Shown in pieces: positions 1-64,000 of a stretch of DNA of 64,000 bases. Origin of the DNA: Sulfobacillus thermosulfidooxidans DSM 9293. GTDB taxonomy: Bacteria > Bacillota > Sulfobacillia > Sulfobacillales > Sulfobacillaceae. Position 1 is the stretch's first letter. Each line of letters opens with the position of its first letter. The notes beneath the pieces are model-generated. The model had not been told where the DNA came from. It ran no database searches and saw only the letters and a program-made list of their open reading frames with translations. The DNA lies in the NCBI RefSeq assembly GCF_900176145.1, contig NZ_FWWY01000001.1, positions 3,019,011 to 3,083,010 of the forward strand, written 5' to 3'. Position numbers and translations under genes: made by a program.

Positions 1-266
1 GGATAACATTTGCAAAGTCAAGACTTTCTCAGATCTCTTAGATAGAATCCGGTAATGAAGTGAGAGGGGGAATTGGGAAGTCTGAACACAAAAGAGCCTT
101 TCAGATGGGGCAATATCATAACCGAATTCATGAGAATCCGCATTATAGTTGTGAACAGGGTAGAGTAGTTGCGGCCATCTCACGCTATGCGCAGTGAGAT
201 GGAGTTCACTAAACCCTTATGGAGTCGGGTTCGCCGTTGGCTCCGTACGCAAGCGCGGAGGTGTTG

Positions 267-485
267 ATGCATCTGCCCTGCGTTTGCTGTCTAAACGAGT
301 TGAACGACAAGATCTCGACCAAGAAGGCCGTCAAAGATGCCAGGGGCATCATCATCAAGGGCCCATCCGGTGGTGGACCGGGATTTTCCGGATCATTACG
401 TCGGTACTGTCCGGAATGCCGCACCGGGTTTAAGACGTGGGACTACAAGCCGTGCGGATGGTATTGGATGCTCTGCCCACGCTGA
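267..485 (+). CDS. Small Cys-rich protein, probable zinc binder
   Basis: A 72-residue product with a CVCC cluster near residue 7, a CPEC knuckle near residue 50 and two further cysteines (PCG, LCPR) at the C-terminus, the pattern of a small zinc ribbon. The middle is Lys/Gly-rich with a GPSGGGPG stretch. The ATG at 267 was chosen because GGAGG lies 5 bases before it; the same frame is open back to an ATG at 219 without a good ribosome binding site. I do not recognise the family and assign no role. Overlapping frames on both strands are open, which lowers certainty. Confidence 0.45.
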   Translation: MHLPCVCCLNELNDKISTKKAVKDARGIIIKGPSGGGPGFSGSLRRYCPECRTGFKTWDYKPCGWYWMLCPR

Positions 486-925
486 CATGGTGTGACTCCA
501 TCCGGAGACTTGGTGATGGGGCGGCTTAAACCCGCGACCTCCAAGCCGGTAGACGCTGAGCGGGTCCTACCCCACCATTCTACGGAAGACTCTATGGGAA
601 GTGACGGCGTATCTTCAACATGACGCTTATCTTCGGAGCTGACAACCGTCAGCGGCGCACACAACGATTGAAGCGGGGAACGATGCGGCACGACGCTTCT
701 CCGTGGGAAATGACCCTGTAACCGCGTCTGACTCCCATGTCTTTCCTATCTTCTGCCAAGCGGAATGACGGACAATTTGGGCATTGACCCCGCGAAACTT
801 GGGAGGATTCGTTCATGTGATGATAGTGAAGAAAAACCGCTCGCAAAAGAGGCGAAGGGAAAAGCCTTGAAAGACTCCATAAAGGTAAGGAACCAAGACA
901 AAACCTTGAGGTAGGAGGACGAAGA
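486..925. other. Intergenic stretch, no gene recognised
   Basis: About 440 bases between two plus-strand genes. The open frames here are short, overlap on both strands and lack convincing start signals. The last 30 bases hold the strong GGTAGGAGG site of the next gene. I see no tRNA fold or clear terminator. Confidence 0.4.
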
Positions 926-1675
926 ATGGCGACGTTGTCGTGTGCCGTGGAAGAATTAAGTCGTCGGTTGAAGTCGTCTTTGAGGCCGTCACCGTGGATT
1001 CTTCGGCGTTCGCCCTATGAGTGTGAAGCTGTTGAGGAGACCGATGTACCACATGCGGGTCTCCGCGTACAAGTGATGGATGACACGCTCCCCGCCAGTC
1101 ATCGTCTTACGTTTTTCTTTCCGTCAACGATGGTGGTCGCGCACGCCGATCAGGACTTTGATGACTGGATCGACATGATCCGGGCCGAACTCGATACCAG
1201 CTCCCATCAAGGGCAATGGCTTTACGACCCACGAACGGACGGCATGTGGGTGCATGCGACGGTTCTTGGCCACCAACCGATGGAGAAATATCCTGTGCCT
1301 CGCGCCTGGGGTGATTGTCAGGCATTATCGGCCCAGACCGCGTCGGGATTGGCATCGGCCTGCCGTGAACTGCGCCATGCCTTAACCCAGGGATGGGGTT
1401 CCTTCCAACGCGAGTCTCCGAATTCCGCTGACCCGGCATTAAAGGATGTAGTGATCATATCACAACCTATTGTGGGGTTGCAGATCACCGTCTGGTATTA
1501 CAAATTTCCTGCAACGCATTGGTTGCGTATTCTGATTCCCCAAGAGATTGTGGATCAGCCGGAACATTGGGATCAATTCCCCATGCGCCTTCACGAAGAC
1601 GTCTTGACCTATGGTCATCGATCCTTGTGGCAGTTTGATCCGGACACAGGAGGCATGCAGTTTCTATGGCGTTGA
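926..1675 (+). CDS. Unknown protein with two similar halves
   Basis: 249 residues of unknown function. The start is secure: GGTAGGAGG lies 8 bases before the ATG. The protein seems to be an internal duplication. Each half has a hydrophobic strand (LTFFFPSTMVV near residue 61; LRILIPQEIV near 201), an acidic helical stretch, then a W-x-x-D-P-x-T-x-G-M motif (LYDPRTDGMW near 93; FDPDTGGMQF near 238). There is no signal peptide or membrane segment, so it is probably cytosolic. It stands alone with IS debris just downstream. The repeat motif is seen directly; no known domain was recognised. Confidence 0.7.
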   Translation: MATLSCAVEELSRRLKSSLRPSPWILRRSPYECEAVEETDVPHAGLRVQVMDDTLPASHRLTFFFPSTMVVAHADQDFDDWIDMIRAELDTSSHQGQWLYDPRTDGMWVHATVLGHQPMEKYPVPRAWGDCQALSAQTASGLASACRELRHALTQGWGSFQRESPNSADPALKDVVIISQPIVGLQITVWYYKFPATHWLRILIPQEIVDQPEHWDQFPMRLHEDVLTYGHRSLWQFDPDTGGMQFLWR

Positions 1676-1699
1676 CGCGGACGCGGGGGACCGTGATGA

Positions 1700-1905
1700 C
1701 AGGAATGAACCTATGTCAATAAAATGGACACCCGAAATTGAGACATTAGCCGTGTCGCGCATGATACGTCGCATCGGCCTCGGCCGGAGTCTGATAATCC
1801 AGGGCACCATGGATCCGCTGCCGATTATAGAAAATCTCAATATAGGCAAAGATCCGCCCATTCGGCTTCCTCTCGGCTTCGAAATTTCGTCAGGTGAATG
1901 AGCTC
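1700..1905 (-). pseudogene. IS3-family transposase OrfB, C-terminal relic
   Basis: Reading the minus strand across frames gives the typical end of an IS3-family DDE transposase: ELIHLTKFRSREEAE in one frame, then IFAYIEIFYNRQRIHGALG in the next, then YQTPAEADATYHAR in the third. The IFxYIExFYNRQRxHxALGYxxPAE pattern is diagnostic of OrfB C-termini. At least two frameshifts and missing upstream sequence show a dead fragment. It belongs to a different IS3 subgroup from the relic at 54455-55264, whose C-terminus reads FYNERRMHGSLQ. Confidence 0.7.
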
Positions 1906-2028
1906 CTTTTTCAGGAGGCTATGGGGCTGTCTCAAAAGGGTGGCTCCTGTGGGATAGGGAGACACCATGCGAAGGGCAACAAGCGTCCCTGATCATCCTT
2001 GGAGGGCGGTCTGCTTTAGGACGCTATG

Positions 2029-2160
2029 AGCTTTTAAGCCCCTTAAGAAGACGAGACAATCGCGATCTCTCCTGGTAGGATAATTATCAGTTTAGAGGAG
2101 AGAGTGTGCACGATGAGTCAAACCTATTCACCGGAATTCAAGCAACAGATTGAGATGTTC
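2029..2160 (+). mobile_element. IS3-type element, left-end fragment (copy 1)
   Basis: This 130-base stretch closely matches 54455-54587. It covers the leader beginning CTTTTAAGCCCCTTAAGAAG, a GAGAGAG ribosome site, the ATG at 2113 and the first codons of an OrfA-like protein (MSQTYSPEFKQQI). Similarity stops abruptly after the GAG codon at about 2153, where unrelated DNA begins. It is a broken left end of the same insertion sequence whose longer but also dead copy lies 52 kb away. Confidence 0.75.
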
Positions 2161-2432
2161 AATGTCATAAGTTCTTGAATCACAAAGATTGAATCACTCA
2201 ATGCTGTGGTAAGGCTTTCGTTCCAATCCAGCTCTAAAGCCTGGCGCAAAAATTCTCGGTAAGGTAAAGTGCTCATTTTCCTTGAGCGTTGCCACATGGG
2301 ATAAAAAACGTTTCTAGTCTCCGGCATATGAGGAGGAATTCCTACGTCTTTTGCGATCTTCATTATCGCTTCGATACAGGAAATGTCTACTTGAACTTGG
2401 TACATAATCTGATAAGCTAGCGCCTCTGACAA
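2124..2432 (-). CDS. Small unknown protein
   Basis: 102 residues from a TTG start, with GGAAGAGG just upstream. No family was recognised. The sequence is mildly hydrophobic and helical, with a central VGIPPHMPETRNVFYP segment and a YREFLRQALELDWNESL stretch. Its last ~12 codons run antisense through the IS3 left-end fragment, so the natural C-terminus may have been lost to the insertion. It follows the decayed antitoxin/toxin pair on the same strand. It could be real or a fortuitous frame. Confidence 0.35.
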   Translation of the reverse strand: MSEALAYQIMYQVQVDISCIEAIMKIAKDVGIPPHMPETRNVFYPMWQRSRKMSTLPYREFLRQALELDWNESLTTALSDSIFVIQELMTLNISICCLNSGE

Positions 2433-2469
2433 ATGCCTCTTCCGTCGTTCGTCAGACGCGCGCTCGTGC

Positions 2470-2660
2470 TTAAGAGAGAGCCAATAGGCTAAATATGTGC
2501 CCGGCTAACACGTCGCGATACTCGAGAAGAATCCGTGCACCGTAGGCCAACAGCGCATCGCCAACAACAAGAGACCGAATGACCGTGGGCGGGGCCCTAT
2601 CAGCTTTTTTAATAGGGCCGAAACAAGCACATTCGTATCAATGACGAGAATATCAGTTAC
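2470..2660 (-). pseudogene. PIN-domain toxin, frameshifted and truncated
   Basis: The minus strand reads VTDILVIDTNVLVSALLKK (2660-2604), then in the -1 frame ADRAPPTVIRSLVVGDALL, then AYGARILLEYRDVLA, ending at TAA 2470-2472. The DTNVLVSALL opening with its acidic residue and the ILLEYRDVLA helix are hallmarks of PIN-domain ribonucleases of toxin-antitoxin pairs. The frame changes exactly at A AAA AAG (2612-2604). The product stops at ~65 residues, against about 130 or more for the family, so acidic residues of the second half are missing. No proper start codon is visible. It directly follows and overlaps the antitoxin gene. Confidence 0.7.
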
Positions 2661-2955
2661 ACTCTTTGTGCCCCATGGGGGTACGCCGGGCTACAGAGAT
2701 TTCATGGTTAATGTCTTCATCAGACAACCGATCCCTGCCCGATAGGTGAGAAAGTTCCTGTAAACGGTTCAAGGCCCGACCGGCCCGCGCTTGACGCATC
2801 GCCATCAGGTCGACCTCGAACGTTTCCTCAGTCACCGGCGACAAGATTGCAATAAGCTTCCCGTTAAAGGTCAGGACGATGTCTTCAGTCGCCGACAGCC
2901 ATTCACCAAGGCTACGCGTCTTGGTTCGCAATGCCCGGACCGACACGAGTCGCAT
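2653..2955 (-). CDS. Phd/YefM-like antitoxin
   Basis: 100 residues. The N-terminal half (MRLVSVRALRTKTRSLGEWL, then LTFNGKLIAILSPV) fits the Phd/YefM-type DNA-binding antitoxin fold, in which a strand-helix opening is followed by a 'G-xx-xAIL-P' strand. The C-terminal half is charged and helical and would bind the toxin. GAGGTGATC precedes the ATG. It overlaps the start of the decayed PIN gene by 8 bases, the usual antitoxin-toxin order. Family knowledge says such proteins neutralise the toxin and repress their own promoter. Its toxin is now broken, so it may be an orphan. Confidence 0.65.
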   Translation of the reverse strand: MRLVSVRALRTKTRSLGEWLSATEDIVLTFNGKLIAILSPVTEETFEVDLMAMRQARAGRALNRLQELSHLSGRDRLSDEDINHEISVARRTPMGHKECN

Positions 2956-3074
2956 AATAGATCACCTCTATGATAACATAATGGGGCACAATCGTCATCC
3001 ACGCAAGTTTCGGTTAGAGGAAGCGGTGATATTGACTGGATGACACCCTCGTGTTGATCTCCCCGGTTCTCCCA

Positions 3075-3230
3075 TCAGTTTTTACGTGCCGACATTTCAA
3101 GGAGAACGTCCTTTAATCGTTTGGTAGCCAAGGTATAAACTTTATCCCGGTCCCTTGGGCCAAGTGCAATAATTTCCATAATGATCCGGTTGGTCTGGAT
3201 GGGCCTATATTATCCGAAACCCTAATCCTA
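3075..3230 (-). pseudogene. RelE/ParE-like toxin, C-terminal relic
   Basis: An open stretch from ATG 3179 to TGA 3075 encodes MEIIALGPRDRDKVYTLATK and a short Lys-rich tail. The same frame continues upstream as YRPIQTNRII after a stop codon. RII-EIIALGPRDKVY is the typical last strand and tail of RelE/ParE-family mRNA interferases (RVIYRI...IVEIIAIGHR). The N-terminal two thirds is absent, so it is a relic. It lies 120 bases upstream of the Phd-like antitoxin on the same strand and adds a second dead toxin to this patch. Confidence 0.5.
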
Positions 3231-3309
3231 CAGAGTTTTGTTAATTCGGCTTGGCATTAACTCGTCCAGTTCAGGATGGATCACGTGCAAAGGCAGGACA
3301 TCGGAACTA

Positions 3310-5334
3310 TTATTCTTGACGTAAAGCATCAACGGGATTTAAAGCGGCCGCATGCGAGGCAGGAATGGCCCCAGCAACAATGGAAACACCTGCGCCAAAT
3401 AAGAGACCCAGGCCTCCGAGCCATAGGGGCAAACTAAAAATACCATGGCTCACTTGACTATTTTGCTTGATGACAACATTGATGATGGCACCCACACCAC
3501 CTCCCAGTGCAATGCCCACGATGGCTCCAATAAGGCCAATAGATAAGGCTTCCAGTAAGAATAAACGAGAAATATCGCGACGTCTCGCGCCAATGGCACG
3601 CAAAATGCCGATTTCACGCCGCCGTTCTAATACGGCCATACTCATAACTACGCCAATCATGAGTCCAGCGACAACCAAGGCAATTCCTCCAACCGCGCCT
3701 AAACCTGTTTCGATGAGGCTGAAACTTTTATTAATCGAGTGGAGAGCCTGTTGTAGGGTGGTTGTGCTATAGCCCATGGCATCGATGCGATTGGCTAAAG
3801 ACGAGACTTGCGACAAACTGTCCGCCAGAACGGTTGCTCCGGGATAATGCACATCATGAGGATTGGCCGAAAAGCTCTGAATCCAGTTGAGGGCCGTAGG
3901 ATAAGAAACGTATCCGATTCCAGAATTCACAAATCCGGTAATTATTACCCGTTGAGGGGGAAGTGGATGAATAGGACCGGATAAGCCTTCTCCCGCAAAA
4001 AGACCACCACTCATGGTTTCGATGTGCAGGGTGATCGGCTTGCCTAAAAGTTGGGCAATACGGGGATGGTGGCCGCCTATAAGCGCTTTAGCAACGCTCA
4101 AGGGGATGACGATATGTCGTAGGTCATTTGACAAATGACCTTGTACAACTGTCGGGAGAACGCCGGAAATGGACCATAAGTTTCTTGGGGGCAGGGGACT
4201 TAGGGCAGCAGTGGTCGATCGTCCGTGATAAGTGACGCCCGTTAAAAAGGTCGCATTGATATAGGCCGCTCGTGCTCCGGGTAGATGAGCAAATTGGTGC
4301 AAAGTACGAGAGGTAATGGCGTGTGAAGGGCCGGAAACAACTTGAGGTCCGAAAGGCCCTGAGCCGGATTTATTGCCTTGGGGTGAAACATTAATCGCGG
4401 TTAAGGGTCCCAAGGAAACAATCCCCTGAACAACGTTCGACTGTAATCCTGTTCCTAGGCCAATCAATAACACCATGGCGGCGACACCTATGGCAATACC
4501 CAATCCCGTTAACAATCCGCGTGTTAACCGTTTGACGAGAGAATGCCAGGCTAACTGATATAACGTCCACAGGCGTATATGACCAAGTCGTTCGGGTTGA
4601 ATATTTAAAGACGAGCTGCTGTCATGGCGGCTTTCTTCATGAACGATGCCGTCACGGATGCGAAGAACCCGATCGGCATACCGAACAAATTCCTCATTAT
4701 GAGTGACAATCACCACGCAATGACCGTCCTCGTGAGCCAAAGATGTGAGCAGATCCATAATCTCTTGCCCACTGGCACTATCTAAATTACCTGTCGGTTC
4801 ATCGGCCAGGATGAGAGGCGGATTGGCTGCCAATGCCCGGGCAATAGCGACGCGTTGTGCTTGTCCACCAGAAAGCTCGCCGGGCTTATGATTCCAGCGT
4901 TCACCGAGCCCCACGCGGTTTAAAAGTTCGATAGCACGGCGGCGGCGAGCTTCTTTAGAGACGCCAGCCAGCATCAGTGGTAATTCGACGTTTTCTAACG
5001 CGGTCATGTTGGCAATGAGATGAAAGGACTGAAAGATAAAGCCGACGGTTTCACGCCGGTATTTGGCCAATTCATCTGATGTCCAGTGACTGATATCTTG
5101 TCCAGATATGATGATATCACCAGAGGTCGGTCGATCCATGCCTCCAAGAATGTGCAAAAGGGTCGACTTTCCGCCACCCGAGGGCCCCAAGACGACCGCC
5201 ACAGTACCATAGGAAAAAGCAAAGGACACATCGTGAAGGGCGATCACGTTTTCTGTGCCACGACGATAAACTTTTTCGACATGACTGAGGCGAACCAATG
5301 GTTCGGATGAAGTAGGCGCGGAATTAAATGGCAT
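3310..5334 (-). CDS. MacB-like ABC transporter (ATPase fused to FtsX permease)
   Basis: 674 residues. The N-terminal ABC ATPase has Walker [10 protein letters not shown] (residues 50-58), signature LSGGQ, Walker B LILADEP followed by the D-loop NLDSASG, and an H-loop VTH. A first membrane segment lies near residues 285-310, then a large extracytoplasmic MacB-type domain, then three C-terminal segments with the FtsX hallmark [14 protein letters not shown]. The order matches MacB-type exporters, which couple ATP use to export of peptides, lipoproteins or drugs without substrate crossing in the usual way. ATG 5334 was chosen: it overlaps the preceding membrane gene by 11 bases, suggesting coupled translation. 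Substrate unknown. Confidence 0.88.
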
Positions 5335-5779
5335 CACGATCACTCGGCTTTTTGATGACCAATCCCCCAATGGATCCAATAATGAGCGTGAGAATCCCAT
5401 AGGTTAACACCGATAATAGCCAATCTGTAAAATGAGCTACTGGCGAATTGGCGATTTTGACAATTTGTTGGAGTTGCGCTGAAGATAGCACATGATGGTG
5501 CAATTGTCTTTTCAAATCGTTGGCTGTGACATGAACAAAGAATGGGGTAATCCCAGCTAAGAACCCATAGATGGCGCCGGTCGCGGAGGCAAACCACCCA
5601 GGATGGCCTGATGATATTTTGGCATGCTGTCCAGCGATGAAGGCCACCACCAGAATTAAGAAATCTAATATGTAGCTAATAACAAGGGTGTGAAAGGGTG
5701 CGATTAAACCTATGAGAAATTGAATAATTCCTAAGATAACTGCAGCCAGCAGATATTGCCAATTTGGACGTGTGAGCAT
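5324..5779 (-). CDS. Small four-helix membrane protein
   Basis: 151 residues with about four membrane segments (residues ~9-28, ~32-50, ~65-85, ~122-144), a short Lys/Arg cytoplasmic tail and an extracytoplasmic loop carrying LKRQLHHHVLSS. No known domain was recognised. AAAGGATC precedes the ATG. The gene overlaps the MacB-like transporter by 11 bases, so the two are almost certainly one operon. The protein may be an accessory subunit or a sensor for that exporter; this is inferred from position only. Confidence 0.75.
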   Translation of the reverse strand: MLTRPNWQYLLAAVILGIIQFLIGLIAPFHTLVISYILDFLILVVAFIAGQHAKISSGHPGWFASATGAIYGFLAGITPFFVHVTANDLKRQLHHHVLSSAQLQQIVKIANSPVAHFTDWLLSVLTYGILTLIIGSIGGLVIKKPSDRDAI

Positions 5780-5834
5780 GATATCGATCCTTTCGGAAAA
5801 CCGCGATAATTATTTATTATACCCGAGCCAATCA

Positions 5835-7799
5835 CTAAAAACTGGCGTTAACGAGTGACCGGTAACGGTCAATATAATGTAAGACGGTCGAAGCTAATGC
5901 GGCGTGAGACCACGTTAAAGGGGAGACAGACAAGGGTTCTCCCGTGACCGGATGCAACTGTTCTGGGAGCAGGCCACTGGGAAGCGCATGATTTGCGACC
6001 CAAATCAAGGTCTCGCGGGGAGCACGCAAATCACCAATGGTACGAGCCTTGGCAATTTTCCAATCCGCGACCCATAATGTGGAGATGAACCAGGGATTAA
6101 TCGGCGCGTCATCGTCTCCTGAGCGAAAATAACTATCGCCTTCATATCGTCCAATGCCGCCCACCTCAGTTTTGACGGTTAACGTCGATTCGACGGCTTC
6201 CATAGTGCGAACGATTCGCTCATCATCGGCCGGTAATACATCAAAGGCCCACAAGCCAAAGACACTGCTGTCAATGGTCTTGTCAAAGACCCACCGACCA
6301 TTTTCCCGAACTAAGCCCCTAACAAAAATGCCGCGTTCTTGATCATAGAGCCGGGATAGGATACCTCGTTTGACCATTTGCGCCGTTTTATGGTAACGCT
6401 CACTGAGATAGTCATTACCATAAAGGCGGAAGAAGTTGGCGGCAGCGATTAACCCCCCATAGACGGCACTACTTGTGAACGTAAAGATTCCGTAACGTTC
6501 TTCCCACAGATCATAACTGGGTTTGGGCAATTCGAGGGCATTATCAATATACCGGGCCAAAAACGCTGCAGCGGGCCGGATAAGCGTATCATAAACAGAC
6601 TGGGGAAAGTCAATTTCTTGATGATGGACAAAGTCGCGCCAAAGAGCGATCAGGGTCAAGCCAGTTTCGTCTTCTTGAATAGGTAACCGCCGTTCTTTCT
6701 GAACTACGTAAGGATGCCAACTCGAACCGACAGTTCCATCCGGATTATATTTATGTCGTAAATATCCTTCGTCGGTGAGAGCATCCGCACAAAACCGGAA
6801 GAACGGCCGGACCATTCCATGATAACCCGCTTCCGACATCGTAATGGCCGCTAGTGCCCCGTCGCGAGGCCAAACATAATTATAATGATCCCGGTTGTAC
6901 TGAAGAATATCCGAGTCCAAAGCGGCCACGATCGCTCCATTGGCATCGGTGTGGACGCGCACCATTAATAAGCTCATATAAAAGAGGTCACGCACTCGAG
7001 AGGGTAAGTCTGCAAACCATGTGCCGGATTTTTCTGCCCAGCGCTGCCAATAGACAATTACCCGATCAAGAAGCATATTGACCCCGCTATCCTTGACATA
7101 TTCATCAAGATCCGTGACTTCGTCAAGAGTCGAACCAATGGCCATCCAGTAATTTAGGAGCTGGGTTTCTCCAGGTTTAAGAAACAATCGAAAACTGATG
7201 ACACTGTCGACCGATCCCTGGGCAATGGGATTTTCCATCAGTTCCCCGTCTTCTGCATCCCGCCACGTTCCTTCACTGTGATTGAACCGCTTAACGCCCG
7301 TGGAATACTGGAACAATCGGGTGCCTTCGGTGGCACCGTTAAACAAGAAGTAGGTACCGCGCTTATAATGATAAATAACGTGGCGTTCCGGATCATATAC
7401 CGCTGTGTCTCCCACTTCAGTTTCCGAAATCATTAAATCATTATTGAAAAAGACGCGAACTTCGCGCCCTTCAGGGGCGAGGTTAGTAATGGTCATCCGT
7501 TTTAGATACACGTTAAGACGTTGATGGACCGCGTCTTCCGATGTGATGCTTAACTCCATACCGGGATGCGTTGCGCGGATATTAGTGACCAAAGATTTTT
7601 CATGGTAACCGAGGTCAAATTGCCATTCCGGATCGCGCCACCACGAAAATTTTCCGTCAACCCACACGCCAATGGCACAACGGTGGCCCCCTACATGGTT
7701 GAGTTCACCCACATAGGGATAATAGATGTCGCGAATTTGTGCAGTATCATCGAATCCGATAGCAATATGTCCATTTCCAATGACTAAATGTCGTGGCAT
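5835..7799 (-). CDS. GH15 glucoamylase/trehalase-type glycoside hydrolase
   Basis: 654 residues, the usual length of bacterial and archaeal GH15 enzymes. The N-terminal beta domain opens with GNGHIAIGFDD and RDIYYPYVGE. The catalytic (alpha/alpha)6 barrel has YVWPRDGALAA, DLWEERYGIFTFTSSAVYGGL with the general acid Glu, and GLLPEQ with the second catalytic Glu. The family releases glucose from alpha-glucans or cleaves trehalose by inversion. No signal peptide is visible, so the enzyme is probably cytoplasmic and used for reserve glycogen or trehalose turnover. Which substrate it prefers cannot be read from sequence. It is a single gene, 55 bases upstream of the membrane-protein/ABC pair. Confidence 0.9.
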   Translation of the reverse strand: MPRHLVIGNGHIAIGFDDTAQIRDIYYPYVGELNHVGGHRCAIGVWVDGKFSWWRDPEWQFDLGYHEKSLVTNIRATHPGMELSITSEDAVHQRLNVYLKRMTITNLAPEGREVRVFFNNDLMISETEVGDTAVYDPERHVIYHYKRGTYFLFNGATEGTRLFQYSTGVKRFNHSEGTWRDAEDGELMENPIAQGSVDSVISFRLFLKPGETQLLNYWMAIGSTLDEVTDLDEYVKDSGVNMLLDRVIVYWQRWAEKSGTWFADLPSRVRDLFYMSLLMVRVHTDANGAIVAALDSDILQYNRDHYNYVWPRDGALAAITMSEAGYHGMVRPFFRFCADALTDEGYLRHKYNPDGTVGSSWHPYVVQKERRLPIQEDETGLTLIALWRDFVHHQEIDFPQSVYDTLIRPAAAFLARYIDNALELPKPSYDLWEERYGIFTFTSSAVYGGLIAAANFFRLYGNDYLSERYHKTAQMVKRGILSRLYDQERGIFVRGLVRENGRWVFDKTIDSSVFGLWAFDVLPADDERIVRTMEAVESTLTVKTEVGGIGRYEGDSYFRSGDDDAPINPWFISTLWVADWKIAKARTIGDLRAPRETLIWVANHALPSGLLPEQLHPVTGEPLSVSPLTWSHAALASTVLHYIDRYRSLVNASF

Positions 7800-8237
7800 C
7801 TGTTTGTTCCTTTCTCTGTTCGCTAGGCTTTTGCTTTATGCGTATCATATGTTCTTGGTGTATTGATGGTCGACTTCGGGTGGATCCATGTGATGTGACA
7901 TTCTTTATTTTTCACATTATAGGGGATCCTCACGACACCACCGGACTTTTTGTTTAATAGATCAGATCCGTTATTGATCAGACGAGGATTGATTAACTCG
8001 TTAGTAAAATGCATGGCCAACATGGACTGTCATTTGTCGTAGGGCAGCATTAACGAATCATTCAAAGGGTCGTTATCCGCCATTCAGATCCCCTATTTGT
8101 TTGGCGAAATCAACCAACACATGGCATTTTACCGACTCTTAGTGCTAGTCTTATGTCAAAGAATACCACGAACGATGACTATTCCCATAATCTATTCGGG
8201 AAGAAATGTCATCGACGGCGGAAAGGAGGCTGCTCAG
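7800..8237. other. Divergent intergenic region
   Basis: About 440 bases between the GH15 gene (minus) and the nitronate monooxygenase gene (plus), so it should hold promoters for both. The last 15 bases contain AAAGGAGG for the plus-strand gene. An in-frame extension of that gene back to 8097 lacks a ribosome site and I treat it as leader. No riboswitch-like fold was recognised. Confidence 0.4.
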
Positions 8238-9188
8238 ATGATTTCGACAAGGGTGACTCAACAATGGCATTTACGGTATCCCGTGATTTCAGCTCCCATG
8301 TTGGGGGTGTCAGGGGGCGCATTGGCGTCTTCGGTAAGTTCTGCGGGTGGCTTGGGGATGATTGCCGTAGGACCGGCCCAGGATGGCCATTGGATAAAAA
8401 GTGAAGTGGCAAAGATCGCACCGGGCCTACATTTTGGTGTGGGTTTTATTGAATGGGATGTGGCACGCCGTCCACAAATATTGGAGGAGACGTTAAGCCT
8501 TCAGCCCTTTTTGGTTTCGATTTCCTTTGGGTCCGTAAAACCGTACGTACATCGCGTCCATGAGGCTGGAGCACTTGTTGTCACGCAAGTGAACAGTCTT
8601 GAGGATGCCCGCAGCGCCGAAGAATGCGGAGTCGATGCGGTAGTGATTCAGGGGCGAGAAGCCGGAGGACACACAGGCGAATTATCGACTCTTACACTCT
8701 TGCAGAGTGTTGTTCCGATAATGCACATTCCCGTCTTGGCGGCTGGAGGCATTGCGACGCCTCAAGGCATTTGTGCGGCTTTAATGGCGGGTGCTGAAGG
8801 AGTCTGGATGGGAACCCGGTTTGAAGCGTGCCACGAATCACTGTTAGTCGATCGTATCATCTCGCGTCTAATCGAAAGCCATGCGGAAGATACCGTGATA
8901 ACCCGTCTTTATGACCAAATCCTTCACGCTCCCTGGCCATCCAAATATCCCGGGCGGGTCGTGAGTAACCAGTTTGTTCGTCGCTGGTTATCTCAAGAGA
9001 TTACAGATGATGCGGCAAAGGAATTAACGGAAGGCGTACAGGCTTATGATCCCGATACAATTCCGATTTATGCCGGTGAAAGTGTGCAATTTGTTCAAGA
9101 CCGCGAATCGGCTCACCATGTTGTTGTCCAGTTGATGCAACAAGCCGAAGCATGGTGGAAGGAACGGAGCCAGGTCATATCAAGCTAA
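8238..9188 (+). CDS. Nitronate monooxygenase (2-nitropropane dioxygenase family)
   Basis: 316 residues forming an FMN-binding TIM barrel. Diagnostic features are PVISAPMLGVSGGALASSVSSAGGLG at the N-terminus (residues ~15-40), QGREAGGHTG with the conserved catalytic His145, and the phosphate-binding LAAGGIATPQG and AGAEGVWMGTRF motifs. The family oxidises propionate 3-nitronate and other nitronates with FMN and O2; some members act as enoyl reductases, so the substrate is open. AAAGGAGG 10 bases before ATG 8238 fixes the start. It is monocistronic, ending in a hairpin that includes its stop codon. Confidence 0.88.
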   Translation: MISTRVTQQWHLRYPVISAPMLGVSGGALASSVSSAGGLGMIAVGPAQDGHWIKSEVAKIAPGLHFGVGFIEWDVARRPQILEETLSLQPFLVSISFGSVKPYVHRVHEAGALVVTQVNSLEDARSAEECGVDAVVIQGREAGGHTGELSTLTLLQSVVPIMHIPVLAAGGIATPQGICAALMAGAEGVWMGTRFEACHESLLVDRIISRLIESHAEDTVITRLYDQILHAPWPSKYPGRVVSNQFVRRWLSQEITDDAAKELTEGVQAYDPDTIPIYAGESVQFVQDRESAHHVVVQLMQQAEAWWKERSQVISS

Positions 9189-9213
9189 ACAGCCAGTTCG
9201 GCCGTTTAGCTTG
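9181..9213. terminator. Bidirectional hairpin terminator
   Basis: CAAGCTAAAC (9181-9190) pairs perfectly with GTTTAGCTTG (9204-9213), with a further GCC/GGC inside the loop. It lies between two convergent genes and overlaps the stop codon of the nitronate monooxygenase. Confidence 0.7.
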
Positions 9214-9225
9214 TTGGCTGGAACG

Positions 9226-9489
9226 TTAAAGCGTGGCAGGCGGTTCACTGCCTGGAGGGCTTTGGCGTCTAGTGAGTTCTTGCTGGATCATATCAATCGC
9301 ATCATTGAGGGTATCACGACGGGCCGTTAAACGTCTCAACATGGATCTTAATGTAAAATCATCGAGTTTGCCTAGGGTGTCTTGTGAAAAGGACGCAAAG
9401 GGAATAAAGCGATGTAACAAATCCTGGATTCCTGCATCGAGCCGATCAAAATCAAAAATGGTGTCATCGTTAAACGTGAACTTCATCAC
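9226..9489 (-). CDS. Unknown 87-residue protein
   Basis: An AAGGAGGG site lies 6 bases before the ATG ATG start, so expression is well supported. The protein begins MMKFTFNDDTIFDFDRLD, continues with an amphipathic helical region and ends in a heptad-like helix (LRRLTARRDTLNDAIDMIQQEL) with a Pro-rich tail. It is probably a small soluble helical protein that oligomerises. No family was recognised. It stands alone, convergent with the nitronate monooxygenase. Confidence 0.65.
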   Translation of the reverse strand: MMKFTFNDDTIFDFDRLDAGIQDLLHRFIPFASFSQDTLGKLDDFTLRSMLRRLTARRDTLNDAIDMIQQELTRRQSPPGSEPPATL

Positions 9490-9555
9490 GATCCCTCCTT
9501 GAGATATCTCTCCCCAACACCTACGGTCTTATTGTATCATTCTGCCCATGAGAGG

Positions 9556-9777
9556 ATGGTGAGGATACCACTTTTTAGGCAGGAATCCTACGTGAACAGC
9601 GGCGATAGTGACTTTTCCCTGGGACAGTTAGCCGAACGATTCCTAGATGGCACTTATAAGCCAATTGACAACGCACTTCCTATACCTCGAGACGTAAAAA
9701 GATCAAAGGTCCATAAAGTGGTGAGAATGCTCGGATTACGGCTTCACAACGATTTGCTCCCGCTGCGGACCTACTGA
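9556..9777 (+). CDS. Possible small basic protein
   Basis: A 73-residue frame starting MVRIPLFRQESY and ending KVHKVVRMLGLRLHNDLLPLRTY. The composition is protein-like and basic at the C-terminus. However, the ribosome site is weak (AGAGG directly against the ATG), no family was recognised, and the last 42 bases run antisense through the end of purA. Treat it as doubtful. Confidence 0.25.
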   Translation: MVRIPLFRQESYVNSGDSDFSLGQLAERFLDGTYKPIDNALPIPRDVKRSKVHKVVRMLGLRLHNDLLPLRTY

Positions 9778-11016
9778 GATGTAGCGAATTTTCGTGTCAA
9801 TCAGTGCTTCAATTCTCTCTACATACTGCCTGGCGGTTTGAGGCAAATCCTCGTAATGTCGAATGTTGGTAATATCTGTTCTCCAGCCTGGCATCTCTTC
9901 GAACACAGGCTGTGCTTGGGAAAGTTCGGCCGTCGGAGGAAATTGTGTGATGGTATTATCATCTAGGGCATATGCGGTGGCAATGGGAATATTGTCAAGA
10001 TAACTTAAAACATCTAAATTCGTGAGGGCGACTTCCGTAGCGCCTTGGATCATGCACCCATAACGTGTGGCGACGGCATCGAACCATCCGACGCGCCGGG
10101 GACGTCCTGTGGTTGCCCCATACTCACCAGCATCGCCGCCTCGTGCCCGTAACACGTCTGCGTCTTGACCATGCAATTCAGTCACAAACGGCCCCGCTCC
10201 CACACAGGTCGAATAGGCTTTAGTGACGGCAATAATCCGGGTGATCGAATAGGGCGGAAGTCCCGCTCCGACACTGGCGAAGCCTGCCAATGGCGATGAG
10301 GATGTGGTGAAAGGATAGATTCCGTGATCAGGATCACGCAATGCGCCGAGTTGACCTTCTAACAAAATCGCTCGATTATTGTTTAAAGCTTCGTGAAGCA
10401 TCGACGTGGTATCACAAACATAAGGCGCTATGGCATCAGCATGATGTGATACGAGTTCGGTGATTTCATGGGGATCTTGAATCGGCAGTTGATAAGCCGT
10501 AGGCAATAAGAAATTTTTTAACGCTAAATTTCGCTCAATACGCTGTGCCAACCGATCTTTGACAAACAGGTCGGCGACTTGTACCCCAATTTTAAGAAAC
10601 TTATCCGCATAAAATGGGGCTATTCCTGAACGAGTGGAACCAAACTGATTGGCACCAAGACGCATTTCTTCAGCTTGGTCTAGTAACATATGAACAGGAA
10701 GAATGACTTGCGCCCGGTCGGAGATATGTAAATGGGAGGGAACAATTCCGCGGTCTTTAAGATTTTGCAATTCCTCGGCCAGTCCTATCGTATTTAACGC
10801 CACTCCCGGCCCGAGAACATTATGAACGTGCGGATAAAATACTCCCGACGGCAACATATGCAGAGCAAATTTTCCAAATTCATTTAGGATTGTATGACCT
10901 GCATTACTTCCTCCTTGGAAACGCACAACAAAATCCATATTCCGTGCTAAATAGTCGGTAATCTTGCCTTTTCCTTCATCGCCCCAATTAGCACCAACAA
11001 CAGCTGTGACGGTCAT
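9736..11016 (-). CDS. purA: Adenylosuccinate synthetase
   Basis: 426 residues, the normal PurA length. It catalyses GTP-dependent condensation of IMP with aspartate to adenylosuccinate, the first committed step to AMP. The P-loop GANWGDEGKGK (residues 8-18) carries the catalytic Asp; GGSNAGHT carries the catalytic His; QFGSTRSGIAPFYADK, TTGRPRRVGWFD and the C-terminal KIRYISVGPQREQ complete the family signature. The protein is cytosolic. It is monocistronic here, with no other purine gene nearby. No purine riboswitch was seen in the 500-base leader, though an A+T-rich stretch with TATACT-like boxes lies around 11055-11100. Confidence 0.95.
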   Translation of the reverse strand: MTVTAVVGANWGDEGKGKITDYLARNMDFVVRFQGGSNAGHTILNEFGKFALHMLPSGVFYPHVHNVLGPGVALNTIGLAEELQNLKDRGIVPSHLHISDRAQVILPVHMLLDQAEEMRLGANQFGSTRSGIAPFYADKFLKIGVQVADLFVKDRLAQRIERNLALKNFLLPTAYQLPIQDPHEITELVSHHADAIAPYVCDTTSMLHEALNNNRAILLEGQLGALRDPDHGIYPFTTSSSPLAGFASVGAGLPPYSITRIIAVTKAYSTCVGAGPFVTELHGQDADVLRARGGDAGEYGATTGRPRRVGWFDAVATRYGCMIQGATEVALTNLDVLSYLDNIPIATAYALDDNTITQFPPTAELSQAQPVFEEMPGWRTDITNIRHYEDLPQTARQYVERIEALIDTKIRYISVGPQREQIVVKP

Positions 11017-11534
11017 CCGCTCGCATCCTCTCTTCTCAAAACCCTATTTGCTAAGTATAATGCACTTTGCTTCGTTAGTGTACTAAATTAAGTATACCGC
11101 TACTCTGACGAATGTTTATGATTGCGCCTTAAATCGTTCTCCATATCATTTCTCGGTTGTTGGTGGACGAAATTTGTTCGAGTTCCATGGGGGCCTTATA
11201 CATTGATGTTATAGAGTGTGATGGTCATGCATTTCTTCTGCGACTCTAGAAAGTTAGAGGCATTAGAGAAACAGTTATTTTAGAATTATCACAACAGGAT
11301 TGAGCACAAGATGGCATTTGTGTTTTGTTTCAAAGTTTCCCTCTCAATTAACCCTTTGGGATAACGGGACGTTCAAATAAACGGCCGGGTCGGCATTCGC
11401 GAACTGTTTATTTTCACAGACTTGAGTCGTTTCTCGCTGGAAGCTCCTTTCTTGTCTCAAGCGGGAGAGGATTCGGGTATTATCACTCGTTAGCAGAACC
11501 CAACAGAAAAAATCAGGATAACGGAGGGTTTAAA
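11017..11534. other. Intergenic, A+T-rich, likely purA promoter region
   Basis: About 520 bases without a convincing gene. The purA-proximal part (11045-11100) contains TATACT-like boxes on the minus strand, a plausible purA promoter. The rest shows nothing I can name; the distal end contains an ACGGAGGG ribosome site belonging to the broken DUF402 gene. Confidence 0.35.
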
Positions 11535-11912
11535 ATAAACATCTATGCACTCCACAAATATGTCAAGGTAGTTGCCTCTCGTTACGACGGGGTACCTTAC
11601 CGGTGGTGGGAAGCCTGCCTTGAAAGAAGGACCGAGAATGAGCTCGTAACCATCATTCCGCGCGGAACATTGATGAAGCAGACGGGGAAATCATGGACAA
11701 CACAAGTCAACCGGCGTACCGTTTATTGGCGAAATCAGCTCTACAGATTGACTAAGTCGTACACGGATGAGGTGGAAAGGGAACAACTATATGTCAATAT
11801 CGGATCTCCATTTGTACGGCGTATTACTCTGATTATGAGTTGGATCTCTGCAGGAATCATTGAGGACATTGCTGATCGGCCCCTGCGTTATCGGTCAGTT
11901 CTAGGGCTTTGA
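11535..11912 (+). pseudogene. DUF402-family protein, start lost and frameshifted
   Basis: The frame reads NIYALHKYVKVVASRYDG, then RRTVYWRNQLYRLTKSYTDE and REQLYVNIGSPFVRR, matching DUF402 proteins (a barrel fold found in some nucleoside-phosphate hydrolases). GGAGGG lies six bases before codon 1, but that codon is ATA rather than ATG. After FVRR the frame drifts: the expected YELDL is found in another frame a few codons on. A mutated start and a C-terminal frameshift together mark a pseudogene. A shorter internal ATG at 11670 leaves only part of the domain. Confidence 0.6.
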
Positions 11913-12004
11913 CCGAAGAAGTTAGTTTAATGTCTTTGGTCAATACTCAACTTCGTGATATGCGTAATTGATATCAGCGGTTCTATAACTTGGAGCACTT
12001 CTTC

Positions 12005-12395
12005 TTATCCATCTATTGATACGAGTTCATCAAGGAAGTCGGCAATTTGCTTGTGCAGTATAGGACCATGACCTGTGGCTAAAAACATCGCGTCTTTATA
12101 GGAAGATAGCAGCTTTATCCCCTGAACAAATGTTTCAAACTGATACTTGTGACGGTCCGTGGAGTTTTGCGACCACGAGACCATAAAAGCCCGAGTTTTA
12201 TCGCGTAAGTCTTGGCCAAACGTTAATAACCCATTATGAGGCAGCTTATCTCCAAAAAAGCAGATATAATCTCCACAAAACAAACAATGTGTGGTGGTGT
12301 CATATAACGCTATGGATCCTTGGGTATGGTGTCCCAACAACAAATAAGACAGGCCATACAGTTCACCTATGTTGGAGTTGAACACAATGCCCGCG
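12005..12395 (-). pseudogene. Metallo-beta-lactamase-fold hydrolase, C-terminal part
   Basis: Reading AGIVFNSNIGELYGLSYLLLGHHTQGSIALYD, FCGDYICFFGDK and ATGHGPIL, this is the second half of an MBL-fold hydrolase with the metal-binding HT-GS and CGD motifs. The first half, with the HGHSDHIG metal motif, lies at 14404-14758 on the same strand. A complete IS200/IS605 element sits between them. An in-frame ATG-like start exists here, but the fragment cannot fold without the first half. It is an insertionally split gene rather than two genes. Confidence 0.8.
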
Positions 12396-12399
12396 CATG

Positions 12400-12428
12400 C
12401 CCCTTCTTAGGCGATAGCCAAGAGGGGG
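12400..12428. repeat. Left-end imperfect palindrome of the IS605 element
   Basis: CCCCTTCTTAGGC pairs with GCCAAGAGGGGG around a GATA loop, with one bulged A. This is the hairpin that the Y1 transposase recognises on single-stranded DNA. It lies against the tnpA stop codon. Confidence 0.7.
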
Positions 12429-12878
12429 TCAAGCGGGCGGCGGCCTCTTGGCCGCCTTGCGGGGTTTTTCTTGCGTCCCTTGGGCTTCGACGTAACGTTT
12501 CACCGTCTCCAGCGAGGCTTCACCGACGCTCCCGACATAATATGCGCGATGCCAGAAGTATGGCTTCCAATAGAATTTCGCTAAATGATCGGCAAATCGA
12601 TTGCGCATCCGCCGCGCACTGGCGGATTTAAGATTGTTAATCAAGGTAGACAGGTTCAGCGCAGGATGGATACCCACCAGCAAATGGACATGATCTGCTT
12701 CCCCCCCGAACTCAATCAGGGTACAGCGCCAGTCGTTCAGGATTTCTGCGAACGCCTCTCGCAAGGCCGCGAGGAGTTCTGACGTTAATGTCTTCCTTCG
12801 ATATTTGGTCACGAAGACGATATGTAGCCGAAGAGAGTACACTGCATGTGAGGCAGACATCATTTCTGTGTCATTCAT
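12429..12878 (-). CDS. tnpA: Y1-family (HUH) transposase TnpA
   Basis: 149 residues. The HUH motif is DHVHLLV (His63, His65), and the catalytic tyrosine is Tyr129 in VKRYVEAQG, as in IS200/IS605 TnpA. The family cuts and rejoins single-stranded DNA as a dimer, in a 'peel and paste' cycle tied to replication. The length is normal and the frame intact; the C-terminal tail after the Tyr helix is basic and Pro-rich. It is divergent from tnpB with a 50-base gap and ends at the left-end hairpin. Confidence 0.93.
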   Translation of the reverse strand: MNDTEMMSASHAVYSLRLHIVFVTKYRRKTLTSELLAALREAFAEILNDWRCTLIEFGGEADHVHLLVGIHPALNLSTLINNLKSASARRMRNRFADHLAKFYWKPYFWHRAYYVGSVGEASLETVKRYVEAQGTQEKPRKAAKRPPPA

Positions 12879-12929
12879 AGTAGCTTAATGATATAATAGA
12901 TGTCCGAATCAACGCAAGGAGGTGAGGGC

Positions 12930-14387
12930 ATGCTGAACGGGTATAAGTTTCGCCTGTATCCGAGTCCAGAGCAGGAGCCGATCTTGCTCCAGTGGATCGG
13001 GTGTCAACGCCTCATCTACAACGCCAAAGTGCAAGAAGATCGCTATTTTCGCCGATTTCAGCGGCGGATGGTCGGGACTGTGGGCGAAGACATTCCTGTC
13101 GACCAACAGTACAGCCGCTTCATTACGGCAAAGACCGCATTCCTCCGCCAAGTGCCCTCCCCAGTGTTGCGCAATGGCGCGGTGCGCTGGCGACAAGCCT
13201 ATCAACGGTTTTTTCAGAAACTGAGTGGTCGCCCAAAGATGAAGCGGAAATCCGGGCGACAAAGTGTCTGGCTGACCTCGGAGTTGTTCGAATTTCGTCC
13301 GATAGTCGATGACACCCCCGGCGCGGTGTGCGGGTATCACCTGCATGTCGGTACCGACAAATTTCCCGTCGGGATCATCCCGTATGTGGCCCATCGGCCG
13401 CACGCTGTGCCGGCTTCGATATATCTTGCCATCGAAGGGGGGCAGTGGTGGCTCTCGTTTGCGGCGGAGGATCTGACCGTCACGATTCCCGGCAAGGAGG
13501 GAGACGCGGCAACCGAACGCATCGCCGAGGATTTACGGCACCTCTCTGCTGACCAACTCGCCGAGCGCACGCTCGGCGGAGATCGCGGGATTGCCAAGCC
13601 CCTCATGACCTCCGACGGTCACGTGTTTGATCTCCTACCGGTGCAGCAAACCCGAATCCAGAAAGCGCGGCGGCAGCACCGACGCTGGCAACGACGGGCT
13701 GCCCGCAGAAAAAAAGGATCGCAAAATCAGAAGAAAGCCTACCGAAAAGTGGCTCACTACCCCCAGTACGAAAAGAACGTCCGACACGAGTATGCGCATC
13801 AGACCAGTCACGCGCTTGTGGTCCACGCAGCCTACGACCTGTACGTCTTTGAGAATCTGCCTATCCAGCAGATGACCAAACGGCCCAAAGCAAAAAAAGA
13901 CGCCCAAGGCCATTTTCTGCCCAACGGGCGGGCCGCGAAAGCGGGCCTGAACCGGGCTATTCTCGCCTCGGCATGGGGCCAGGTGGTCATGTTCACGCGC
14001 TATAAAGCACGGCGCCGAGGCAAACTCGTCATCACGGTTCCGCCCCAACACAGTTCGCAGGAATGTGCTGAGTGTACATTCACTGCCCCGGACAATCGGC
14101 CTTCCCAGGCTGCGTTTGTCTGTCAACGCTGCGGACACAGGGACAATGCGGACCACAATGCCGCCCGCGTGATCAAAAAACGCGGGATTCAGAAACTCCT
14201 GTCCGGAGAACCGCTTACGACATCGCGTAAAACGACGCGGATTTTTCGGACACTAGGGCCGGAACGGTCCGAAGTCACGCCTGGGGAGACTCACATAAGA
14301 CGTGCTCCGTCAAAGACGGACATGCACAGGTCGCAGAACCAGGAACTTCGCGGAGTGATCCGGGAAACCCCCACCTCAACCCGATAG
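12930..14387 (+). CDS. tnpB: TnpB RNA-guided nuclease of the IS605 element
   Basis: 485 residues from ATG 12930, preceded by AAGGAGGTGA; the frame is open further back to 12900 without a ribosome site. The N-terminal GYKFRLYPSPEQ is the usual TnpB opening. The RuvC active site is complete: Asp218 (GGDRGIAKPL), Glu308 (VFENLP) and Asp408 (DNADHNAA). The zinc ribbon has CAEC and CQRCGH. Related TnpB proteins are RNA-guided DNA nucleases, the ancestors of Cas12, using an RNA made from the element's right end. A ~70-residue tail follows the last Asp, longer than many family members. Nothing appears broken. Confidence 0.93.
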   Translation: MLNGYKFRLYPSPEQEPILLQWIGCQRLIYNAKVQEDRYFRRFQRRMVGTVGEDIPVDQQYSRFITAKTAFLRQVPSPVLRNGAVRWRQAYQRFFQKLSGRPKMKRKSGRQSVWLTSELFEFRPIVDDTPGAVCGYHLHVGTDKFPVGIIPYVAHRPHAVPASIYLAIEGGQWWLSFAAEDLTVTIPGKEGDAATERIAEDLRHLSADQLAERTLGGDRGIAKPLMTSDGHVFDLLPVQQTRIQKARRQHRRWQRRAARRKKGSQNQKKAYRKVAHYPQYEKNVRHEYAHQTSHALVVHAAYDLYVFENLPIQQMTKRPKAKKDAQGHFLPNGRAAKAGLNRAILASAWGQVVMFTRYKARRRGKLVITVPPQHSSQECAECTFTAPDNRPSQAAFVCQRCGHRDNADHNAARVIKKRGIQKLLSGEPLTTSRKTTRIFRTLGPERSEVTPGETHIRRAPSKTDMHRSQNQELRGVIRETPTSTR

Positions 14388-14397
14388 GGTTAGGTGG
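14371..14397 (+). repeat. Right-end palindrome / probable omega-RNA 3' region
   Basis: CCACCTCAACCC pairs with GGGTTAGGTGG around GATA, with one bulged C. It overlaps the last codons of tnpB. By family knowledge the TnpB guide RNA spans the end of tnpB and the right end, with its guide drawn from the flanking DNA; that RNA itself is inferred here. Confidence 0.6.
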
Positions 14398-14403
14398 CGG
14401 GAG

Positions 14404-14758
14404 AGTTCATTGTATTAAATCCTTCGATTTGCTCATGGGAAAGGCGATCACAATCATCTCTATGAATCCATTTCTCGGCTTTTTGAAAAAGGTGACTTGC
14501 TCCAATGTGATCAGAATGTCCATGCGTTGCAATGAAAACATCAATACTATCTGACTCAACATGAAGTTGCGTCAATGCCTTGATTAACAAGTTGCCTTGG
14601 TCTTCTTTACCACAATCCAGCAGTAACAACTTACCGTCTCGGTTAATTAGATAACAGTTGTTGTATGAATGCCATGAAGGATCCCATAGGGCAATACCAA
14701 AGACTGAATCAGTAATTTGTGTGATTTCAACGCTCGAATCCTTCATAGTGAAAAGCAT
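14404..14758 (-). pseudogene. Metallo-beta-lactamase-fold hydrolase, N-terminal part
   Basis: Starts around ATG 14758 or 14746 (GGAGGAG lies just upstream) and encodes KDSSVEITQITDSVFGI, SYNNCYLINRDGKLLLLDCG and FIATHGHSDHIGASHLF, the strand pairs and HxHxDH metal motif of an MBL-fold hydrolase. The frame runs into the IS605 right end after FNTMNS. The remaining half, with the HTQGS and TGHGPI motifs, is at 12005-12395. Together they would give about 245 residues. The substrate cannot be told; glyoxalase-II-like or quorum-lactone-type hydrolases share these motifs. Confidence 0.8.
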
Positions 14759-15128
14759 CTCCTCCAAATATTTTATGAAAACAATCATAATGAGGTGTTT
14801 TAGCATGTTGCTGGAGCGACTTAGGTGGGTTTTCTGAAACCACGCTTTAACACAATGATAGATTTCGTATTGAGAATCGTAAACGGTGGGAAGGGCCATT
14901 GTAACAGGTGGCTTGCATATTCTACAAGCGGTTGATAAATTCCTAAAAATGTGAGGGGTTTTCTTATGTCCCACAACTCGAATAAATATAAGCCATGTGC
15001 TACTTCCAAATTATTTGTTGTATTCTCTGATTTTCATTTGATTTTGGTGTCATGACGGTGTGGGACAATTATAACCACTCCATCCGAATACTAATAGGAA
15101 CGCGTGTAGCTACATGTTGGGTTAATGG
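14759..15128. other. Intergenic, A+T-rich
   Basis: About 370 bases upstream of the split MBL gene and downstream of the CoA-transferase. Open frames are short and lack ribosome sites. It probably holds the former MBL promoter. Nothing else was recognised. Confidence 0.35.
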
Positions 15129-16319
15129 TTAATCTGATGAGCGATGCTTAGTAGTGTCATGAGACGGCGATAATTTTAGGCCGAATTGTTCCAAAATCAC
15201 TTGGGTGTGCTCTCCGAGCAATGGCGGAGGATTGCAATTGGGTGATGAATCCGGTCCCGCCAAAAATCGAACAGGGGGTGCAATTTGCAACAGTTTGCCG
15301 GCTACAGGATGATCGACCGTGAAAATATCATGACGTTGTGTGACATGGGGATCACGATAAAGATCAGAAAGGTGATAAATAGGGCCAGCAGGAATTCCCG
15401 ATTCTCGAAACAAATCGACCCATGTTTTGACTGATTTGTCACGAAAAATTAGCTCTAAGGCGTTAACCAGTTCATCACGATGTTCGACCCTGTCGGCATT
15501 GGTGCGAAAACGGCTATCATCCTGCCATTCGGGATGGTTGATGACTTGGCAGAACTTTTGCCACAATTTTTCATTACCAACAGCGAGATTAAAATACCCA
15601 TCTTGTGCGGGAAAGGTTTGATAGGGACAAATGCTAGGATGCGCATTACCCATTGCTCTCGGATCTTGCCCGGTGGCGCAATAATTCGTTGCTAAATAGG
15701 TTTGAAAAGCCATCATCGATTCCAATAGGGAGATGTCAATCCACTGGGGTTCGGGATAAGTGGTTCGCCGATGTAATGCGGTAAGGATTCCGATAATCGC
15801 CCACATTCCTGCACTAATGTCGGCTAGAGAAAACCCTGCTTTCAGTGGTGGACCTCCTACTTCTCCGGTGACCGCCATCAATCCTCCCATACCCTGAGCA
15901 ATGACGTCATAGCCGGGTTCTTGAGCATACGGTCCGGTTTGGCCGAATCCCGAAATGGATGCGAGAATAATCTGAGGATTAAGTTCGCTGAGAGTCTTAA
16001 AACCGAGTCCCAATCGTTCGAGTGTTCCTGGGCGAAAATTTTCAACGACGATATCGGCGTGTCGAATGAGCTCGCACAGACGCGTACGATCGGTATCGGT
16101 CCGTAAATCAAGCATGACGCTACGTTTATTGCGGTTGATGCTAAGAAAATAGGTGCTTTCGCCGTCAATAAAGGGAGGACCCCAGTGCCGAGTATCATCG
16201 CCCTGAGGGGGTTCAATTTTAATGACCTCTGCACCTAAATCCGCAAAATACATTGTGCAATAAGGGCCACTGAGAATGCGCGTTAAGTCAATAATGCGAA
16301 GTCCCTCAAAGGGTTTCAT
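15129..16319 (-). CDS. Class III (CaiB/BaiF-type) CoA-transferase
   Basis: 396 residues, the normal length for family III CoA-transferases, which form interlocked dimers. Visible hallmarks: KPFEGLRIIDLTRILSGPYCTMYFADLGAEVIKIEPPQGDDTR at the N-terminus, NRNKRSVMLDLRT, VVENFRPGTLERLG, SGFGQTGPYAQEPGYDVIAQGMGG, and WIDISLLES carrying the catalytic Asp. The family moves CoA between carboxylic acids via an aspartyl-CoA intermediate. The partner acids (oxalate/formate, succinate/hydroxyacid) cannot be told. It is monocistronic, facing away from the ATP-grasp gene across ~280 bases. Confidence 0.9.
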   Translation of the reverse strand: MKPFEGLRIIDLTRILSGPYCTMYFADLGAEVIKIEPPQGDDTRHWGPPFIDGESTYFLSINRNKRSVMLDLRTDTDRTRLCELIRHADIVVENFRPGTLERLGLGFKTLSELNPQIILASISGFGQTGPYAQEPGYDVIAQGMGGLMAVTGEVGGPPLKAGFSLADISAGMWAIIGILTALHRRTTYPEPQWIDISLLESMMAFQTYLATNYCATGQDPRAMGNAHPSICPYQTFPAQDGYFNLAVGNEKLWQKFCQVINHPEWQDDSRFRTNADRVEHRDELVNALELIFRDKSVKTWVDLFRESGIPAGPIYHLSDLYRDPHVTQRHDIFTVDHPVAGKLLQIAPPVRFLAGPDSSPNCNPPPLLGEHTQVILEQFGLKLSPSHDTTKHRSSD

Positions 16320-16597
16320 GATGACCTCCTGACGATCAAGTCATGTTGCCGTGTTGCCTGGTTGATAGAAAGAATATGTTCAATGAGGCGAAATTAGCTC
16401 CTTAATCTATCGCGAACCCTTGTCATGCCCTTAACCCATTATAAATGAAGATACCTGCGACGTGACAGAACATAAAGCTTCCATGCTACGGGGAAAATTC
16501 GAGAGTTATCTGAACTGATGGTGTCGCTTTAAGTCACGGATAAGGAATGATACGATAGATGGGATTTGTAAGGATGAACTCAATAAGGAGGATAAGT

Positions 16598-17656
16598 ATG
16601 AAAGAGTGGCTCGGTCCCATTGCGGTATTGTATCCTGCCGAACAAGAGACACAGTCGATCTTGCGGCAACCGCCAGAAGCCCGGGAAACAACTGCCGATA
16701 TTGCCTACGCCCTCAAAGAGTGCCGTGTTCCCATTATTACGCCCGTCGCTGAACCTGATCCGCATGACGCGTATCAATGGAGTTTTCCGGATACCAATGA
16801 CGGGATCAACCAGGCGCTAAGTCAAGGAGCTCGTATTTTATGGCCCTATGTGCCCATGGATACAGAGCATCCATTGTCATCCCGACTCGAAGAAGGGATG
16901 GGGATTACGGGGCAAATGCCCGTGTTAATTGACCCGTTAGAAAGCAAAGCCTTTTCCCATAATGTTATTCAACATGGTGGCATTGTTATGCCTTTAGCCA
17001 CATCAGCGGATGCCAAAGACATTATTAGCCAATTCGATATTTATTCAGCTCCTTATGGAATGGATTTTCCTTTGATTGTTAAGCCAGTTCGTGGCTATGG
17101 TCGACGCAATGTGCGGCTCGTTCATAACCGTGAGGAATTAATGGATATCGTGGAACATTGGGACCGTGCCAGTGCGGGTGATGAGGTCATGATTCAAGCT
17201 TTCTTGCCCGGTGAGGAAATTACCATCGTGGTATTTCCCCCAGGCGATTATCAGATTGACGAAACGGAGATACATAAGACAAGGTATTGGGCGTTGCCGC
17301 CGGTTCACCGCATCCATCATGTCGATCAGATCTTGCCACCGGATGTGCCCTTATTGGAGACAGTAGAACCGTTTGAACCAACGGACGAGGTGACTGTTCG
17401 CGAAGCCGCAGCCCAAGCAATGAAACTTGCCGATTTAGTACAGAGCCGCAGTGTGATTACGGTGGATTTTCGTCAAGATGCGTCAGGGCAATTTCGGATT
17501 TTTGATGCAAATTTTGTGCCGGATTTAGCCGGTGGAAATCGTCCGGGACGGGAACAAGCCCAAAGTCTAGTCGCTTACGCGGCCCAAGTTTTCGGTTGGG
17601 AATATCCCGAACTTATTGAGAATCTCGCCCGCCAATGGTGGACATTTGAAGAATAA
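16598..17656 (+). CDS. ATP-grasp ligase, D-Ala-D-Ala-ligase-like
   Basis: 352 residues starting at ATG 16598, seven bases after AAGGAGG. The ATP-grasp core is visible as FPLIVKPVRGYGRRNVRLV (first nucleotide-binding strand and Lys), VMIQAFLPGEEITIVVF, then ITVDFRQDASGQFRIFDANFVPDLAGG with the Mg-binding acid and Asn. The family ligates a carboxylate to an amine with ATP. The C-terminal region resembles D-alanine-D-alanine ligases, but N-terminal similarity is weak and no peptidoglycan gene is nearby, so it may make another dipeptide-like bond. Monocistronic, with a strong terminator. Confidence 0.8.
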   Translation: MKEWLGPIAVLYPAEQETQSILRQPPEARETTADIAYALKECRVPIITPVAEPDPHDAYQWSFPDTNDGINQALSQGARILWPYVPMDTEHPLSSRLEEGMGITGQMPVLIDPLESKAFSHNVIQHGGIVMPLATSADAKDIISQFDIYSAPYGMDFPLIVKPVRGYGRRNVRLVHNREELMDIVEHWDRASAGDEVMIQAFLPGEEITIVVFPPGDYQIDETEIHKTRYWALPPVHRIHHVDQILPPDVPLLETVEPFEPTDEVTVREAAAQAMKLADLVQSRSVITVDFRQDASGQFRIFDANFVPDLAGGNRPGREQAQSLVAYAAQVFGWEYPELIENLARQWWTFEE

Positions 17657-17707
17657 TTCTCTTCGGTAACGTGCATCAAGGAATTCACGGGTCCGGGTAA
17701 TGGAATA

Positions 17708-17747
17708 ATGAAGGAAGCCCACGAGCACTAAAGAGGGCTTCCTTCAT
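17708..17747. terminator. Strong hairpin terminator
   Basis: ATGAAGGAAGCCC (17708-17720) pairs perfectly over 13 bases with GGGCTTCCTTCAT (17735-17747). It lies between the convergent ATP-grasp and DapA-family genes and can serve both. Confidence 0.85.
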
Positions 17748-17780
17748 ATTCATCGCATCCACATCATGCTCGCTCCGTGC

Positions 17781-18677
17781 TCATTCCGACATAAGATGAT
17801 AACGCTTAAGAACCGCAGAAATGGCCAGAGCAGCGGGAGCATCTTTGGCTAAGGGCTGATATGGCGCCATTAAATAACCCGGGTGGTGGTCAATGGCGGC
17901 AGCCGCAAATTTAAAGCCCCGCACTCCGTCGGTTTGACGCAAGGCCGTTGCTAAGTCAATCAGTTGGTATTCTAATTGACGTGCCTCCGCCCAATGGTTA
18001 TTGGCCACATGCTCCGCTAATTCAACAATCCATTGAGGCACAATGTTGCCTGACCCGACTACAGCGCCATGTCCTCCGACAGCCAAAGCGGGAAGGACGA
18101 GTGTTTCCGTCCCGATTAAGACTTTAAAGTCGGGAATATGGCGTGTGAGGTGCAAAACCCGAAGGAAATAGTCGAAGTCACGGCTACTGTCCTTAATGCC
18201 CATAATTTGGGGATGGGTCGATAATTTGGCGACCACCTCTGCTGGAATGCTGATTTTGGTATACGGGGGGATATTGTAGAGCATGATGGGGAAGGGAGAG
18301 CGGTCAGCTAATGACAAATAAAAGACCTCAACATCTTGGGCATTCATCGGATAATAAGACGGTGGGGGAATCAGCAATCCCGCTAATGGCAGGTTAAGGC
18401 ACGCATCTAAATCCCTGATGATATCATCTTGAACGGTGCCCATAACACCGGAATAGACTGGTTGTTTGCCGCCCACAAGTTCCAAAACGGTTTCACGCAC
18501 TTGCTGTCTTAAGGAAAGAGGGAGACTGGCGCCTTCACCGGTCGAACCTAAAATAGATAGGCCAATATGATGAGCTGCTAAAATGCGCTGAATTAATCGT
18601 TTGAGGGCCAGAGTATCGAGCTGACCATCGTCGGTTAGTGGGGTAATCATGGCTGTCTGCAATAGATAAGATGACAT
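17781..18677 (-). CDS. DapA-family class I aldolase/synthase
   Basis: 298 residues, one TIM barrel. LSILGSTGEGASL matches the GxTGE dicarboxylate/pyruvate-binding loop. MLYNIPPYT carries the conserved Tyr and MGIKDSS the Schiff-base Lys. The family (dihydrodipicolinate synthase, N-acetylneuraminate lyase, 2-keto-3-deoxy-sugar-acid aldolases, hydroxyoxoglutarate aldolases) splits or joins a pyruvate unit. It is the last gene of a run with a four-carbon-acid kinase 84 bases upstream and a GlcD-GlcE fusion before that. This points to catabolism of a hydroxyacid rather than lysine synthesis. Confidence 0.85.
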   Translation of the reverse strand: MSSYLLQTAMITPLTDDGQLDTLALKRLIQRILAAHHIGLSILGSTGEGASLPLSLRQQVRETVLELVGGKQPVYSGVMGTVQDDIIRDLDACLNLPLAGLLIPPPSYYPMNAQDVEVFYLSLADRSPFPIMLYNIPPYTKISIPAEVVAKLSTHPQIMGIKDSSRDFDYFLRVLHLTRHIPDFKVLIGTETLVLPALAVGGHGAVVGSGNIVPQWIVELAEHVANNHWAEARQLEYQLIDLATALRQTDGVRGFKFAAAAIDHHPGYLMAPYQPLAKDAPAALAISAVLKRYHLMSE

Positions 18678-18760
18678 GATGTTCTCCTTTGTCGATGACG
18701 ACGCTTACGCGGAATGTGTGAGTGTTGCCACATTCGGCGCTGGGTTTTCTTTTCATTATG

Positions 18761-19960
18761 CTATAGCAAGCGCTGAACAAAGTCGATAAAAAATGGGGCA
18801 GAACCATAACTCCCAGATTTGGACACCAAGGTCCACGGGCTATTGTGAAAACGTATGCGACTTTGCACAATGCCAGGGTCCCACTGTGTCAAAGGCTCGA
18901 GTTCGGTTATTCCTAAGGCCCGACACAAAGCGGACGTCATGTCTCCACCCGTTGTGGCGAAAGCAAAGACACCCTTCACGTGATCGAGGAGATTTTTAGC
19001 AACTTGTCCAAGAAATCCCGTCACGGCATCGGGATCAATGCGGGGCTTTGGACTGACCGAGAGCAGGGCAAAATGTGAGGTCGAAAACCCGTGCAAAAGC
19101 CTAGCCGTTACGGTATTTATTAGTTCGGGCGCATTGTGTGACAGTAAGGTACTGTCTATCTCCCAAAAATGATCTGGAAAACGTGTATGAAAATAGCTGA
19201 TTTGTTGTTGGGTGGCCGGGTGCAAGCTGGCGCTCATTATGAGAGCCTTATCTGCCTTGGCAACTTCCGGTACAGTTAAAGATCGAGACGGCACAAGAAA
19301 GGGCCGCAACTGTAGAGCAAGGGCCAACGAACCACAGGGTAAAACGTTTGGATGTTTCGACAAAATCTTCGCGATTCGTGCTAAGTCGTCATCCGTTTCC
19401 GCATCTACCACAAGGATTTGCTTGCTAGATTGGTGAGTGATGTGATCATGAACCTGATCAGGGTGATGGCGTAATGTGTTTAAGGCAATGTGTTCTAGTC
19501 TCAGGCTGGTAGTGGTTCGCAAGATTGTCTGAATGTCTCCAGTAATCAAAGGATTTCGAGGGTCCGTGCGAAGTGCCGTCATCTCTAACGGTTTTCCCTC
19601 CACATAAAGATGTCCGTCTTTGACAATTTTGTTGACTGTGGGAAATGATGGACAGAGCACGGCGGTTTGCATCCCCGTGATGTGCAACAAGGTTTCGATT
19701 TCAGCTCCGACAGGCCCCCGAAGCGTTGCATCGACTTTTTTGTATAAGGGCCGGATCTTAAGAGGATAGGGGAAGTGCTGTTGCAGTTTGCGCCGGGCCG
19801 CATCAGCCGTTAGATGACGCGATTCGGTTGTCAAGACGAGGACGGCTGACGTGTCGAAGGTGGTATTAGGCAGTTCCAGGAGGACCTTCGTTGGGGCATC
19901 TTCAGCAAAGATAACACTCGTATCTAATGCTCCACTTAAATCGTCCGCAATGATTAGCAT
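18761..19960 (-). CDS. Four-carbon acid sugar kinase (DUF1537/OtnK-type)
   Basis: 399 residues. The N-terminal domain begins LIIADDLSGALDT (the ADD-x-TGA family hallmark), followed by KKVDATLRGPVGAEIE and VLCPSFPTVNKIVKDGHLYVEG. The C-terminal nucleotide-binding domain has FATTGGDMTSALCRALGI and VSKSGSYG. Characterised members phosphorylate threonate, erythronate or 3-oxo-tetronates. Usual partners (PdxA2, LtnD dehydrogenase, class II aldolase OtnC) are absent; instead the gene sits between a DapA-type aldolase and a GlcD-GlcE flavoprotein. Substrate is therefore open. Confidence 0.85.
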   Translation of the reverse strand: MLIIADDLSGALDTSVIFAEDAPTKVLLELPNTTFDTSAVLVLTTESRHLTADAARRKLQQHFPYPLKIRPLYKKVDATLRGPVGAEIETLLHITGMQTAVLCPSFPTVNKIVKDGHLYVEGKPLEMTALRTDPRNPLITGDIQTILRTTTSLRLEHIALNTLRHHPDQVHDHITHQSSKQILVVDAETDDDLARIAKILSKHPNVLPCGSLALALQLRPFLVPSRSLTVPEVAKADKALIMSASLHPATQQQISYFHTRFPDHFWEIDSTLLSHNAPELINTVTARLLHGFSTSHFALLSVSPKPRIDPDAVTGFLGQVAKNLLDHVKGVFAFATTGGDMTSALCRALGITELEPLTQWDPGIVQSRIRFHNSPWTLVSKSGSYGSAPFFIDFVQRLL

Positions 19961-20005
19961 GGCACGTCCCCTTTCCCTAAAGATTGCAATCTTGAATTCG
20001 CCAGA

Positions 20006-22516
20006 TTATGGATGTCCAAACACATTTTGAGGATCGAAATATTGTTTAAGTCGCTCGGTGATCTTGGTCAAGGATGAATCAGCAAGGTTGATCACCTGCC
20101 ACCCGTTGTGATTTAACACGCGGCACCCATTCAGGTGGAGTTGCTGAACTCCATTATCTGATGCTTCTGGTACAATCCATAAACTGTCATCGAGAGCGTG
20201 AAAAGCCGTCGTAATGGAATGGGGTAATGGTCCCACTCCAAATACATAACCTGAATGCTCACGTCGGGCTTGATCGAAGAGTGTGTCAAGTTTTGATTGT
20301 GTTACGGCAAGAATATCTAAGGCATCATGGCGTTGATATGAGATACCACCACGATCACATATCTGTTCAATGTATTGATGTTGACTCGGCAGATCATGTC
20401 CATCCACATAGATGGTAAGATGATTTCCCATAGTCCATAGGCCCTGGGGTCCTGGAGCAGTCGTTATGAAGGCATGGACCAAGGATTCATATTGCTCTGA
20501 ATTGATGTGCTGATGGTCTAGCGTATAAATGACCTGTTCGGGAAATTTGGGTAGTAAGCGCAAAATCAGCGTGGTAATCATACCAAATTGGCCCAAGGAG
20601 CCAATAAACAGTTTGGGCATGTCCAAACCCGCGACATTTTTCATAATCTTGCGACCGAACTGTAATTGCCGTCCAGTTCCGTCGATCACGCTCAGTCCAA
20701 GAATCCAGTTTTTTAAGGGGCCATATCCCAAATGTGCGAGGTGAGGCAGTCCTTCGGCAACTAAACTGCCCAAAGTTTGGTCTTTTTGTAGCGGAATTAC
20801 GGGAAACATCAGGCGGTATTGATCGAGAAAGGATTGAAGGGCCGTATAAGAAAGCCCAGCTTGCACGGTAATCGTCATGTTATCCGGGTCAAAATCAAGG
20901 ATATCTTGAAGATGACTCAGATTGACACGACACGCATCTTTATGAACCCCATGTTTGTCCAGGGTTAGGTGTATTTTCTGCACATAGGCTTGGCGGACGG
21001 TATCTCGCAGCTCATCGACAGAGCGAGGTTGAATAAGCCTATTAAGTGCTTGTTCTGGGCCCACATCGTGAGTGTAAGACGTGTTCTGAACCGGGTAAAC
21101 GGCCTTACCGGGATTTAAGATATTCTCGGGATCAAAGGCCATTTTAATGGCATACATGGCGGCTAATTCGTCGGGCGAATACATTAGAGGTAATTCGTGC
21201 AGTTTGTCAATGCCAATACCATGTTCTCCCGTAATGGATCCGCCTAGTTCCGCTGCCTTTTGCAAGATCGCATGGTCGGCCTTCCTCATACGTTCCACTT
21301 CGTCGGCATCATCCGGATGATATGGAATTAAGGGATGCAAATTACCATCTCCGGCATGGGCCACGGTGTTAATGGCCAACGCGTAACGGCGAGATATGGT
21401 CAGTACATGACTCATCATCTCTGCTAAGAGCGGCCGGGGAACGGTCACATCCTGGGTCCAGACATGAGAGGCAAGCCGTGCGGCGGCGCCATAAGCGGAG
21501 CGTCTAGCCGCCATCAATTGATGAGCATGTTCGGGGTTTTCGGCAATAATCACGGGATCGGCATGATATTGTTGTAACACGTTGACGAGATGCTGCAGTT
21601 GAGCTTGCACCGATAAGGGAGAACCGTCGACTTCAATCAGGAGCACAGCATCTGAATGGGGATATCCTGCGTCCATAAAGGGTCTGACAGTATCTAAGGT
21701 GGCTTTGTCTAATAGCTCTAGGGTAGAGGGAATCATTTGTGCCCGAACAATGCCGGAAACCGCCGAGACGGCATCAATTACCGACTGAAATCCCGCTAAT
21801 AGTGTTCCTGTACTAGGGGCTTTGGGTAATATTCGCAATGTTATTTCGGTAATGATAGCCAAAATGCCCTCAGAACCGGTTAACAAACCGGGCCAATCGA
21901 TAATCGACAAACTTTCTTGGCATATGATGGGGGTTCCGTCTGCGAGTAAAGCTTTTATTCCCGTAACGTAGTGGCTGGTTGTACCATATTTGACGCAGTG
22001 GGGACCGCCTGAGCCCTCTGAAACATTGCCGCCTAAAGTGGAAATCCGGTGACTCGCGGGATCGGGGGGGAAGAAGAAGCCATAAGGTTCTAATGCTTCC
22101 TGTAACCTGGCATTAACAACGCCCGGTTCCACACGCGTTTGACGTGATCGGACGTCAATGGATTTAATCCTTTTAAAATGCGTTAAAGAGACCACGATGC
22201 CTCCTGAAATGGGCAACGTGCCGCCACTGATGTTGCTGCCTGATCCTCGGGCAATAACGGGCATGCCATATTGGCTGGCAATTTGCAGTACATATCGCAA
22301 TTCCTCTTCGCTCTCGGCAATAAAGGCCGCATCAGGCCGATGTCGTTGCGAGGTCGCATCGTAACTATAAGCTAATAGGCGATCGGCATCGCGAATGATA
22401 CGATCACCAAAGCGCTGTGTGAGCGCACAAAGACATTCCTCTTTTTGCTGGGCATCTGGCCCAAGAATTTGATTATTGATGGGTTGGTGGGGAACAGTCG
22501 ATAAGGATACCAGCAT
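20006..22516 (-). CDS. GlcD-GlcE fused FAD-linked hydroxyacid dehydrogenase
   Basis: About 836 residues from ATG 22516 (GCGAGG seven bases upstream). The first ~470 residues are a complete GlcD-type FAD-linked oxidase: VIARGSGSNISGG FAD-binding loop, SEGSGGPHCVKYG, LTGSEGILAIITE, HAGDGNLHPLIPY, GSITGEHGIGIDKL and NPGKAVYP. The last ~340 are a GlcE-like FAD domain: VQAGLSYTALQSFL, GSLVAEG, VAGLDMPKLFIGSLG. GlcD and GlcE are normally separate subunits of glycolate oxidase with the Fe-S subunit GlcF. No GlcF adjoins this fusion. It heads a run with a sugar-acid kinase and a DapA-type aldolase. Confidence 0.88.
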   Translation of the reverse strand: MLVSLSTVPHQPINNQILGPDAQQKEECLCALTQRFGDRIIRDADRLLAYSYDATSQRHRPDAAFIAESEEELRYVLQIASQYGMPVIARGSGSNISGGTLPISGGIVVSLTHFKRIKSIDVRSRQTRVEPGVVNARLQEALEPYGFFFPPDPASHRISTLGGNVSEGSGGPHCVKYGTTSHYVTGIKALLADGTPIICQESLSIIDWPGLLTGSEGILAIITEITLRILPKAPSTGTLLAGFQSVIDAVSAVSGIVRAQMIPSTLELLDKATLDTVRPFMDAGYPHSDAVLLIEVDGSPLSVQAQLQHLVNVLQQYHADPVIIAENPEHAHQLMAARRSAYGAAARLASHVWTQDVTVPRPLLAEMMSHVLTISRRYALAINTVAHAGDGNLHPLIPYHPDDADEVERMRKADHAILQKAAELGGSITGEHGIGIDKLHELPLMYSPDELAAMYAIKMAFDPENILNPGKAVYPVQNTSYTHDVGPEQALNRLIQPRSVDELRDTVRQAYVQKIHLTLDKHGVHKDACRVNLSHLQDILDFDPDNMTITVQAGLSYTALQSFLDQYRLMFPVIPLQKDQTLGSLVAEGLPHLAHLGYGPLKNWILGLSVIDGTGRQLQFGRKIMKNVAGLDMPKLFIGSLGQFGMITTLILRLLPKFPEQVIYTLDHQHINSEQYESLVHAFITTAPGPQGLWTMGNHLTIYVDGHDLPSQHQYIEQICDRGGISYQRHDALDILAVTQSKLDTLFDQARREHSGYVFGVGPLPHSITTAFHALDDSLWIVPEASDNGVQQLHLNGCRVLNHNGWQVINLADSSLTKITERLKQYFDPQNVFGHP

Positions 22517-22590
22517 AATTTGGCCTCGCTTTAGCATCCGGTGACGCCTAATCAGGCGCACCATGCATCATTACTGAGAAAATCCATATG

Positions 22591-23196
22591 TCAACCACCC
22601 CGTCCGAAAGGCGGGCCCAGGATCTCGACTCCACTGCAATCCCAACAACCTGGCAAGCGCTTAGCTTTGGCTTCCGGGTCCGACCCATCAGGCGCGGTTG
22701 AAAAAAGTCCGTTCCCGATCCAGTCCTGCCGAATGTGGAGTGTTCGGAGCGTCATGTTACGAGCCCCTAGCAGATCGGCACCGAGGGTCACGGTACATTT
22801 TTGACAACGGAAAGTCAGTGCCTGGTCAGGGCGGTTCTTAGCATCACAATGAGGACAACCTTGGGCGGTGAACTTGGGATTCTTGTACCACTTCTGGCTA
22901 TAGCCGTTCTTTCGGTGCGGGGCATTTTGCTTGACTTCGGTCCACAACCTTTTGAAGGTGACTCCTACTTGTTTCGATACCGAACAAGCTAGTTGGGAAG
23001 GCAACGCAAAACGCTCCGGCAATTCTCGATAGACTAGTCCGTGGAGTTTCAACGGATTGGACATCTTCCCGTTCTCGAAGGTCACATGGCTCGGATAGTT
23101 GAGGGCGTTTTGATAGGCGTTGGCGGTGTCCCGGAGCCTTTGACCGGTCTCGCATGTCGTATGCAGTTTGAGCTTGGCGGTCAGCATTGTCTTCAC
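22591..23196 (-). pseudogene. IS605-type TnpB with large internal deletion
   Basis: 201 residues in one open frame. The start MLTAKLKLHTTCETGQRL and the helical segment to TEVKQNAPHRKNGYS match the N-terminal third of an IS605-type OrfB/TnpB. It then jumps directly to the C-terminal zinc ribbon (CPHC, CQKC) and TLGADLLGARNM. The middle, including RuvC Asp and Glu, is gone; a full protein would be about 370-400 residues. No tnpA accompanies it. It sits just upstream of the GlcD-GlcE gene and could have carried promoter-altering effects. The intact reading frame across the deletion is noteworthy. Confidence 0.75.
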
Positions 23197-23459
23197 ATAA
23201 CTATTTTAGCAAAACATTTCTGAGAATTCCACAAAATAGTGACGAGCAAACGGCTCTTCCACCTTAAACTCTCTTTATAAAAGGATTTGAATTTACCCGA
23301 CGAAATTTCAACTGTGGGACCCAGCACAACGTGATTTCTTTAACAAGATCGAGATTTGCTACAACGGACACGGTGCGCACCCTTTGCCGTTAAATTAACA
23401 CCAACCGAGAAAGAACTCTGCAAGCTTTGAGCGGCTTGCCTGGATTTGGCGATTTTCTT

Positions 23460-23678
23460 CTAGGATTGTACGGCAATCCAGGTAAAGTCATCTATGTGCA
23501 CTTCACCCATGCCGTGACAAATTCGGCATACGCTATAGCCGCGGTGATCACAGTGTACACACCCTTCGCCTTCACATTCTTGACAAATGTCTTCACCATA
23601 GCCGAAACATTGCGTACATTCTTCCCAGATTGTCGGTGACGATTTAAGGAATAGGGATGGTCTTCTCGATTTCGACAT
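23460..23678 (-). CDS. Small DnaJ-type zinc-finger protein
   Basis: 72 residues with four CxxC pairs in DnaJ-like spacing: CTQCFGYG, CQECEGEG, CVHCDHRG and CRICHGMG, i.e. two zinc-binding sites of the CR-type domain without a J domain. GGAGG lies seven bases before the ATG. Proteins of this kind bind two zinc ions and often assist assembly or folding of a partner. The gene overlaps the end of the truncated PucR-type gene by 35 bases on the same strand. No partner is evident here. Confidence 0.7.
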   Translation of the reverse strand: MSKSRRPSLFLKSSPTIWEECTQCFGYGEDICQECEGEGCVHCDHRGYSVCRICHGMGEVHIDDFTWIAVQS

Positions 23679-23991
23679 TATCGTTTCCTCCGTTCTCTTG
23701 CATTCCGTTATGATAAAAGGCTAGGGCCAATCGTAAATCCGTGACGGTGTCTAAATTTTTGAGATCGCACCCCAGCAGTGCTTGCAATCGTGCTAACCGG
23801 TATGCCAATGTATTCCGGTGCACATAAAGACGTTTCGCTGCTTCTTGTGCCTGACCGTTACTGTCGAGGTAGACCTTCAAGGTCCATAGCAAATCGCGGT
23901 TATAAGTTCGGTCTTCCAATAAGGCTCCTAATTTCTCTTTGACAAATGTGGACTGCACAGATGCTGGGATCGCATCAAACAAACGTGACAA
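23644..23991 (-). pseudogene. PucR/CdaR-family regulator, C-terminal HTH only
   Basis: 115 residues from a TTG that has AAAGGAGG nine bases upstream. DLLWTLKVYLDSNGQAQEAAKRLYVHRNTLAYRLARL is the PucR C-terminal helix-turn-helix, with the usual preceding FVKEKLGALLE helix. Full PucR/CdaR activators are ~400-550 residues with N-terminal sensory and GGDEF-like domains; none is found upstream. It is either a decayed remnant or a stand-alone DNA-binding protein that kept a usable start. CdaR-type regulators often control sugar-diacid and glycolate genes, fitting the surroundings. Confidence 0.6.
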
Positions 23992-25100
23992 CGACCATAA
24001 CCTCCTTTACCACTTACATCTTCTACATCTTTGGGTGATATCAAGCTGACCGGGATTACATGCCGAGATACAGCCTTTGAGACGGGACCCCCATCCTGCC
24101 ATGTGAAAGATAATCTGTCTCGGTCATTGAAATTTATCTTCAGCAATCAACGGTTTTGTAATACTGGATTTCTACGGTTTGCAATTTGAGGATAGCATCA
24201 ACTGAATACATCGACTAATACAAAAATACGAAAGTATTTATAACAACTTCGTGATACGTATAGGTTCTGTCCGGGACAAAACCTATTTTAAAAGAGATAG
24301 AAAAATCCTCTTAGTCTTGGTGTTATAAGGATTTGCAAAGGATGACCATTCTTCTGACCATTCTTCTAATGATGGTTATCCCAAATAGTAGAGTCAATGC
24401 ATCGGAGAAGATGGTTTGGTGATATAAAGAGACTTTGTCGAGCGTTGGATTTCATTTTTTGATGGAGCATGGAATGGTGCTATACGGATATATTTCCTAA
24501 AACTTATAGTTCGTTTTGTATTTTGGTATTAGTCACCAGGTTGTAGGGATGGTACGCTGACTATGCAGTTACATTTCTCTCAATCAGACAGAGGAGAGGG
24601 ATATCATCAATTCGCATAGGAGTATCGCAAGGGTTTGGGGGAAATTATCTTCTAATAACCCCGAGGAAGATGTGAGCCGCATAAATATTGGCCGAATATT
24701 CGAAACCAACGCAATGATAGGAAAGATTGTGTTGGCGTAATTCTTAAACCCGGACCACAACCTCGGATTAACGGCCATGTTAACGTTAATACCGTACGAA
24801 GGAGCTTTGTGTGACAACGTGGTTATCGATGATAATGACAATGCTCATCGCGGTTTGGGTAGGGAAACGGTCTCTTGCTATGGGCTTGCACGCGCATATA
24901 TCTAGCTAATTACGACACGCTTTAAGACCTTGCTGTAGGCTACATCAATAGAAAACACCTCAACTTTCTCGTTTCATGAGCCGGAGGTGCCCCGGTTCCA
25001 TCATTACACGATCAGAACACGATCAGAGCCGCTTTTTTATAGCCAGCGGCTAGGGTATGATGGATTAAAATCTTGCGAGATAGCAATAAGGGGATTAGGG
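23992..25100. other. Long A+T-rich intergenic region
   Basis: About 1.1 kb without a credible gene. It contains a 25-base palindrome (24261-24285) and a short tandem repeat of GACCATTCTTCT near 24344-24368. It presumably holds the promoter of the IclR gene, whose leader carries AAGGGG. The rest may be debris of the lost PucR N-terminus, but I could not find matching protein sequence. Confidence 0.35.
24261..24285. repeat. Imperfect palindrome, possible operator or IS end
   Basis: TAGGTT-C-TGTCC is mirrored by GGACA-A-AACCTA around a central G, an 11-base-pair dyad. It could be an operator for the nearby IclR/PucR-type regulators or a relic transposon end; nothing decides between them. Confidence 0.35.
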
Positions 25101-25907
25101 GTGAGTTTGGTGGGACTAGGGGCACTCCCTCCCGAATCAGACGGGCAAGTTCGGGTGCAGTCGGTGGAACGGGCGTTTCGATTATTGGAAAAATTAGTGC
25201 GACACAACGAAATGTCCCTTGGGCAATTGGCTGACTCGGTTGGTATGCATAAAAGTACGGCTTACCGGTTGTTGCATACATTAATGGAGCTCGGTTACGT
25301 GGAGCAAGATGGAGAACAAGGCAGTTATCGTGTCGGCATTCGCATGGTGGAAATGGGAGGACTCGCCACCCGGTCATGGCCCCTGCACCGGGCGGCTGAA
25401 CCAGTGATGGACCAACTGGCGGAAACGCTGGGGGAAGCGGTCAATCTGGCGGTGGAAGACGGACTGAACATGGTCTATATCGCCACCGTGGATGCTTACA
25501 ATCTTTTGCGGATGCAATTAAACGTCGGTCGTCGGGCGCCGATTCATTGTACGGCAGTGGGGAAAGCTCTGTTGGCATTTAGACCGGAACTGGTGCAGCG
25601 GATGAAGGAAAAACATCCTCAGCTGACCCCGTTTACCGATCATACCATTACTGACTGGGATGCCTTAGAGGATGAACTGGCTCTAGTGCGCCAACTTGGA
25701 TTTGCGATTGATGACGAGGAACAAGAAGTGGGGGCTCGCTGCGTTGCCTCGCCAATTGTGGACCACCGTAATCATATCGTGGCGTCTATCGGCATATCGG
25801 CGCCGACGGCACGGTTGTCGCGGGAACGGGCGATGGAAGTGGGTCCGGAGATTGTAAAAGCCGCACAACAAGTGTCTGAACGGCTAGGCTACTTGAGGAA
25901 AAAATAA
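25101..25907 (+). CDS. IclR-family transcription regulator
   Basis: 268 residues from GTG 25101 (AAGGGG about 8 bases upstream); an in-frame extension to 24987 has no ribosome site. The N-terminal winged helix is visible in VERAFRLLEKLVRHNEMSLGQLADSVGMHKSTAYRLLHTLMELGYV. The C-terminal IclR effector domain has LHRAAEPVMDQLAETLGEAVNLAV, PIHCTAVGKALLA and AIDDEEQEVGARCVASPI. Family members (e.g. AllR) often control glyoxylate and allantoin genes. It lies 100 bases upstream of glcF in the same direction and is the likely cluster regulator. Confidence 0.92.
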   Translation: MSLVGLGALPPESDGQVRVQSVERAFRLLEKLVRHNEMSLGQLADSVGMHKSTAYRLLHTLMELGYVEQDGEQGSYRVGIRMVEMGGLATRSWPLHRAAEPVMDQLAETLGEAVNLAVEDGLNMVYIATVDAYNLLRMQLNVGRRAPIHCTAVGKALLAFRPELVQRMKEKHPQLTPFTDHTITDWDALEDELALVRQLGFAIDDEEQEVGARCVASPIVDHRNHIVASIGISAPTARLSRERAMEVGPEIVKAAQQVSERLGYLRKK

Positions 25908-26006
25908 GTTATTCGACGGGAGAAAAGGGCAGGACTTTTGTGATAATTGACGAATATCCATTTAGCAAAACGTCGTTTCGTATGATGAAACGGAAGGGGG
26001 TCTCTT

Positions 26007-27266
26007 GTGGATACGGGCCAGTGTGTGCACTGTGGATTGTGCTTATCGGCTTGTCCGACTTATCAAATAACGGGAATGGAAGCCGAATCGCCGCGTGGGC
26101 GAGTGTTCTTGCTTGAACACATTCGGGACAATCCGAGTCTGCTCAATCCTGATGCCATGCAGTATTTGGATGACTGTTTGGATTGCCGGGCCTGCGAGTC
26201 GGTCTGTCCCTCCCATGTCGCGACGGGACATATGGTCGAGACGTGGCGGGCACAAACGGCTCCAATTCTCGGAGACCGGGGACCTGAAGCTATGCGCTTA
26301 TTTCGCCGGTTGGCACGGCCTATGACGTTTTTGCTCGGATCACCAGCCGGATTGCGATGGTTTCAGCGGCTGGTCCGCTTAAGTCAAAAACCCGGCGTCA
26401 GGGCGTTGATTGCACGCCTTCGTCTTATGCCTCCGGCCGTGATGACGCTTGCCCGAGGCGTGCCAGTTCGGTTGCCGCGACGCTTGAGCCGGATTAGACC
26501 AGTGTCCCAAAGGGCGATTGCCACCCGGAAGGTGATGTTGTTTGTCGGATGCATCATGGATGCGGTGTATGCCGACACCAATCGTCATACCCAAGACCTG
26601 CTAGAAATGGGCGGCGTCCGGGTGGTCATTCCCCAAGAGCAGCGTTGTTGCGGGGCGCTTCACATGCATGGTGGCGTCCCCGAAGTCACCCGGCAATGGG
26701 CCCGCGAAAATATTCGAGCTTTTGAGGAGTCGGGCGCTGATGCGGTCGTGGTAAATGCAGCCGGATGCGGCGCAATGTTGAAAGAGTATGCCGAACTCTT
26801 TCCTCCGTCCGATTCCTGGCATGAACGGGCACGGCGGTTTCAAGACGCGGTGGTGGACGCGACGGTCGTGCTTGCCGATTTGCCGTTGCCCCAGGAGAAG
26901 CCTGGCCCGGAACGGGTGACGGTACACGATCCGTGTCATTTGGCCCATGCCCAAGGCATCCGCCAGCAACCACGGGAACTCTTGCGACGGGCCGGATACG
27001 CCATTTTGGAGATGCCGGATTCCGATCGTTGTTGCGGATCGGCGGGGATTTATAACCTGACGCATCCGGACATGGCGCAAAAATTGCTCGAACGAAAACT
27101 CGAAGATATCCCCCCAGGTGTAAAGTGGGTCGCGGCTGCCAACCCTGGATGTCTTATGCATATCCAATCCGGTCTTCAACGGGGGACAGAGAGGCCGTCC
27201 GCGGTTCATCCGGTTGATTTGGTGTGGCATGCGTATCAACGAGCGGGGTATCTGACACGGGATTGA
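26007..27266 (+). CDS. glcF: Glycolate oxidase iron-sulfur subunit
   Basis: 419 residues from GTG 26007 (GGAAGGGGG upstream). Two [4Fe-4S] ferredoxin motifs are present: CVHCGLCLSACP (residues ~6-17) and CLDCRACESVCP (~53-64). Two CCG domains follow: VGCIMDAVY...RCCGALHMHGG and DPCHLAHAQG...DRCCGSAGIYN. GlcF passes electrons from the GlcD flavin to the membrane quinone pool. It is the first gene of the glyoxylate cluster; glcE and glcD come at the end, an unusual split order. Confidence 0.93.
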   Translation: MDTGQCVHCGLCLSACPTYQITGMEAESPRGRVFLLEHIRDNPSLLNPDAMQYLDDCLDCRACESVCPSHVATGHMVETWRAQTAPILGDRGPEAMRLFRRLARPMTFLLGSPAGLRWFQRLVRLSQKPGVRALIARLRLMPPAVMTLARGVPVRLPRRLSRIRPVSQRAIATRKVMLFVGCIMDAVYADTNRHTQDLLEMGGVRVVIPQEQRCCGALHMHGGVPEVTRQWARENIRAFEESGADAVVVNAAGCGAMLKEYAELFPPSDSWHERARRFQDAVVDATVVLADLPLPQEKPGPERVTVHDPCHLAHAQGIRQQPRELLRRAGYAILEMPDSDRCCGSAGIYNLTHPDMAQKLLERKLEDIPPGVKWVAAANPGCLMHIQSGLQRGTERPSAVHPVDLVWHAYQRAGYLTRD

Positions 27267-27303
27267 CCCCGACAGGGGAATCATAGAAAGGCGGGATGTA
27301 ATC

Positions 27304-29052
27304 ATGCGGAAAATGCCGGCAATGGACGCGGTGGTCTCAATTTTAATCGATGAAGGGGTTGAGACCGTTTTCGGGATTCCGGGTGCGGCGATATTACCTC
27401 TTTATCAATCCTTATCGAAGGTTTCAGACCGTATTCAATCGGTCACCGCCCGACATGAGGAAGGAGCGACCCATATGGCCGATGGATGGGCGCGGATCAC
27501 TGGCCGGGTGGGCGTAGCCATTGGCACCTCCGGGCCCGCGGGAACCAACATGGTAACCGGAGTGTATACGGCGTGGGCTGACTCCATACCCATGATCACG
27601 ATTACTGGCCAGGTGCCGCGGTCACAATTACACCGTGAAGGGTTTCAAGCAGTCGATATCGTCAATATCGTCAAACCCGTGGTGAAGAAAAGTTTTTTGG
27701 TCATGGAGCCGGCCCAGATTCCCTGGGTGTTTCGTGAGGCCTTCCGAATTGCCCGCGAAGGCCGACCGGGTCCGGTGCATATTGATTTGCCACTTGACGT
27801 GCAAAAGGCGGAAATTCTCTATGATCCGTCGATTGACCAGTCGTTGCCAGTCTTTCGCACACCACCAAATCCGGCAGCTATTCGCCGCGCCGTTGACCTA
27901 TTACTTCAAGCCCGGCGGCCTCTCATTTTAGCCGGTGGCGGGGTCATCACTGCCAAGGCGGAGAATCTTTTGCGCCAATTGGCCGAATATCTTCAAATTC
28001 CCGTTTCGCCGACGTTAATGGCATGGGGAGTGATTCCCGCCGATCATCCGTTGGCCGTCGGCACCGTGGGCATTCAGACCCACACGCGGTCAGCCAACCG
28101 CGTCTTTCTGGAATCTGATCTCGTGCTGGCGGTCGGGGCACGATTTGCGGAGCGTCACACGGGCGATCTGGCGATCTACACCCGAGACCGGCAATTTATT
28201 CAGATTGATGTCGATCCGGGGCAAATTGGACGCATTATCGAACCGACGCTGGGAATTGTGAGCGACGCCAAACTGGCCTTGGGGGCGTTATTGACCGAAG
28301 TTCGTGACCGGGTTTCTCCGCAGAGTCCCAGTGATTGGGTAGACCGTGTGCAGGTGCTCCGGGATAGCTATGACCGAGTCATGGATATTGAAACGGTCCC
28401 CATTCATCCCGCACGCGTCTTTAAGGCAATCAATCTGTCTTTCGGTCCCGATACGGTGTTCACGACCGCCATTGGTCTGTATCAAATTTGGTCTGGACAG
28501 TTTCAACGCGTTTACCGGCCGCGTCACTATCTGGTGTGTGGTCAGGCAGGACCGTTAGGGTGGGAAATTCCGGCGGCCATCGGGGTAAAGTTGGCGCGCC
28601 CGCAACAAGAAGTGGTCGCGGTAGTCGGTGACTATTCCTTCGAATTTTTGGTAGAAGAGATTGCTGTAGCCGTCCAATATCGCATTCCTTTCGTGATGGT
28701 GATGCTTAACAACGGGTACCTGGGGCTGATTCGCCAGCCGTCCAAATATCAGTACCAAATGAATTATGGGGTGGATATCAGTTACGACCATAACGACGGG
28801 ATGGGCATGGATAATGTGGCCATGGTCGAGGCGATGGGCGGCCTAGGCCGGCGAGTGACCGCGCCCCATGAGCTAGAGCCAGCATTAGCTTGGGCGCGGC
28901 GGGAAGCCGAAGCACACCGATTGCCAGTCCTGGTGGAAGTTTTCATCCAGCGGGAAGCGGATGCCGCCATGGGCCCGGCGTTGGATCAGATCCGAGAATT
29001 TGGGCCGGTCATTGATCGTGAACCGGAACTCCTGACGCCCCAGAAGGAATAA
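27304..29052 (+). CDS. gcl: Glyoxylate carboligase (tartronate-semialdehyde synthase)
   Basis: 582 residues, aligning along its length with E. coli Gcl, which uses ThDP and FAD to join two glyoxylates into tartronate semialdehyde with loss of CO2. Shared marks: FGIPGAAILP, LGTSGPAGT-type loop (IGTSGPAGTNMVTGVY), FQAVDIVNIVKPV, RHTGDL, LGIVSDAK, CGQAGPLGWEIPAAIG, and the ThDP/Mg motif VVGDYSFEF...NNGYLGLIRQ. At the site of the Gcl hallmark Val51 (ARHVEGA) this protein has Glu52 (ARHEEGA), the standard ThDP-enzyme glutamate. Neighbours hyi and garR support the role. Acetolactate synthase is a weaker alternative. Confidence 0.88.
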   Translation: MRKMPAMDAVVSILIDEGVETVFGIPGAAILPLYQSLSKVSDRIQSVTARHEEGATHMADGWARITGRVGVAIGTSGPAGTNMVTGVYTAWADSIPMITITGQVPRSQLHREGFQAVDIVNIVKPVVKKSFLVMEPAQIPWVFREAFRIAREGRPGPVHIDLPLDVQKAEILYDPSIDQSLPVFRTPPNPAAIRRAVDLLLQARRPLILAGGGVITAKAENLLRQLAEYLQIPVSPTLMAWGVIPADHPLAVGTVGIQTHTRSANRVFLESDLVLAVGARFAERHTGDLAIYTRDRQFIQIDVDPGQIGRIIEPTLGIVSDAKLALGALLTEVRDRVSPQSPSDWVDRVQVLRDSYDRVMDIETVPIHPARVFKAINLSFGPDTVFTTAIGLYQIWSGQFQRVYRPRHYLVCGQAGPLGWEIPAAIGVKLARPQQEVVAVVGDYSFEFLVEEIAVAVQYRIPFVMVMLNNGYLGLIRQPSKYQYQMNYGVDISYDHNDGMGMDNVAMVEAMGGLGRRVTAPHELEPALAWARREAEAHRLPVLVEVFIQREADAAMGPALDQIREFGPVIDREPELLTPQKE

Positions 29053-29076
29053 CCAACGAGGAGGATAGAGGATATT

Positions 29077-29871
29077 ATGCTGAAATTTGCCGCGAATCTA
29101 ACGATGTTATATACCGATGTACCGTTTTTGGAGCGCTTCGGCCGGGCCCGGGTCTCCGGATTCGATGCCGTGGAATTTTTGTTCCCATATTCGGACGGGT
29201 TGGACGCAGTCACAACAGTTGCCCGGGAAGCGGCAGTGACCATTGCGCTGTTTAACTTGCCGGCCGGTGACTGGGAACACGGGGAACGTGGCATAGCGAT
29301 TTTGCCAGACCGCCGTGCGGAATTTCGTGCGGGGGTGGCGGAGGCCATCCGTTATGCAACGGCACTCGGTGTGCAGCGGTTAAATTGTCTAGCCGGCCGC
29401 CGACCGGACGATTTGCCAGAAGTTGAGGCTTGGGCTGTCTTGCGGGACAATGTGCGCTATGCGGCGGACGAGCTGGCTAAAGCTCATCTTACGCTGATGC
29501 TGGAGCCCATCAATCCGTACGATATTCCGGGATTTTTTCTTAACCGGACCTCAGAAGTGATTGATCTGATTCGCGAGGTCGGCCGGTCCAACATTCAGAT
29601 TCAATATGATATCTATCATCTGCAAAGGACGCAAGGGGAGATTATCGGAACATTCCGGACATTAAGGGAACATATCGGGCACATCCAAATTGCGGACAAT
29701 CCGGGTCGGCATCAGCCGGGAACCGGCGAGCTAAATTACAAGCGGATTTTTTCGGCCCTGGACGAGGCGGGGTATACCGGCTATATCGGACTAGAGTATA
29801 TTCCGCAGGGAAGAACCGAGGACAGTCTAGAGTGGTGGCGGCTTTATCAAAACGGACAATTTGCAGGGTAA
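29077..29871 (+). CDS. hyi: Hydroxypyruvate isomerase
   Basis: 264 residues with a GAGGAGG-type site before the ATG. It opens LKFAANLTMLYTDVPFLERFG and contains VEFLFPYSD, LMLEPINPYDIPGFFL and GHIQIADNPGRHQPGTGELNY, all classic Hyi features of the xylose-isomerase-like TIM barrel, with metal-binding Glu, Asp and His. It interconverts hydroxypyruvate and tartronate semialdehyde, the product of Gcl. It lies 24 bases after gcl and 9 before garR, in one operon. Cytosolic. Confidence 0.93.
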   Translation: MLKFAANLTMLYTDVPFLERFGRARVSGFDAVEFLFPYSDGLDAVTTVAREAAVTIALFNLPAGDWEHGERGIAILPDRRAEFRAGVAEAIRYATALGVQRLNCLAGRRPDDLPEVEAWAVLRDNVRYAADELAKAHLTLMLEPINPYDIPGFFLNRTSEVIDLIREVGRSNIQIQYDIYHLQRTQGEIIGTFRTLREHIGHIQIADNPGRHQPGTGELNYKRIFSALDEAGYTGYIGLEYIPQGRTEDSLEWWRLYQNGQFAG

Positions 29872-29880
29872 GGAGCGAAA

Positions 29881-30774
29881 ATGATGACAGAACCGCGAAT
29901 AGGGTTTATCGGACTAGGGATTATGGGAGCCCCGATGGCAATGAATCTGTTGCGGGCCGGATTTCCGCTCGCTGTACACAACCGAACCCGTGACAAAGAG
30001 ATGTCGTTGGTGTCGGAAGGCGCAGTGGCCGCAGACAGTCCGGCGGCCACTGCGGATGCTGCCGATGTCATTATCACCATGTTGCCTGACACGCCCGATG
30101 TCGAATCCGTTTATTTTGGGGCGAACGGAGTGTTTAACCGCGTACGGCCAGGACATCTACTGATTGATATGTCGACCGCCAGCCCAGCTATTGCCCGCCG
30201 GATCCATCAGGCGGCCGTGGAACGCGGTGCTGATAGTTTGGATGCCCCCGTCTCGGGCGGGGATATCGGGGCCAAGACGGGCACGTTATCCATTATGGTG
30301 GGCGGCAGTGTCGAGGCGTTTGAACGGGCCCGACCGATATTTCAGGCCATGGGGAAAAATATTGTGCACACCGGGGATGCTGGTGCTGGTCAGGTCACTA
30401 AGGCGTGTAACCAGATTGTCGTAGCCTTGACGATTGAGGCGGTTGGAGAGGCGCTGGTTTTGGCTAAAAAGTCAGGCGTGGATCCCGGCCGCGTACGACA
30501 AGCTTTGTTGGGCGGATTTGCTCAAAGTCGGGTATTGGACGTCCATGGTCAACGGGCGTTGGAGCAACGGTTCGAGCCGGGGTTTCGGGTCCAGCTGCAC
30601 CGAAAGGATTTGGCTATTGCTCTTCAGGCTGCCCAGCAACTCGACGTGTCGATTCCTTTAACAGCCACGGTTCACGATATGATGAACAGTCTGTTGGCGC
30701 AGGGGTTTGGCGATAAGGATCACTCCATCTTAATTTACGAACTGGCTCGGCGAGCGAATGTCGACATCGGGTAA
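29881..30774 (+). CDS. garR: Tartronate semialdehyde reductase
   Basis: 297 residues of the beta-hydroxyacid dehydrogenase family. The Rossmann motif is GFIGLGIMGAPMAMNLL; the substrate loop is DAPVSGGDIGAKTGTLSIMVGG; the catalytic Lys is in GAGQVTKACNQIVV; the C-terminal FRVQLHRKDLAIAL is also typical. It reduces tartronate semialdehyde to D-glycerate with NAD(P)H. It starts 10 bases after hyi with AAGGAG upstream. No glycerate kinase follows, so glycerate must be phosphorylated by an enzyme encoded elsewhere. Confidence 0.93.
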   Translation: MMTEPRIGFIGLGIMGAPMAMNLLRAGFPLAVHNRTRDKEMSLVSEGAVAADSPAATADAADVIITMLPDTPDVESVYFGANGVFNRVRPGHLLIDMSTASPAIARRIHQAAVERGADSLDAPVSGGDIGAKTGTLSIMVGGSVEAFERARPIFQAMGKNIVHTGDAGAGQVTKACNQIVVALTIEAVGEALVLAKKSGVDPGRVRQALLGGFAQSRVLDVHGQRALEQRFEPGFRVQLHRKDLAIALQAAQQLDVSIPLTATVHDMMNSLLAQGFGDKDHSILIYELARRANVDIG

Positions 30775-30792
30775 CGAAAAGGCGGGGAAATA

Positions 30793-31845
30793 GTGGAATT
30801 AACAGCAGCAATGGAAGAACGGGAAGCGGCGTTAATGGCTCGCTTTGCCGAGGCAAAACGACATGATTACCGTATACGCGTGCTCGGACGGGGATTTCGT
30901 ATCCGCTCTAGCCAGAGTGCGGCGACTGAAGAGATCGTATCATTGGCAAACTGGGACCGCGTGGTGGCCTACCAGCCAGCCGATCTGGTGGTAACCGTTG
31001 AAGCCGGGATGACGATTTCCGCATTAAATGATCATCTGGCGGCTTGCAGTCAATGGATTCCACTGACCATGGCCGATGGCTTTGATGATACGATCGGCGG
31101 CGTGGTGGCGGCCGGCCTTGACGGTATCTGGCGGGGCGGATATGGTCCCTTCCGCGATCGCGTGCTCGGTCTTCGGGTGCTGACCCCCGGGTTTGGGGCG
31201 ATAGAGGCCGGGGCCCATGTGGTGAAAAATGTGGCGGGGTACAACTTGCCCCGGTTGTTTCTCGGCTCCCGTGGCGTTTTCGGGGTGATTACGCGGGTTA
31301 CTTTGAAAGTTAGTCCGCGTCCTTCCGTCCGCCGCGTCTGGATTTGGAAGGGGGATTGGGAGACCCTAAGTCGTCAGGCCGATCAATTATTGAACTGGGC
31401 TTCGCCGTGGGCTAGCATCCTCCTACTGAAAGAACCGGAGATGGACACATGGAAACTTTGGGCGGAGTGGCACGGGATTTCCAAGACAGTGGAGTTTTTG
31501 CAGCGGGAGGTGGGACCCGGGGCGGAGGATCTTCCCTGGTGGTCTTCACCTGGGTGGTTGGCACGCGATGTGACATTAAAAGGAGCAGTGCCGCGTCGGG
31601 TTATCGGCGATCTTATGCGTGTCTGGGAGGACGGCCCTTTGGCGGTGGAGTGGCAAAGCGGGGCCTTTTGGGGTGGCTTGCCGGCTAAAGACTGTCGCCG
31701 CATTATGCACTGGATTCGTGAACGTTTTGGTGGAGTCGAGGTGGTTTCCGGGCCGGATCTCGATGACGCGTCGAGGTCCCCGATCGTGACAGGACCCTGG
31801 CAACGATTGAAACAGGCGTATGATCCGGACGCCGTTTTAGTATAG
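30793..31845 (+). CDS. glcE: Glycolate oxidase FAD-binding subunit GlcE-like
   Basis: 350 residues from a GTG with AGGCGGGG upstream. The FAD-binding half has VVTVEAGMTISALNDHLAACSQWIPL, TIGGVVAAGLDG, AGAHVVKNVAGYNLPRLFLGSRGVFGVITRVTLKVSP, the normal GlcE pattern. The C-terminus LKQAYDPDAVLV is shortened; many GlcE end with a longer FNPGG-type tail. It lies 18 bases after garR and 12 before glcD and would complete the glycolate oxidase with GlcF and GlcD. Confidence 0.9.
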   Translation: MELTAAMEEREAALMARFAEAKRHDYRIRVLGRGFRIRSSQSAATEEIVSLANWDRVVAYQPADLVVTVEAGMTISALNDHLAACSQWIPLTMADGFDDTIGGVVAAGLDGIWRGGYGPFRDRVLGLRVLTPGFGAIEAGAHVVKNVAGYNLPRLFLGSRGVFGVITRVTLKVSPRPSVRRVWIWKGDWETLSRQADQLLNWASPWASILLLKEPEMDTWKLWAEWHGISKTVEFLQREVGPGAEDLPWWSSPGWLARDVTLKGAVPRRVIGDLMRVWEDGPLAVEWQSGAFWGGLPAKDCRRIMHWIRERFGGVEVVSGPDLDDASRSPIVTGPWQRLKQAYDPDAVLV

Positions 31846-31857
31846 GAGAGGACGACT

Positions 31858-33297
31858 ATGAATCGAGATCTGGATTGGATTGAGGAACTGAAAGCCATGG
31901 TGGGACCGGAATTCGTGTTAACCGACCCAATGGCCTTACTTCCCTACGCCTGCGATGGATATACTTTGTCGCAAGAAACCCCGCGAGCGGTAGTTTTGCC
32001 CCAAGAGACGGAACAGGTCGCCAACATCGTCCGGATTTTGCGGAGGGAGAGCATCCCCTTTTTGGCGCGTGGCGCTGGCACCAGTCTCTCCGGTGGGGCC
32101 ACCCCAGTAAACGGAGCCGTCATTTTGCATTTATCGCGGATGAACCGGATCTGGGAAATTGATCCGGAAAACCGCGTTGTGGTGGTAGATCCGGGCGTGG
32201 TCAACGCCGTCATTAGCCGCGTATTAGAGAGTCACGGCCACTTTTATGCGCCTGATCCCTCCTCACAACAGGCGTGTACCATCGGCGGAAATTTTGCGGA
32301 AAATTCCGGGGGACCGCATTGTTTGAAATATGGCGTTACCCTGAATCATATCGTGATGGCAGAAGTCGTGACGGTCGAGGGCGATGTGATGCGGCTCGGC
32401 AACCTAGCTGGTGAACCTGAAGGCATCGATTGGTTAGGGCTGATCATCGGCTCGGAAGGGACTTTGGTGATTGCCACAAAGCTCTGGCTCAGGATGACAC
32501 CAAAACCGGCGGCCAGTCAGACCGTGCTGGCCCTGTTCGATGACGTTGCCGAAGCCAGTCAGGCGGTGTCGGATATTGTAGCGGCCGGGGTGATTCCGGC
32601 GGCCTTGGAAATGATGGACCGGTTGGCGATTTATGCGGTTGAGCGCGGACCATACCCGGTGGGATATCCAGAAGACGTGGACGCGGTGTTGTTGATCGAG
32701 GTCGATGGGGAACGCCATGAAGTGGAAGAGACTGCTCGTCGGGTGGAGGCGGTGTTGCAAGCCCATAAGGTGCGCGCGGTCCGCTTAGCCGAGTCGGAAG
32801 CGGAGCGCAATCGGTGGTGGGCAAACCGGAAAACCGCTTTCGGGGCGATGGGCCTCATTTCCCCTCAATATTACGTTCAAGATGGGGTGATTCCCAGAAG
32901 CCGGCTGCCGGAAGCATTGGCTCGGATCGATACCATTGCCCGGCGCTACAATATCCGTATTGCCAACGTATTTCACGCTGGCGATGGTAATTTGCATCCT
33001 TTGTTGTTATATGACGGGAAAGATGCAGCCATGGTCGAACGGGTGAGGAAGGCCGGTTCGGAAATCCTGGCAGTCTGCGTGGAATTGGGTGGTAGCATTA
33101 CTGGCGAGCACGGAGTGGGCATCGAGAAGCGGGACGACATGATCAAACAATTCGGTCCCGGCGAATTGGCAGCTCAAGAGGCCGTGAAATACGCCTGGGA
33201 TCCGGTGGGACTTTTGAATCCGGGAAAGTTGCTGCCGACCGCGGCGGTGTGCCACGAAGCAATTCCCACGCCGTCCACCGAGACGGGCGGAAACTGA
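31858..33297 (+). CDS. glcD: Glycolate oxidase catalytic subunit GlcD
   Basis: 479 residues with AGGAGAGG before the ATG. FLARGAGTSLSGGATPVNG binds FAD pyrophosphate; PSSQQACTIGGNFAENSGGPHCLKYG, IIGSEGTLVIATKLWLRM, VFHAGDGNLHPLLLYDG and GSITGEHGVGIEKRDDM are the GlcD/D-lactate-dehydrogenase marks; the end GLLNPGKLLP is intact. It oxidises glycolate to glyoxylate, feeding Gcl. It is the last gene of the cluster. It resembles the first half of the fused protein at 20006-22516, giving two GlcD-type enzymes in one window. Confidence 0.93.
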   Translation: MNRDLDWIEELKAMVGPEFVLTDPMALLPYACDGYTLSQETPRAVVLPQETEQVANIVRILRRESIPFLARGAGTSLSGGATPVNGAVILHLSRMNRIWEIDPENRVVVVDPGVVNAVISRVLESHGHFYAPDPSSQQACTIGGNFAENSGGPHCLKYGVTLNHIVMAEVVTVEGDVMRLGNLAGEPEGIDWLGLIIGSEGTLVIATKLWLRMTPKPAASQTVLALFDDVAEASQAVSDIVAAGVIPAALEMMDRLAIYAVERGPYPVGYPEDVDAVLLIEVDGERHEVEETARRVEAVLQAHKVRAVRLAESEAERNRWWANRKTAFGAMGLISPQYYVQDGVIPRSRLPEALARIDTIARRYNIRIANVFHAGDGNLHPLLLYDGKDAAMVERVRKAGSEILAVCVELGGSITGEHGVGIEKRDDMIKQFGPGELAAQEAVKYAWDPVGLLNPGKLLPTAAVCHEAIPTPSTETGGN

Positions 33298-33673
33298 AAT
33301 GCGGATAGTGGTGGCGGTGGTCGCTTAAGGGTTCGGAGAGTGCCGACAAGCTGGTCGATGGAATTGGTCAAGGTTTCTTCAGTGGGTACCCAGCATCGAG
33401 CCGGACCGTGTCTTGTGGCAAACGGGGACGAAGAGACCGGAGATTAAGTAAAACGGTATCTAATCGGGCAAGGATGGCGTAATGGTTGGTGGATTGGTTG
33501 GAATCAGACCGCGGTGGTCAATTCATCGGTAGGATCCGGCTATGTGCCGCTGGCAGTCCCTATTGGCTTCACTCAGGATTCAAGCAAACCCCATGTGCGT
33601 GTTCGCAGAGTATTGGGCTCTTTAGTCTATAATAGGATTTAGAGCGGAAATTCGAAAAGGAGCCTGATCCGTC
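33298..33673 (-). pseudogene. Intergenic with possible transposase relic
   Basis: On the minus strand from about 33500 to the stop at 33368 a frame reads HYAILARLDTVLLNLRSLR then PRLPQDTVRLDAGYPLKK. This has the look of a DDE transposase segment (an Asp in VRLDAGYP) and is out of place between glcD and pirin. No start, no ends and no longer match are visible, so the call is weak. The last 20 bases hold AAGGAGC for the pirin gene. Confidence 0.25.
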
Positions 33674-34666
33674 ATGCCAGCAGTGGAACCTGACAATATT
33701 TGGTTGTTGCCTCGCCTTGAAGAGCCCGATGTTATAGGACGACCCAAGCCTGTGATTGTCCGCACGACTGCACCTAGCCTTTTAGAGGGAGCCGGATTTC
33801 CTGTTAGAAGACCGTTCCCTTCTCGTGACATCCCGTTTACCATGAGTGATCCGTTTCTATTACTGGACCACATGGGAGCTGTTGAATATGCTCCGGGGGA
33901 AGCAAAAGGGGCACCATGGCACCCGCATCGCGGATTTGAAACCGTCACCTATATTTTAGACGGGGCCTTTCGGCACCGAGATTCTCATGGCGGAGGGGGA
34001 CTGATCACAAATGGAGCAACACAATGGATGACGGCTGGCAGTGGCATTTTACATGATGAAATGCCTCCCGAGGATCTGGTCCAAAAAGGCGGCCTCTTTC
34101 ACGGCGTGCAGCTTTGGGTGAATTTGCCGCGCAAATTGAAAATGGTACCGCCCCAGTATCAGAGCATCGAGGCCAGTGCCGTGCGCTTATTGACTTCTGC
34201 CGATGGCACCGCCATTATCCGCCTCATTGCCGGGGAATTAGGAGACTATCACGGTCCGGGGAAAACACGGACCCCGATTACATATGCGCACATTAGTCTT
34301 CAGCCTGATGCCCAGTTGCGTCTATTGTGGCCAAAGGGGTTTAGTGCGATAGTTTATGCCCTCTCCGGAAAGGGAACCGCGGGGGATGAGAATGTACCCA
34401 TCAAGGAAGGGGAAGCCGTGGTTTTTGGCGCGGGCGATGTGGTGCAAATGCGAGCTGATAAGGTCCAAAGTGCAAAGAGCCCGCGACTGGAAATCTTAGC
34501 GCTTGGGGGACTCCCGATTCGTGAACCCATTTTTTCTTATGGACCCTTTGTCATGAATACGCGTGCTGAAATCTTGCAAGCCATTGAGGATTTCCAATCG
34601 GGACGGATGGGACATATTCCTGCGGCCAATCTCCTGGGCGATGATAGTTCCTCCAGCAAGTCCTAG
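33674..34666 (+). CDS. Pirin-family protein
   Basis: 330 residues with AAGGAGC upstream. The N-terminal cupin has DPFLLLDHMGAVEY, PWHPHRGFETVTYILDGAFRHRDSHG and MTAGSGILHDEMP, with the metal-binding His cluster typical of pirins. The C-terminal cupin follows, with GKGTAGDENVPIKEGEAVVFGAGD. Bacterial pirins are iron-binding; some are quercetin dioxygenases or bind pyruvate dehydrogenase. The first ~30 residues precede the usual pirin start, giving a protein slightly longer than the ~290 norm. Single gene, ending at a small hairpin. Confidence 0.9.
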   Translation: MPAVEPDNIWLLPRLEEPDVIGRPKPVIVRTTAPSLLEGAGFPVRRPFPSRDIPFTMSDPFLLLDHMGAVEYAPGEAKGAPWHPHRGFETVTYILDGAFRHRDSHGGGGLITNGATQWMTAGSGILHDEMPPEDLVQKGGLFHGVQLWVNLPRKLKMVPPQYQSIEASAVRLLTSADGTAIIRLIAGELGDYHGPGKTRTPITYAHISLQPDAQLRLLWPKGFSAIVYALSGKGTAGDENVPIKEGEAVVFGAGDVVQMRADKVQSAKSPRLEILALGGLPIREPIFSYGPFVMNTRAEILQAIEDFQSGRMGHIPAANLLGDDSSSSKS

Positions 34667-34681
34667 AACTTTCCGAGTTCT
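34665..34681 (+). terminator. Short terminator after the pirin gene
   Basis: AGAACT-TTCCG-AGTTCT forms a six-pair hairpin overlapping the stop codon and is followed by TGAAAAAT. It is weak but sits between convergent genes. Confidence 0.4.
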
Positions 34682-34701
34682 TGAAAAATATCGGGTATAT
34701 G

Positions 34702-35352
34702 TCAAAACCACCTGGGCTGCAACTGGTTTAAAGCCGATTTGAGGTCTGCCAAAAGTAAGTCTGGCGGATAGCGGGCGGGTTCACGCTGTGCCACATAGCG
34801 ATCATAATATCGTCCTTCCGTCTTTGCTGATTGGGTGTCAGAACCCAGGGATATGTCTTGTGGTTGCCAGTCATGCACAAACTGGGCATAACCAATGTGC
34901 GGAAAGCTAAAATGGATGAGGGGACCATGAAGGCTCATGCGGATTTGCCGTTCGCTTGGGGGTGTTAAATCCCACAATAGGGGAAGAACCTGATCTAAAG
35001 AAGCGCGTATTTGCGTTGAATCTCCTTCCCAGTGGAGCAAGATGAGCAATAAACTAATCCAGGGACGTTGATCATCCAGTACTCTGAGGCGCTGGGCCAC
35101 ATCCCTGAGCCGTGTGGCCGGTCCTTTCCGCACGGTTGAGCGTGTATTCAGCGCCTTGGGATGGGTATGAACCCACGAAATTAATTGGTTGAGCGGAATC
35201 AGCCGCATGGGCGCATATTGTGACCCGTGGGGATTAGCCACCAGCCGAATGGGAAGGACTCCTTCGGCCATGAGATTTTCTACAATCTTTGGTGAACAGT
35301 GGGCGAGTTCAGCGCCATGTCGAGGCGTCACCCAAATTTCTTCTGTATCCAC
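34702..35352 (-). CDS. Unknown protein with possible N-terminal HTH
   Basis: 216 residues from GTG 35352, which has GGGAGG five bases upstream; an ATG nine codons earlier lacks one. The N-terminal region (TPRHGAELAHCSPKIVENLMAEGVLPIRLVANPHGS, then RLIPLNQLISWV) resembles an excisionase/MerR-type helix-turn-helix followed by a wing. The remainder, with ISLLLILLHWEGDSTQI and a Tyr/Arg-rich RYYDRYVAQREPARYPP, matches nothing I know. There is no membrane segment or signal. It is convergent with pirin. Confidence 0.6.
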   Translation of the reverse strand: MDTEEIWVTPRHGAELAHCSPKIVENLMAEGVLPIRLVANPHGSQYAPMRLIPLNQLISWVHTHPKALNTRSTVRKGPATRLRDVAQRLRVLDDQRPWISLLLILLHWEGDSTQIRASLDQVLPLLWDLTPPSERQIRMSLHGPLIHFSFPHIGYAQFVHDWQPQDISLGSDTQSAKTEGRYYDRYVAQREPARYPPDLLLADLKSALNQLQPRWF

Positions 35353-35419
35353 AATGTCCTCCCAAGACCCTTGTTGCATGGCTTGAGTTGATTATACAAA
35401 ATTTACGGCCGAGACGATC

Positions 35420-36424
35420 TTAATAATGATTCCACGAAACGGCCATTTTAGCCGTATCGACGGGATTTTGAAATGATGGAATTCGGCTATCAATATGCAT
35501 TAAATAACGTCCATCAATCCAGTCCATATGTGTCACAGCCGTGGTGTTGCCTTGGGGACCTTGGTTAATGACATCAATCATGATGAGACCGGGAAATGGG
35601 GGAAGATAATGGGCGTGTAAGTAATTAACCAGGTTAAATGCGATGTCCTGTTCATAGCGTGGACTTCCACCCGTAATTTCGATCGTCCAATCCCCTTCTT
35701 GCCAGGTCAATTTGGCATCGTTAAAAGTGCCATGAAATCCATAAGCGACAGCCTCTAAAGCCGCATTTCGTCCACCGACGATGATGTGTTCCTTGCCGGT
35801 TGCATTGAGAATGCTTTGATTGGGACGCCACAGAGGATTAAATTGACGTAAGGTCGTCATATCTAGTGATGGGGTTCCTACTTGATTACTCGCTAATTGC
35901 CGGATGCCAAAGGATCCGACATTCGGTAGGGAACTTAACACCTGCCCGATATTGGGCGAATTGACGGGTTCTTGTTGGGTCGTATCCCGTAAATGAACGG
36001 TCCAGTGATTCGGTCCTGTCGATGTCAGAGCCGTTAAATAACCGCCAGCAAAATGATAGATCGAAGAGGGAATCACCTCTGGGGCCTCTAACGGGAGCGC
36101 TGTAAATTTCTTGATATCCCCCATAGCTTGTTGAACCACAGGATTGAATGGCGAGGTGATACTCGATGTGGCGGAAAATGTTGTGGATGGTGGCGAGGCA
36201 GCGTCTTGGGCATTGCTCGCACCTGGTGCCGTTCGGTTAGCTGAGGAACTCGTCTCGGGAGAATGATGCTGTGTCTGGGTCCCACCCGATGTCGTGACAG
36301 TGCCAGAAATATTATAACTGCCATTATGGGTCGGTGTGATTTGGGCCGCACCTGACAACCCACAACCCGTTAACGAGAGGAGTGCTAAAGCACTGCCTGG
36401 GATGAGTAACGAACGTCGTTTCAT
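35420..36424 (-). CDS. Lipoprotein of unknown function
   Basis: 334 residues. A basic start (MKRRSLL), a hydrophobic segment and the lipobox LTGC (Cys21) mark a membrane-anchored lipoprotein. A Ser/Thr/Ala-rich linker runs to about residue 90, then a folded domain with beta-rich segments (IYHFAGGYLTALTS, KLTWQEGDWTIEITGG) and LPPFPGLIMIDVINQG. No domain was recognised with confidence. It is exposed outside the cytoplasmic membrane. A lone gene with AGGAGGAAC before the ATG. Confidence 0.75.
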   Translation of the reverse strand: MKRRSLLIPGSALALLSLTGCGLSGAAQITPTHNGSYNISGTVTTSGGTQTQHHSPETSSSANRTAPGASNAQDAASPPSTTFSATSSITSPFNPVVQQAMGDIKKFTALPLEAPEVIPSSIYHFAGGYLTALTSTGPNHWTVHLRDTTQQEPVNSPNIGQVLSSLPNVGSFGIRQLASNQVGTPSLDMTTLRQFNPLWRPNQSILNATGKEHIIVGGRNAALEAVAYGFHGTFNDAKLTWQEGDWTIEITGGSPRYEQDIAFNLVNYLHAHYLPPFPGLIMIDVINQGPQGNTTAVTHMDWIDGRYLMHIDSRIPSFQNPVDTAKMAVSWNHY

Positions 36425-36630
36425 GTCTTGTTCCTCCTCTGTCTTCTATTGAATATAACGCCTTACGAGAAGCTCGGGTTACATAAACATGTTAGGACGA
36501 GATGAGATACAAGCCACCCTATGAGGGAAGTAAAATACAGGTAACGGAAAAATGCGTCAACATCACGGTTTTTTTAGGGAGTAAGCACGAGTCCTTCTGA
36601 TAATAGGAGTGGAAAAAGGGGAAAACACGA

Positions 36631-37449
36631 ATGGATGTGTACGTAGGTAACATCTCGGTATCTTTCGACGTTGTCGGTCACGGGCCAAGACCTCTGGTCT
36701 TTTTACATGGTTGGTTAATGTCCAAAGAAAGCTGGTATCCCTTGCTGAAATATCTCCCCCTGAATGAATATCAGGCTTTTATTTGTGACGTGCGTGGATT
36801 TGGCGATAGCGACAAACCACCTCACGGCTATGCGATTGAAGATTATGCCAGGGATACTGTGCGATTGATCCGGGCGTGGAATATCAAACCGGTTACCCTG
36901 ATTGGTCATTCTTTTGGTGGCGCGGGTTCGTTGTATGTGGCGGCAAAGGTTCGCCACTATATTGATTCGCTCGTTGTTTTGGACACATTTCCGGGTGGTG
37001 GAGCCCCATCTGTGGATCCCAAAACCAAGCATCACCTCCAACGAGTTCGAGAATTGATTCAGAGAACTCCTGAACAGAAGCAAGGGCAAGTTTTGCAGAG
37101 AATTTGGCTGCAAGCCTTTCATAGACCACCCAGTGCGGATGTGCTCGACATCCAACGTCAGGCTATTAAGAAGATTTATCCCCATGTTTTAGAACAAACG
37201 CTTCATACGAATTTGACGACGAATATCGATCAGCTTTTACCTCGAATTCATTGCCCGACCTTAGTCATCCGCGGGGAACATGACCGGATGTTATCGCCGA
37301 ATGTTGAACCTTTAGAGCGTATTACTCATGCGGAATTTATCCAAATACCGGGTGCCGGTCACTATCCCATGTTAGAAGCGCCCGAAGAAGTCGCTAAACA
37401 GATTCATGACTTTTTACTTCGTTATCCTCGTTCCTCTGGAAGGCGATAA
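36631..37449 (+). CDS. Alpha/beta-hydrolase
   Basis: 272 residues. FLHGWLMSKESWYPLL provides the oxyanion-hole HG; GHSFGGAG carries the nucleophile Ser; RGEHDRMLSP the Asp; GAGHYPMLEAP the His. This is the classic esterase/haloperoxidase-like fold. Substrate cannot be told. AAAAAGGGG precedes the ATG. Single gene ending at a strong hairpin shared with the convergent S9 peptidase. Confidence 0.9.
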   Translation: MDVYVGNISVSFDVVGHGPRPLVFLHGWLMSKESWYPLLKYLPLNEYQAFICDVRGFGDSDKPPHGYAIEDYARDTVRLIRAWNIKPVTLIGHSFGGAGSLYVAAKVRHYIDSLVVLDTFPGGGAPSVDPKTKHHLQRVRELIQRTPEQKQGQVLQRIWLQAFHRPPSADVLDIQRQAIKKIYPHVLEQTLHTNLTTNIDQLLPRIHCPTLVIRGEHDRMLSPNVEPLERITHAEFIQIPGAGHYPMLEAPEEVAKQIHDFLLRYPRSSGRR

Positions 37450-37493
37450 GACCTCTCATTGTATAGGAACGAGATTACGAGAGGTGACAATAA

Positions 37494-37521
37494 AGAGGGC
37501 GGGGTTATTGCGCCGCCCTCT
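37494..37521. terminator. Bidirectional terminator
   Basis: AGAGGGCGG (37494-37502) pairs with CCGCCCTCT (37513-37521). It lies between convergent genes with T-rich flanks on the plus-strand side. Confidence 0.75.
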
Positions 37522-37526
37522 ATCCC

Positions 37527-39425
37527 TTAATCGGTTGGGGATTTTAGCGAATCATGCAAAAAATCTTCAAGATCGTGATAAAACTGTGCGACGGTTTTTG
37601 GACTATGCCATCCATGACCCTCGCCTTCAAAGACACGGTAAAATACCGGAACATGATGCGACTTCAAAGCCGCAATCATTTCCAAAGTTTGAGATAGTGG
37701 CACAACTGGATCCTGGCTGCCCTGGAAAATCGCCACCGGATCTTGAATTTTATCGGCATGAAGCACAGGGGAGCGGTCATTGTAGGCAGCGGTGGCTTCC
37801 GGCAATGGGCCAATTAAAAAGTCTTGATAATGCCGTTCAAATTTGTGTGTTTCATTGGAAAAAGTCCAGAGATTGGCGACCCCGTAAAGAGTGATTCCCG
37901 CCCGAAATACTCCGGGATAATGAATTAAGGCATTATACACTGTGAGACCGCCTGCACTGGCACCCATAATATAAATGGCATCACGGCGCGCCAATCCTTC
38001 CTGGATACAGTACTCGACCCCGGAAATGCTATCTTCCACATCATAAATTCCCCATTGATGACGCAAACTTTCACGGTATGCTTTGCCGTAGCCCGTGCTG
38101 CCTCGGTGATTGACTAATAATACGGCAAAACCGCGCGTGGCTAAAAACTGAGCTTGGGCACAAAACATCATAAAGGCTTGGCCGGTAGGTCCGCCATGTA
38201 ATAGCACAACCATGGGCGGCGGACCCTGATCTTCGTACTGAGGATGGGTTGGCGGATAATACAGGCCATATCGCACATGAGATTCGTGACCCCATCTCAG
38301 TCTTTGCGCACGCGCATAATAACACTGTGGAATTTCATTGGATGTCGTGTAGCGAATGACATGCCAGGGCGTGTCTATATCGTCATGAAGAACAATTATG
38401 CGCTCTGGCTGGGTCGTGCTGACTGCGCGCATGGCAATCTGGTTATCTTTAGGGGAGACGGCGATTTGACGGTAAACGTCAAACGGTAAATCTGCGGTGA
38501 GACAAACCTGATTTTGCCCATGAATATCGGTGCGCCACACATTCATTTTGCCTTCCACGTTGACGATGTAATAGATGTGCTGACTATCGTGATGCCACCC
38601 GATGGTTCGCACTCCTTGACGCCATGCGGGCATAGCCAATTCGCCATTTTGGTGAGTCAATTGGCGCGTTTGATGGGTTTGTAAATCATACAGGAAGAGT
38701 TGGGTGAGATCGTCAACTTCCCCGACATACGCCAAATACCGGCCATCAGGTGAGAATTCTGGCTGAAACAAGATCCCCTGATCCGGCCCTTGCAGTACGG
38801 TCACTTGGGTGAGTCGAAGACTTTGTGAATCCGTGGAAACATCTAACAAAAGTAAGTACGGACTATCCCAGGGCATGGACGGGTGATTCCACGCTATGAC
38901 CGCTAGCTGCTGCCCGGTGGGATGCCACGTAGGTTGCATAAAGAAATCATAGCCCGTTAATAGCACAACGGGTTTATGGGGACCTGGGTGGGCAGGCACC
39001 ACAGCTAACCCATCTTCTTCTTTATTGTTGTATACAAAGCAAATCCACTCTTCATTGGGTGATAAGGTGGGCGACGCTGGTTGGAAATTGCCTTTGGTTA
39101 CCGCTTCAGCTAATCCGTCATCCAAGGGTTTCCGGTAAATGCGGCCTCTAGAAACAAAAAATACGGCATCGCTTCCGACCGTATATTCTCCACCGCCGTA
39201 ATTTACGCGGACTACCACGGGATTGGTACTAATTAAATCGCGCGGGAACCCATAATTGGGATTGATACGAAGGAGACGGGACTGTCCTTCTCGTTTCTCA
39301 AATATCACCACATCATGGCCTCTTTGGTCCCACTGTACGTCAAAAACTTTCGTCAATTCGACCATCCGTTCGGGGGTTAACACACTGGGCCAAAAACCAT
39401 AAGGCATGAGTTTTTTCGTATTCAT
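37527..39425 (-). CDS. S9-family prolyl oligopeptidase / acylaminoacyl peptidase
   Basis: 632 residues. The first ~370 form a WD40-like beta-propeller with TolB-type repeats (FSPDGRYLAYVGEVDDLTQLFLYDL, SPNEEWICFVY). The C-terminal alpha/beta-hydrolase has VVLLHGGPTGQAF, nucleophile GASAGGLTVYNAL, Asp in QGSQDPVVPLSQ and His in GEGHGW. The family removes acyl-amino acids or small peptides from N-termini. No signal peptide, so cytosolic. Convergent with the alpha/beta-hydrolase. Confidence 0.92.
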   Translation of the reverse strand: MNTKKLMPYGFWPSVLTPERMVELTKVFDVQWDQRGHDVVIFEKREGQSRLLRINPNYGFPRDLISTNPVVVRVNYGGGEYTVGSDAVFFVSRGRIYRKPLDDGLAEAVTKGNFQPASPTLSPNEEWICFVYNNKEEDGLAVVPAHPGPHKPVVLLTGYDFFMQPTWHPTGQQLAVIAWNHPSMPWDSPYLLLLDVSTDSQSLRLTQVTVLQGPDQGILFQPEFSPDGRYLAYVGEVDDLTQLFLYDLQTHQTRQLTHQNGELAMPAWRQGVRTIGWHHDSQHIYYIVNVEGKMNVWRTDIHGQNQVCLTADLPFDVYRQIAVSPKDNQIAMRAVSTTQPERIIVLHDDIDTPWHVIRYTTSNEIPQCYYARAQRLRWGHESHVRYGLYYPPTHPQYEDQGPPPMVVLLHGGPTGQAFMMFCAQAQFLATRGFAVLLVNHRGSTGYGKAYRESLRHQWGIYDVEDSISGVEYCIQEGLARRDAIYIMGASAGGLTVYNALIHYPGVFRAGITLYGVANLWTFSNETHKFERHYQDFLIGPLPEATAAYNDRSPVLHADKIQDPVAIFQGSQDPVVPLSQTLEMIAALKSHHVPVFYRVFEGEGHGWHSPKTVAQFYHDLEDFLHDSLKSPTD

Positions 39426-39525
39426 GATAAACCCTTTCTAGAAAACCCTTTACGATTCAGTGTAGCACAGGGACATAGGGTCAACGTTTCATAAAATAAT
39501 CGTCGCTTTTTGCTCTTCGCAATAA

Positions 39526-39870
39526 TCATGTTCGGTGATTTTGGTGCCAAATGAAAGATGCGACACTTTGAGCGCTGCTGGGCGATAACGAGCCTGGATT
39601 ATCCTGGGGCATATTTATTTGGATAAATGAGGCCAGATCGGAAAAGTGGGTAAAGCCCGCTGCTGCCGAATTGGGGCCCCACAAAGCCGGACCTGTAATC
39701 CCTTGTCCATTTTGTCCATGGCAGGGTGCACAGGTTTGTTCAAAGATTTTCTGGCCATGAGCTATCAACTGCGGTTGATATGTGTAAAGCTTCGTATGCG
39801 GCGACGATACAGCTGCTCCACAGCCACTGACCAGCAGGATGACAATCAGGATTCCCGGTATCTTGCGCAT
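39526..39870 (-). CDS. Lipoprotein c-type cytochrome
   Basis: 114 residues. A signal with lipobox VSGC (Cys17) anchors it outside the membrane. Heme attachment is CAPCH (residues ~47-51), and the sixth ligand is probably the Met in INMPQDNPG. The GQNGQGITGPALWGPN segment is typical of small class I monoheme cytochromes of Bacillota (CccA/CccB-like). It would carry electrons to a terminal oxidase. GGGAGATGA precedes the ATG. A short hydrophobic frame ends three bases upstream but has no clear start. Confidence 0.9.
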   Translation of the reverse strand: MRKIPGILIVILLVSGCGAAVSSPHTKLYTYQPQLIAHGQKIFEQTCAPCHGQNGQGITGPALWGPNSAAAGFTHFSDLASFIQINMPQDNPGSLSPSSAQSVASFIWHQNHRT

Positions 39871-40135
39871 GACTCATCTCCCATGTTTTTGGATAGTCTT
39901 TCCCATTTGCCGGAGCTCATGCCTGACCTTTAACCCAAAAAGTACCAACAACAAGACAAATAAGGAGCAACGTTGTGGTGGGCCCTCGTGAACCCTTGAG
40001 GTTTTGTAGGGATTTACATAAAGGCTCCGGAATTTTTGTAACCGTGCACATAGGAAGCAAAGGCATTCTCTTCGTACGCTTAGGCTATTCCTCAAACTTA
40101 CAACACGAGTCAGAGAAGAATAGGAGAGGTGTTCG

Positions 40136-41407
40136 GTGGATTATTTACTGTACAACATTCGGTTGGTTGATGTGGCTCAGCGTCAAGTGCGTGTTGAGCC
40201 TTGGGCTCTTGTATGGGATCAAGATGGTATTATCCGTGACAGTGGGCCCGAACAGGTTGTCCTTCTTCGTTATCCGCGCGCAACCCGGTTAGACGGAAAA
40301 AACTCCTATGTGTTACCGGGACTGATCGATTGTCATGTGCACTTTTCGGCAGCAGGCCATCCGAGTAAATGGGACGATTTGACTCTATCTGTTCCGGAAA
40401 TGACGGCTCGCGCCCTGGTTCACGCCAAACGCACTCTATATGCCGGTATCACCAGTGTCCGCGACGCCGGCTCGCCTTTTGGGATCGGGGTTGGCGTCCG
40501 CCGGGCTATTGAGCACGGCTGGCATGTGGGACCCCATATGCGCGTGGCTGGAACGCCATTTTCCATCACTGGGGGGCATGCCGATCCCGCTAATGGATTT
40601 CCTCCGCACATACACTGGCAAGGAGGTGCTGTTGTCGATTCCCCGGATGATGCACGGCGAGAAGCCCGGCGACAGTTGCGTGATGGGGTTGATGTCTTGA
40701 AATTCATGGCATCTGGCGGCGTCATGTCAACAGGTGATAAAAGCACCGAACGAGGATTATTGGTAGAAGAAATGGCCGCGGCCGTCGCCGAGGCGAAAAA
40801 TCGGGGAAAGAAAACAATGGCCCATGCCCAGGCCCAAGAAGGCATTGAAAATGCCCTCAAAGCCGGGGTTGATTCGATTGAACATGGATTCTATCTCTCA
40901 GATTGGGCGATTGAAGAAATGATCAAACGCGACGTCACGTTAGTTGCCACCTTAACCGCTGTACAGCAAATTATTGACCACGGTGTGGAATCGGGAATTG
41001 CCCCGGATTCCGTGGAAAAGGCCAAAGTCGCACAAGAAGCTCACCAAAATAGTTTGTTGCGGGCATTTCGTGCTGGGGTGCGTTTTGCCATGGGAACCGA
41101 CGCGGGAACGCCCTTTAACTATCATGGAGACAATGCGCAAGAAATCCGTCATCTCTTAGATTTAGGCCTAAACATTTGGGATGCGTTGGAAGCTGCAACG
41201 ATACACGGCGCCGAATTATTGGATATTCCTAGTGGGCTTATTGCACCCGGCTACTTGGCAGATCTGATTTTATTGCCTGATAACCCTATTGATCATCCCC
41301 CCACGTTATGGACAACAAGTGAGCGTCGGCAGGTGATCAAACAAGGTCAACTTGTGAAACGTTTGGATTCCGTAGATCCTGTAGAACCTAAGGAGGCTAC
41401 AGTATGA
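40136..41407 (+). CDS. Metal-dependent amidohydrolase (imidazolonepropionase/prolidase-like)
   Basis: 423 residues from GTG 40136. The metal centre is seen in LPGLIDCHVHFSA (HxH), KFMASGGVMS (Lys), MAHAQAQEGIENALKAGVDSIEHGFYL (two His) and MGTDAGTPFNYHGDN (Asp). This subgroup includes Xaa-Arg dipeptidases and acyl-peptide amidohydrolases. GAGAGG lies before the start. It overlaps the next M20 gene by four bases (ATGA), and an MFS transporter follows, so the three form a peptide- or amide-scavenging operon. Confidence 0.9.
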   Translation: MDYLLYNIRLVDVAQRQVRVEPWALVWDQDGIIRDSGPEQVVLLRYPRATRLDGKNSYVLPGLIDCHVHFSAAGHPSKWDDLTLSVPEMTARALVHAKRTLYAGITSVRDAGSPFGIGVGVRRAIEHGWHVGPHMRVAGTPFSITGGHADPANGFPPHIHWQGGAVVDSPDDARREARRQLRDGVDVLKFMASGGVMSTGDKSTERGLLVEEMAAAVAEAKNRGKKTMAHAQAQEGIENALKAGVDSIEHGFYLSDWAIEEMIKRDVTLVATLTAVQQIIDHGVESGIAPDSVEKAKVAQEAHQNSLLRAFRAGVRFAMGTDAGTPFNYHGDNAQEIRHLLDLGLNIWDALEAATIHGAELLDIPSGLIAPGYLADLILLPDNPIDHPPTLWTTSERRQVIKQGQLVKRLDSVDPVEPKEATV

Positions 41408-42594
41408 TCCCTGACAATATTCTGGCTTTAGCACCAGAAATAATTCAATGGCGCCGACATCTCCATGCCCATCCCGAATTAGGATATGAGGAGTATGACA
41501 CCCAACAATTTATCCTTTCCACGTTACGATCGATGGGCCATCATCCTAAGGTTGCAGGAGATACCGGAGTGGTTGTCGATATTGGGACAAGTGGTCCGAT
41601 GGTGTTGGCGCGAGCAGACATTGATGCGTTGCCGATCACCGAAGATTCCCAAGTAGATTACCGTTCACAGCGTGAGGGAGCCATGCATGCGTGTGGTCAT
41701 GATGGACATACGGCCATGTTACTTGGGGTGGCGCGGGTTTTGCCCTACTACCTTGGTAAGCACTCCGGGCGGGCCCGCTTGATTTTTCAACCCGCCGAAG
41801 AACGGCATCCCGGTGGAGCTTTGAAGATGATTCGTGATGGCGTGCTGGATGGCGTGGTCCGCGTGACGGGACTACACTTACAGTCGGAACTTCCTGCTGG
41901 AAAAATTGGCGCTCGCCTTGGTGTACAGTCAGCAAACTCGGATCGCTTCGACATTGTCATTGAAGGGAAAGGCGGACATGGATCCGCGCCACACCATACC
42001 ATTGATCCGATTCCGGTTATGGCGCAGATGATTATGGCTATGCAAACCATTGTGTCCCGTCAAATCAGTCCTACAGATGCTGCCGTGCTGACCATTAGTG
42101 CCGTAAAGAGCGGATCGGCATATAATGCCATCCCCAGTCGAGCAGAACTCAAAGGCACGGTACGCACGTTTAAGACAGATGTTCAAGACAAGGTCATCGA
42201 ACGCCTTAGACAAATCGTAGAGAACACGGCCGCAACGTTTGGAGCCCATGCGGAACTACAGTACCGGAAAGGTTATCCGTCGGTAGTGAACAGCCAAGAG
42301 GAGTGGAAGATTTTTAAAGCTGTTGTCGAAAACTTTGCCGGGCGTGATGCCTGGATTGATGTCGACGAGCGCATGGGTGGGGAAGATTTTGCTTATTACC
42401 TACAACAACGGCCAGGAGTGTTTTGGAATTTAGGTGCGCATGATCCCCAGTATCCCTATCCCCATCATCATAACCAATTCAATTTTGCGGAATCGGTGAT
42501 GCCCTTAGGCGTATGGATTATGGTGCAAACGATTTTAGCATTCAGTGCAGCATCCCTATCACTGAGTGATACGCAAGGGCAAGAAGCGTTTTGA
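41404..42594 (+). CDS. M20-family amidohydrolase (N-acyl-amino-acid type)
   Basis: 396 residues. WRRHLHAHPELGYEEYDT, HACGHDGHTAMLLG with metal ligands, FQPAEERHPGGALKMI, the dimerisation domain with GKGGHGSAPHHTIDPI, and the closing MGGEDFAYYLQQRPGVFWNLG place it in the HipO/AbgB/AmaA group that hydrolyses N-acyl amino acids or aminoacyl conjugates. It starts inside the stop codon of the amidohydrolase, with AAGGAGG upstream, showing coupled translation. Confidence 0.93.
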   Translation: MIPDNILALAPEIIQWRRHLHAHPELGYEEYDTQQFILSTLRSMGHHPKVAGDTGVVVDIGTSGPMVLARADIDALPITEDSQVDYRSQREGAMHACGHDGHTAMLLGVARVLPYYLGKHSGRARLIFQPAEERHPGGALKMIRDGVLDGVVRVTGLHLQSELPAGKIGARLGVQSANSDRFDIVIEGKGGHGSAPHHTIDPIPVMAQMIMAMQTIVSRQISPTDAAVLTISAVKSGSAYNAIPSRAELKGTVRTFKTDVQDKVIERLRQIVENTAATFGAHAELQYRKGYPSVVNSQEEWKIFKAVVENFAGRDAWIDVDERMGGEDFAYYLQQRPGVFWNLGAHDPQYPYPHHHNQFNFAESVMPLGVWIMVQTILAFSAASLSLSDTQGQEAF

Positions 42595-42647
42595 ACGTTA
42601 CTGATTGCGATGATGAAAAATGAATAAAGAGCCAGGAGGTTTGCGAA

Positions 42648-43880
42648 ATGTCTACGAACACGAGCCATGCCGCAAAGAATCTGAAAGAAAAAACTGTGCG
42701 TTCGGTCGCACGGCAAAGCCCATTGTATTTTTTTATTATCGTACTCGTTTCCGCCATTCCGGCATTTTTGGAAGGTTTTGATACGAATTTGTATTCCTTT
42801 GGTTCTCCGTATATTGTACAAAATGTCCATGGGTCTAGTGCGTTGTTAGGGGAGGTGGGAACAGGCTTTGCCCTGGGCATTGCCATCTTTAGTATGGTCG
42901 GAGGCTACTTGTTTGACCAATTCTCGGTAAAGTATACCGTAATGGGCTCGGTCATTATTTTCGCAGTGTTTACGGTGGTTACCGGATTTGTGACGAGCCC
43001 GGTGGAATTATTGCTCGCTCGTTTATTAGTAGGAGTCGGCATCGGCATTTTTCAACCTGCCATTATTGCTTTGCTTGGAGACATTTTCTTCGAAACCCGG
43101 GGCCGAGCTGTTTCCGCCTTCGCGGTATTTTTTGGTGGAGGGCTGTTCGTAGGACCGTATCTCATCACCCCGTTTTTACCCCACTACCAGATTCCCTTTA
43201 TTATTTCAGGTATCGCTAGTGCTGTGGCCCTGGTGATCTTTTATGGGGTCATTCCTAAGACCTATAAAAAAATCGAAAAACGGCGGATTGGATTTTCTGG
43301 CATTTTTCACCGCAATGTGGTCATTTTATCCTTATCCATTTTTCTCTTTGGGATTGCCCTATTCGGCTATTTGGGCTATTACTCGGACTATCTCTTGAAA
43401 GGGCTAAATTTGGCTCCTAGTCAAGCGGCCGAAGTGGCTTCGATGGGAGGCTTAGGCGGGTTAATCTGTGCTTTCCCTTTAGGATACTTAGCCGACCGAT
43501 TTGGTCGTAAGTATTTAGTGAGTGCCGCGGCATTTCTCATTATGATAGGGAGTTTAGGCATGTTTCTGGTCGCCAAACAGATTGGACTCTTAACGGTTTT
43601 GACATTTTCCTTTGGTGCTGGCTGGGGGATTTATGTCGATTTGGTTGCGACGATGGCCCAAGATTCGGTGGACGATGCTATTGCAGGCACGGTAACAGGT
43701 TGGATTTTTCTGGTCTTTAATATTGGAGCGTTATTAGGTGGCCCCTTATTTGCCTTATTGCTTCCTCACGGATTTGTTGTAGCAGGCGTCGTCACATTAG
43801 GATTATCCAGTACGGTCTCGTTGATTCTGACGTTATTTACAAAACGCATAGATCAAAGCAACATTCTAAGTATAGAGTAG
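42648..43880 (+). CDS. MFS transporter (metabolite:H+ symporter type)
   Basis: 410 residues with twelve predicted membrane segments. The loop-2/3 motif LFDQFSVKYTV is degenerate, but GYLADRFGRKYLV between segments 8 and 9 is the standard MFS signature. The long basic N-terminus is typical of sugar/organic-acid symporters. AGGAGG precedes the ATG. It sits 53 bases after the M20 amidohydrolase, so it probably imports the peptide-like or acylated substrate those two enzymes hydrolyse. Confidence 0.88.
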   Translation: MSTNTSHAAKNLKEKTVRSVARQSPLYFFIIVLVSAIPAFLEGFDTNLYSFGSPYIVQNVHGSSALLGEVGTGFALGIAIFSMVGGYLFDQFSVKYTVMGSVIIFAVFTVVTGFVTSPVELLLARLLVGVGIGIFQPAIIALLGDIFFETRGRAVSAFAVFFGGGLFVGPYLITPFLPHYQIPFIISGIASAVALVIFYGVIPKTYKKIEKRRIGFSGIFHRNVVILSLSIFLFGIALFGYLGYYSDYLLKGLNLAPSQAAEVASMGGLGGLICAFPLGYLADRFGRKYLVSAAAFLIMIGSLGMFLVAKQIGLLTVLTFSFGAGWGIYVDLVATMAQDSVDDAIAGTVTGWIFLVFNIGALLGGPLFALLLPHGFVVAGVVTLGLSSTVSLILTLFTKRIDQSNILSIE

Positions 43881-43923
43881 TCCTAGATTTAGAACGGGAT
43901 CGTACTTTTTAGATCAAACATGC

Positions 43924-44361
43924 TTATTCTTCCGGCAAAAATTGATCAGGAGTTCTGGGGCCTCGTTGCAACGACGGCGCTGGAACTTTCTCATTATATA
44001 GACGGAGTAAGATTTGCCGAGCAGTACATAATGTGTTCACGTGATCGCGTAATGCGGGTGTGATGGGTTCTCCTTGCAAAACCTGTTCGCGAATGGTTTG
44101 TAGTTCCTCATCAAAACGGTCTAGATCATTTCCCAATATCACCCATTCTGGAAGATATCCGTGGTCTTTAAGAAGCTTATTCGCCCAATACTCGGGATGG
44201 TGACTAGATTCGATGAATTGGGGCATCCCTTTGCCTGGCAAGTTGTCGAAAACACCCTGTTTCATCGCCTTAATAATGAGCTCGTCAACATAATGCCACG
44301 GCCGTTCAAAATCGGGGAAGAACGGATGAAACCGCAAAGAAGTCAGTTTTTTGTTTTTCAC
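43924..44361 (-). CDS. DUF1992 (DnaJ-subfamily-C28-like) protein
   Basis: 145 residues. RPWHYVDELIIKAMKQGVFDNLPGKGMP and YWANKLLKDHGYLPEWVILGNDLD match the conserved DUF1992 core; the function is unknown. The length is normal. It is soluble, and may act with chaperones by name only. Single gene convergent with the MFS gene. Confidence 0.88.
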   Translation of the reverse strand: MKNKKLTSLRFHPFFPDFERPWHYVDELIIKAMKQGVFDNLPGKGMPQFIESSHHPEYWANKLLKDHGYLPEWVILGNDLDRFDEELQTIREQVLQGEPITPALRDHVNTLCTARQILLRLYNEKVPAPSLQRGPRTPDQFLPEE

Positions 44362-44436
44362 TATCGCTTTACCCCCTACTCAGTCAATGGGGTGATCGAT
44401 GAGAGCCTGTGTTGTATTCATTATGCCATAAGAGCT

Positions 44437-44477
44437 AGGAACAGGGATCCCAACGGCAAAAAGGTGTCCCTGTTCCT
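44437..44477 (-). terminator. Terminator downstream of the propeller lipoprotein
   Basis: AGGAACAGGGA (44437-44447) pairs perfectly with TCCCTGTTCCT (44467-44477). On the minus strand it follows the stop codon of the PQQ-type propeller gene. Confidence 0.65.
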
Positions 44478-44505
44478 GCGACCGTGATTATCATTATGGG
44501 GACCG

Positions 44506-45801
44506 TTATCGGATGGATGATAACGGAATGGCCATGAACTGACCTAAACGGGTGCCTGTAAAAATCGTTTGACCGACTAAGACCGGACTCGAAGGCATAA
44601 AAGGCCCTTTAAACTGCCGATAGCCTAATTGTTTTCCCGTCGAGGCATTAATTGCCCAAAATTTACCGGTGGTATCGCCCACATAGAGCACGCCATTGTA
44701 GGCAATCGGAGACTGCATCAGAGTTCCGGTCAAATGATCTTTCCACAACAACTGCCCTGTTTGCGCATTCAAGGCGTAGAGGACGTTATTGAGCGGACTG
44801 CCAACATAGACGGTATTGTTATAGACCAAAGGTGCCACTGTTTCATCTCGGGGACCGCCATGAGGTCCCTCAGGAATAGGACCGGTTCCTTCATCAAATT
44901 CCCACTCGATATGACCGTTTTGCGCATTAAAGGCGTAAAAAATTTCGTGAGGTTGTCCATTTCGGGCTACGACCACATCCGCATAAACGCTGTTCCCGTA
45001 TACGGCAGGCGAGACATCATCGGACCCTCCTAGCGGGTGAGAAAAAGGATGCATCCATTGAATTTTGTGCGTTTGAATGTTCACGGCATACATCGCAAAA
45101 GGATGCGCTCCGCCGAAATACAAGAGATTGCCCGACAATTCAGGAGAGGACATGCTGACATAAGACCCGATGGGTAATCGCCATATGGTTTGGCCAGTGG
45201 TGGCATTTAAGGCCAATACTTCATCGCTTCCGTTGGCGATATATAACGTATTGTTTTTATAGACAAAGGTTGGCATATTTTCGCCAGCGGTCTTGCGTTC
45301 CCAAATGATTTGTCCAGTTTTTGCGCTGAGCGCATAGATCGCATTGGCACCATTGCCGCGGATAATATCCGTGCCATATTGGGGAACATGACTAATCGGA
45401 TAATTATGATTACCTGAGCCCACGAAGACTTCGCCATGAACGACAATAGGGGTGGTCATAATTTGATTATTGACCGGTGTTTTCCAGATGGTTGCCCCTG
45501 TTTTCGCATCTAGAGCATACACCGCGGGATTTTGGCCGATCCCGCCAACATATACCGTTCCCCGCACGACGGCCGGTTGCATTAAGGGTTGAGAGAACTG
45601 TCGAATCCAATTGGCGGTGAAATGACTTTGGGGTGCGATAACGGCATTATGTGTGCCGCCCAGTCCATAACTTGTCCAGTCTAATGCTCCAATTTGGGTA
45701 TCTGCCACCGTGGGCCATCCGGGTTGTCCGGCAAAAAGTCCACACCCAGCTAATACGCTTGTACCCACAATACCTAGAGCCAATAAGCGTAGAGACTTCA
45801 T
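44506..45801 (-). CDS. PQQ-type beta-propeller lipoprotein
   Basis: 431 residues from ATG 45801 (AAGGATC eight bases upstream). The signal ends at lipobox LAGC. Six or more blades repeat a YALxAxTGxxxW motif (YALDAKTGATIW, YALSAKTGQIIW, LALNATTGQTIW, YAFNAQNGHIEW, YALNAQTGQLLW, WAINASTGKQLG). Such proteins are either PQQ dehydrogenases or BamB-like scaffolds. The catalytic Asp and Cys-Cys pair of PQQ dehydrogenases were not seen, so a non-enzymatic or cofactor-less role outside the membrane is more likely. Confidence 0.85.
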   Translation of the reverse strand: MKSLRLLALGIVGTSVLAGCGLFAGQPGWPTVADTQIGALDWTSYGLGGTHNAVIAPQSHFTANWIRQFSQPLMQPAVVRGTVYVGGIGQNPAVYALDAKTGATIWKTPVNNQIMTTPIVVHGEVFVGSGNHNYPISHVPQYGTDIIRGNGANAIYALSAKTGQIIWERKTAGENMPTFVYKNNTLYIANGSDEVLALNATTGQTIWRLPIGSYVSMSSPELSGNLLYFGGAHPFAMYAVNIQTHKIQWMHPFSHPLGGSDDVSPAVYGNSVYADVVVARNGQPHEIFYAFNAQNGHIEWEFDEGTGPIPEGPHGGPRDETVAPLVYNNTVYVGSPLNNVLYALNAQTGQLLWKDHLTGTLMQSPIAYNGVLYVGDTTGKFWAINASTGKQLGYRQFKGPFMPSSPVLVGQTIFTGTRLGQFMAIPLSSIR

Positions 45802-45957
45802 GTACACGATCCTTTTTTTTGTTTTTCTGATACCGGGACAGTTTCATCAAAAATTCATCAAAAATTCATTTTTGATTATATAGGGTTTTGCGCGTTACAA
45901 TCTGAAGATTTCCTGAATATCACGGCTAAAATCCAAAAACTTTTGCCTGCTAATGAC

Positions 45958-46440
45958 TTAGCCGTCATGTTTCTGATGATTGAGCGTGATTTCCATAAAC
46001 CGAGCGCCGAAAACGGGATTAGAATAATAGGCCGGAATATCGTGAAATCCCAACGAGAGATAAAGATGAATGGCAGCTGTCATAGACGGTACGGTATCAA
46101 GGCGCATCACATTATAGCCGTCATTCTTAGCGATGGTCATCATTCTTGAAATTAACTGTCGGGCTACGCCCTGTTGGCGATATGCGGGGCGTACAAAGAG
46201 CCGTTTCATTTCACAAGTCTTTGGCGCCCGCTGACGATAAGCCACGCACCCTAACGCAGCAGTGTTTTCCAGCGCTAATATGGCCACGCCGTAGGGTCGG
46301 CCGTACATACAGGAAAGATTGGTAATTTCAGTCGAAAAGTTTTGGAATTCCAAAGAAAAATCTAGCGTGCTGGCATACTCTTCGAGAAGTTCCCGGAACA
46401 ATTGCCATTCGCCTGGTGTACAGACTTCTTTGATAATCAT
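45958..46440 (-). CDS. GNAT-family N-acetyltransferase
   Basis: 160 residues. The acetyl-CoA-binding motif is MKRLFVRPAYRQQGVARQLISRMM, followed by the VMRLDTVPSMTAAIHLYLSLGFHDIPAYY tail, typical of GNAT enzymes. The acceptor is unknown. Single gene; a weak AAAGGATAAC precedes the ATG. Confidence 0.9.
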   Translation of the reverse strand: MIIKEVCTPGEWQLFRELLEEYASTLDFSLEFQNFSTEITNLSCMYGRPYGVAILALENTAALGCVAYRQRAPKTCEMKRLFVRPAYRQQGVARQLISRMMTIAKNDGYNVMRLDTVPSMTAAIHLYLSLGFHDIPAYYSNPVFGARFMEITLNHQKHDG

Positions 46441-46620
46441 AAAAAGTCGTTATCCTTTCATTGCCATCATCGTGTCCATCGTCAACGTCTTGGTCATGGT
46501 TAGGGATGATGGTTCATAAGCAAGCGGTCATGGTTGTAGAATGGCGTTGGAAAATGCTGCGCGTCCGTTAAACAACATAACAAATAACCAAACATAATTT
46601 TAGAATACTAGCATCCAGAC

Positions 46621-46649
46621 TTGATTGAAATAAAAAGTTCAGTATACTG
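46621..46649 (+). promoter_or_regulatory. Promoter with palindromic operator for the Fsr-like MFS gene
   Basis: TTGATT (46621-46626), 16 bases, then TATACT (46643-46648) resemble a sigma-A promoter. The -10 box lies inside the perfect 10-base palindrome CAGTATACTG (46640-46649), which could bind a repressor such as one sensing the exported drug. The gene starts 36 bases downstream. Confidence 0.5.
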
Positions 46650-46684
46650 ATAATGACAGTAAAAAGAGGAAAGAAGGCGGTCCC

Positions 46685-47854
46685 ATGGTGACCACAGGGG
46701 CGATGGCCGTACCAAGTCGAAAACGCGGCGTTTGGAAAACCGGTTTTTTTACGTTTGCCCATTTTTTAAACGATTCTTATCCCAATTTATATCCTGCGTT
46801 GCTACCGATTTTGATGGTGGCTATGCACTTCTCTGTCGCATTAGCGGGACTTTTAAGTTCGATTGCTGCATTGACCACGCAGCTGTTACAACCTGTGATG
46901 GGCTTATGGGCGGACCGGGTGGGTACTCGGTATTTCGTGGTTGGGGGACTCATGGTGGGCAGCATCGTCTCGGCGGCAGCCTTAGCGTTTTCGCCTTCCT
47001 ACGCAATTTTTGTGATGGCATTGCTAGTAGCAGGACTGGGTAATGCGGCATTTCATCCGCACGCGTCAGCGTTGGTCGGGGAATTAGCCAAATCGCGCAA
47101 AGGCCTCGGTATGAGTTTCTTTATGATCGGGGGAAACTTCGGGCGGGCTTTAGCCCCTATTGCTGCGACTACCGCCTTTTTGTACTGGGGCCGGCATGGG
47201 CTATGGATTCTGGCGATACCTGGGGTGGTTATGGCGGGAGTCATGTGGTGGGTTATGCGTCCTGCTCCTCGTCCTCAAAGCCGAGCCGTGCACATTTGGA
47301 CACCGGCGTTTCGACAAGGATTAAAGCACTCAGGAAACTTGTTGGTGGTGGTCATGTTAAGAAATTTGGCCAGCATGGCGACGGTGACCTTGGTTCCCAT
47401 TTTGTGGCACTCCCTACATCGTTCCTTGAGTGAAGCGGCGGCCCTCTTATCCGTCCTGTTTATAGTGGGGAGCCTCGGAAATATGACAGGTGGTGCCATT
47501 TCCGACCGCATTGGAGCCAAACCCGTCCTTATTGGATCAGCCGTGGCGTCGACGATCTTTCTGCTGTGGTTTTTGCATGCACAAGGAATATGGATTTGGA
47601 TTACGATAGGTCTTCTCGGATTTGCCTTGTATTCGACCGGTTCTGTAGTCATGGTGGCGGGGCAATCCCTGTTTCCGGATAATAAAGGCATGGCGTCAGG
47701 ACTCACCTTAGGTGTGGGCAATACCTTAGGGGCACTGGCTGTCGGCGTGATAGGCATTTTAGCAAAACACACGAGTACGGAGATCGCTCTCAATACCACG
47801 GCATTGTTACTGTTGCTGAGTATCCCTTTTAGTATTCGCTTGCGAGCGATATGA
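46685..47854 (+). CDS. MFS efflux transporter, fosmidomycin-resistance (Fsr) type
   Basis: 389 residues, twelve membrane segments. FAHFLNDSYPNLYPALLPIL at the N-terminus and GLWADRVGTRYFVVGG between segments 2 and 3 are characteristic of the Fsr subgroup, with AFHPHASALVGEL also shared. Fsr exports fosmidomycin in E. coli; natural substrates of the subgroup are otherwise uncertain. GAAAGAAGG precedes the ATG. Single gene with a promoter-palindrome upstream and the RpiR/SIS regulator 118 bases downstream. Confidence 0.87.
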   Translation: MVTTGAMAVPSRKRGVWKTGFFTFAHFLNDSYPNLYPALLPILMVAMHFSVALAGLLSSIAALTTQLLQPVMGLWADRVGTRYFVVGGLMVGSIVSAAALAFSPSYAIFVMALLVAGLGNAAFHPHASALVGELAKSRKGLGMSFFMIGGNFGRALAPIAATTAFLYWGRHGLWILAIPGVVMAGVMWWVMRPAPRPQSRAVHIWTPAFRQGLKHSGNLLVVVMLRNLASMATVTLVPILWHSLHRSLSEAAALLSVLFIVGSLGNMTGGAISDRIGAKPVLIGSAVASTIFLLWFLHAQGIWIWITIGLLGFALYSTGSVVMVAGQSLFPDNKGMASGLTLGVGNTLGALAVGVIGILAKHTSTEIALNTTALLLLLSIPFSIRLRAI

Positions 47855-47972
47855 AAATTGGCAGCAAATTTTGCGGGAAATTGATGCGCAGTGATTGCTG
47901 CTATGGAGGTTGCTCTCTATAATAAATGCGGATGAATTACGGCATTGACAAACACATTTAGGAGACAACATC

Positions 47973-48845
47973 GTGCGGACAAAGGCTATCACCTTGGAAA
48001 CATTCCATGCGCAAGTAGCAGCGGCAGCACAAACATCATCAATTAACCAACAGATTGCGGAGTACGTCTCAGAACATTACCGGGAAGCCTCATTTATGAC
48101 AGCGAGTGAACTGGCGCATGCCATTGGTGTGAGCCAAGCATCCATCACTCGCTTTAGTGTCGCCATGGGATTCTCAGGATTTACGGACTTTGTACGCACG
48201 TTGCAAGGGCTGGTTCGGGAAGAATGGCATACGCCAGAACGTGCCGTCTATGTCCATTCCGAATGGGCAGGCCAAAAAGATTTATTAGTGGAACAGGAAA
48301 TTCAAAATTTGGAAGGCCTTCCTGATCTCATGGCCGATAGTCATGTCGCAGCGATGGCGAAAGCCATTGCCTCGGCGAAACGGGTCATTCTGGCTGGAGC
48401 CCGTGCATCGTCCACGATTATTCCCTATGCCGCCTATTTCTTGAGTAAGGTCAAAGACGGTGTGGAAATGGCGACTCCGAATACACCTGTTTGGGAGACG
48501 TTTGGTCTCGATCCGGATCCGGATTCGCTGGTGGTCGCATGGGTTTTTCCACGGTATCCTTTATCGTTAGTGACATGGTTGGAACGCTTGCGGCGGCAAA
48601 ATATTCAAGTGGCTGCGTTTACCGATCGGTGGGTGTCGCCAGCGGTTCACTTGGCCGATCCTGTGGTCGTGGTTCCCGTGGCCAGTGCCTCGTTATTTGA
48701 TTCTTATGCCGCGCCGTTTGTTCTTATTAACTACATTATTCGTCAGGTTGCAGCGTTGACCCCGGGACTACAACAACGTCTCGAAGCTTTGGAAGCCCGC
48801 GATCAAGCTAATCATGCGTTTTGGAACCGCCCCAATTCGAAATAA
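47973..48845 (+). CDS. RpiR/MurR-type regulator with SIS domain
   Basis: 290 residues from GTG 47973 (TAGGAGACA upstream). The N-terminal HTH is SFMTASELAHAIGVSQASITRFSVAMGFSGFTDFVRTLQ, the RpiR pattern. The C-terminal half is a sugar-isomerase (SIS) fold, with MAKAIASAKRVILAGARASSTIIPYAAYFL and a weaker phosphosugar loop. The family senses sugar phosphates and represses catabolic genes. No sugar operon adjoins; it may be an orphan or act on the nearby transporter. Confidence 0.88.
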   Translation: MRTKAITLETFHAQVAAAAQTSSINQQIAEYVSEHYREASFMTASELAHAIGVSQASITRFSVAMGFSGFTDFVRTLQGLVREEWHTPERAVYVHSEWAGQKDLLVEQEIQNLEGLPDLMADSHVAAMAKAIASAKRVILAGARASSTIIPYAAYFLSKVKDGVEMATPNTPVWETFGLDPDPDSLVVAWVFPRYPLSLVTWLERLRRQNIQVAAFTDRWVSPAVHLADPVVVVPVASASLFDSYAAPFVLINYIIRQVAALTPGLQQRLEALEARDQANHAFWNRPNSK

Positions 48846-48858
48846 GGAAGAAAGAGGG

Positions 48859-48881
48859 AGCCGTAGCGATTTGCTACGGCT
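48859..48881. terminator. Bidirectional terminator
   Basis: AGCCGTAGC (48859-48867) pairs with GCTACGGCT (48873-48881). On the minus strand it is followed by a pyrimidine-rich CCCTCTTTCTTCC run. It serves the convergent RpiR and PepC genes. Confidence 0.75.
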
Positions 48882-48898
48882 TCACGAAGTTGTTACGC

Positions 48899-50251
48899 TT
48901 AATAAGCTAGCGAACCCATCGGATCCCATGGCGGTAATACAATCGGATCGTCATGTAGTGCTCCGCGCAGTTCGTCTGATAAGTATTTTTTGTGAACGAC
49001 CACTTGATAAAGGTATTCATCAAACCACGTATCACTCATGACAAAAAATCCTTGATTGCCCGGTTCCGTTCCCCAGCTGTTTTCCACTTTCCAGCGGTTC
49101 GGTTTGCCCTCCAAAAGATTCACGCCGGTTAGTACCATGGCATGGGTCATTTGACTTTCTCCATATTCCAGCCGCGTTCCCTTGTCCATGGTGAAAGGCA
49201 CCCCTAAAGTAAGATCGTAATCAAATAGGGCCGGATCCATAATCCCCGTTGTCCGGTCAGACATCTTGCCCACGTCACAGCCAAACCATACGGGTTCATC
49301 GTCAAGTATTTGCGCTTTGGCAGCCTCTTTCAGTACGGAAATTTCCACATTGAGATAGCGAACGGGGCGCCCTCCTTTGACATTGCCTAAGAATTGGACC
49401 GTATACGTCCGCCCAAACGGCTTATCCGCCGTTGGAGCGTGAATCAAGCTGACATACTGGTCAAGATCAATGCCAATATACTTGTCGTAAAAGGCCTGGG
49501 GCGTCACATTCACGTCTTGATGAAATTGATTGTCCTCGTCACGGTATTCAAAGGTGAACTTTTGGGGAGGCTCTCCTAAGAAATGCACAAGCATTTGATA
49601 GATATCCGCGACCATTTGCATTTTGCGTTCAGAGAGTTGAGAACTGTCTTCCCCTGTCCGGTATTTTTCCCGCAGGATAAAAGCGTCTTCCCTGAGTTTA
49701 AGGGTTAATAAACGGTTCATGAGCATGGACTGGCTACTATGGAACGTTTCCGGCATGATATATTTGGGCACGACCCCGTATTTCTGAATCAGGTTGACCA
49801 ACATATCCCATTGGCCACCATCTTGTACCGGAGCTTGGAGCAGCCATGCCATAAGACGGCCATCCGTGGGCTCGTCTAATGTTTCTAAGATATTCTCCAA
49901 AAAGTAATTCGCTTTTTCTAATTTATCCCAGAACATCAAATAAGTTTGGGAGATTTCAAATTCTTTAATTTTATTTTGTCGCATTAACGGGATACGTAGG
50001 GTGTTTAAGGCAGCAAAAATCCAACAGCGCCCACTTTGACGCTGATGGGTGATGGGCCCAGATGAAATTTCGTGGGAAAAGGTAAAGGGGATCTCAGTGA
50101 TATGTTGTGTATTGAGGGCGGCCGCTTGAATGCCATGTTGTTGGATGGCATTAGCTACACGCGTGCGTAATGGATTCTTATGATAACGCTCTGAAAAAGT
50201 TTCAAGCCACTCACGGGTAATGGTTGGGTGGTGCTCGGTGTCGAGTTTCAT
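48899..50251 (-). CDS. pepC: C1-family aminopeptidase (PepC / bleomycin hydrolase)
   Basis: 450 residues from ATG 50251, with AAAGGAGGG upstream; PepC is normally ~445. The papain-type triad is visible: Cys76 in QRQSGRCWIFAALN, His in MTHAMVLTGVN and Asn in VENSWG. Typical hexameric self-compartmentalised aminopeptidase; it trims peptides in the cytosol. The C-terminus ends at ...PMGSLAY, close to the family position that caps the active site. It follows the flavin reductase gene on the same strand with a terminator in between, so it is transcribed alone. Confidence 0.92.
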   Translation of the reverse strand: MKLDTEHHPTITREWLETFSERYHKNPLRTRVANAIQQHGIQAAALNTQHITEIPFTFSHEISSGPITHQRQSGRCWIFAALNTLRIPLMRQNKIKEFEISQTYLMFWDKLEKANYFLENILETLDEPTDGRLMAWLLQAPVQDGGQWDMLVNLIQKYGVVPKYIMPETFHSSQSMLMNRLLTLKLREDAFILREKYRTGEDSSQLSERKMQMVADIYQMLVHFLGEPPQKFTFEYRDEDNQFHQDVNVTPQAFYDKYIGIDLDQYVSLIHAPTADKPFGRTYTVQFLGNVKGGRPVRYLNVEISVLKEAAKAQILDDEPVWFGCDVGKMSDRTTGIMDPALFDYDLTLGVPFTMDKGTRLEYGESQMTHAMVLTGVNLLEGKPNRWKVENSWGTEPGNQGFFVMSDTWFDEYLYQVVVHKKYLSDELRGALHDDPIVLPPWDPMGSLAY

Positions 50252-50312
50252 AATCGGTGCGCCCTCCTTTGGGGTGAAATGGGAACCTGTTGGTGTCCGA
50301 AAGATAAAGAAT

Positions 50313-50341
50313 AACAGGTCCGAGTTGTTGTCGGACCTGTT
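50313..50341 (-). terminator. Terminator after the flavin reductase gene
   Basis: AACAGGTCCGA (50313-50323) and TCGGACCTGTT (50331-50341) form an 11-pair perfect hairpin immediately after the stop at 50343 on the minus strand and before the PepC start. Confidence 0.8.
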
Positions 50342-50342
50342 G

Positions 50343-50825
50343 TTAACCGCCGTAAAACCAGCCGGTGTCACGCATCATGAGCGGAATAGCGTCAGCTTGC
50401 CGGACGCCGGCATCTGTAACCTCCGCCACATAAACCGTGTGATCGCCTCCGGGCACGGTAGCTGTGACTTTTGCTTCAAACCATGCAGGGCATTCGGTTA
50501 ACAACGGATACTGATAGTCGGGTGAAAATTCGAAGGGATGGCCATTTAATTGACCACCATCGAGCTGGGTGGGACGGAAAAAATCTGAGGCAATATTTTT
50601 TTGATCCTGTGCCAGTACACTAATCGCAAATTTTTGGGTTTTTTCAATTAATGTGTGCAAATGGCTATCTTTCTTGACCCCAACCATAATAAGCGGCGGA
50701 GTAAATGAGGCTTGAGACAACCAGTTGACAGTGCCTGCAGCTAATTCCTCACCATCCTTCACCGCGAGAATATAAAGACCATAGGTAATCATGCGTAGAC
50801 TTTTCTTTTTCGCTTCTTGGTCCAT
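50343..50825 (-). CDS. Flavin reductase-like FMN-binding protein
   Basis: 160 residues with the split-barrel fold: MITYGLYILAVKDGEELAAGTVNWLSQASFTPPLIMVGV, then FAISVLAQDQKNIASDFF and HTVYVAEVTDAGV. These match flavin reductase/diflavin flavoprotein C-terminal domains, which bind FMN or reduce it with NAD(P)H. AGGAGGGG precedes the ATG. It is soluble, probably supplying reduced flavin to an unknown oxygenase. Confidence 0.88.
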   Translation of the reverse strand: MDQEAKKKSLRMITYGLYILAVKDGEELAAGTVNWLSQASFTPPLIMVGVKKDSHLHTLIEKTQKFAISVLAQDQKNIASDFFRPTQLDGGQLNGHPFEFSPDYQYPLLTECPAWFEAKVTATVPGGDHTVYVAEVTDAGVRQADAIPLMMRDTGWFYGG

Positions 50826-51088
50826 GAATCATAACCCCTCCTATAGTGTAGCGGTGATTCATTACCATTCATAGCATATCGAACAAAATTTGGCCATTTT
50901 TCTAATACGCAGCGAAGAAAAAGGTTTGGAGGCTAAGACGGTTCAATTGCCTTAAAGTTGGTCTAAGCGAGGAAAAGTGAGGGACAAACGACAAAGGTTA
51001 AAACGCTTCGCCCTAGTGAGAGGGCGGTGGCAAGCAAAGAAGATACGAAGGGAAAAATGCTCTCTCATATCGTCTGCTTGTGACCGCG

Positions 51089-51448
51089 TTAGGCAGCATT
51101 TTCAGTAAAATCTTGTTTTCGATGATGAGACAGCCGTAGCGATTGCCAAAGGGCAACACTAATCACATCAATGCCCGCCATTACTGTCACAATTGTCATC
51201 GAGGGAGAACGCACAAAACCAATGTATAACGGGGACACCATCCATAAAGCTCCGAGTGCCGCACGCCAGAGGCTTCGGGACATCAAAGGCTTTTTGTCCA
51301 TAATGGCCATAATGCTTAAAACAGTGATAGCGGCTGATATGACAAGACCTAAAATCACATAAGACAAGAGATGCAAAGGATCCATAGCCAAAACATCAAA
51401 CCCAATCACCGCTCCAAACACGATAAGACCGATATTACACCAACGCAT
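51089..51448 (-). CDS. Small membrane protein
   Basis: 119 residues from ATG 51448 (GGGGGTGAG four bases upstream; an in-frame GTG lies within that site). Four membrane segments (~6-25, ~28-45, ~62-80, ~83-102) with a KKPLMSRS cytoplasmic loop and a charged C-terminal tail RLSHHRKQDFTENAA. No family recognised. Confidence 0.7.
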   Translation of the reverse strand: MRWCNIGLIVFGAVIGFDVLAMDPLHLLSYVILGLVISAAITVLSIMAIMDKKPLMSRSLWRAALGALWMVSPLYIGFVRSPSMTIVTVMAGIDVISVALWQSLRLSHHRKQDFTENAA

Positions 51449-51727
51449 AATTCTCACCCCCTTATTTTTCTTTCATCTTTTAATCCTTTCACTCTTTATA
51501 GTATAGCGCGTTATTAAACCTCTGTGGATAAAAGTTCCATAAATTTAAATAGAAGTTTTTAGTGTGTCGGTATTTTGGACCGGCACACTTACTGGGGCAG
51601 TGTATGACACTTGAGGGTTTTGGCTGTTAAGAGGGCAAGGAGCTGCCGGATTTCATGCACCCACCGTCGGGCTGTTCATTCGTCGCACAACGCGTGATCC
51701 ATCCAACCTCCGGGAAACTGAATCGCC

Positions 51728-52562
51728 TTAGAGGCAGTTGTTGAGAGCACCAATGACCTTCGTTTCGCAGTATGGAATGTCGGCATATAAAGTAAAGGCT
51801 TTTGCGAAACAACTGCAGGCTGATCGATACTGTTGTTGCGCAAGCGCAATGTTTCCTAACCCCATGGTCACGTGAGCACGAAGAATTCTATCCGTCGTTA
51901 GCCTTTCGACGAAACGCCACTTTACTTCCGCTTCGTCGTATCGTCCCGCCACAGTGCCACGCCTAAGTTGTACGCCGCAGCGGCCCATGCCCTTGATGTG
52001 TGCCTTGGCAATCCTATAACAACTTCTAGGGCCGACACAGCACGCGCTGGCCGGTTTAACTTAAGATACTGCTTGCCTAGCATGGCCACGGTATCAATTT
52101 CGAGGTCCAACCATTCCTCTTTGAGTGCACGCTTCACGATTGCTCGACCAATCCAGGTAGCCCGTTGCGGTTGATTTTGTTGCCACGCCGCATGGGCAAG
52201 TACAAACACAGCTCGGCCGTCATACGCTGGTACCGTGCCCTAGACAGTTCAATTAATCGACGGACAATGCGTTTTACACAAGCAAACGGGGGAGCGGAGC
52301 GATTTAGTAATCCATAACAAATTGTAACAGCTTCCCTGGGTTCCGTTGTACGGTCCAAATAGAGATCATCCCATACACCAACAGGAAGGCCAAGCCCGGT
52401 GGCAAGGGTATCAAGAACCGAAACCGAAGGACACATTCGGTCATGTTCGATGGCATTTATGGTGGACGTGGACACGAATCGGTGGACGGCCCTCATGGGG
52501 CGGTTACGTTCTAACCGCGCCGCCCCCACCGTAGTAGCCAGCGTGATTTTCTGCTGTTTCAT
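51728..52562 (-). pseudogene. HTH-TPR regulator (Rgg/PlcR/NprR-like), frameshifted
   Basis: Three overlapping frames on the minus strand read on from each other. From 52562: an XRE-like HTH (LATTVGAARLERNRPM, then VSTSTINAIEHDRMCPSVSVLDTLATGLGLPVGVWDDLY). After a shift near 52215: FVLAHAAWQQNQPQRATW and RPARAVSALEVVIGLP. After a shift near 51960: YDEAEVKWRFVERL and LGNIALAQQQYRSACSCFAKAFTLY, which are TPR helices. This architecture is the peptide-pheromone-responsive RRNPP type, ~280 residues. Two frameshifts make it a pseudogene. Its divergent neighbour is a peptide-binding-protein relic. Confidence 0.7.
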
Positions 52563-52734
52563 TTTTCACCATGGTGGGAATGGCGCGCCTCCCAACATTA
52601 TATTTTCGCTTCTCCGTAGAGCGGGTAAGATTGCATCGTTACCCCCTTGTTTCGTGTTCCCACTGCCTCTAATTTTATATGTATCGGGAAATAACGACAG
52701 CCTTTCTTCTTGAGTTCTTCTGTCGCGAAGGGAC

Positions 52735-52924
52735 GAGGAATTTGACCGGATTTTATTCTCCCCAATTCGAACAACTCCTTGAGGCTGCCCGAAATACCGT
52801 CCGTGAAGAAGCAAGCCGTTTAGTTTACGCTAAGAATGAGTCATATCCCGTCATAGGGTCCGAAGCATTGGTTGGAATAACCCAAAATAGCGTTGGATTT
52901 CGTCACAAAACGCGGACGGGATGA
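52735..52924 (+). pseudogene. Oligopeptide-binding protein (SBP_bac_5), C-terminal relic
   Basis: The frame reads NLTGFYSPQFEQLLEAARNT then VREEASRLVYAKNE and EALVGITQNSVGFRHKTR, like the end of OppA/DppA-type binding proteins (NxTGYxNPxFDxLLExAR... and ...VGIxxNVxGF). It lacks the N-terminal 85 percent and any signal peptide, and stops just inside the MFS leader. The divergent HTH-TPR pseudogene fits a former peptide-sensing or peptide-uptake locus. Confidence 0.45.
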
Positions 52925-52949
52925 TTATCGTGGCAAGGGGACGATGGGC

Positions 52950-54206
52950 ATGAAAACGCCAACCCTGTGGTTAGGCATGTGGTATGGGATATCAGGCGTG
53001 AGCGACGGTCTTTTCACGACCGTCGCGCTATGGGCCATTCAGCGAACCGGTACGAGTCCGTGGCTCATAACGTTGTCGGGACTGAGTCTCGTTGCTCCCC
53101 GGTTCGTCTTGATGTACCTCGGTAAGCTGATTGATCGGTCCGGTCCCGCCCCGGCATTCGTTGTTCTAAATGGATTGGGACTCTTGACGATCGGGGCCAC
53201 CATCCTGTTCAGTCAACATCCTGTGGTCGTCAAAGGATTGGTGCTGGGAGCTCTATTTTTGATTACCACGCTATGGCAAGAAGTCCGACTGACGGGTAAG
53301 GCCATCGTGGCAGCGGAAGCCAGTTCAGCGCAAAAGGTCAAACTCAACGGACGATTGTTTGCGGTACAGAATGGGTGTTTTCTTGCCGGATTCGGAATCG
53401 CGGCGGTGCTATTCCTGTACCGCGACTGGTTTCACGCCGCCATGGTCATCGAGCTTGGGCTTCTTCTTTTGGGACTTTTCAACCTCATACCCATTTTACA
53501 AGCGCCCGCGTTGCGGCGCTCTGCCCAAACCCCTCCGTCAGGATCGTCTCCGAATCTCCGATATTTTTTCGATACGCTGAAACGGTTATGGCGCATCCCG
53601 CCGGTGCGATGGGTCCTCATCTTGGCGTTGCTCGCTAACATGAGTCTTGCGCCGCTAGCGGTTGGGTTGCCGACCCTCGTGCGATCTCGTATCGGGGCCT
53701 ATGGGACTCTCTACAGCCTGATCAGTGCGGCTCGACCCGTCGGCAACATCATTGCAGTGCTGGGATCCGAATTGGGGGCCCATTACAGCGCCCTTTTGGG
53801 ATCAGCTGCGGGGGGGATTGTAATGGGAGTGGGCTACGGATTTCTCGGCTTTCTGACACGCGGTGCGTTCTTCGCGGCGGGAGTCGGCCTGCTTCTGGCT
53901 GGGTTGGGGAACTTTTTCGTGGAGGCTTATCTCACAGCGTATTGGCAAGCCCAGGCCCCCGCCTCGAGTCGCGCTCAATTTTTAGGCAGCTTGATGTTAT
54001 TGTTTGCCATCGCTCACCCGGTGGGGTTGCTGCTGTATGGGGTGTTGGGATCGTCCATTACGGTATCCCAACTCTTTTTGATTGGTGGCATGGGCGAAGT
54101 CGTTTTCGGGTTAGGGGTGCTGTTGTTGGGGGTGAGGGTTCGTCGATCTCAGCCGCTTCAACCCGAATCCGACGAGATGTCTAGTTCCGGATCCGAGAAG
54201 TTTTAG
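52950..54206 (+). CDS. MFS transporter
   Basis: 418 residues, about eleven to twelve membrane segments. ATG 52950 lies 9 bases after AAGGGG; an ATG two codons earlier is closer. The N-terminus WYGISGVSDGLFTTVALWAIQRTGTSPWLITLSGLSLVAPRFVLMYLGKLIDRSG matches the enterobactin exporter/macrolide-efflux-like MFS_3 group. The basic tail is Ser-rich (RRSQPLQPESDEMSSSGSEK). By eye its codons are more G+C-rich than the genes before 51.5 kb. Neighbours are relics, so its role is unknown; drug or peptide export is plausible. Confidence 0.8.
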   Translation: MKTPTLWLGMWYGISGVSDGLFTTVALWAIQRTGTSPWLITLSGLSLVAPRFVLMYLGKLIDRSGPAPAFVVLNGLGLLTIGATILFSQHPVVVKGLVLGALFLITTLWQEVRLTGKAIVAAEASSAQKVKLNGRLFAVQNGCFLAGFGIAAVLFLYRDWFHAAMVIELGLLLLGLFNLIPILQAPALRRSAQTPPSGSSPNLRYFFDTLKRLWRIPPVRWVLILALLANMSLAPLAVGLPTLVRSRIGAYGTLYSLISAARPVGNIIAVLGSELGAHYSALLGSAAGGIVMGVGYGFLGFLTRGAFFAAGVGLLLAGLGNFFVEAYLTAYWQAQAPASSRAQFLGSLMLLFAIAHPVGLLLYGVLGSSITVSQLFLIGGMGEVVFGLGVLLLGVRVRRSQPLQPESDEMSSSGSEKF

Positions 54207-54454
54207 CAAAGGGGCGAAGAGATGCCTCGCCGTCAGGATTGGCGGTGAATGCCCTCGTGAGTCGGCGAGTTTCGGGCACTCCTGCTTTCGTCTTGTTCTA
54301 AATCAATGGGATTACCCACTACTCGAGCAACAGGACACTTCTAGTTGACCCCTTCGGGGTCAGCGCCTTGTCTCTTCGCCCTTAACGGCGTCATTTGGTG
54401 GATGGTCAGGCGGCTAATCAAGGGGTTTGTGTATTACGGAACGAAAAGGGCAAT
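54207..54454. other. Intergenic with hairpins
   Basis: GACCCC-TTCG-GGGTC (54348-54362) is a compact hairpin that may end the MFS transcript. Otherwise nothing recognisable precedes the IS3 relic. Confidence 0.4.
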
Positions 54455-55264
54455 CTTTTAAGCCCCTTAAGAAGACGAGACAATCGCGATCTCTCCTGGT
54501 AGGGTCATGATCAGTTCAGAAGAGAGAGTGTGTACGATGCATCACACCTATTCATCGGAATTCAAGCAACAGATTGTTCAAGAAGCTCAAGACACGCAAA
54601 ATGCGCCATGAGTTGCTCGTCGCCATCCACTCAGCCCGTCGATGGTGCGTCGTGGGGTGCGTGAGGCTGTCAAAGCAGCGCACCATCCCCACGATCTCAT
54701 GAGTCTGGTAGACGAAAATGAACGGTTAAAACAATGACTCGGGGAAAAAGATCTGCCGATGGCTATGCTTCACGATCGGCTGCAAAAAAGGGATCCGTCC
54801 GTGACAGCATGGTGTGAAGACGTGATGGACTCTATTAAGTCCCCAAATGCTTCTAGACATCCCCTCCGTGATGCGATACGATTCCATGCAATTATCGTCG
54901 CCGAAAATTCTGGCATCATTTCCATCATGAAAGGATGTGAAACCACGGGAGAGACAACGGGCCCCAATTTGTGGCTCAGCGGTGGGCGGGGTGTCAGGTC
55001 TTAGGAATAACTCACGAACGCATTCCGGTGGCGACTCCCAACAAGAATGCGCACATCGAATCCTGACACAGTCTGCTCGAAGGGGAATGTTGGCGGAATC
55101 AGGTCTTTCAGACCTTGGCGGAGGCGTATACGGTGACCGCCGAGTGGATCCGTTTTTACAATGAACGCCGCATGCATGGGAGTTTGCAGAATTGGGCTCC
55201 CGCTGTGTATTATGCACAGTGCCAAACGGGCACCGCACCACCAATGCACCCGGTGCGGTGTTAA
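54455..55264 (+). mobile_element. Decayed IS3-family element (copy 2)
   Basis: The leader and OrfA start match copy 1 at 2029-2160. OrfA begins at ATG 54537 (MHHTYSSEFKQQIVQEAQDT) and continues with a stop, VARRHPLSPSMVRRGVREA, a second stop, then GEKDLPMAMLHDRLQKRDPS, all in one frame. The OrfB C-terminus EAYTVTAEWIRFYNERRMHG, then SLQNWAPAVYYAQCQ, ends at TAA 55262-55264. The orfB centre with the catalytic DDE residues is mostly gone: ~730 bases remain from OrfA start to OrfB stop, against ~1.1 kb in an intact element. It is dead. Confidence 0.8.
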
Positions 55265-55556
55265 GGAGCCAGCCCGAGACGGGCTCGTCGCTTCACTCTT
55301 GACCGCGGGTTTTGCCTGGAGGCCGAGGTGGTCCCAAGCGCTGCGGAGAAGCGGCCTAGCGCGCTTGGGACGTCCGGCTCGCCGGGCGGTCTCCTCGACG
55401 CGGGGAGCGAAGCGGAGAAATGTCCCCTGACTGGATTGGAATTTTTAACCAAAGCATCGATATCCAGTCAAATGTCATGTGAACAGGACTATTGTCTAGA
55501 AATTGGGGGTTAAACCGATTGACATAGATCCACTACGAGTAGTGGACGAGAAGAGA
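55265..55556. repeat. G+C-rich structured stretch with inverted repeats
   Basis: GTCCCAAGCGC (55331-55341) pairs with GCGCTTGGGAC (55361-55371), an 11-pair perfect stem. AGCCCGAGACGGGCT around 55269 and CCGGCTCGCCGGG around 55374 give further foldback. It lies between the IS3 relic and hepT. It may be the right end of the IS, or a structured RNA gene. The stretch 55430-55556 after it is A+T-rich and featureless. Confidence 0.4.
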
Positions 55557-55907
55557 TTAGCTGTTGCGCACCTCTGATATAAGCTTCTGGAGTGGTGCAT
55601 GAATGTGGGGAATGTCCTCGGTGGCTGTCGTCCATACCATATCGATGTCGACTTCGTCGTACCCATGTATGAGCAGGTTGCGCATGCTTTTCATGACATT
55701 CCATGGCAGATTAGGATGAGCACGAAGAAATTCCGCCGTCAGCCGCCCCGTCGCTTCCCCGATAATTTCAAGCTGGCGTATGACGGCGCTTTGCCGGATT
55801 TCATCATCCAAAAATTTTTGGTACGAGATTCTTTCCGTCCAGCGCCTGATACGTTGGACCGCTTCCTCGATATGAGTCAACGCGCTGAAATTGTCACGTT
55901 TCGGCAT
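55557..55907 (-). CDS. hepT: HepT-family toxin (HEPN ribonuclease)
   Basis: 116 residues, all-helical HEPN/DUF86 fold. The RX4HXY active site is intact: Arg76, His81 and Tyr83 in MKSMRNLLIHGYDEVD. Members cleave RNA unless neutralised by the MntA partner, which modifies the Tyr by adding AMP. It starts 14 bases inside the end of mntA. Length and motifs are complete, so the module looks functional. Confidence 0.92.
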   Translation of the reverse strand: MPKRDNFSALTHIEEAVQRIRRWTERISYQKFLDDEIRQSAVIRQLEIIGEATGRLTAEFLRAHPNLPWNVMKSMRNLLIHGYDEVDIDMVWTTATEDIPHIHAPLQKLISEVRNS

Positions 55908-56223
55908 AAATCACCCGCCGTGTCGAAAGAATTTCGTCCCGCAACACGGGATAGAGTCGTTGCTTGTTGGAGACATCGACGCGCCGGCCCAATAGTTCTT
56001 CCAAGTCTACCACCAAACGTCCCACGTCAAACAGCGATCGGATGGGTGACGTGGGTTCCACGTCATAGAGCACGTCGATGTCACTCTGAGACGTAAAATC
56101 GTCCCGTAATACCGAACCGAAAAGCGCCAATTCCCGAATCCCATAGCGACGGCAAAGGATTGTCAACCTGTTAGGATCGATTGAGATCGGCAAGTGTTCA
56201 GGAATATCCACGCGCGGCGGCAT
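55894..56223 (-). CDS. mntA: MntA-family nucleotidyltransferase antitoxin
   Basis: 109 residues with the minimal nucleotidyltransferase motif GSX10DXD: Gly36-Ser37 and Asp48/Asp50 in LALFGSVLRDDFTSQSDIDV. The family adds AMP to the HepT tyrosine, blocking the toxin. GAGGAAGGGGG precedes the ATG. It overlaps hepT by 14 bases, the usual antitoxin-first order. The pair adjoins an IS3 relic and a tRNA-like relic, a common setting for mobile defence modules. Confidence 0.92.
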   Translation of the reverse strand: MPPRVDIPEHLPISIDPNRLTILCRRYGIRELALFGSVLRDDFTSQSDIDVLYDVEPTSPIRSLFDVGRLVVDLEELLGRRVDVSNKQRLYPVLRDEILSTRRVIYAET

Positions 56224-56504
56224 ATCACATCCCCCTTCCTCATGGCGTATGTTCGATAAACCAAGATGTGCATGTTTTTTTCAGACTATTGACTGAAATG
56301 GCTTGCTGGCCCATTAACAGTCTGCGAGTGGCATCAATATGGCATCCAGGTTTTTTAGAATATAGCGAATGATTCCGTTTTTTTTGTTCTCTCATTTTAA
56401 CGTTCTTCTTATTGCGCATCATGTGTTATCTTTCCGATCTTGTCAACCATCGAATACGGCTATTGTAGGCGGAAGGATGGGAACGTATACCAACGTGTTA
56501 CAAA

Positions 56505-56622
56505 CTGGCAGACGTGGCGGGAATCGAACCCGGATTGTGGGTCTGGATGGCCGTTAGACGACGGGAAACGGGGCAGTTCGGTCCATATTCCGGTAAAGAA
56601 GACAACTCTGGTAGACGTGGCG
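56505..56622. repeat. Direct repeat of a tRNA 3'-end-like sequence
   Basis: CTGGCAGACGTGGCG (56505-56519) recurs as CTGGTAGACGTGGCG (56608-56622), 14 of 15 bases equal, 103 bases apart. The first copy is the CCA end of the tRNA relic. This is what attachment-site remnants look like after excision or decay. Confidence 0.4.
56506..56575 (-). pseudogene. tRNA-like relic
   Basis: The minus strand ends CGGG-TTCGATT-CCCG followed by CCACGTCTGCCA: an intact T-arm loop, a 3' acceptor strand and a CCA end. Upstream, GTCGTCTAACGGC looks like a D-arm. The spacing between the two is ~10 bases too short for a proper anticodon arm, and no matching 5' acceptor strand (AGACGTG) is found. I read it as a decayed tRNA, perhaps left by an integration event, not a working one. 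Confidence 0.4.
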
Positions 56623-56681
56623 CTAACACCTCCCATAGAATTGTAGCTTCAGCCTGAGCTGTGCGCATGCGTTCTTCGTTG

Positions 56682-58448
56682 TTATCGGGATTTGAGCCCT
56701 GATATCTGATCGGTTCCTTCTTGGGACTCCGTATGGGCACTGGACCCGGATGTGCCGAAGGAGGCTGGCGAGAGTGTTAATGACCGTCGACCAAGATGCG
56801 GGGCAAGACGTAAAGATATTCTTCCTGTGAACAATCGAAATTGGTGACTCATTTCATTGATATACCACTGATTAGCGGCAAAAACATATAAGGTCTTTTT
56901 GAGTTCGTCAATTTGGGAGGCGAGGGCATTTTGGCTCGAGCGCTGGGATAAAGGGAGTTTGAGAGCTAATGAGCTTAGGATGAGAATGGCTATCATGAGG
57001 GCCAGCATGCCATAACCGCCCGGCCATCCAAAATGGGAAGGCGATGCAATTGTCGATGAAAGAAAACGGTGAAAAGCGTTGACGGCGCTCAGATAGGCTG
57101 TTACAACCAAAGCTAATAGCAAGGAAAGCGCGAGCGTCTGTTTCCAGGAACGGCTGAAGCGAAAAATACTCAGGCTCGCTTGGGTAATAGCTGCCCAAGC
57201 AAATAATAACAAAATGCCTTGTCGCTGCCAGTCGATAATGGCTTGCCCGGTAATGTGAGAAATACCGTAAAACACGATGGCGGGAAAGATTAAACCTAGT
57301 GTCCAAATAGGCCATGATAAGGGACGCATTGGCGTATTTGAATGGGGATGGGACACTTTACCCGAGCCTAAGAACATCGTGGCTTTGAAGATTCCATGAC
57401 TTACCAAATGGAAAATGACAAAGGCGTACGCGGCCAGTCCGGCTTCCATGACCATAAACCCCATTTGTCCTATCGTAGAAAACACGAGACTCCGTTTGAT
57501 GTCGTTTTGGGTTAACATCACACTGGTTCCATAAAAGGCCGTCACAAAACCCACAAAAAAGATAATAGACATGACCGGAGAGACGAGGACAAACATTGGG
57601 CTCAAGCGCGCCAGCAAATATCCGCCCATATTCACAACCCCTGCATGCATCAAAGCGGACACCGGTGTCGGAGCCTCCAGAGTGTCCACAAGCCAAGCAT
57701 GTAAAGGAAATTGAACCGTGCGCGCCATAATTCCGCCGAATATTAACAGGGTAGACAGGGTCAAAAGAACGGTAGGAGGAAGGGATAATAAGTGCACCGG
57801 ATGAACCCGGGAAGAGTCTACGAGGTGAAAGAGTTGAGGCTCATTGACCGTATTATAGGTTAACGCGATGACTAGCACACCGATCCCGAAAGCCACGTCG
57901 CCGAGCAAGTACGTTGCCATCATGCGGCGTGTTGCCCGGCACGAGAACCAAGGGCGCGAACAGTTTAACGAGACGAGATAGATGACCGACAGCCCGGTGA
58001 GCACCCAAAAACCATAAAGCATGACAAGATTATTGGCCATAACCAACATCACCGTCGTCAAGGTGGTTAAGGTTAGAGCCGGAATAAACCGGTGAACGTA
58101 GGGCTCGCCCCGCATATAACGCAAGGCATAGATATGCACAAGCGTGCTGACGAAGGTTACCAACAAGAGCATGACTGCTGTCAACCGATCGACGTAAAAT
58201 CCCAATGGCAACAGCAAAAACCGACCTAGAGAAACAGATGCGTTAAGGGTGACCGGGGCTTTAATGGTCCCCAGCAAAACGGCACATGATAGGGTGAATG
58301 AGAGGACAACGGCAGCGATGGCTATGGAAGACCGCTTGAAATCCGAGGGTGCCACAACCAGACGCAGGATGGCAAAAGCCACTAATAAAGGAACGGGAAT
58401 CATCAACGCTAGAATATGGGTCCATTGCCACAGGGTATCAAAAACCAA
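56682..58448 (-). CDS. dabB: NuoL-like membrane subunit of the DAB bicarbonate system
   Basis: 588 residues from a TTG (AAGGAGATGG upstream). About 14-15 membrane segments of the proton-conducting NuoL/MrpA family. APTPVSALMHAGVVNMGGYLLARL is closer to DabB proteins than to NuoL. YVHRFIPALTLTTLTTVMLVMANNLVMLYGFWVLTGLS is also typical. DabB conducts cations and drives DabA, which hydrates CO2 to trapped bicarbonate. It is divergent from dabA across 178 bases, whereas the two are usually co-directional. The last ~40 residues (after SLRLAPHLG) are Ser/Thr-rich and look like an extension. Confidence 0.9.
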   Translation of the reverse strand: MVFDTLWQWTHILALMIPVPLLVAFAILRLVVAPSDFKRSSIAIAAVVLSFTLSCAVLLGTIKAPVTLNASVSLGRFLLLPLGFYVDRLTAVMLLLVTFVSTLVHIYALRYMRGEPYVHRFIPALTLTTLTTVMLVMANNLVMLYGFWVLTGLSVIYLVSLNCSRPWFSCRATRRMMATYLLGDVAFGIGVLVIALTYNTVNEPQLFHLVDSSRVHPVHLLSLPPTVLLTLSTLLIFGGIMARTVQFPLHAWLVDTLEAPTPVSALMHAGVVNMGGYLLARLSPMFVLVSPVMSIIFFVGFVTAFYGTSVMLTQNDIKRSLVFSTIGQMGFMVMEAGLAAYAFVIFHLVSHGIFKATMFLGSGKVSHPHSNTPMRPLSWPIWTLGLIFPAIVFYGISHITGQAIIDWQRQGILLLFAWAAITQASLSIFRFSRSWKQTLALSLLLALVVTAYLSAVNAFHRFLSSTIASPSHFGWPGGYGMLALMIAILILSSLALKLPLSQRSSQNALASQIDELKKTLYVFAANQWYINEMSHQFRLFTGRISLRLAPHLGRRSLTLSPASFGTSGSSAHTESQEGTDQISGLKSR

Positions 58449-58513
58449 AATGCCACCATCTCCTTGACCTTAAGGTAAGACCGGAAGACCGTAAGACCGG
58501 ATGTTATCGGTAC

Positions 58514-58543
58514 TTGCCTCACGTGATGCTGCTTCGTTATAAT
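58514..58543 (+). promoter_or_regulatory. Sigma-A-type promoter for dabA
   Basis: TTGCCT (58514-58519) and a perfect TATAAT (58538-58543) are spaced by 18 bases, 83 bases upstream of the dabA start. It lies in the dabB-dabA divergent region, where dabB must be read from the opposite strand. Confidence 0.65.
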
Positions 58544-58626
58544 AATCACGATTTATTATTCACGACATAAACTTCATATGTCAATGCTTTTTCACGAAAT
58601 AGGCTGGGCCACCATAGGGCAACAAG

Positions 58627-61600
58627 ATGGCAAACCAGGTCAGGAAAGGTGGGTCTAAAATCAAGACCATAACGAGGGACGAATTCCAAGCTAATATTCC
58701 TCAGCACATTGGCCCTATGGTCGATGAGGCGGCGAAAATCCTTGCACCGTTGTGGCCGATTCGCACGTTTATTGCCCGTAATCCCTTAATGGGTTTGGAT
58801 GACCGACCGTTTCATGAGGCGGTTCATCAGGGATACGAACTTTTAGGACGGCGAGGTTATCTGTCTGAGCAGCAATTTGTGGAATTTTATCACGCTGGAC
58901 GCATTACAGATGATGACCTCGACCGCGCCTTAGAAGCGTGGCACCATCGGCTGTCCCAAGAATCACGACATGAGGCCAATACACCATGGATAGCGACCAT
59001 GGGACTTCGGGAATGGATGCGCCGATTGTTTTTCATTCTCAGCAATCAATATGTCCCCGTTTCGTATTCTTCATTCCTAGAGACTCTACCTGTTACGTTT
59101 CCGGGTTCCGCTACAGGTCGCAACCCTCAGCCCCTTGAGGGAGAACACGATAATGTTCTTTGGACGGTGCTTGTGGAAAAGCTCTCCCGAACTGCCTCTT
59201 TTTTGCAAGACATGGCAAAAGAGAACGGGGAGGACGGGTCCCATCATCATTTTGGAGGGCGAGAATGGAATGCGTTCTTTGCCCAAATCGTTGAAGACGA
59301 CGTCCATCAAATTGGGCCTCGAATGACTCTTGGCGAATGGTGCGAGAGCTTGCTTGACACGGATACGGTGGAACAAATTAACGCGCAAATCATCAAGTGG
59401 TCTGCAGCATTTTTGGATGAGGGTCAGGCAGCCTGGCCCATGCCCGGCCGAGAGAAGGGATTTTATCTAGCGTGGAAGGACTTGGCTGCTCGCGATCTTT
59501 GGGGGCGGACTGTTGGAATTCGTGATTTTTCACAAAAAATTCAGCAGTTGCCGGACCAAGCCGAGAAAGCTTTGATCACCCTTTTAATGCAAATGGGGAT
59601 TCCCTCTGAACACTGGACAGTTTATTTAGCCCGTCATTTGGGTCAGTTGCCTGGGTGGGCGAGCTTTATTAAATGGCGTGCTAACCAATCCGACTATGTC
59701 TGGCAAACGAAGTATCCGGCCAATCTTGTGGAATATTTAGTGATTCGCCTGTTTTATGAAGCGGTCTTGGTCGAGACCCTCTGTGTTGAGACCTGGGGTA
59801 TAAAAGGATCTCTTTCTGGTATCAAGGATTTTTTTCAAAAACATGCTGCCGAATATTATGTCCGCCGGGAATATCGACGCGAAGGGACAAGATGGATTGC
59901 ATCGCCTTCTTTGAAGCGTCTATTGATCCAACACTGCAAAGAGACAGATCGGCGTAGTAAGAAAACACCGGAGCACGAATGGCAATTCCTGGCGATGGGA
60001 ATTTACCGTGAACAATTCATTTATGAGCAATTCCGGCAGGTGGAACAGGTGTTTCGGGTAGTCAAGGATCTACATTTGGACCTTGACCAGATAAAGAAAT
60101 TATCAACGAACGAGCTAGATCAACTGCTTTCGTGGATTCAGCTCTTTAACCATGAGACCCGGGCCCAAATATGGCTTGAAGCCTATGAAGAGCATTTTCG
60201 ATATCATCTATTACAAAGATTACCCCCAACGTCGAGCACGGTTCGACAGGGGTCGAAGGATCGCCCTATGGCCCATGTCGTGTTTTGTATCGATGTGCGC
60301 TCTGAAGGATTTCGCCGTCATCTCGAAGAGACGGGAGAGTATGAAACGCTGGGGACTGCGGGATTTTTTGGCGTGCCCATCCGCTTTCGTCCGTTTTCAA
60401 AAGATGAGGTGCGCCATCTTTATCCGCCTTTGTTGTCATCGAATACCCTGATTGTCGAAGAACCACAACCTGGTCAGGTTAAGTCTGTCGATCGGCATAT
60501 GAACTTTATCTGGGGCAAGCAGTGGCTAGAACGTCTCACGACGGTGTTGAAGTACAATTTGATGGCCCCGTTCACATTTATCGAGGCCAGCGGATGGACG
60601 TGGGGAGTTAAAGCCGTTAGCAAAACATTATGGCCTCGGGCTACCGTTCAAATGCGCGATTGGCTTGGACAACGGATAAATCCACCCGTAAAAACTCTTC
60701 TGAACCTCGGGCAGGGTCGAGAAGATGGTCATCATCTGTCAACGGCTCCCGGTATGCACCTGGGTTTTTCCCTGGAGGAACAAGCACAAATGGTCCGCAA
60801 TGCCCTGAGCGTGATGGGAATGACCCGGAATTTTAGCCGTCTGGTCTTATTTATGGGGCATGGCAGTCATTCGGAAAATAACCCCTATGCTAGTGCCCTG
60901 AATTGTGGTGCAGTCGGCGGACATCATGGCGGGAATAATGCTAGGGCTCTAGCCACCATGGCCAATAATCCAGATGTCCGCCGCTTGCTCAAACAGCAAG
61001 GTCTTGTGATACCGGATGATACGCTATTTCTGGCGGGAGAGCATAATACGACCACCGATGAGGTCACTCTTTATGATCAAGACGCGGTGCCCCACTCCCA
61101 TCGTCAAGAATTTGACCGGTTACGCTGGGCGTTACATCAGGCGGGAGTACAAAACGCGCGAGAACGGTGTTTAACGCTGCCAGGCGCGTCGAGCCGACGA
61201 GATGGTTCCCGCGCTGTGCAAACCGTTCAATACCTGAGTGAAAATTGGGCAGAGACGCAGCCCGAATGGGGATTAGCGGGTAATGCGGCCATGATTATTG
61301 GGCGGCGGGCACTCACCGAAGACATCGATTTGGATGGGCGAGTATTTTTGCAATCCTATGATTTCGAAGAGGATGCTGAAGGACAATCGCTGGAGGCTAT
61401 CATGACGGGTCCTATGATTGTCGCATATTGGATCAATATGGAATATTACTTTTCGACCTGTCACAATCCCGGATATGGCAGTGGCAGCAAAGTCACTCAA
61501 AATGTTGTGGGGCTCGTGGGCGTCATGCAAGGAAGTCAGAGTGATCTGCAAACCGGTCTGCCCCGACAATCGGTGATGGATGGATCTCAGTTACGTCATG

Positions 61601-61842
61601 AACCTATGCGTCTTTTTGTGATTATCGAATCCCCTCATTCCCGGGTTGCAGCGGTTCTTCGCCGCCAGGCGTTAGTGGAACGCCTGGTCGTGAATGAATG
61701 GCTCTATCTAGTCGCTCGAGATCCTGTTGATGGTCACTATTGGCGCATTCGAAATAGTGGGCAATACGAGAAGCTAGATGTTGAGGTTCTGCATGGAAAG
61801 GACGAAGGCAAGACAGTTACAGACGTATGCTCAGCTGAGTAA
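58627..61842 (+). CDS. dabA: DabA-type (DUF2309) vectorial carbonic-anhydrase-like protein
   Basis: 1071 residues, longer than the ~800-1000 norm. LAPLWPIRTFIARNPLMGLDDRPF is the DUF2309 opening. Predicted zinc ligands follow the family rule: Cys554 and Asp556 in VVFCIDVRSEG, His745 in FMGHGSHSENNPYASALNCG and Cys760, with the same 15-residue His-to-Cys spacing as in Halothiobacillus DabA. AVGGHHGGNNARAL and HNTTTDEVTLYD follow. DabA binds DabB at the membrane and turns CO2 into bicarbonate in one direction, powered by the cation gradient. In an acidophile CO2 is the main outside form, which suits it. Confidence 0.93.
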   Translation: MANQVRKGGSKIKTITRDEFQANIPQHIGPMVDEAAKILAPLWPIRTFIARNPLMGLDDRPFHEAVHQGYELLGRRGYLSEQQFVEFYHAGRITDDDLDRALEAWHHRLSQESRHEANTPWIATMGLREWMRRLFFILSNQYVPVSYSSFLETLPVTFPGSATGRNPQPLEGEHDNVLWTVLVEKLSRTASFLQDMAKENGEDGSHHHFGGREWNAFFAQIVEDDVHQIGPRMTLGEWCESLLDTDTVEQINAQIIKWSAAFLDEGQAAWPMPGREKGFYLAWKDLAARDLWGRTVGIRDFSQKIQQLPDQAEKALITLLMQMGIPSEHWTVYLARHLGQLPGWASFIKWRANQSDYVWQTKYPANLVEYLVIRLFYEAVLVETLCVETWGIKGSLSGIKDFFQKHAAEYYVRREYRREGTRWIASPSLKRLLIQHCKETDRRSKKTPEHEWQFLAMGIYREQFIYEQFRQVEQVFRVVKDLHLDLDQIKKLSTNELDQLLSWIQLFNHETRAQIWLEAYEEHFRYHLLQRLPPTSSTVRQGSKDRPMAHVVFCIDVRSEGFRRHLEETGEYETLGTAGFFGVPIRFRPFSKDEVRHLYPPLLSSNTLIVEEPQPGQVKSVDRHMNFIWGKQWLERLTTVLKYNLMAPFTFIEASGWTWGVKAVSKTLWPRATVQMRDWLGQRINPPVKTLLNLGQGREDGHHLSTAPGMHLGFSLEEQAQMVRNALSVMGMTRNFSRLVLFMGHGSHSENNPYASALNCGAVGGHHGGNNARALATMANNPDVRRLLKQQGLVIPDDTLFLAGEHNTTTDEVTLYDQDAVPHSHRQEFDRLRWALHQAGVQNARERCLTLPGASSRRDGSRAVQTVQYLSENWAETQPEWGLAGNAAMIIGRRALTEDIDLDGRVFLQSYDFEEDAEGQSLEAIMTGPMIVAYWINMEYYFSTCHNPGYGSGSKVTQNVVGLVGVMQGSQSDLQTGLPRQSVMDGSQLRHEPMRLFVIIESPHSRVAAVLRRQALVERLVVNEWLYLVARDPVDGHYWRIRNSGQYEKLDVEVLHGKDEGKTVTDVCSAE

Positions 61843-62111
61843 AGGACCGGGTTTGTCCCTGGATTATAAGACGCCGCTCTTCTGATGCTCACGGTTCTTT
61901 TAGTTCGGTATCGTAAAGAGTTCGCTGAATGGGGGCCTTGTGGTCGACTATAGAAGATTTTCCAGCGAACTCTCATAATCCCTAGTCATTTGCCATTACC
62001 TGGGGGCACCTTCTCGGTCGATGATAAACCCAGGATGTGACCCGCCCCTCGTGCATGGCCTAGGGATTGGGAACACTCGTTGCTGCCGTCATGCTAGATC
62101 ACGCATTTGGT

Positions 62112-62438
62112 CTATTCTTTCCGGGGCGTATAATGCAAAGGCAGTTCGTGACCATTTTCGGATAGAGCTAAGATTGCCAAAAGATCTTTAACGGCCCGTC
62201 CGCGCTGCGCAGGATGGCGCATGGGCAGTTCGGGATGAATTTCATAACGATTTCGTCGGCCGTCCCGAAACCGACTGATATAGCCGGCCTCTTCCAAATC
62301 GTCGAGAATCCTTTGCACCGCCCGCTCCGTGATGCCGACAATCGTGGCAATTTCTCTTGCCGTCAACGCTTTCTTGTCATTACGCGCCAAACACAAGAGA
62401 ACCTGAGAATGGTTGGTGAGAAACGTCCAGTCTGACAT
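62112..62438 (-). CDS. Winged-helix transcription regulator
   Basis: 108 residues from ATG 62438 (GGAGGAAGG upstream; an earlier in-frame start lies within that site). The HTH is ALTAREIATIVGITERAVQRILDDLEEAGYISRFRDGRRNRYEI, a MarR/ArsR-like winged helix with a basic wing. The C-terminal half has MRHPAQRGRAVKDLLAILAL. It lies 270 bases downstream of dabA on the opposite strand and could be its regulator or unrelated. Confidence 0.85.
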   Translation of the reverse strand: MSDWTFLTNHSQVLLCLARNDKKALTAREIATIVGITERAVQRILDDLEEAGYISRFRDGRRNRYEIHPELPMRHPAQRGRAVKDLLAILALSENGHELPLHYTPRKE

Positions 62439-62741
62439 AACGCCTTCCTCCATGTCTTCTGAAATGACGACATTAATTTCATGATAAACTAAAATCCCTT
62501 TGGGCGCCCAGAGATATTCCGCCTGTCATCGTGTTTCTTTTGGTACAGCTCCGGTTTCAAGGAGCAACTCGCAGTCTAACCATTGTTTTAGGACGGAAAT
62601 CTCGAAGAGGCAACCCGCGTTGTCTTACGATTTCATGGATGGTAGAGTAGGCGGGAGGACATGCTTTCGGTAACGTTAAAGGTTGGGGTTAGAACCAGAC
62701 CGATGACGGAGAACAACAAATGTCGCACAGGGTGAACTCTC

Positions 62742-63872
62742 ATGAAAATGATCAAAGGATTTGATGTGGCGGTCATCGGATCCGGAATTATCGGCCTTTT
62801 TGCTGCGTATTGGGCTCGACAAAAAGGACTGCACGTTATTGTGTTTGATCAGCATCATCCTCCGCACCGTTACGGCTCATCTCACGGTCTGAACCGCGCC
62901 ATCGAATATATCTACCAGGAACCTAGTCAACAGTACTTGCCATGGATACAAAGAACATGGGAATTATGGCGGTCCATGCATCAGACATTTGCTCCATTAG
63001 ATCTGCTTGCTGTGACGGGGGCTGTGACAATTTTGGTTGAAACCGATCCCCGAATTGCTCAACTACAAACATGGGCTGAGAATTTGGATGTTCCCTTTAA
63101 AATTTTGGGGCCCGCTTCTCTCCGCTCACGGTTTTCTCAGTTATCGATTTCCCGTCATGTGATCGGCATTGAGGAACCCAGTGCGGCAATGATCGCGGTA
63201 GAACCTTTCATAAGATCCATGATAGCCTGGGGCCAGGAACACAATATCCCATGGCATTTTAATGAGAAGGTGCTAGCTGTCAAAGCGCATCCTGATCATG
63301 TTACCATTAAGACCGCGGACACTGATTATACGGCCGCCCGAGCGATTGTGACACCAGGACCATGGCTGTCCCAATGGGGCTTGAATATTCCCATCACCCT
63401 GTCTCGCCAGCTTATGTTATGGGTTCCTAAAAGCTCATTACCTCTTTCCTCAATGGTCAACATCGACCTTTTAGAAGATATCCGCATCGCATTTTTTCCG
63501 GAGCCCCAGGAACGGTGGGGAACCAAAATTATTGCTGATGTCCCGCTGACAGCAGGTGAGAAGACCTGTAGTGCCATATCCGTGGAGGATATCTTGACGG
63601 TGAATGATCAAATTAGACCGATTTGGTCCGGAATTGACCGGGCTCCCTTGATACATCATGAGCCGTGTATTATGAGCATGACGCCGGATCAAAATTTTTA
63701 CATTGATTATTGGCCGGGGAGTAAACACATCGTTATAGGAGCAGGATTTTCAGGACGGGGTTTTAAATATGCGCCGTTAGTCGGGCAATGGCTTGTCAAT
63801 ATGGTGATGCAAGAGCCAATAGAAGATGACTTGTCTTTGTTTCGTATCAACCGCATCGACAATCTATCTTAG
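62742..63872 (+). CDS. Monomeric sarcosine oxidase-like flavoenzyme
   Basis: 376 residues. The FAD-binding GSGIIGLFAAYWARQKG motif, YGSSHGLNRAIEY, and EPCIMSMTPDQNFYIDYWP with a Cys in the place of the covalent FAD-linking Cys of MSOX, then GAGFSGRGFKYAPLVG, define the MSOX/N-methyltryptophan oxidase group, which oxidises N-methyl amines to release formaldehyde and hydrogen peroxide. The substrate cannot be told. A second ATG lies two codons in; a weak AGGGTGAA precedes the start. Single gene ending at a perfect terminator. Confidence 0.9.
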   Translation: MKMIKGFDVAVIGSGIIGLFAAYWARQKGLHVIVFDQHHPPHRYGSSHGLNRAIEYIYQEPSQQYLPWIQRTWELWRSMHQTFAPLDLLAVTGAVTILVETDPRIAQLQTWAENLDVPFKILGPASLRSRFSQLSISRHVIGIEEPSAAMIAVEPFIRSMIAWGQEHNIPWHFNEKVLAVKAHPDHVTIKTADTDYTAARAIVTPGPWLSQWGLNIPITLSRQLMLWVPKSSLPLSSMVNIDLLEDIRIAFFPEPQERWGTKIIADVPLTAGEKTCSAISVEDILTVNDQIRPIWSGIDRAPLIHHEPCIMSMTPDQNFYIDYWPGSKHIVIGAGFSGRGFKYAPLVGQWLVNMVMQEPIEDDLSLFRINRIDNLS

Positions 63873-63891
63873 TTTATAGAGAAAAATTCAT

Positions 63892-63919
63892 GAAGCCATA
63901 ATGGAAACATTATGGCTTC
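63892..63919. terminator. Hairpin terminator
   Basis: GAAGCCATAAT (63892-63902) pairs perfectly with ATTATGGCTTC (63909-63919) around GGAAAC and is followed by TCACATTTTG. It ends the sarcosine-oxidase-like gene. Confidence 0.85.
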
Positions 63920-64000
63920 TCACATTTTGAAACAAATATCCTAAGAATATATTAAGAATAATGAAGACAATGAACAAACATTATTGGAAGTCAATAAGTG

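Follow-up and report, generated by a model that had tools for sequence, protein, structure and literature searches.

A predicted glyoxylate carboligase of Sulfobacillus thermosulfidooxidans retains an ancestral glutamate that was replaced by valine in one nested clade

The window analyzed here, a 64,000-nucleotide stretch of the Sulfobacillus thermosulfidooxidans DSM 9293 genome, contains a same-strand gene cluster in the order IclR regulator, glcF, gcl, hyi, garR, glcE and glcD, with the following features:

24987..25907, + strand: IclR-family regulator ahead of the cluster; the start codon is uncertain, and domain homology sets in near residue 53
26007..27266, + strand: glcF-like glycolate oxidase iron-sulfur subunit; best family PRK11274, below the curated cut-off
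27304..29052, + strand: gcl, predicted Glu-type glyoxylate carboligase (tartronate-semialdehyde synthase), 582 aa; assigned by PDB matches, models and tree
27457..27459, + strand: GAG codon of Glu52, equivalent of E. coli Gcl Val51 and of the canonical ThDP-enzyme glutamate
27547..27549, + strand: codon of Asn82; Asp in all Val-type Gcl examined, Asn in all Glu-type Gcl and in the acetolactate synthase (ALS) outgroup
29077..29871, + strand: hyi, hydroxypyruvate isomerase; TIGR03234 over cut-off
29881..30774, + strand: garR/glxR, tartronate semialdehyde (2-hydroxy-3-oxopropionate) reductase; TIGR01505 over cut-off
30793..31845, + strand: glcE-like glycolate oxidase FAD-binding subunit; PRK11282, below cut-off
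31858..33297, + strand: glcD-like glycolate oxidase subunit; PRK11230/TIGR00387, below cut-off

The gcl reading frame starts with ATG, is free of stops over 582 codons and encodes the motif TARHEEGATHMADG. The genes hyi and garR, which the first-pass annotation had placed beside it, follow directly on its 3' side, each over the cut-off of its family model. Away from the cluster, the source genome also encodes two glycerate kinase homologues and a single malate synthase. The operon itself is already annotated in S. thermosulfidooxidans, with one of its genes named glcF (PMC5418355), and Sulfobacillus is described as degrading glycolic acid from primary producers such as Leptospirillum (PMC4378227).

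Several further genes lie near the cluster on the opposite strand. The product of the divergent gene at 20006-22564 (-) has 852 aa, with FAD_binding_4 in two stretches and a single FAD-oxidase_C domain, and resembles a GlcD-GlcE fusion. Adjoining the glycolate genes, a 201-aa remnant at 22591-23196 (-) with a TnpB/Cas12f1-like C-terminal nuclease domain (PF07282) is apparently a decayed transposon-associated gene. The 115-aa ORF at 23644-23991 (-) contains the PucR C-terminal helix-turn-helix only and is probably a truncated PucR or has a mis-set start; a pucR gene is listed for the published S. thermosulfidooxidans cluster (PMC5418355).

The best PDB matches of the window protein are the Gcl structures 8i05 and 2pan (577 and 576 bits, full length), compared with 318 bits for the acetolactate synthase 6lpi, about 260 bits lower, and with about 176 bits for oxalyl-CoA decarboxylases; no oxalyl-CoA decarboxylase model is found among the best 25 NCBIfam models. 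The protein scores above the cut-off of the Gcl equivalog PRK11269 (NF008431; 809 vs 791 bits) and below those of the Gcl equivalog TIGR01504 (645 vs 711 bits) and of the ALS model TIGR00118 (511 vs 538 bits). Judged by its ~47% identity to a solved structure, the fold of the protein is not in doubt. Gcl serves as the example of a ThDP enzyme that manages without an otherwise near-universal glutamate; the E. coli enzyme has Val in place of this canonical Glu, as Kaplun et al. reportedly established in 2008. In agreement with the first-pass annotation of a full-length Gcl-like protein with glutamate at this position, both the PDB alignments and the MAFFT alignment set Glu52 (GAG, 27457-27459) opposite Val51 of E. 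coli Gcl (LARHVEGASHMAEG).

The same residue is found in three further Sulfobacillia genomes, in four genes whose products are 72-88% identical to the window protein. By searching 398 Bacillota genomes at a threshold of E<=1e-120, we obtained matches in 13 genomes; all nine matches with at least 50% identity, the window protein included, carry ARHEEGA, and the remaining four, at ~40% identity, are ALS-like. Searches of 296 Actinomycetota genomes and of 346 genomes of one actinobacterial class yielded many more; of the 58 distinct actinobacterial sequences examined, 40 have Glu and 18 have Val, counts that describe the samples drawn and not natural frequencies. The actinobacterial Glu-type proteins are 56-64% identical to the window protein in 38 of 40 cases and 54% identical in the other two; the 18 Val-type proteins are 45-49% identical to it. 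Val was also found in 11 further actinobacterial sequences and in the copies from E. coli, Vibrio, Pseudomonas, Halomonas, Skermanella, Azospirillum, Sinorhizobium, Deinococcus and Mycobacterium, with Pseudomonadota sampled from plasmid-collection records only. Every Gcl-lineage protein examined from the sampled Bacillota and Sulfobacillia genomes has Glu, and no residue other than Glu or Val was seen at position 51/52 in the Gcl-lineage sequences examined. Because Glu52 is shared by other Sulfobacillia, actinobacterial and other Bacillota genes, it is not a sequencing error; this origin, like that of a chance oddity, is ruled out by five of five Sulfobacillia sequences and dozens of others.

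Family models capture the Glu-type proteins unevenly. Among the actinobacterial Glu-type proteins, L085 and L097 score above the cut-offs of both Gcl equivalogs of NCBI (TIGR01504: 717 and 823 bits); L041 and L045, from the basal Bacillota, fall below both Gcl cut-offs and above that of the ALS model TIGR00118. The first-pass annotation had named the existence of many true Gcl proteins with Glu at this position as a refutation of its reading. This holds in part, at the level of the lineage, in which many members carry Glu and some pass both equivalogs; all of them are known as predicted Gcl from sequence. Glu-type Gcl is common once looked for, and it narrows the published Val51 criterion for the family.

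Three loci from these searches deserve separate mention. Besides the orthologue in L103, Sulfobacillus benefaciens AMDSBA1 (G400) has another Glu-type gcl copy, a paralogue whose product is 72-73% identical to that of the window gene; it lies at 8427-10166 (-) of locus L102 in a rearranged cluster glcD-glcF-glcE-garR-hyi-gcl. The garR homology in L103 (6918-7794, -) is split into two overlapping blocks, 6918-7172 and 7162-7794, which suggests either a frameshift in a metagenome-assembled genome or a broken gene. In Bacillota family f95, a glcD-glcF-IclR-ThDP enzyme cluster (L048, 231-5762; same region as L018) encodes a ThDP enzyme with 41% identity to the window protein and the motif RHEQTG, which branches between Gcl and ALS and is possibly another glyoxylate- or glycolate-linked carboligase.

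The phylogenetic tree was built in IQ-TREE under LG+C20 PMSF from 61 proteins, including ALS-like outgroups, with the residue-52 column removed. The Gcl lineage is split from the ALS outgroup by a branch with 100/99 support, and the window protein lies inside it, not among the acetolactate synthases, where the first-pass annotation would have seen its reading refuted. A Bacillota Glu group is basal in this lineage (100/100), and above it are found the Sulfobacillia, including the window protein (100/99), and the main actinobacterial Glu group. The Val-Gcl proteins form one nested clade (100/100) that comprises E. coli, Pseudomonas, Deinococcus, rhizobia and many actinobacteria, and its sister is the Glu-type pair L096/L097 (100/100). 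The Glu-type proteins are a grade, and a single Glu-type clade is rejected by the AU test (p-AU 0.00024, lnL difference 66); one Glu/Val change suffices over all rows of the tree. The main caveat on this tree is the length of its outgroup branches. A second tree with a smaller outgroup again shows the basal Bacillota group, the nested Val clade and, as sister of that clade, the Glu-type pair; the branching order of the Sulfobacillia and the main actinobacterial group fails there (SH-aLRT 11).

Since all outgroup rows have Glu, this residue is ancestral by parsimony even with the grade left aside. The Gcl lineage ancestrally had Glu, which the Glu-type proteins have kept; the change to Val took place a single time, in a clade nested within the lineage. 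Of the first-pass proposals, an ancestral state is borne out by Glu in the outgroups and in the basal Gcl-lineage branches, and a "restored" glutamate has to be abandoned, as the tree is without any sign of loss in this lineage. The well-known loss of the glutamate seems to have happened later and just once, in no more than a part of the Gcl family.

Comparison of residue signatures identified 36 positions that are common to Glu- and Val-type Gcl and rare in ALS, among them, in E. coli numbering, A28, E52, A79, E112, H285, L395, I398, L421, F451, L478 and I479; these place the Glu-type with Gcl rather than with ALS. The two types of Gcl are separated at 16 positions, and at many of these (51, 57, 59, 82, 150, 188, 459 and 486) the Glu-type has the commonest outgroup residue, in line with a derived Val-type. 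Glu51-to-Val is most clearly partnered by Asn82-to-Asp: within the motif SGPAGT(N/D), Asn82 is present in every Glu-type and Asp82 in every Val-type protein examined. This motif presumably lies close to the aminopyrimidine in ThDP-enzyme folds, so a coupled change at 51 and 82 is plausible; co-inheritance on a single branch by itself cannot show such coupling. The types also differ at E. coli N283, which is Glu283 in the window protein, and in the R484 region, both of which we take to be near the substrate. We tentatively propose, as a possibility that we consider rather less than even, that the glutamate loss was one concerted rewiring on a single branch, combining Glu51-to-Val, Asn82-to-Asp and a few nearby changes, in which the carboxylate near the cofactor was moved, not removed, so that Glu/Asn and Val/Asp enzymes of one family would carry out the same reaction by two distinct mechanisms.

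The functional assignment draws on conserved gene context. Both hyi and garR accompany gcl in all four other Sulfobacillia loci. In the f21 Bacillota, garR is beside gcl in four of four loci and hyi as well in three of them; in the other basal Bacillota loci, within the stretch read, garR is near in one of three and an IclR homologue alone is found in two of three. Among 17 Glu-type actinobacterial loci examined, 14 have both genes, L095 has hyi, and L096 and L097 have garR. An IclR regulator and a glycerate kinase homologue are often near gcl in the main actinobacterial group, and a glycerate kinase homologue adjoins the cluster in L040, L104 and L102. Because Glu-type genes stand beside hyi and/or garR in nearly all neighborhoods examined, tartronate-semialdehyde synthesis is their best-supported function. 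In Pseudomonas aeruginosa, the gcl-hyi-glxR-glxK genes constitute a glyoxylate-to-glycerate pathway that has been shown biochemically, with purified Gcl and GlxR active and the Gcl rate raised by Hyi (PMC12694930); the Gcl of this organism is of the Val-type (L107). Gcl is also abundant in 'Ca. Dichloromethanomonas elyunquensis' during growth on dichloroacetate via glyoxylate (PMC8092247), an observation that we do not count as evidence here. A search of the literature outside subscription papers found no kinetics or assay of a Glu-type Gcl and no mention of Glu in a natural Gcl.

An allantoate amidohydrolase homologue is located within ~10 kb of Glu-type gcl in the actinobacterial loci L083, L087, L088, L091, L092 and L093, which points to allantoin as a purine-derived source of glyoxylate there.

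Taken together, the window protein is very probably a ThDP-dependent glyoxylate carboligase (tartronate-semialdehyde synthase) of the Glu-type subgroup, for which we infer substrate, product, kinetics and the cofactor contact of Glu52. In the proposed pathway, glycolate would be converted to glyoxylate by the neighboring GlcDEF. Gcl would then add glyoxylate to ThDP, decarboxylate it and ligate the resulting enamine to a second glyoxylate, yielding tartronate semialdehyde, which GarR would reduce to glycerate and Hyi would interconvert with hydroxypyruvate. Glycerate could enter glycolysis via a glycerate kinase encoded elsewhere in the genome. Glu52 is predicted to contact N1' of the aminopyrimidine, unlike the Val51 arrangement of E. 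coli Gcl, and may favor the imino tautomer and loss of the C2 proton, as happens in acetohydroxyacid synthase. Some points speak against the assignment: the window protein falls short of TIGR01504, L041 and L045 score as ALS, and residues near the substrate differ. In addition, engineering V51E into E. coli Gcl reportedly lowers its overall performance, so the Glu-type enzymes must differ elsewhere.

The first-pass annotation had also considered a different specificity, such as that of an ALS-like carboligase; the protein would then condense pyruvate and have been recruited into a glyoxylate operon, with Glu52 as a mark of ALS. The canonical Glu is indeed shared with ALS, and the basal Bacillota relatives above the TIGR00118 cut-off fit such an origin, but the window protein groups with Gcl at 100/99, has the 36 Gcl-specific positions, matches Gcl structures ~260 bits better and belongs to a glycolate/glyoxylate operon whose hyi and garR are conserved beside its relatives. 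Besides its single Gcl, the source genome encodes a separate ALS-like protein (C1:81684-83270) with 35% identity to the window protein. We regard pyruvate condensation as very improbable. Identity as an ALS or an oxalyl-CoA decarboxylase was a candidate ruled out by tree, bit scores and signature residues.

A carboligase that uses glyoxylate with a different second substrate, either another aldehyde or a 2-oxoacid, would make the name Gcl half right. The likely active-site-near differences between the types (E. coli N283, the R484 region and N/D82) leave some room for it, as does a Glu-type specificity that is itself predicted; against it stands the retention of garR and hyi next to Glu-type genes in several lineages, since both act on the product of two joined glyoxylates and both also serve the Val-type Gcl of P. 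aeruginosa (PMC12694930). We consider this option unlikely. Reversion from a Val-type Gcl, with Glu lost and then regained, has only the high similarity to Val-type Gcl in its favor and is scarcely credible, given that one change explains all rows, the window protein lies outside the Val clade, the Glu-type L096/L097 is the sister of Val-Gcl, and Asn82 is likewise the ancestral state.

If the Glu-type glyoxylate carboligases catalyze the same reaction as the Val-type, valine is not required by the chemistry, and the missing glutamate would be a feature derived on one branch and not something that glyoxylate carboligation calls for. Natural Glu/Val pairs, including L096/L097 and Val-Gcl, offer a direct test of what was gained by the glutamate loss and of compensation by Asp82. 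A Val-based criterion or TIGR01504 would miss part of the Gcl lineage. The glycerate route can be added to models of glycolate use in Sulfobacillus.

The cluster in the legend of Fig. S2C of PMC5418355 contains pucR, IclR, glcF, gcl, hyi, glxR, glcE and glcD in the same listed order as in the window. In the available portion of that account, it is read as glycolate oxidase with a malate synthase outlet, and the active-site Glu and the glycerate route are both absent. With the acetohydroxyacid (acetolactate) synthases IlvB/IlvI, the window protein shares the ThDP fold, the canonical Glu and the SGPG(A/G)TN motif with Asn82; these enzymes differ from it in: i) RHEQ in place of RHEE and GPGG in place of GPGA, ii) mostly M/V in place of L478/I479 and Q in place of L395, and iii) their separate branch in the tree.

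A 2012 survey described the Val51 substitution as characteristic of the entire Gcl family (PMC3534367), and the window protein has Glu52 at this position. As a whole-family trait Val51 fails for the lineage sampled and fits one nested Val-type clade only, which makes the window protein a variant and not a classical Gcl member. E. coli Gcl (PDB 2PAN, EC 4.1.1.47) and the window protein are alike in ~47% identity over the full length, three ThDP-enzyme domains and the 36 Gcl-specific positions, and the hyi and garR neighbors of the window gene recall the Val-type clusters of Pseudomonas, Sinorhizobium and Deinococcus. In contrast to E. coli Gcl with its Val51/Asp82, the window protein has Glu52/Asn82, its gene clusters with glycolate oxidase genes, and it falls outside the Val-type clade.
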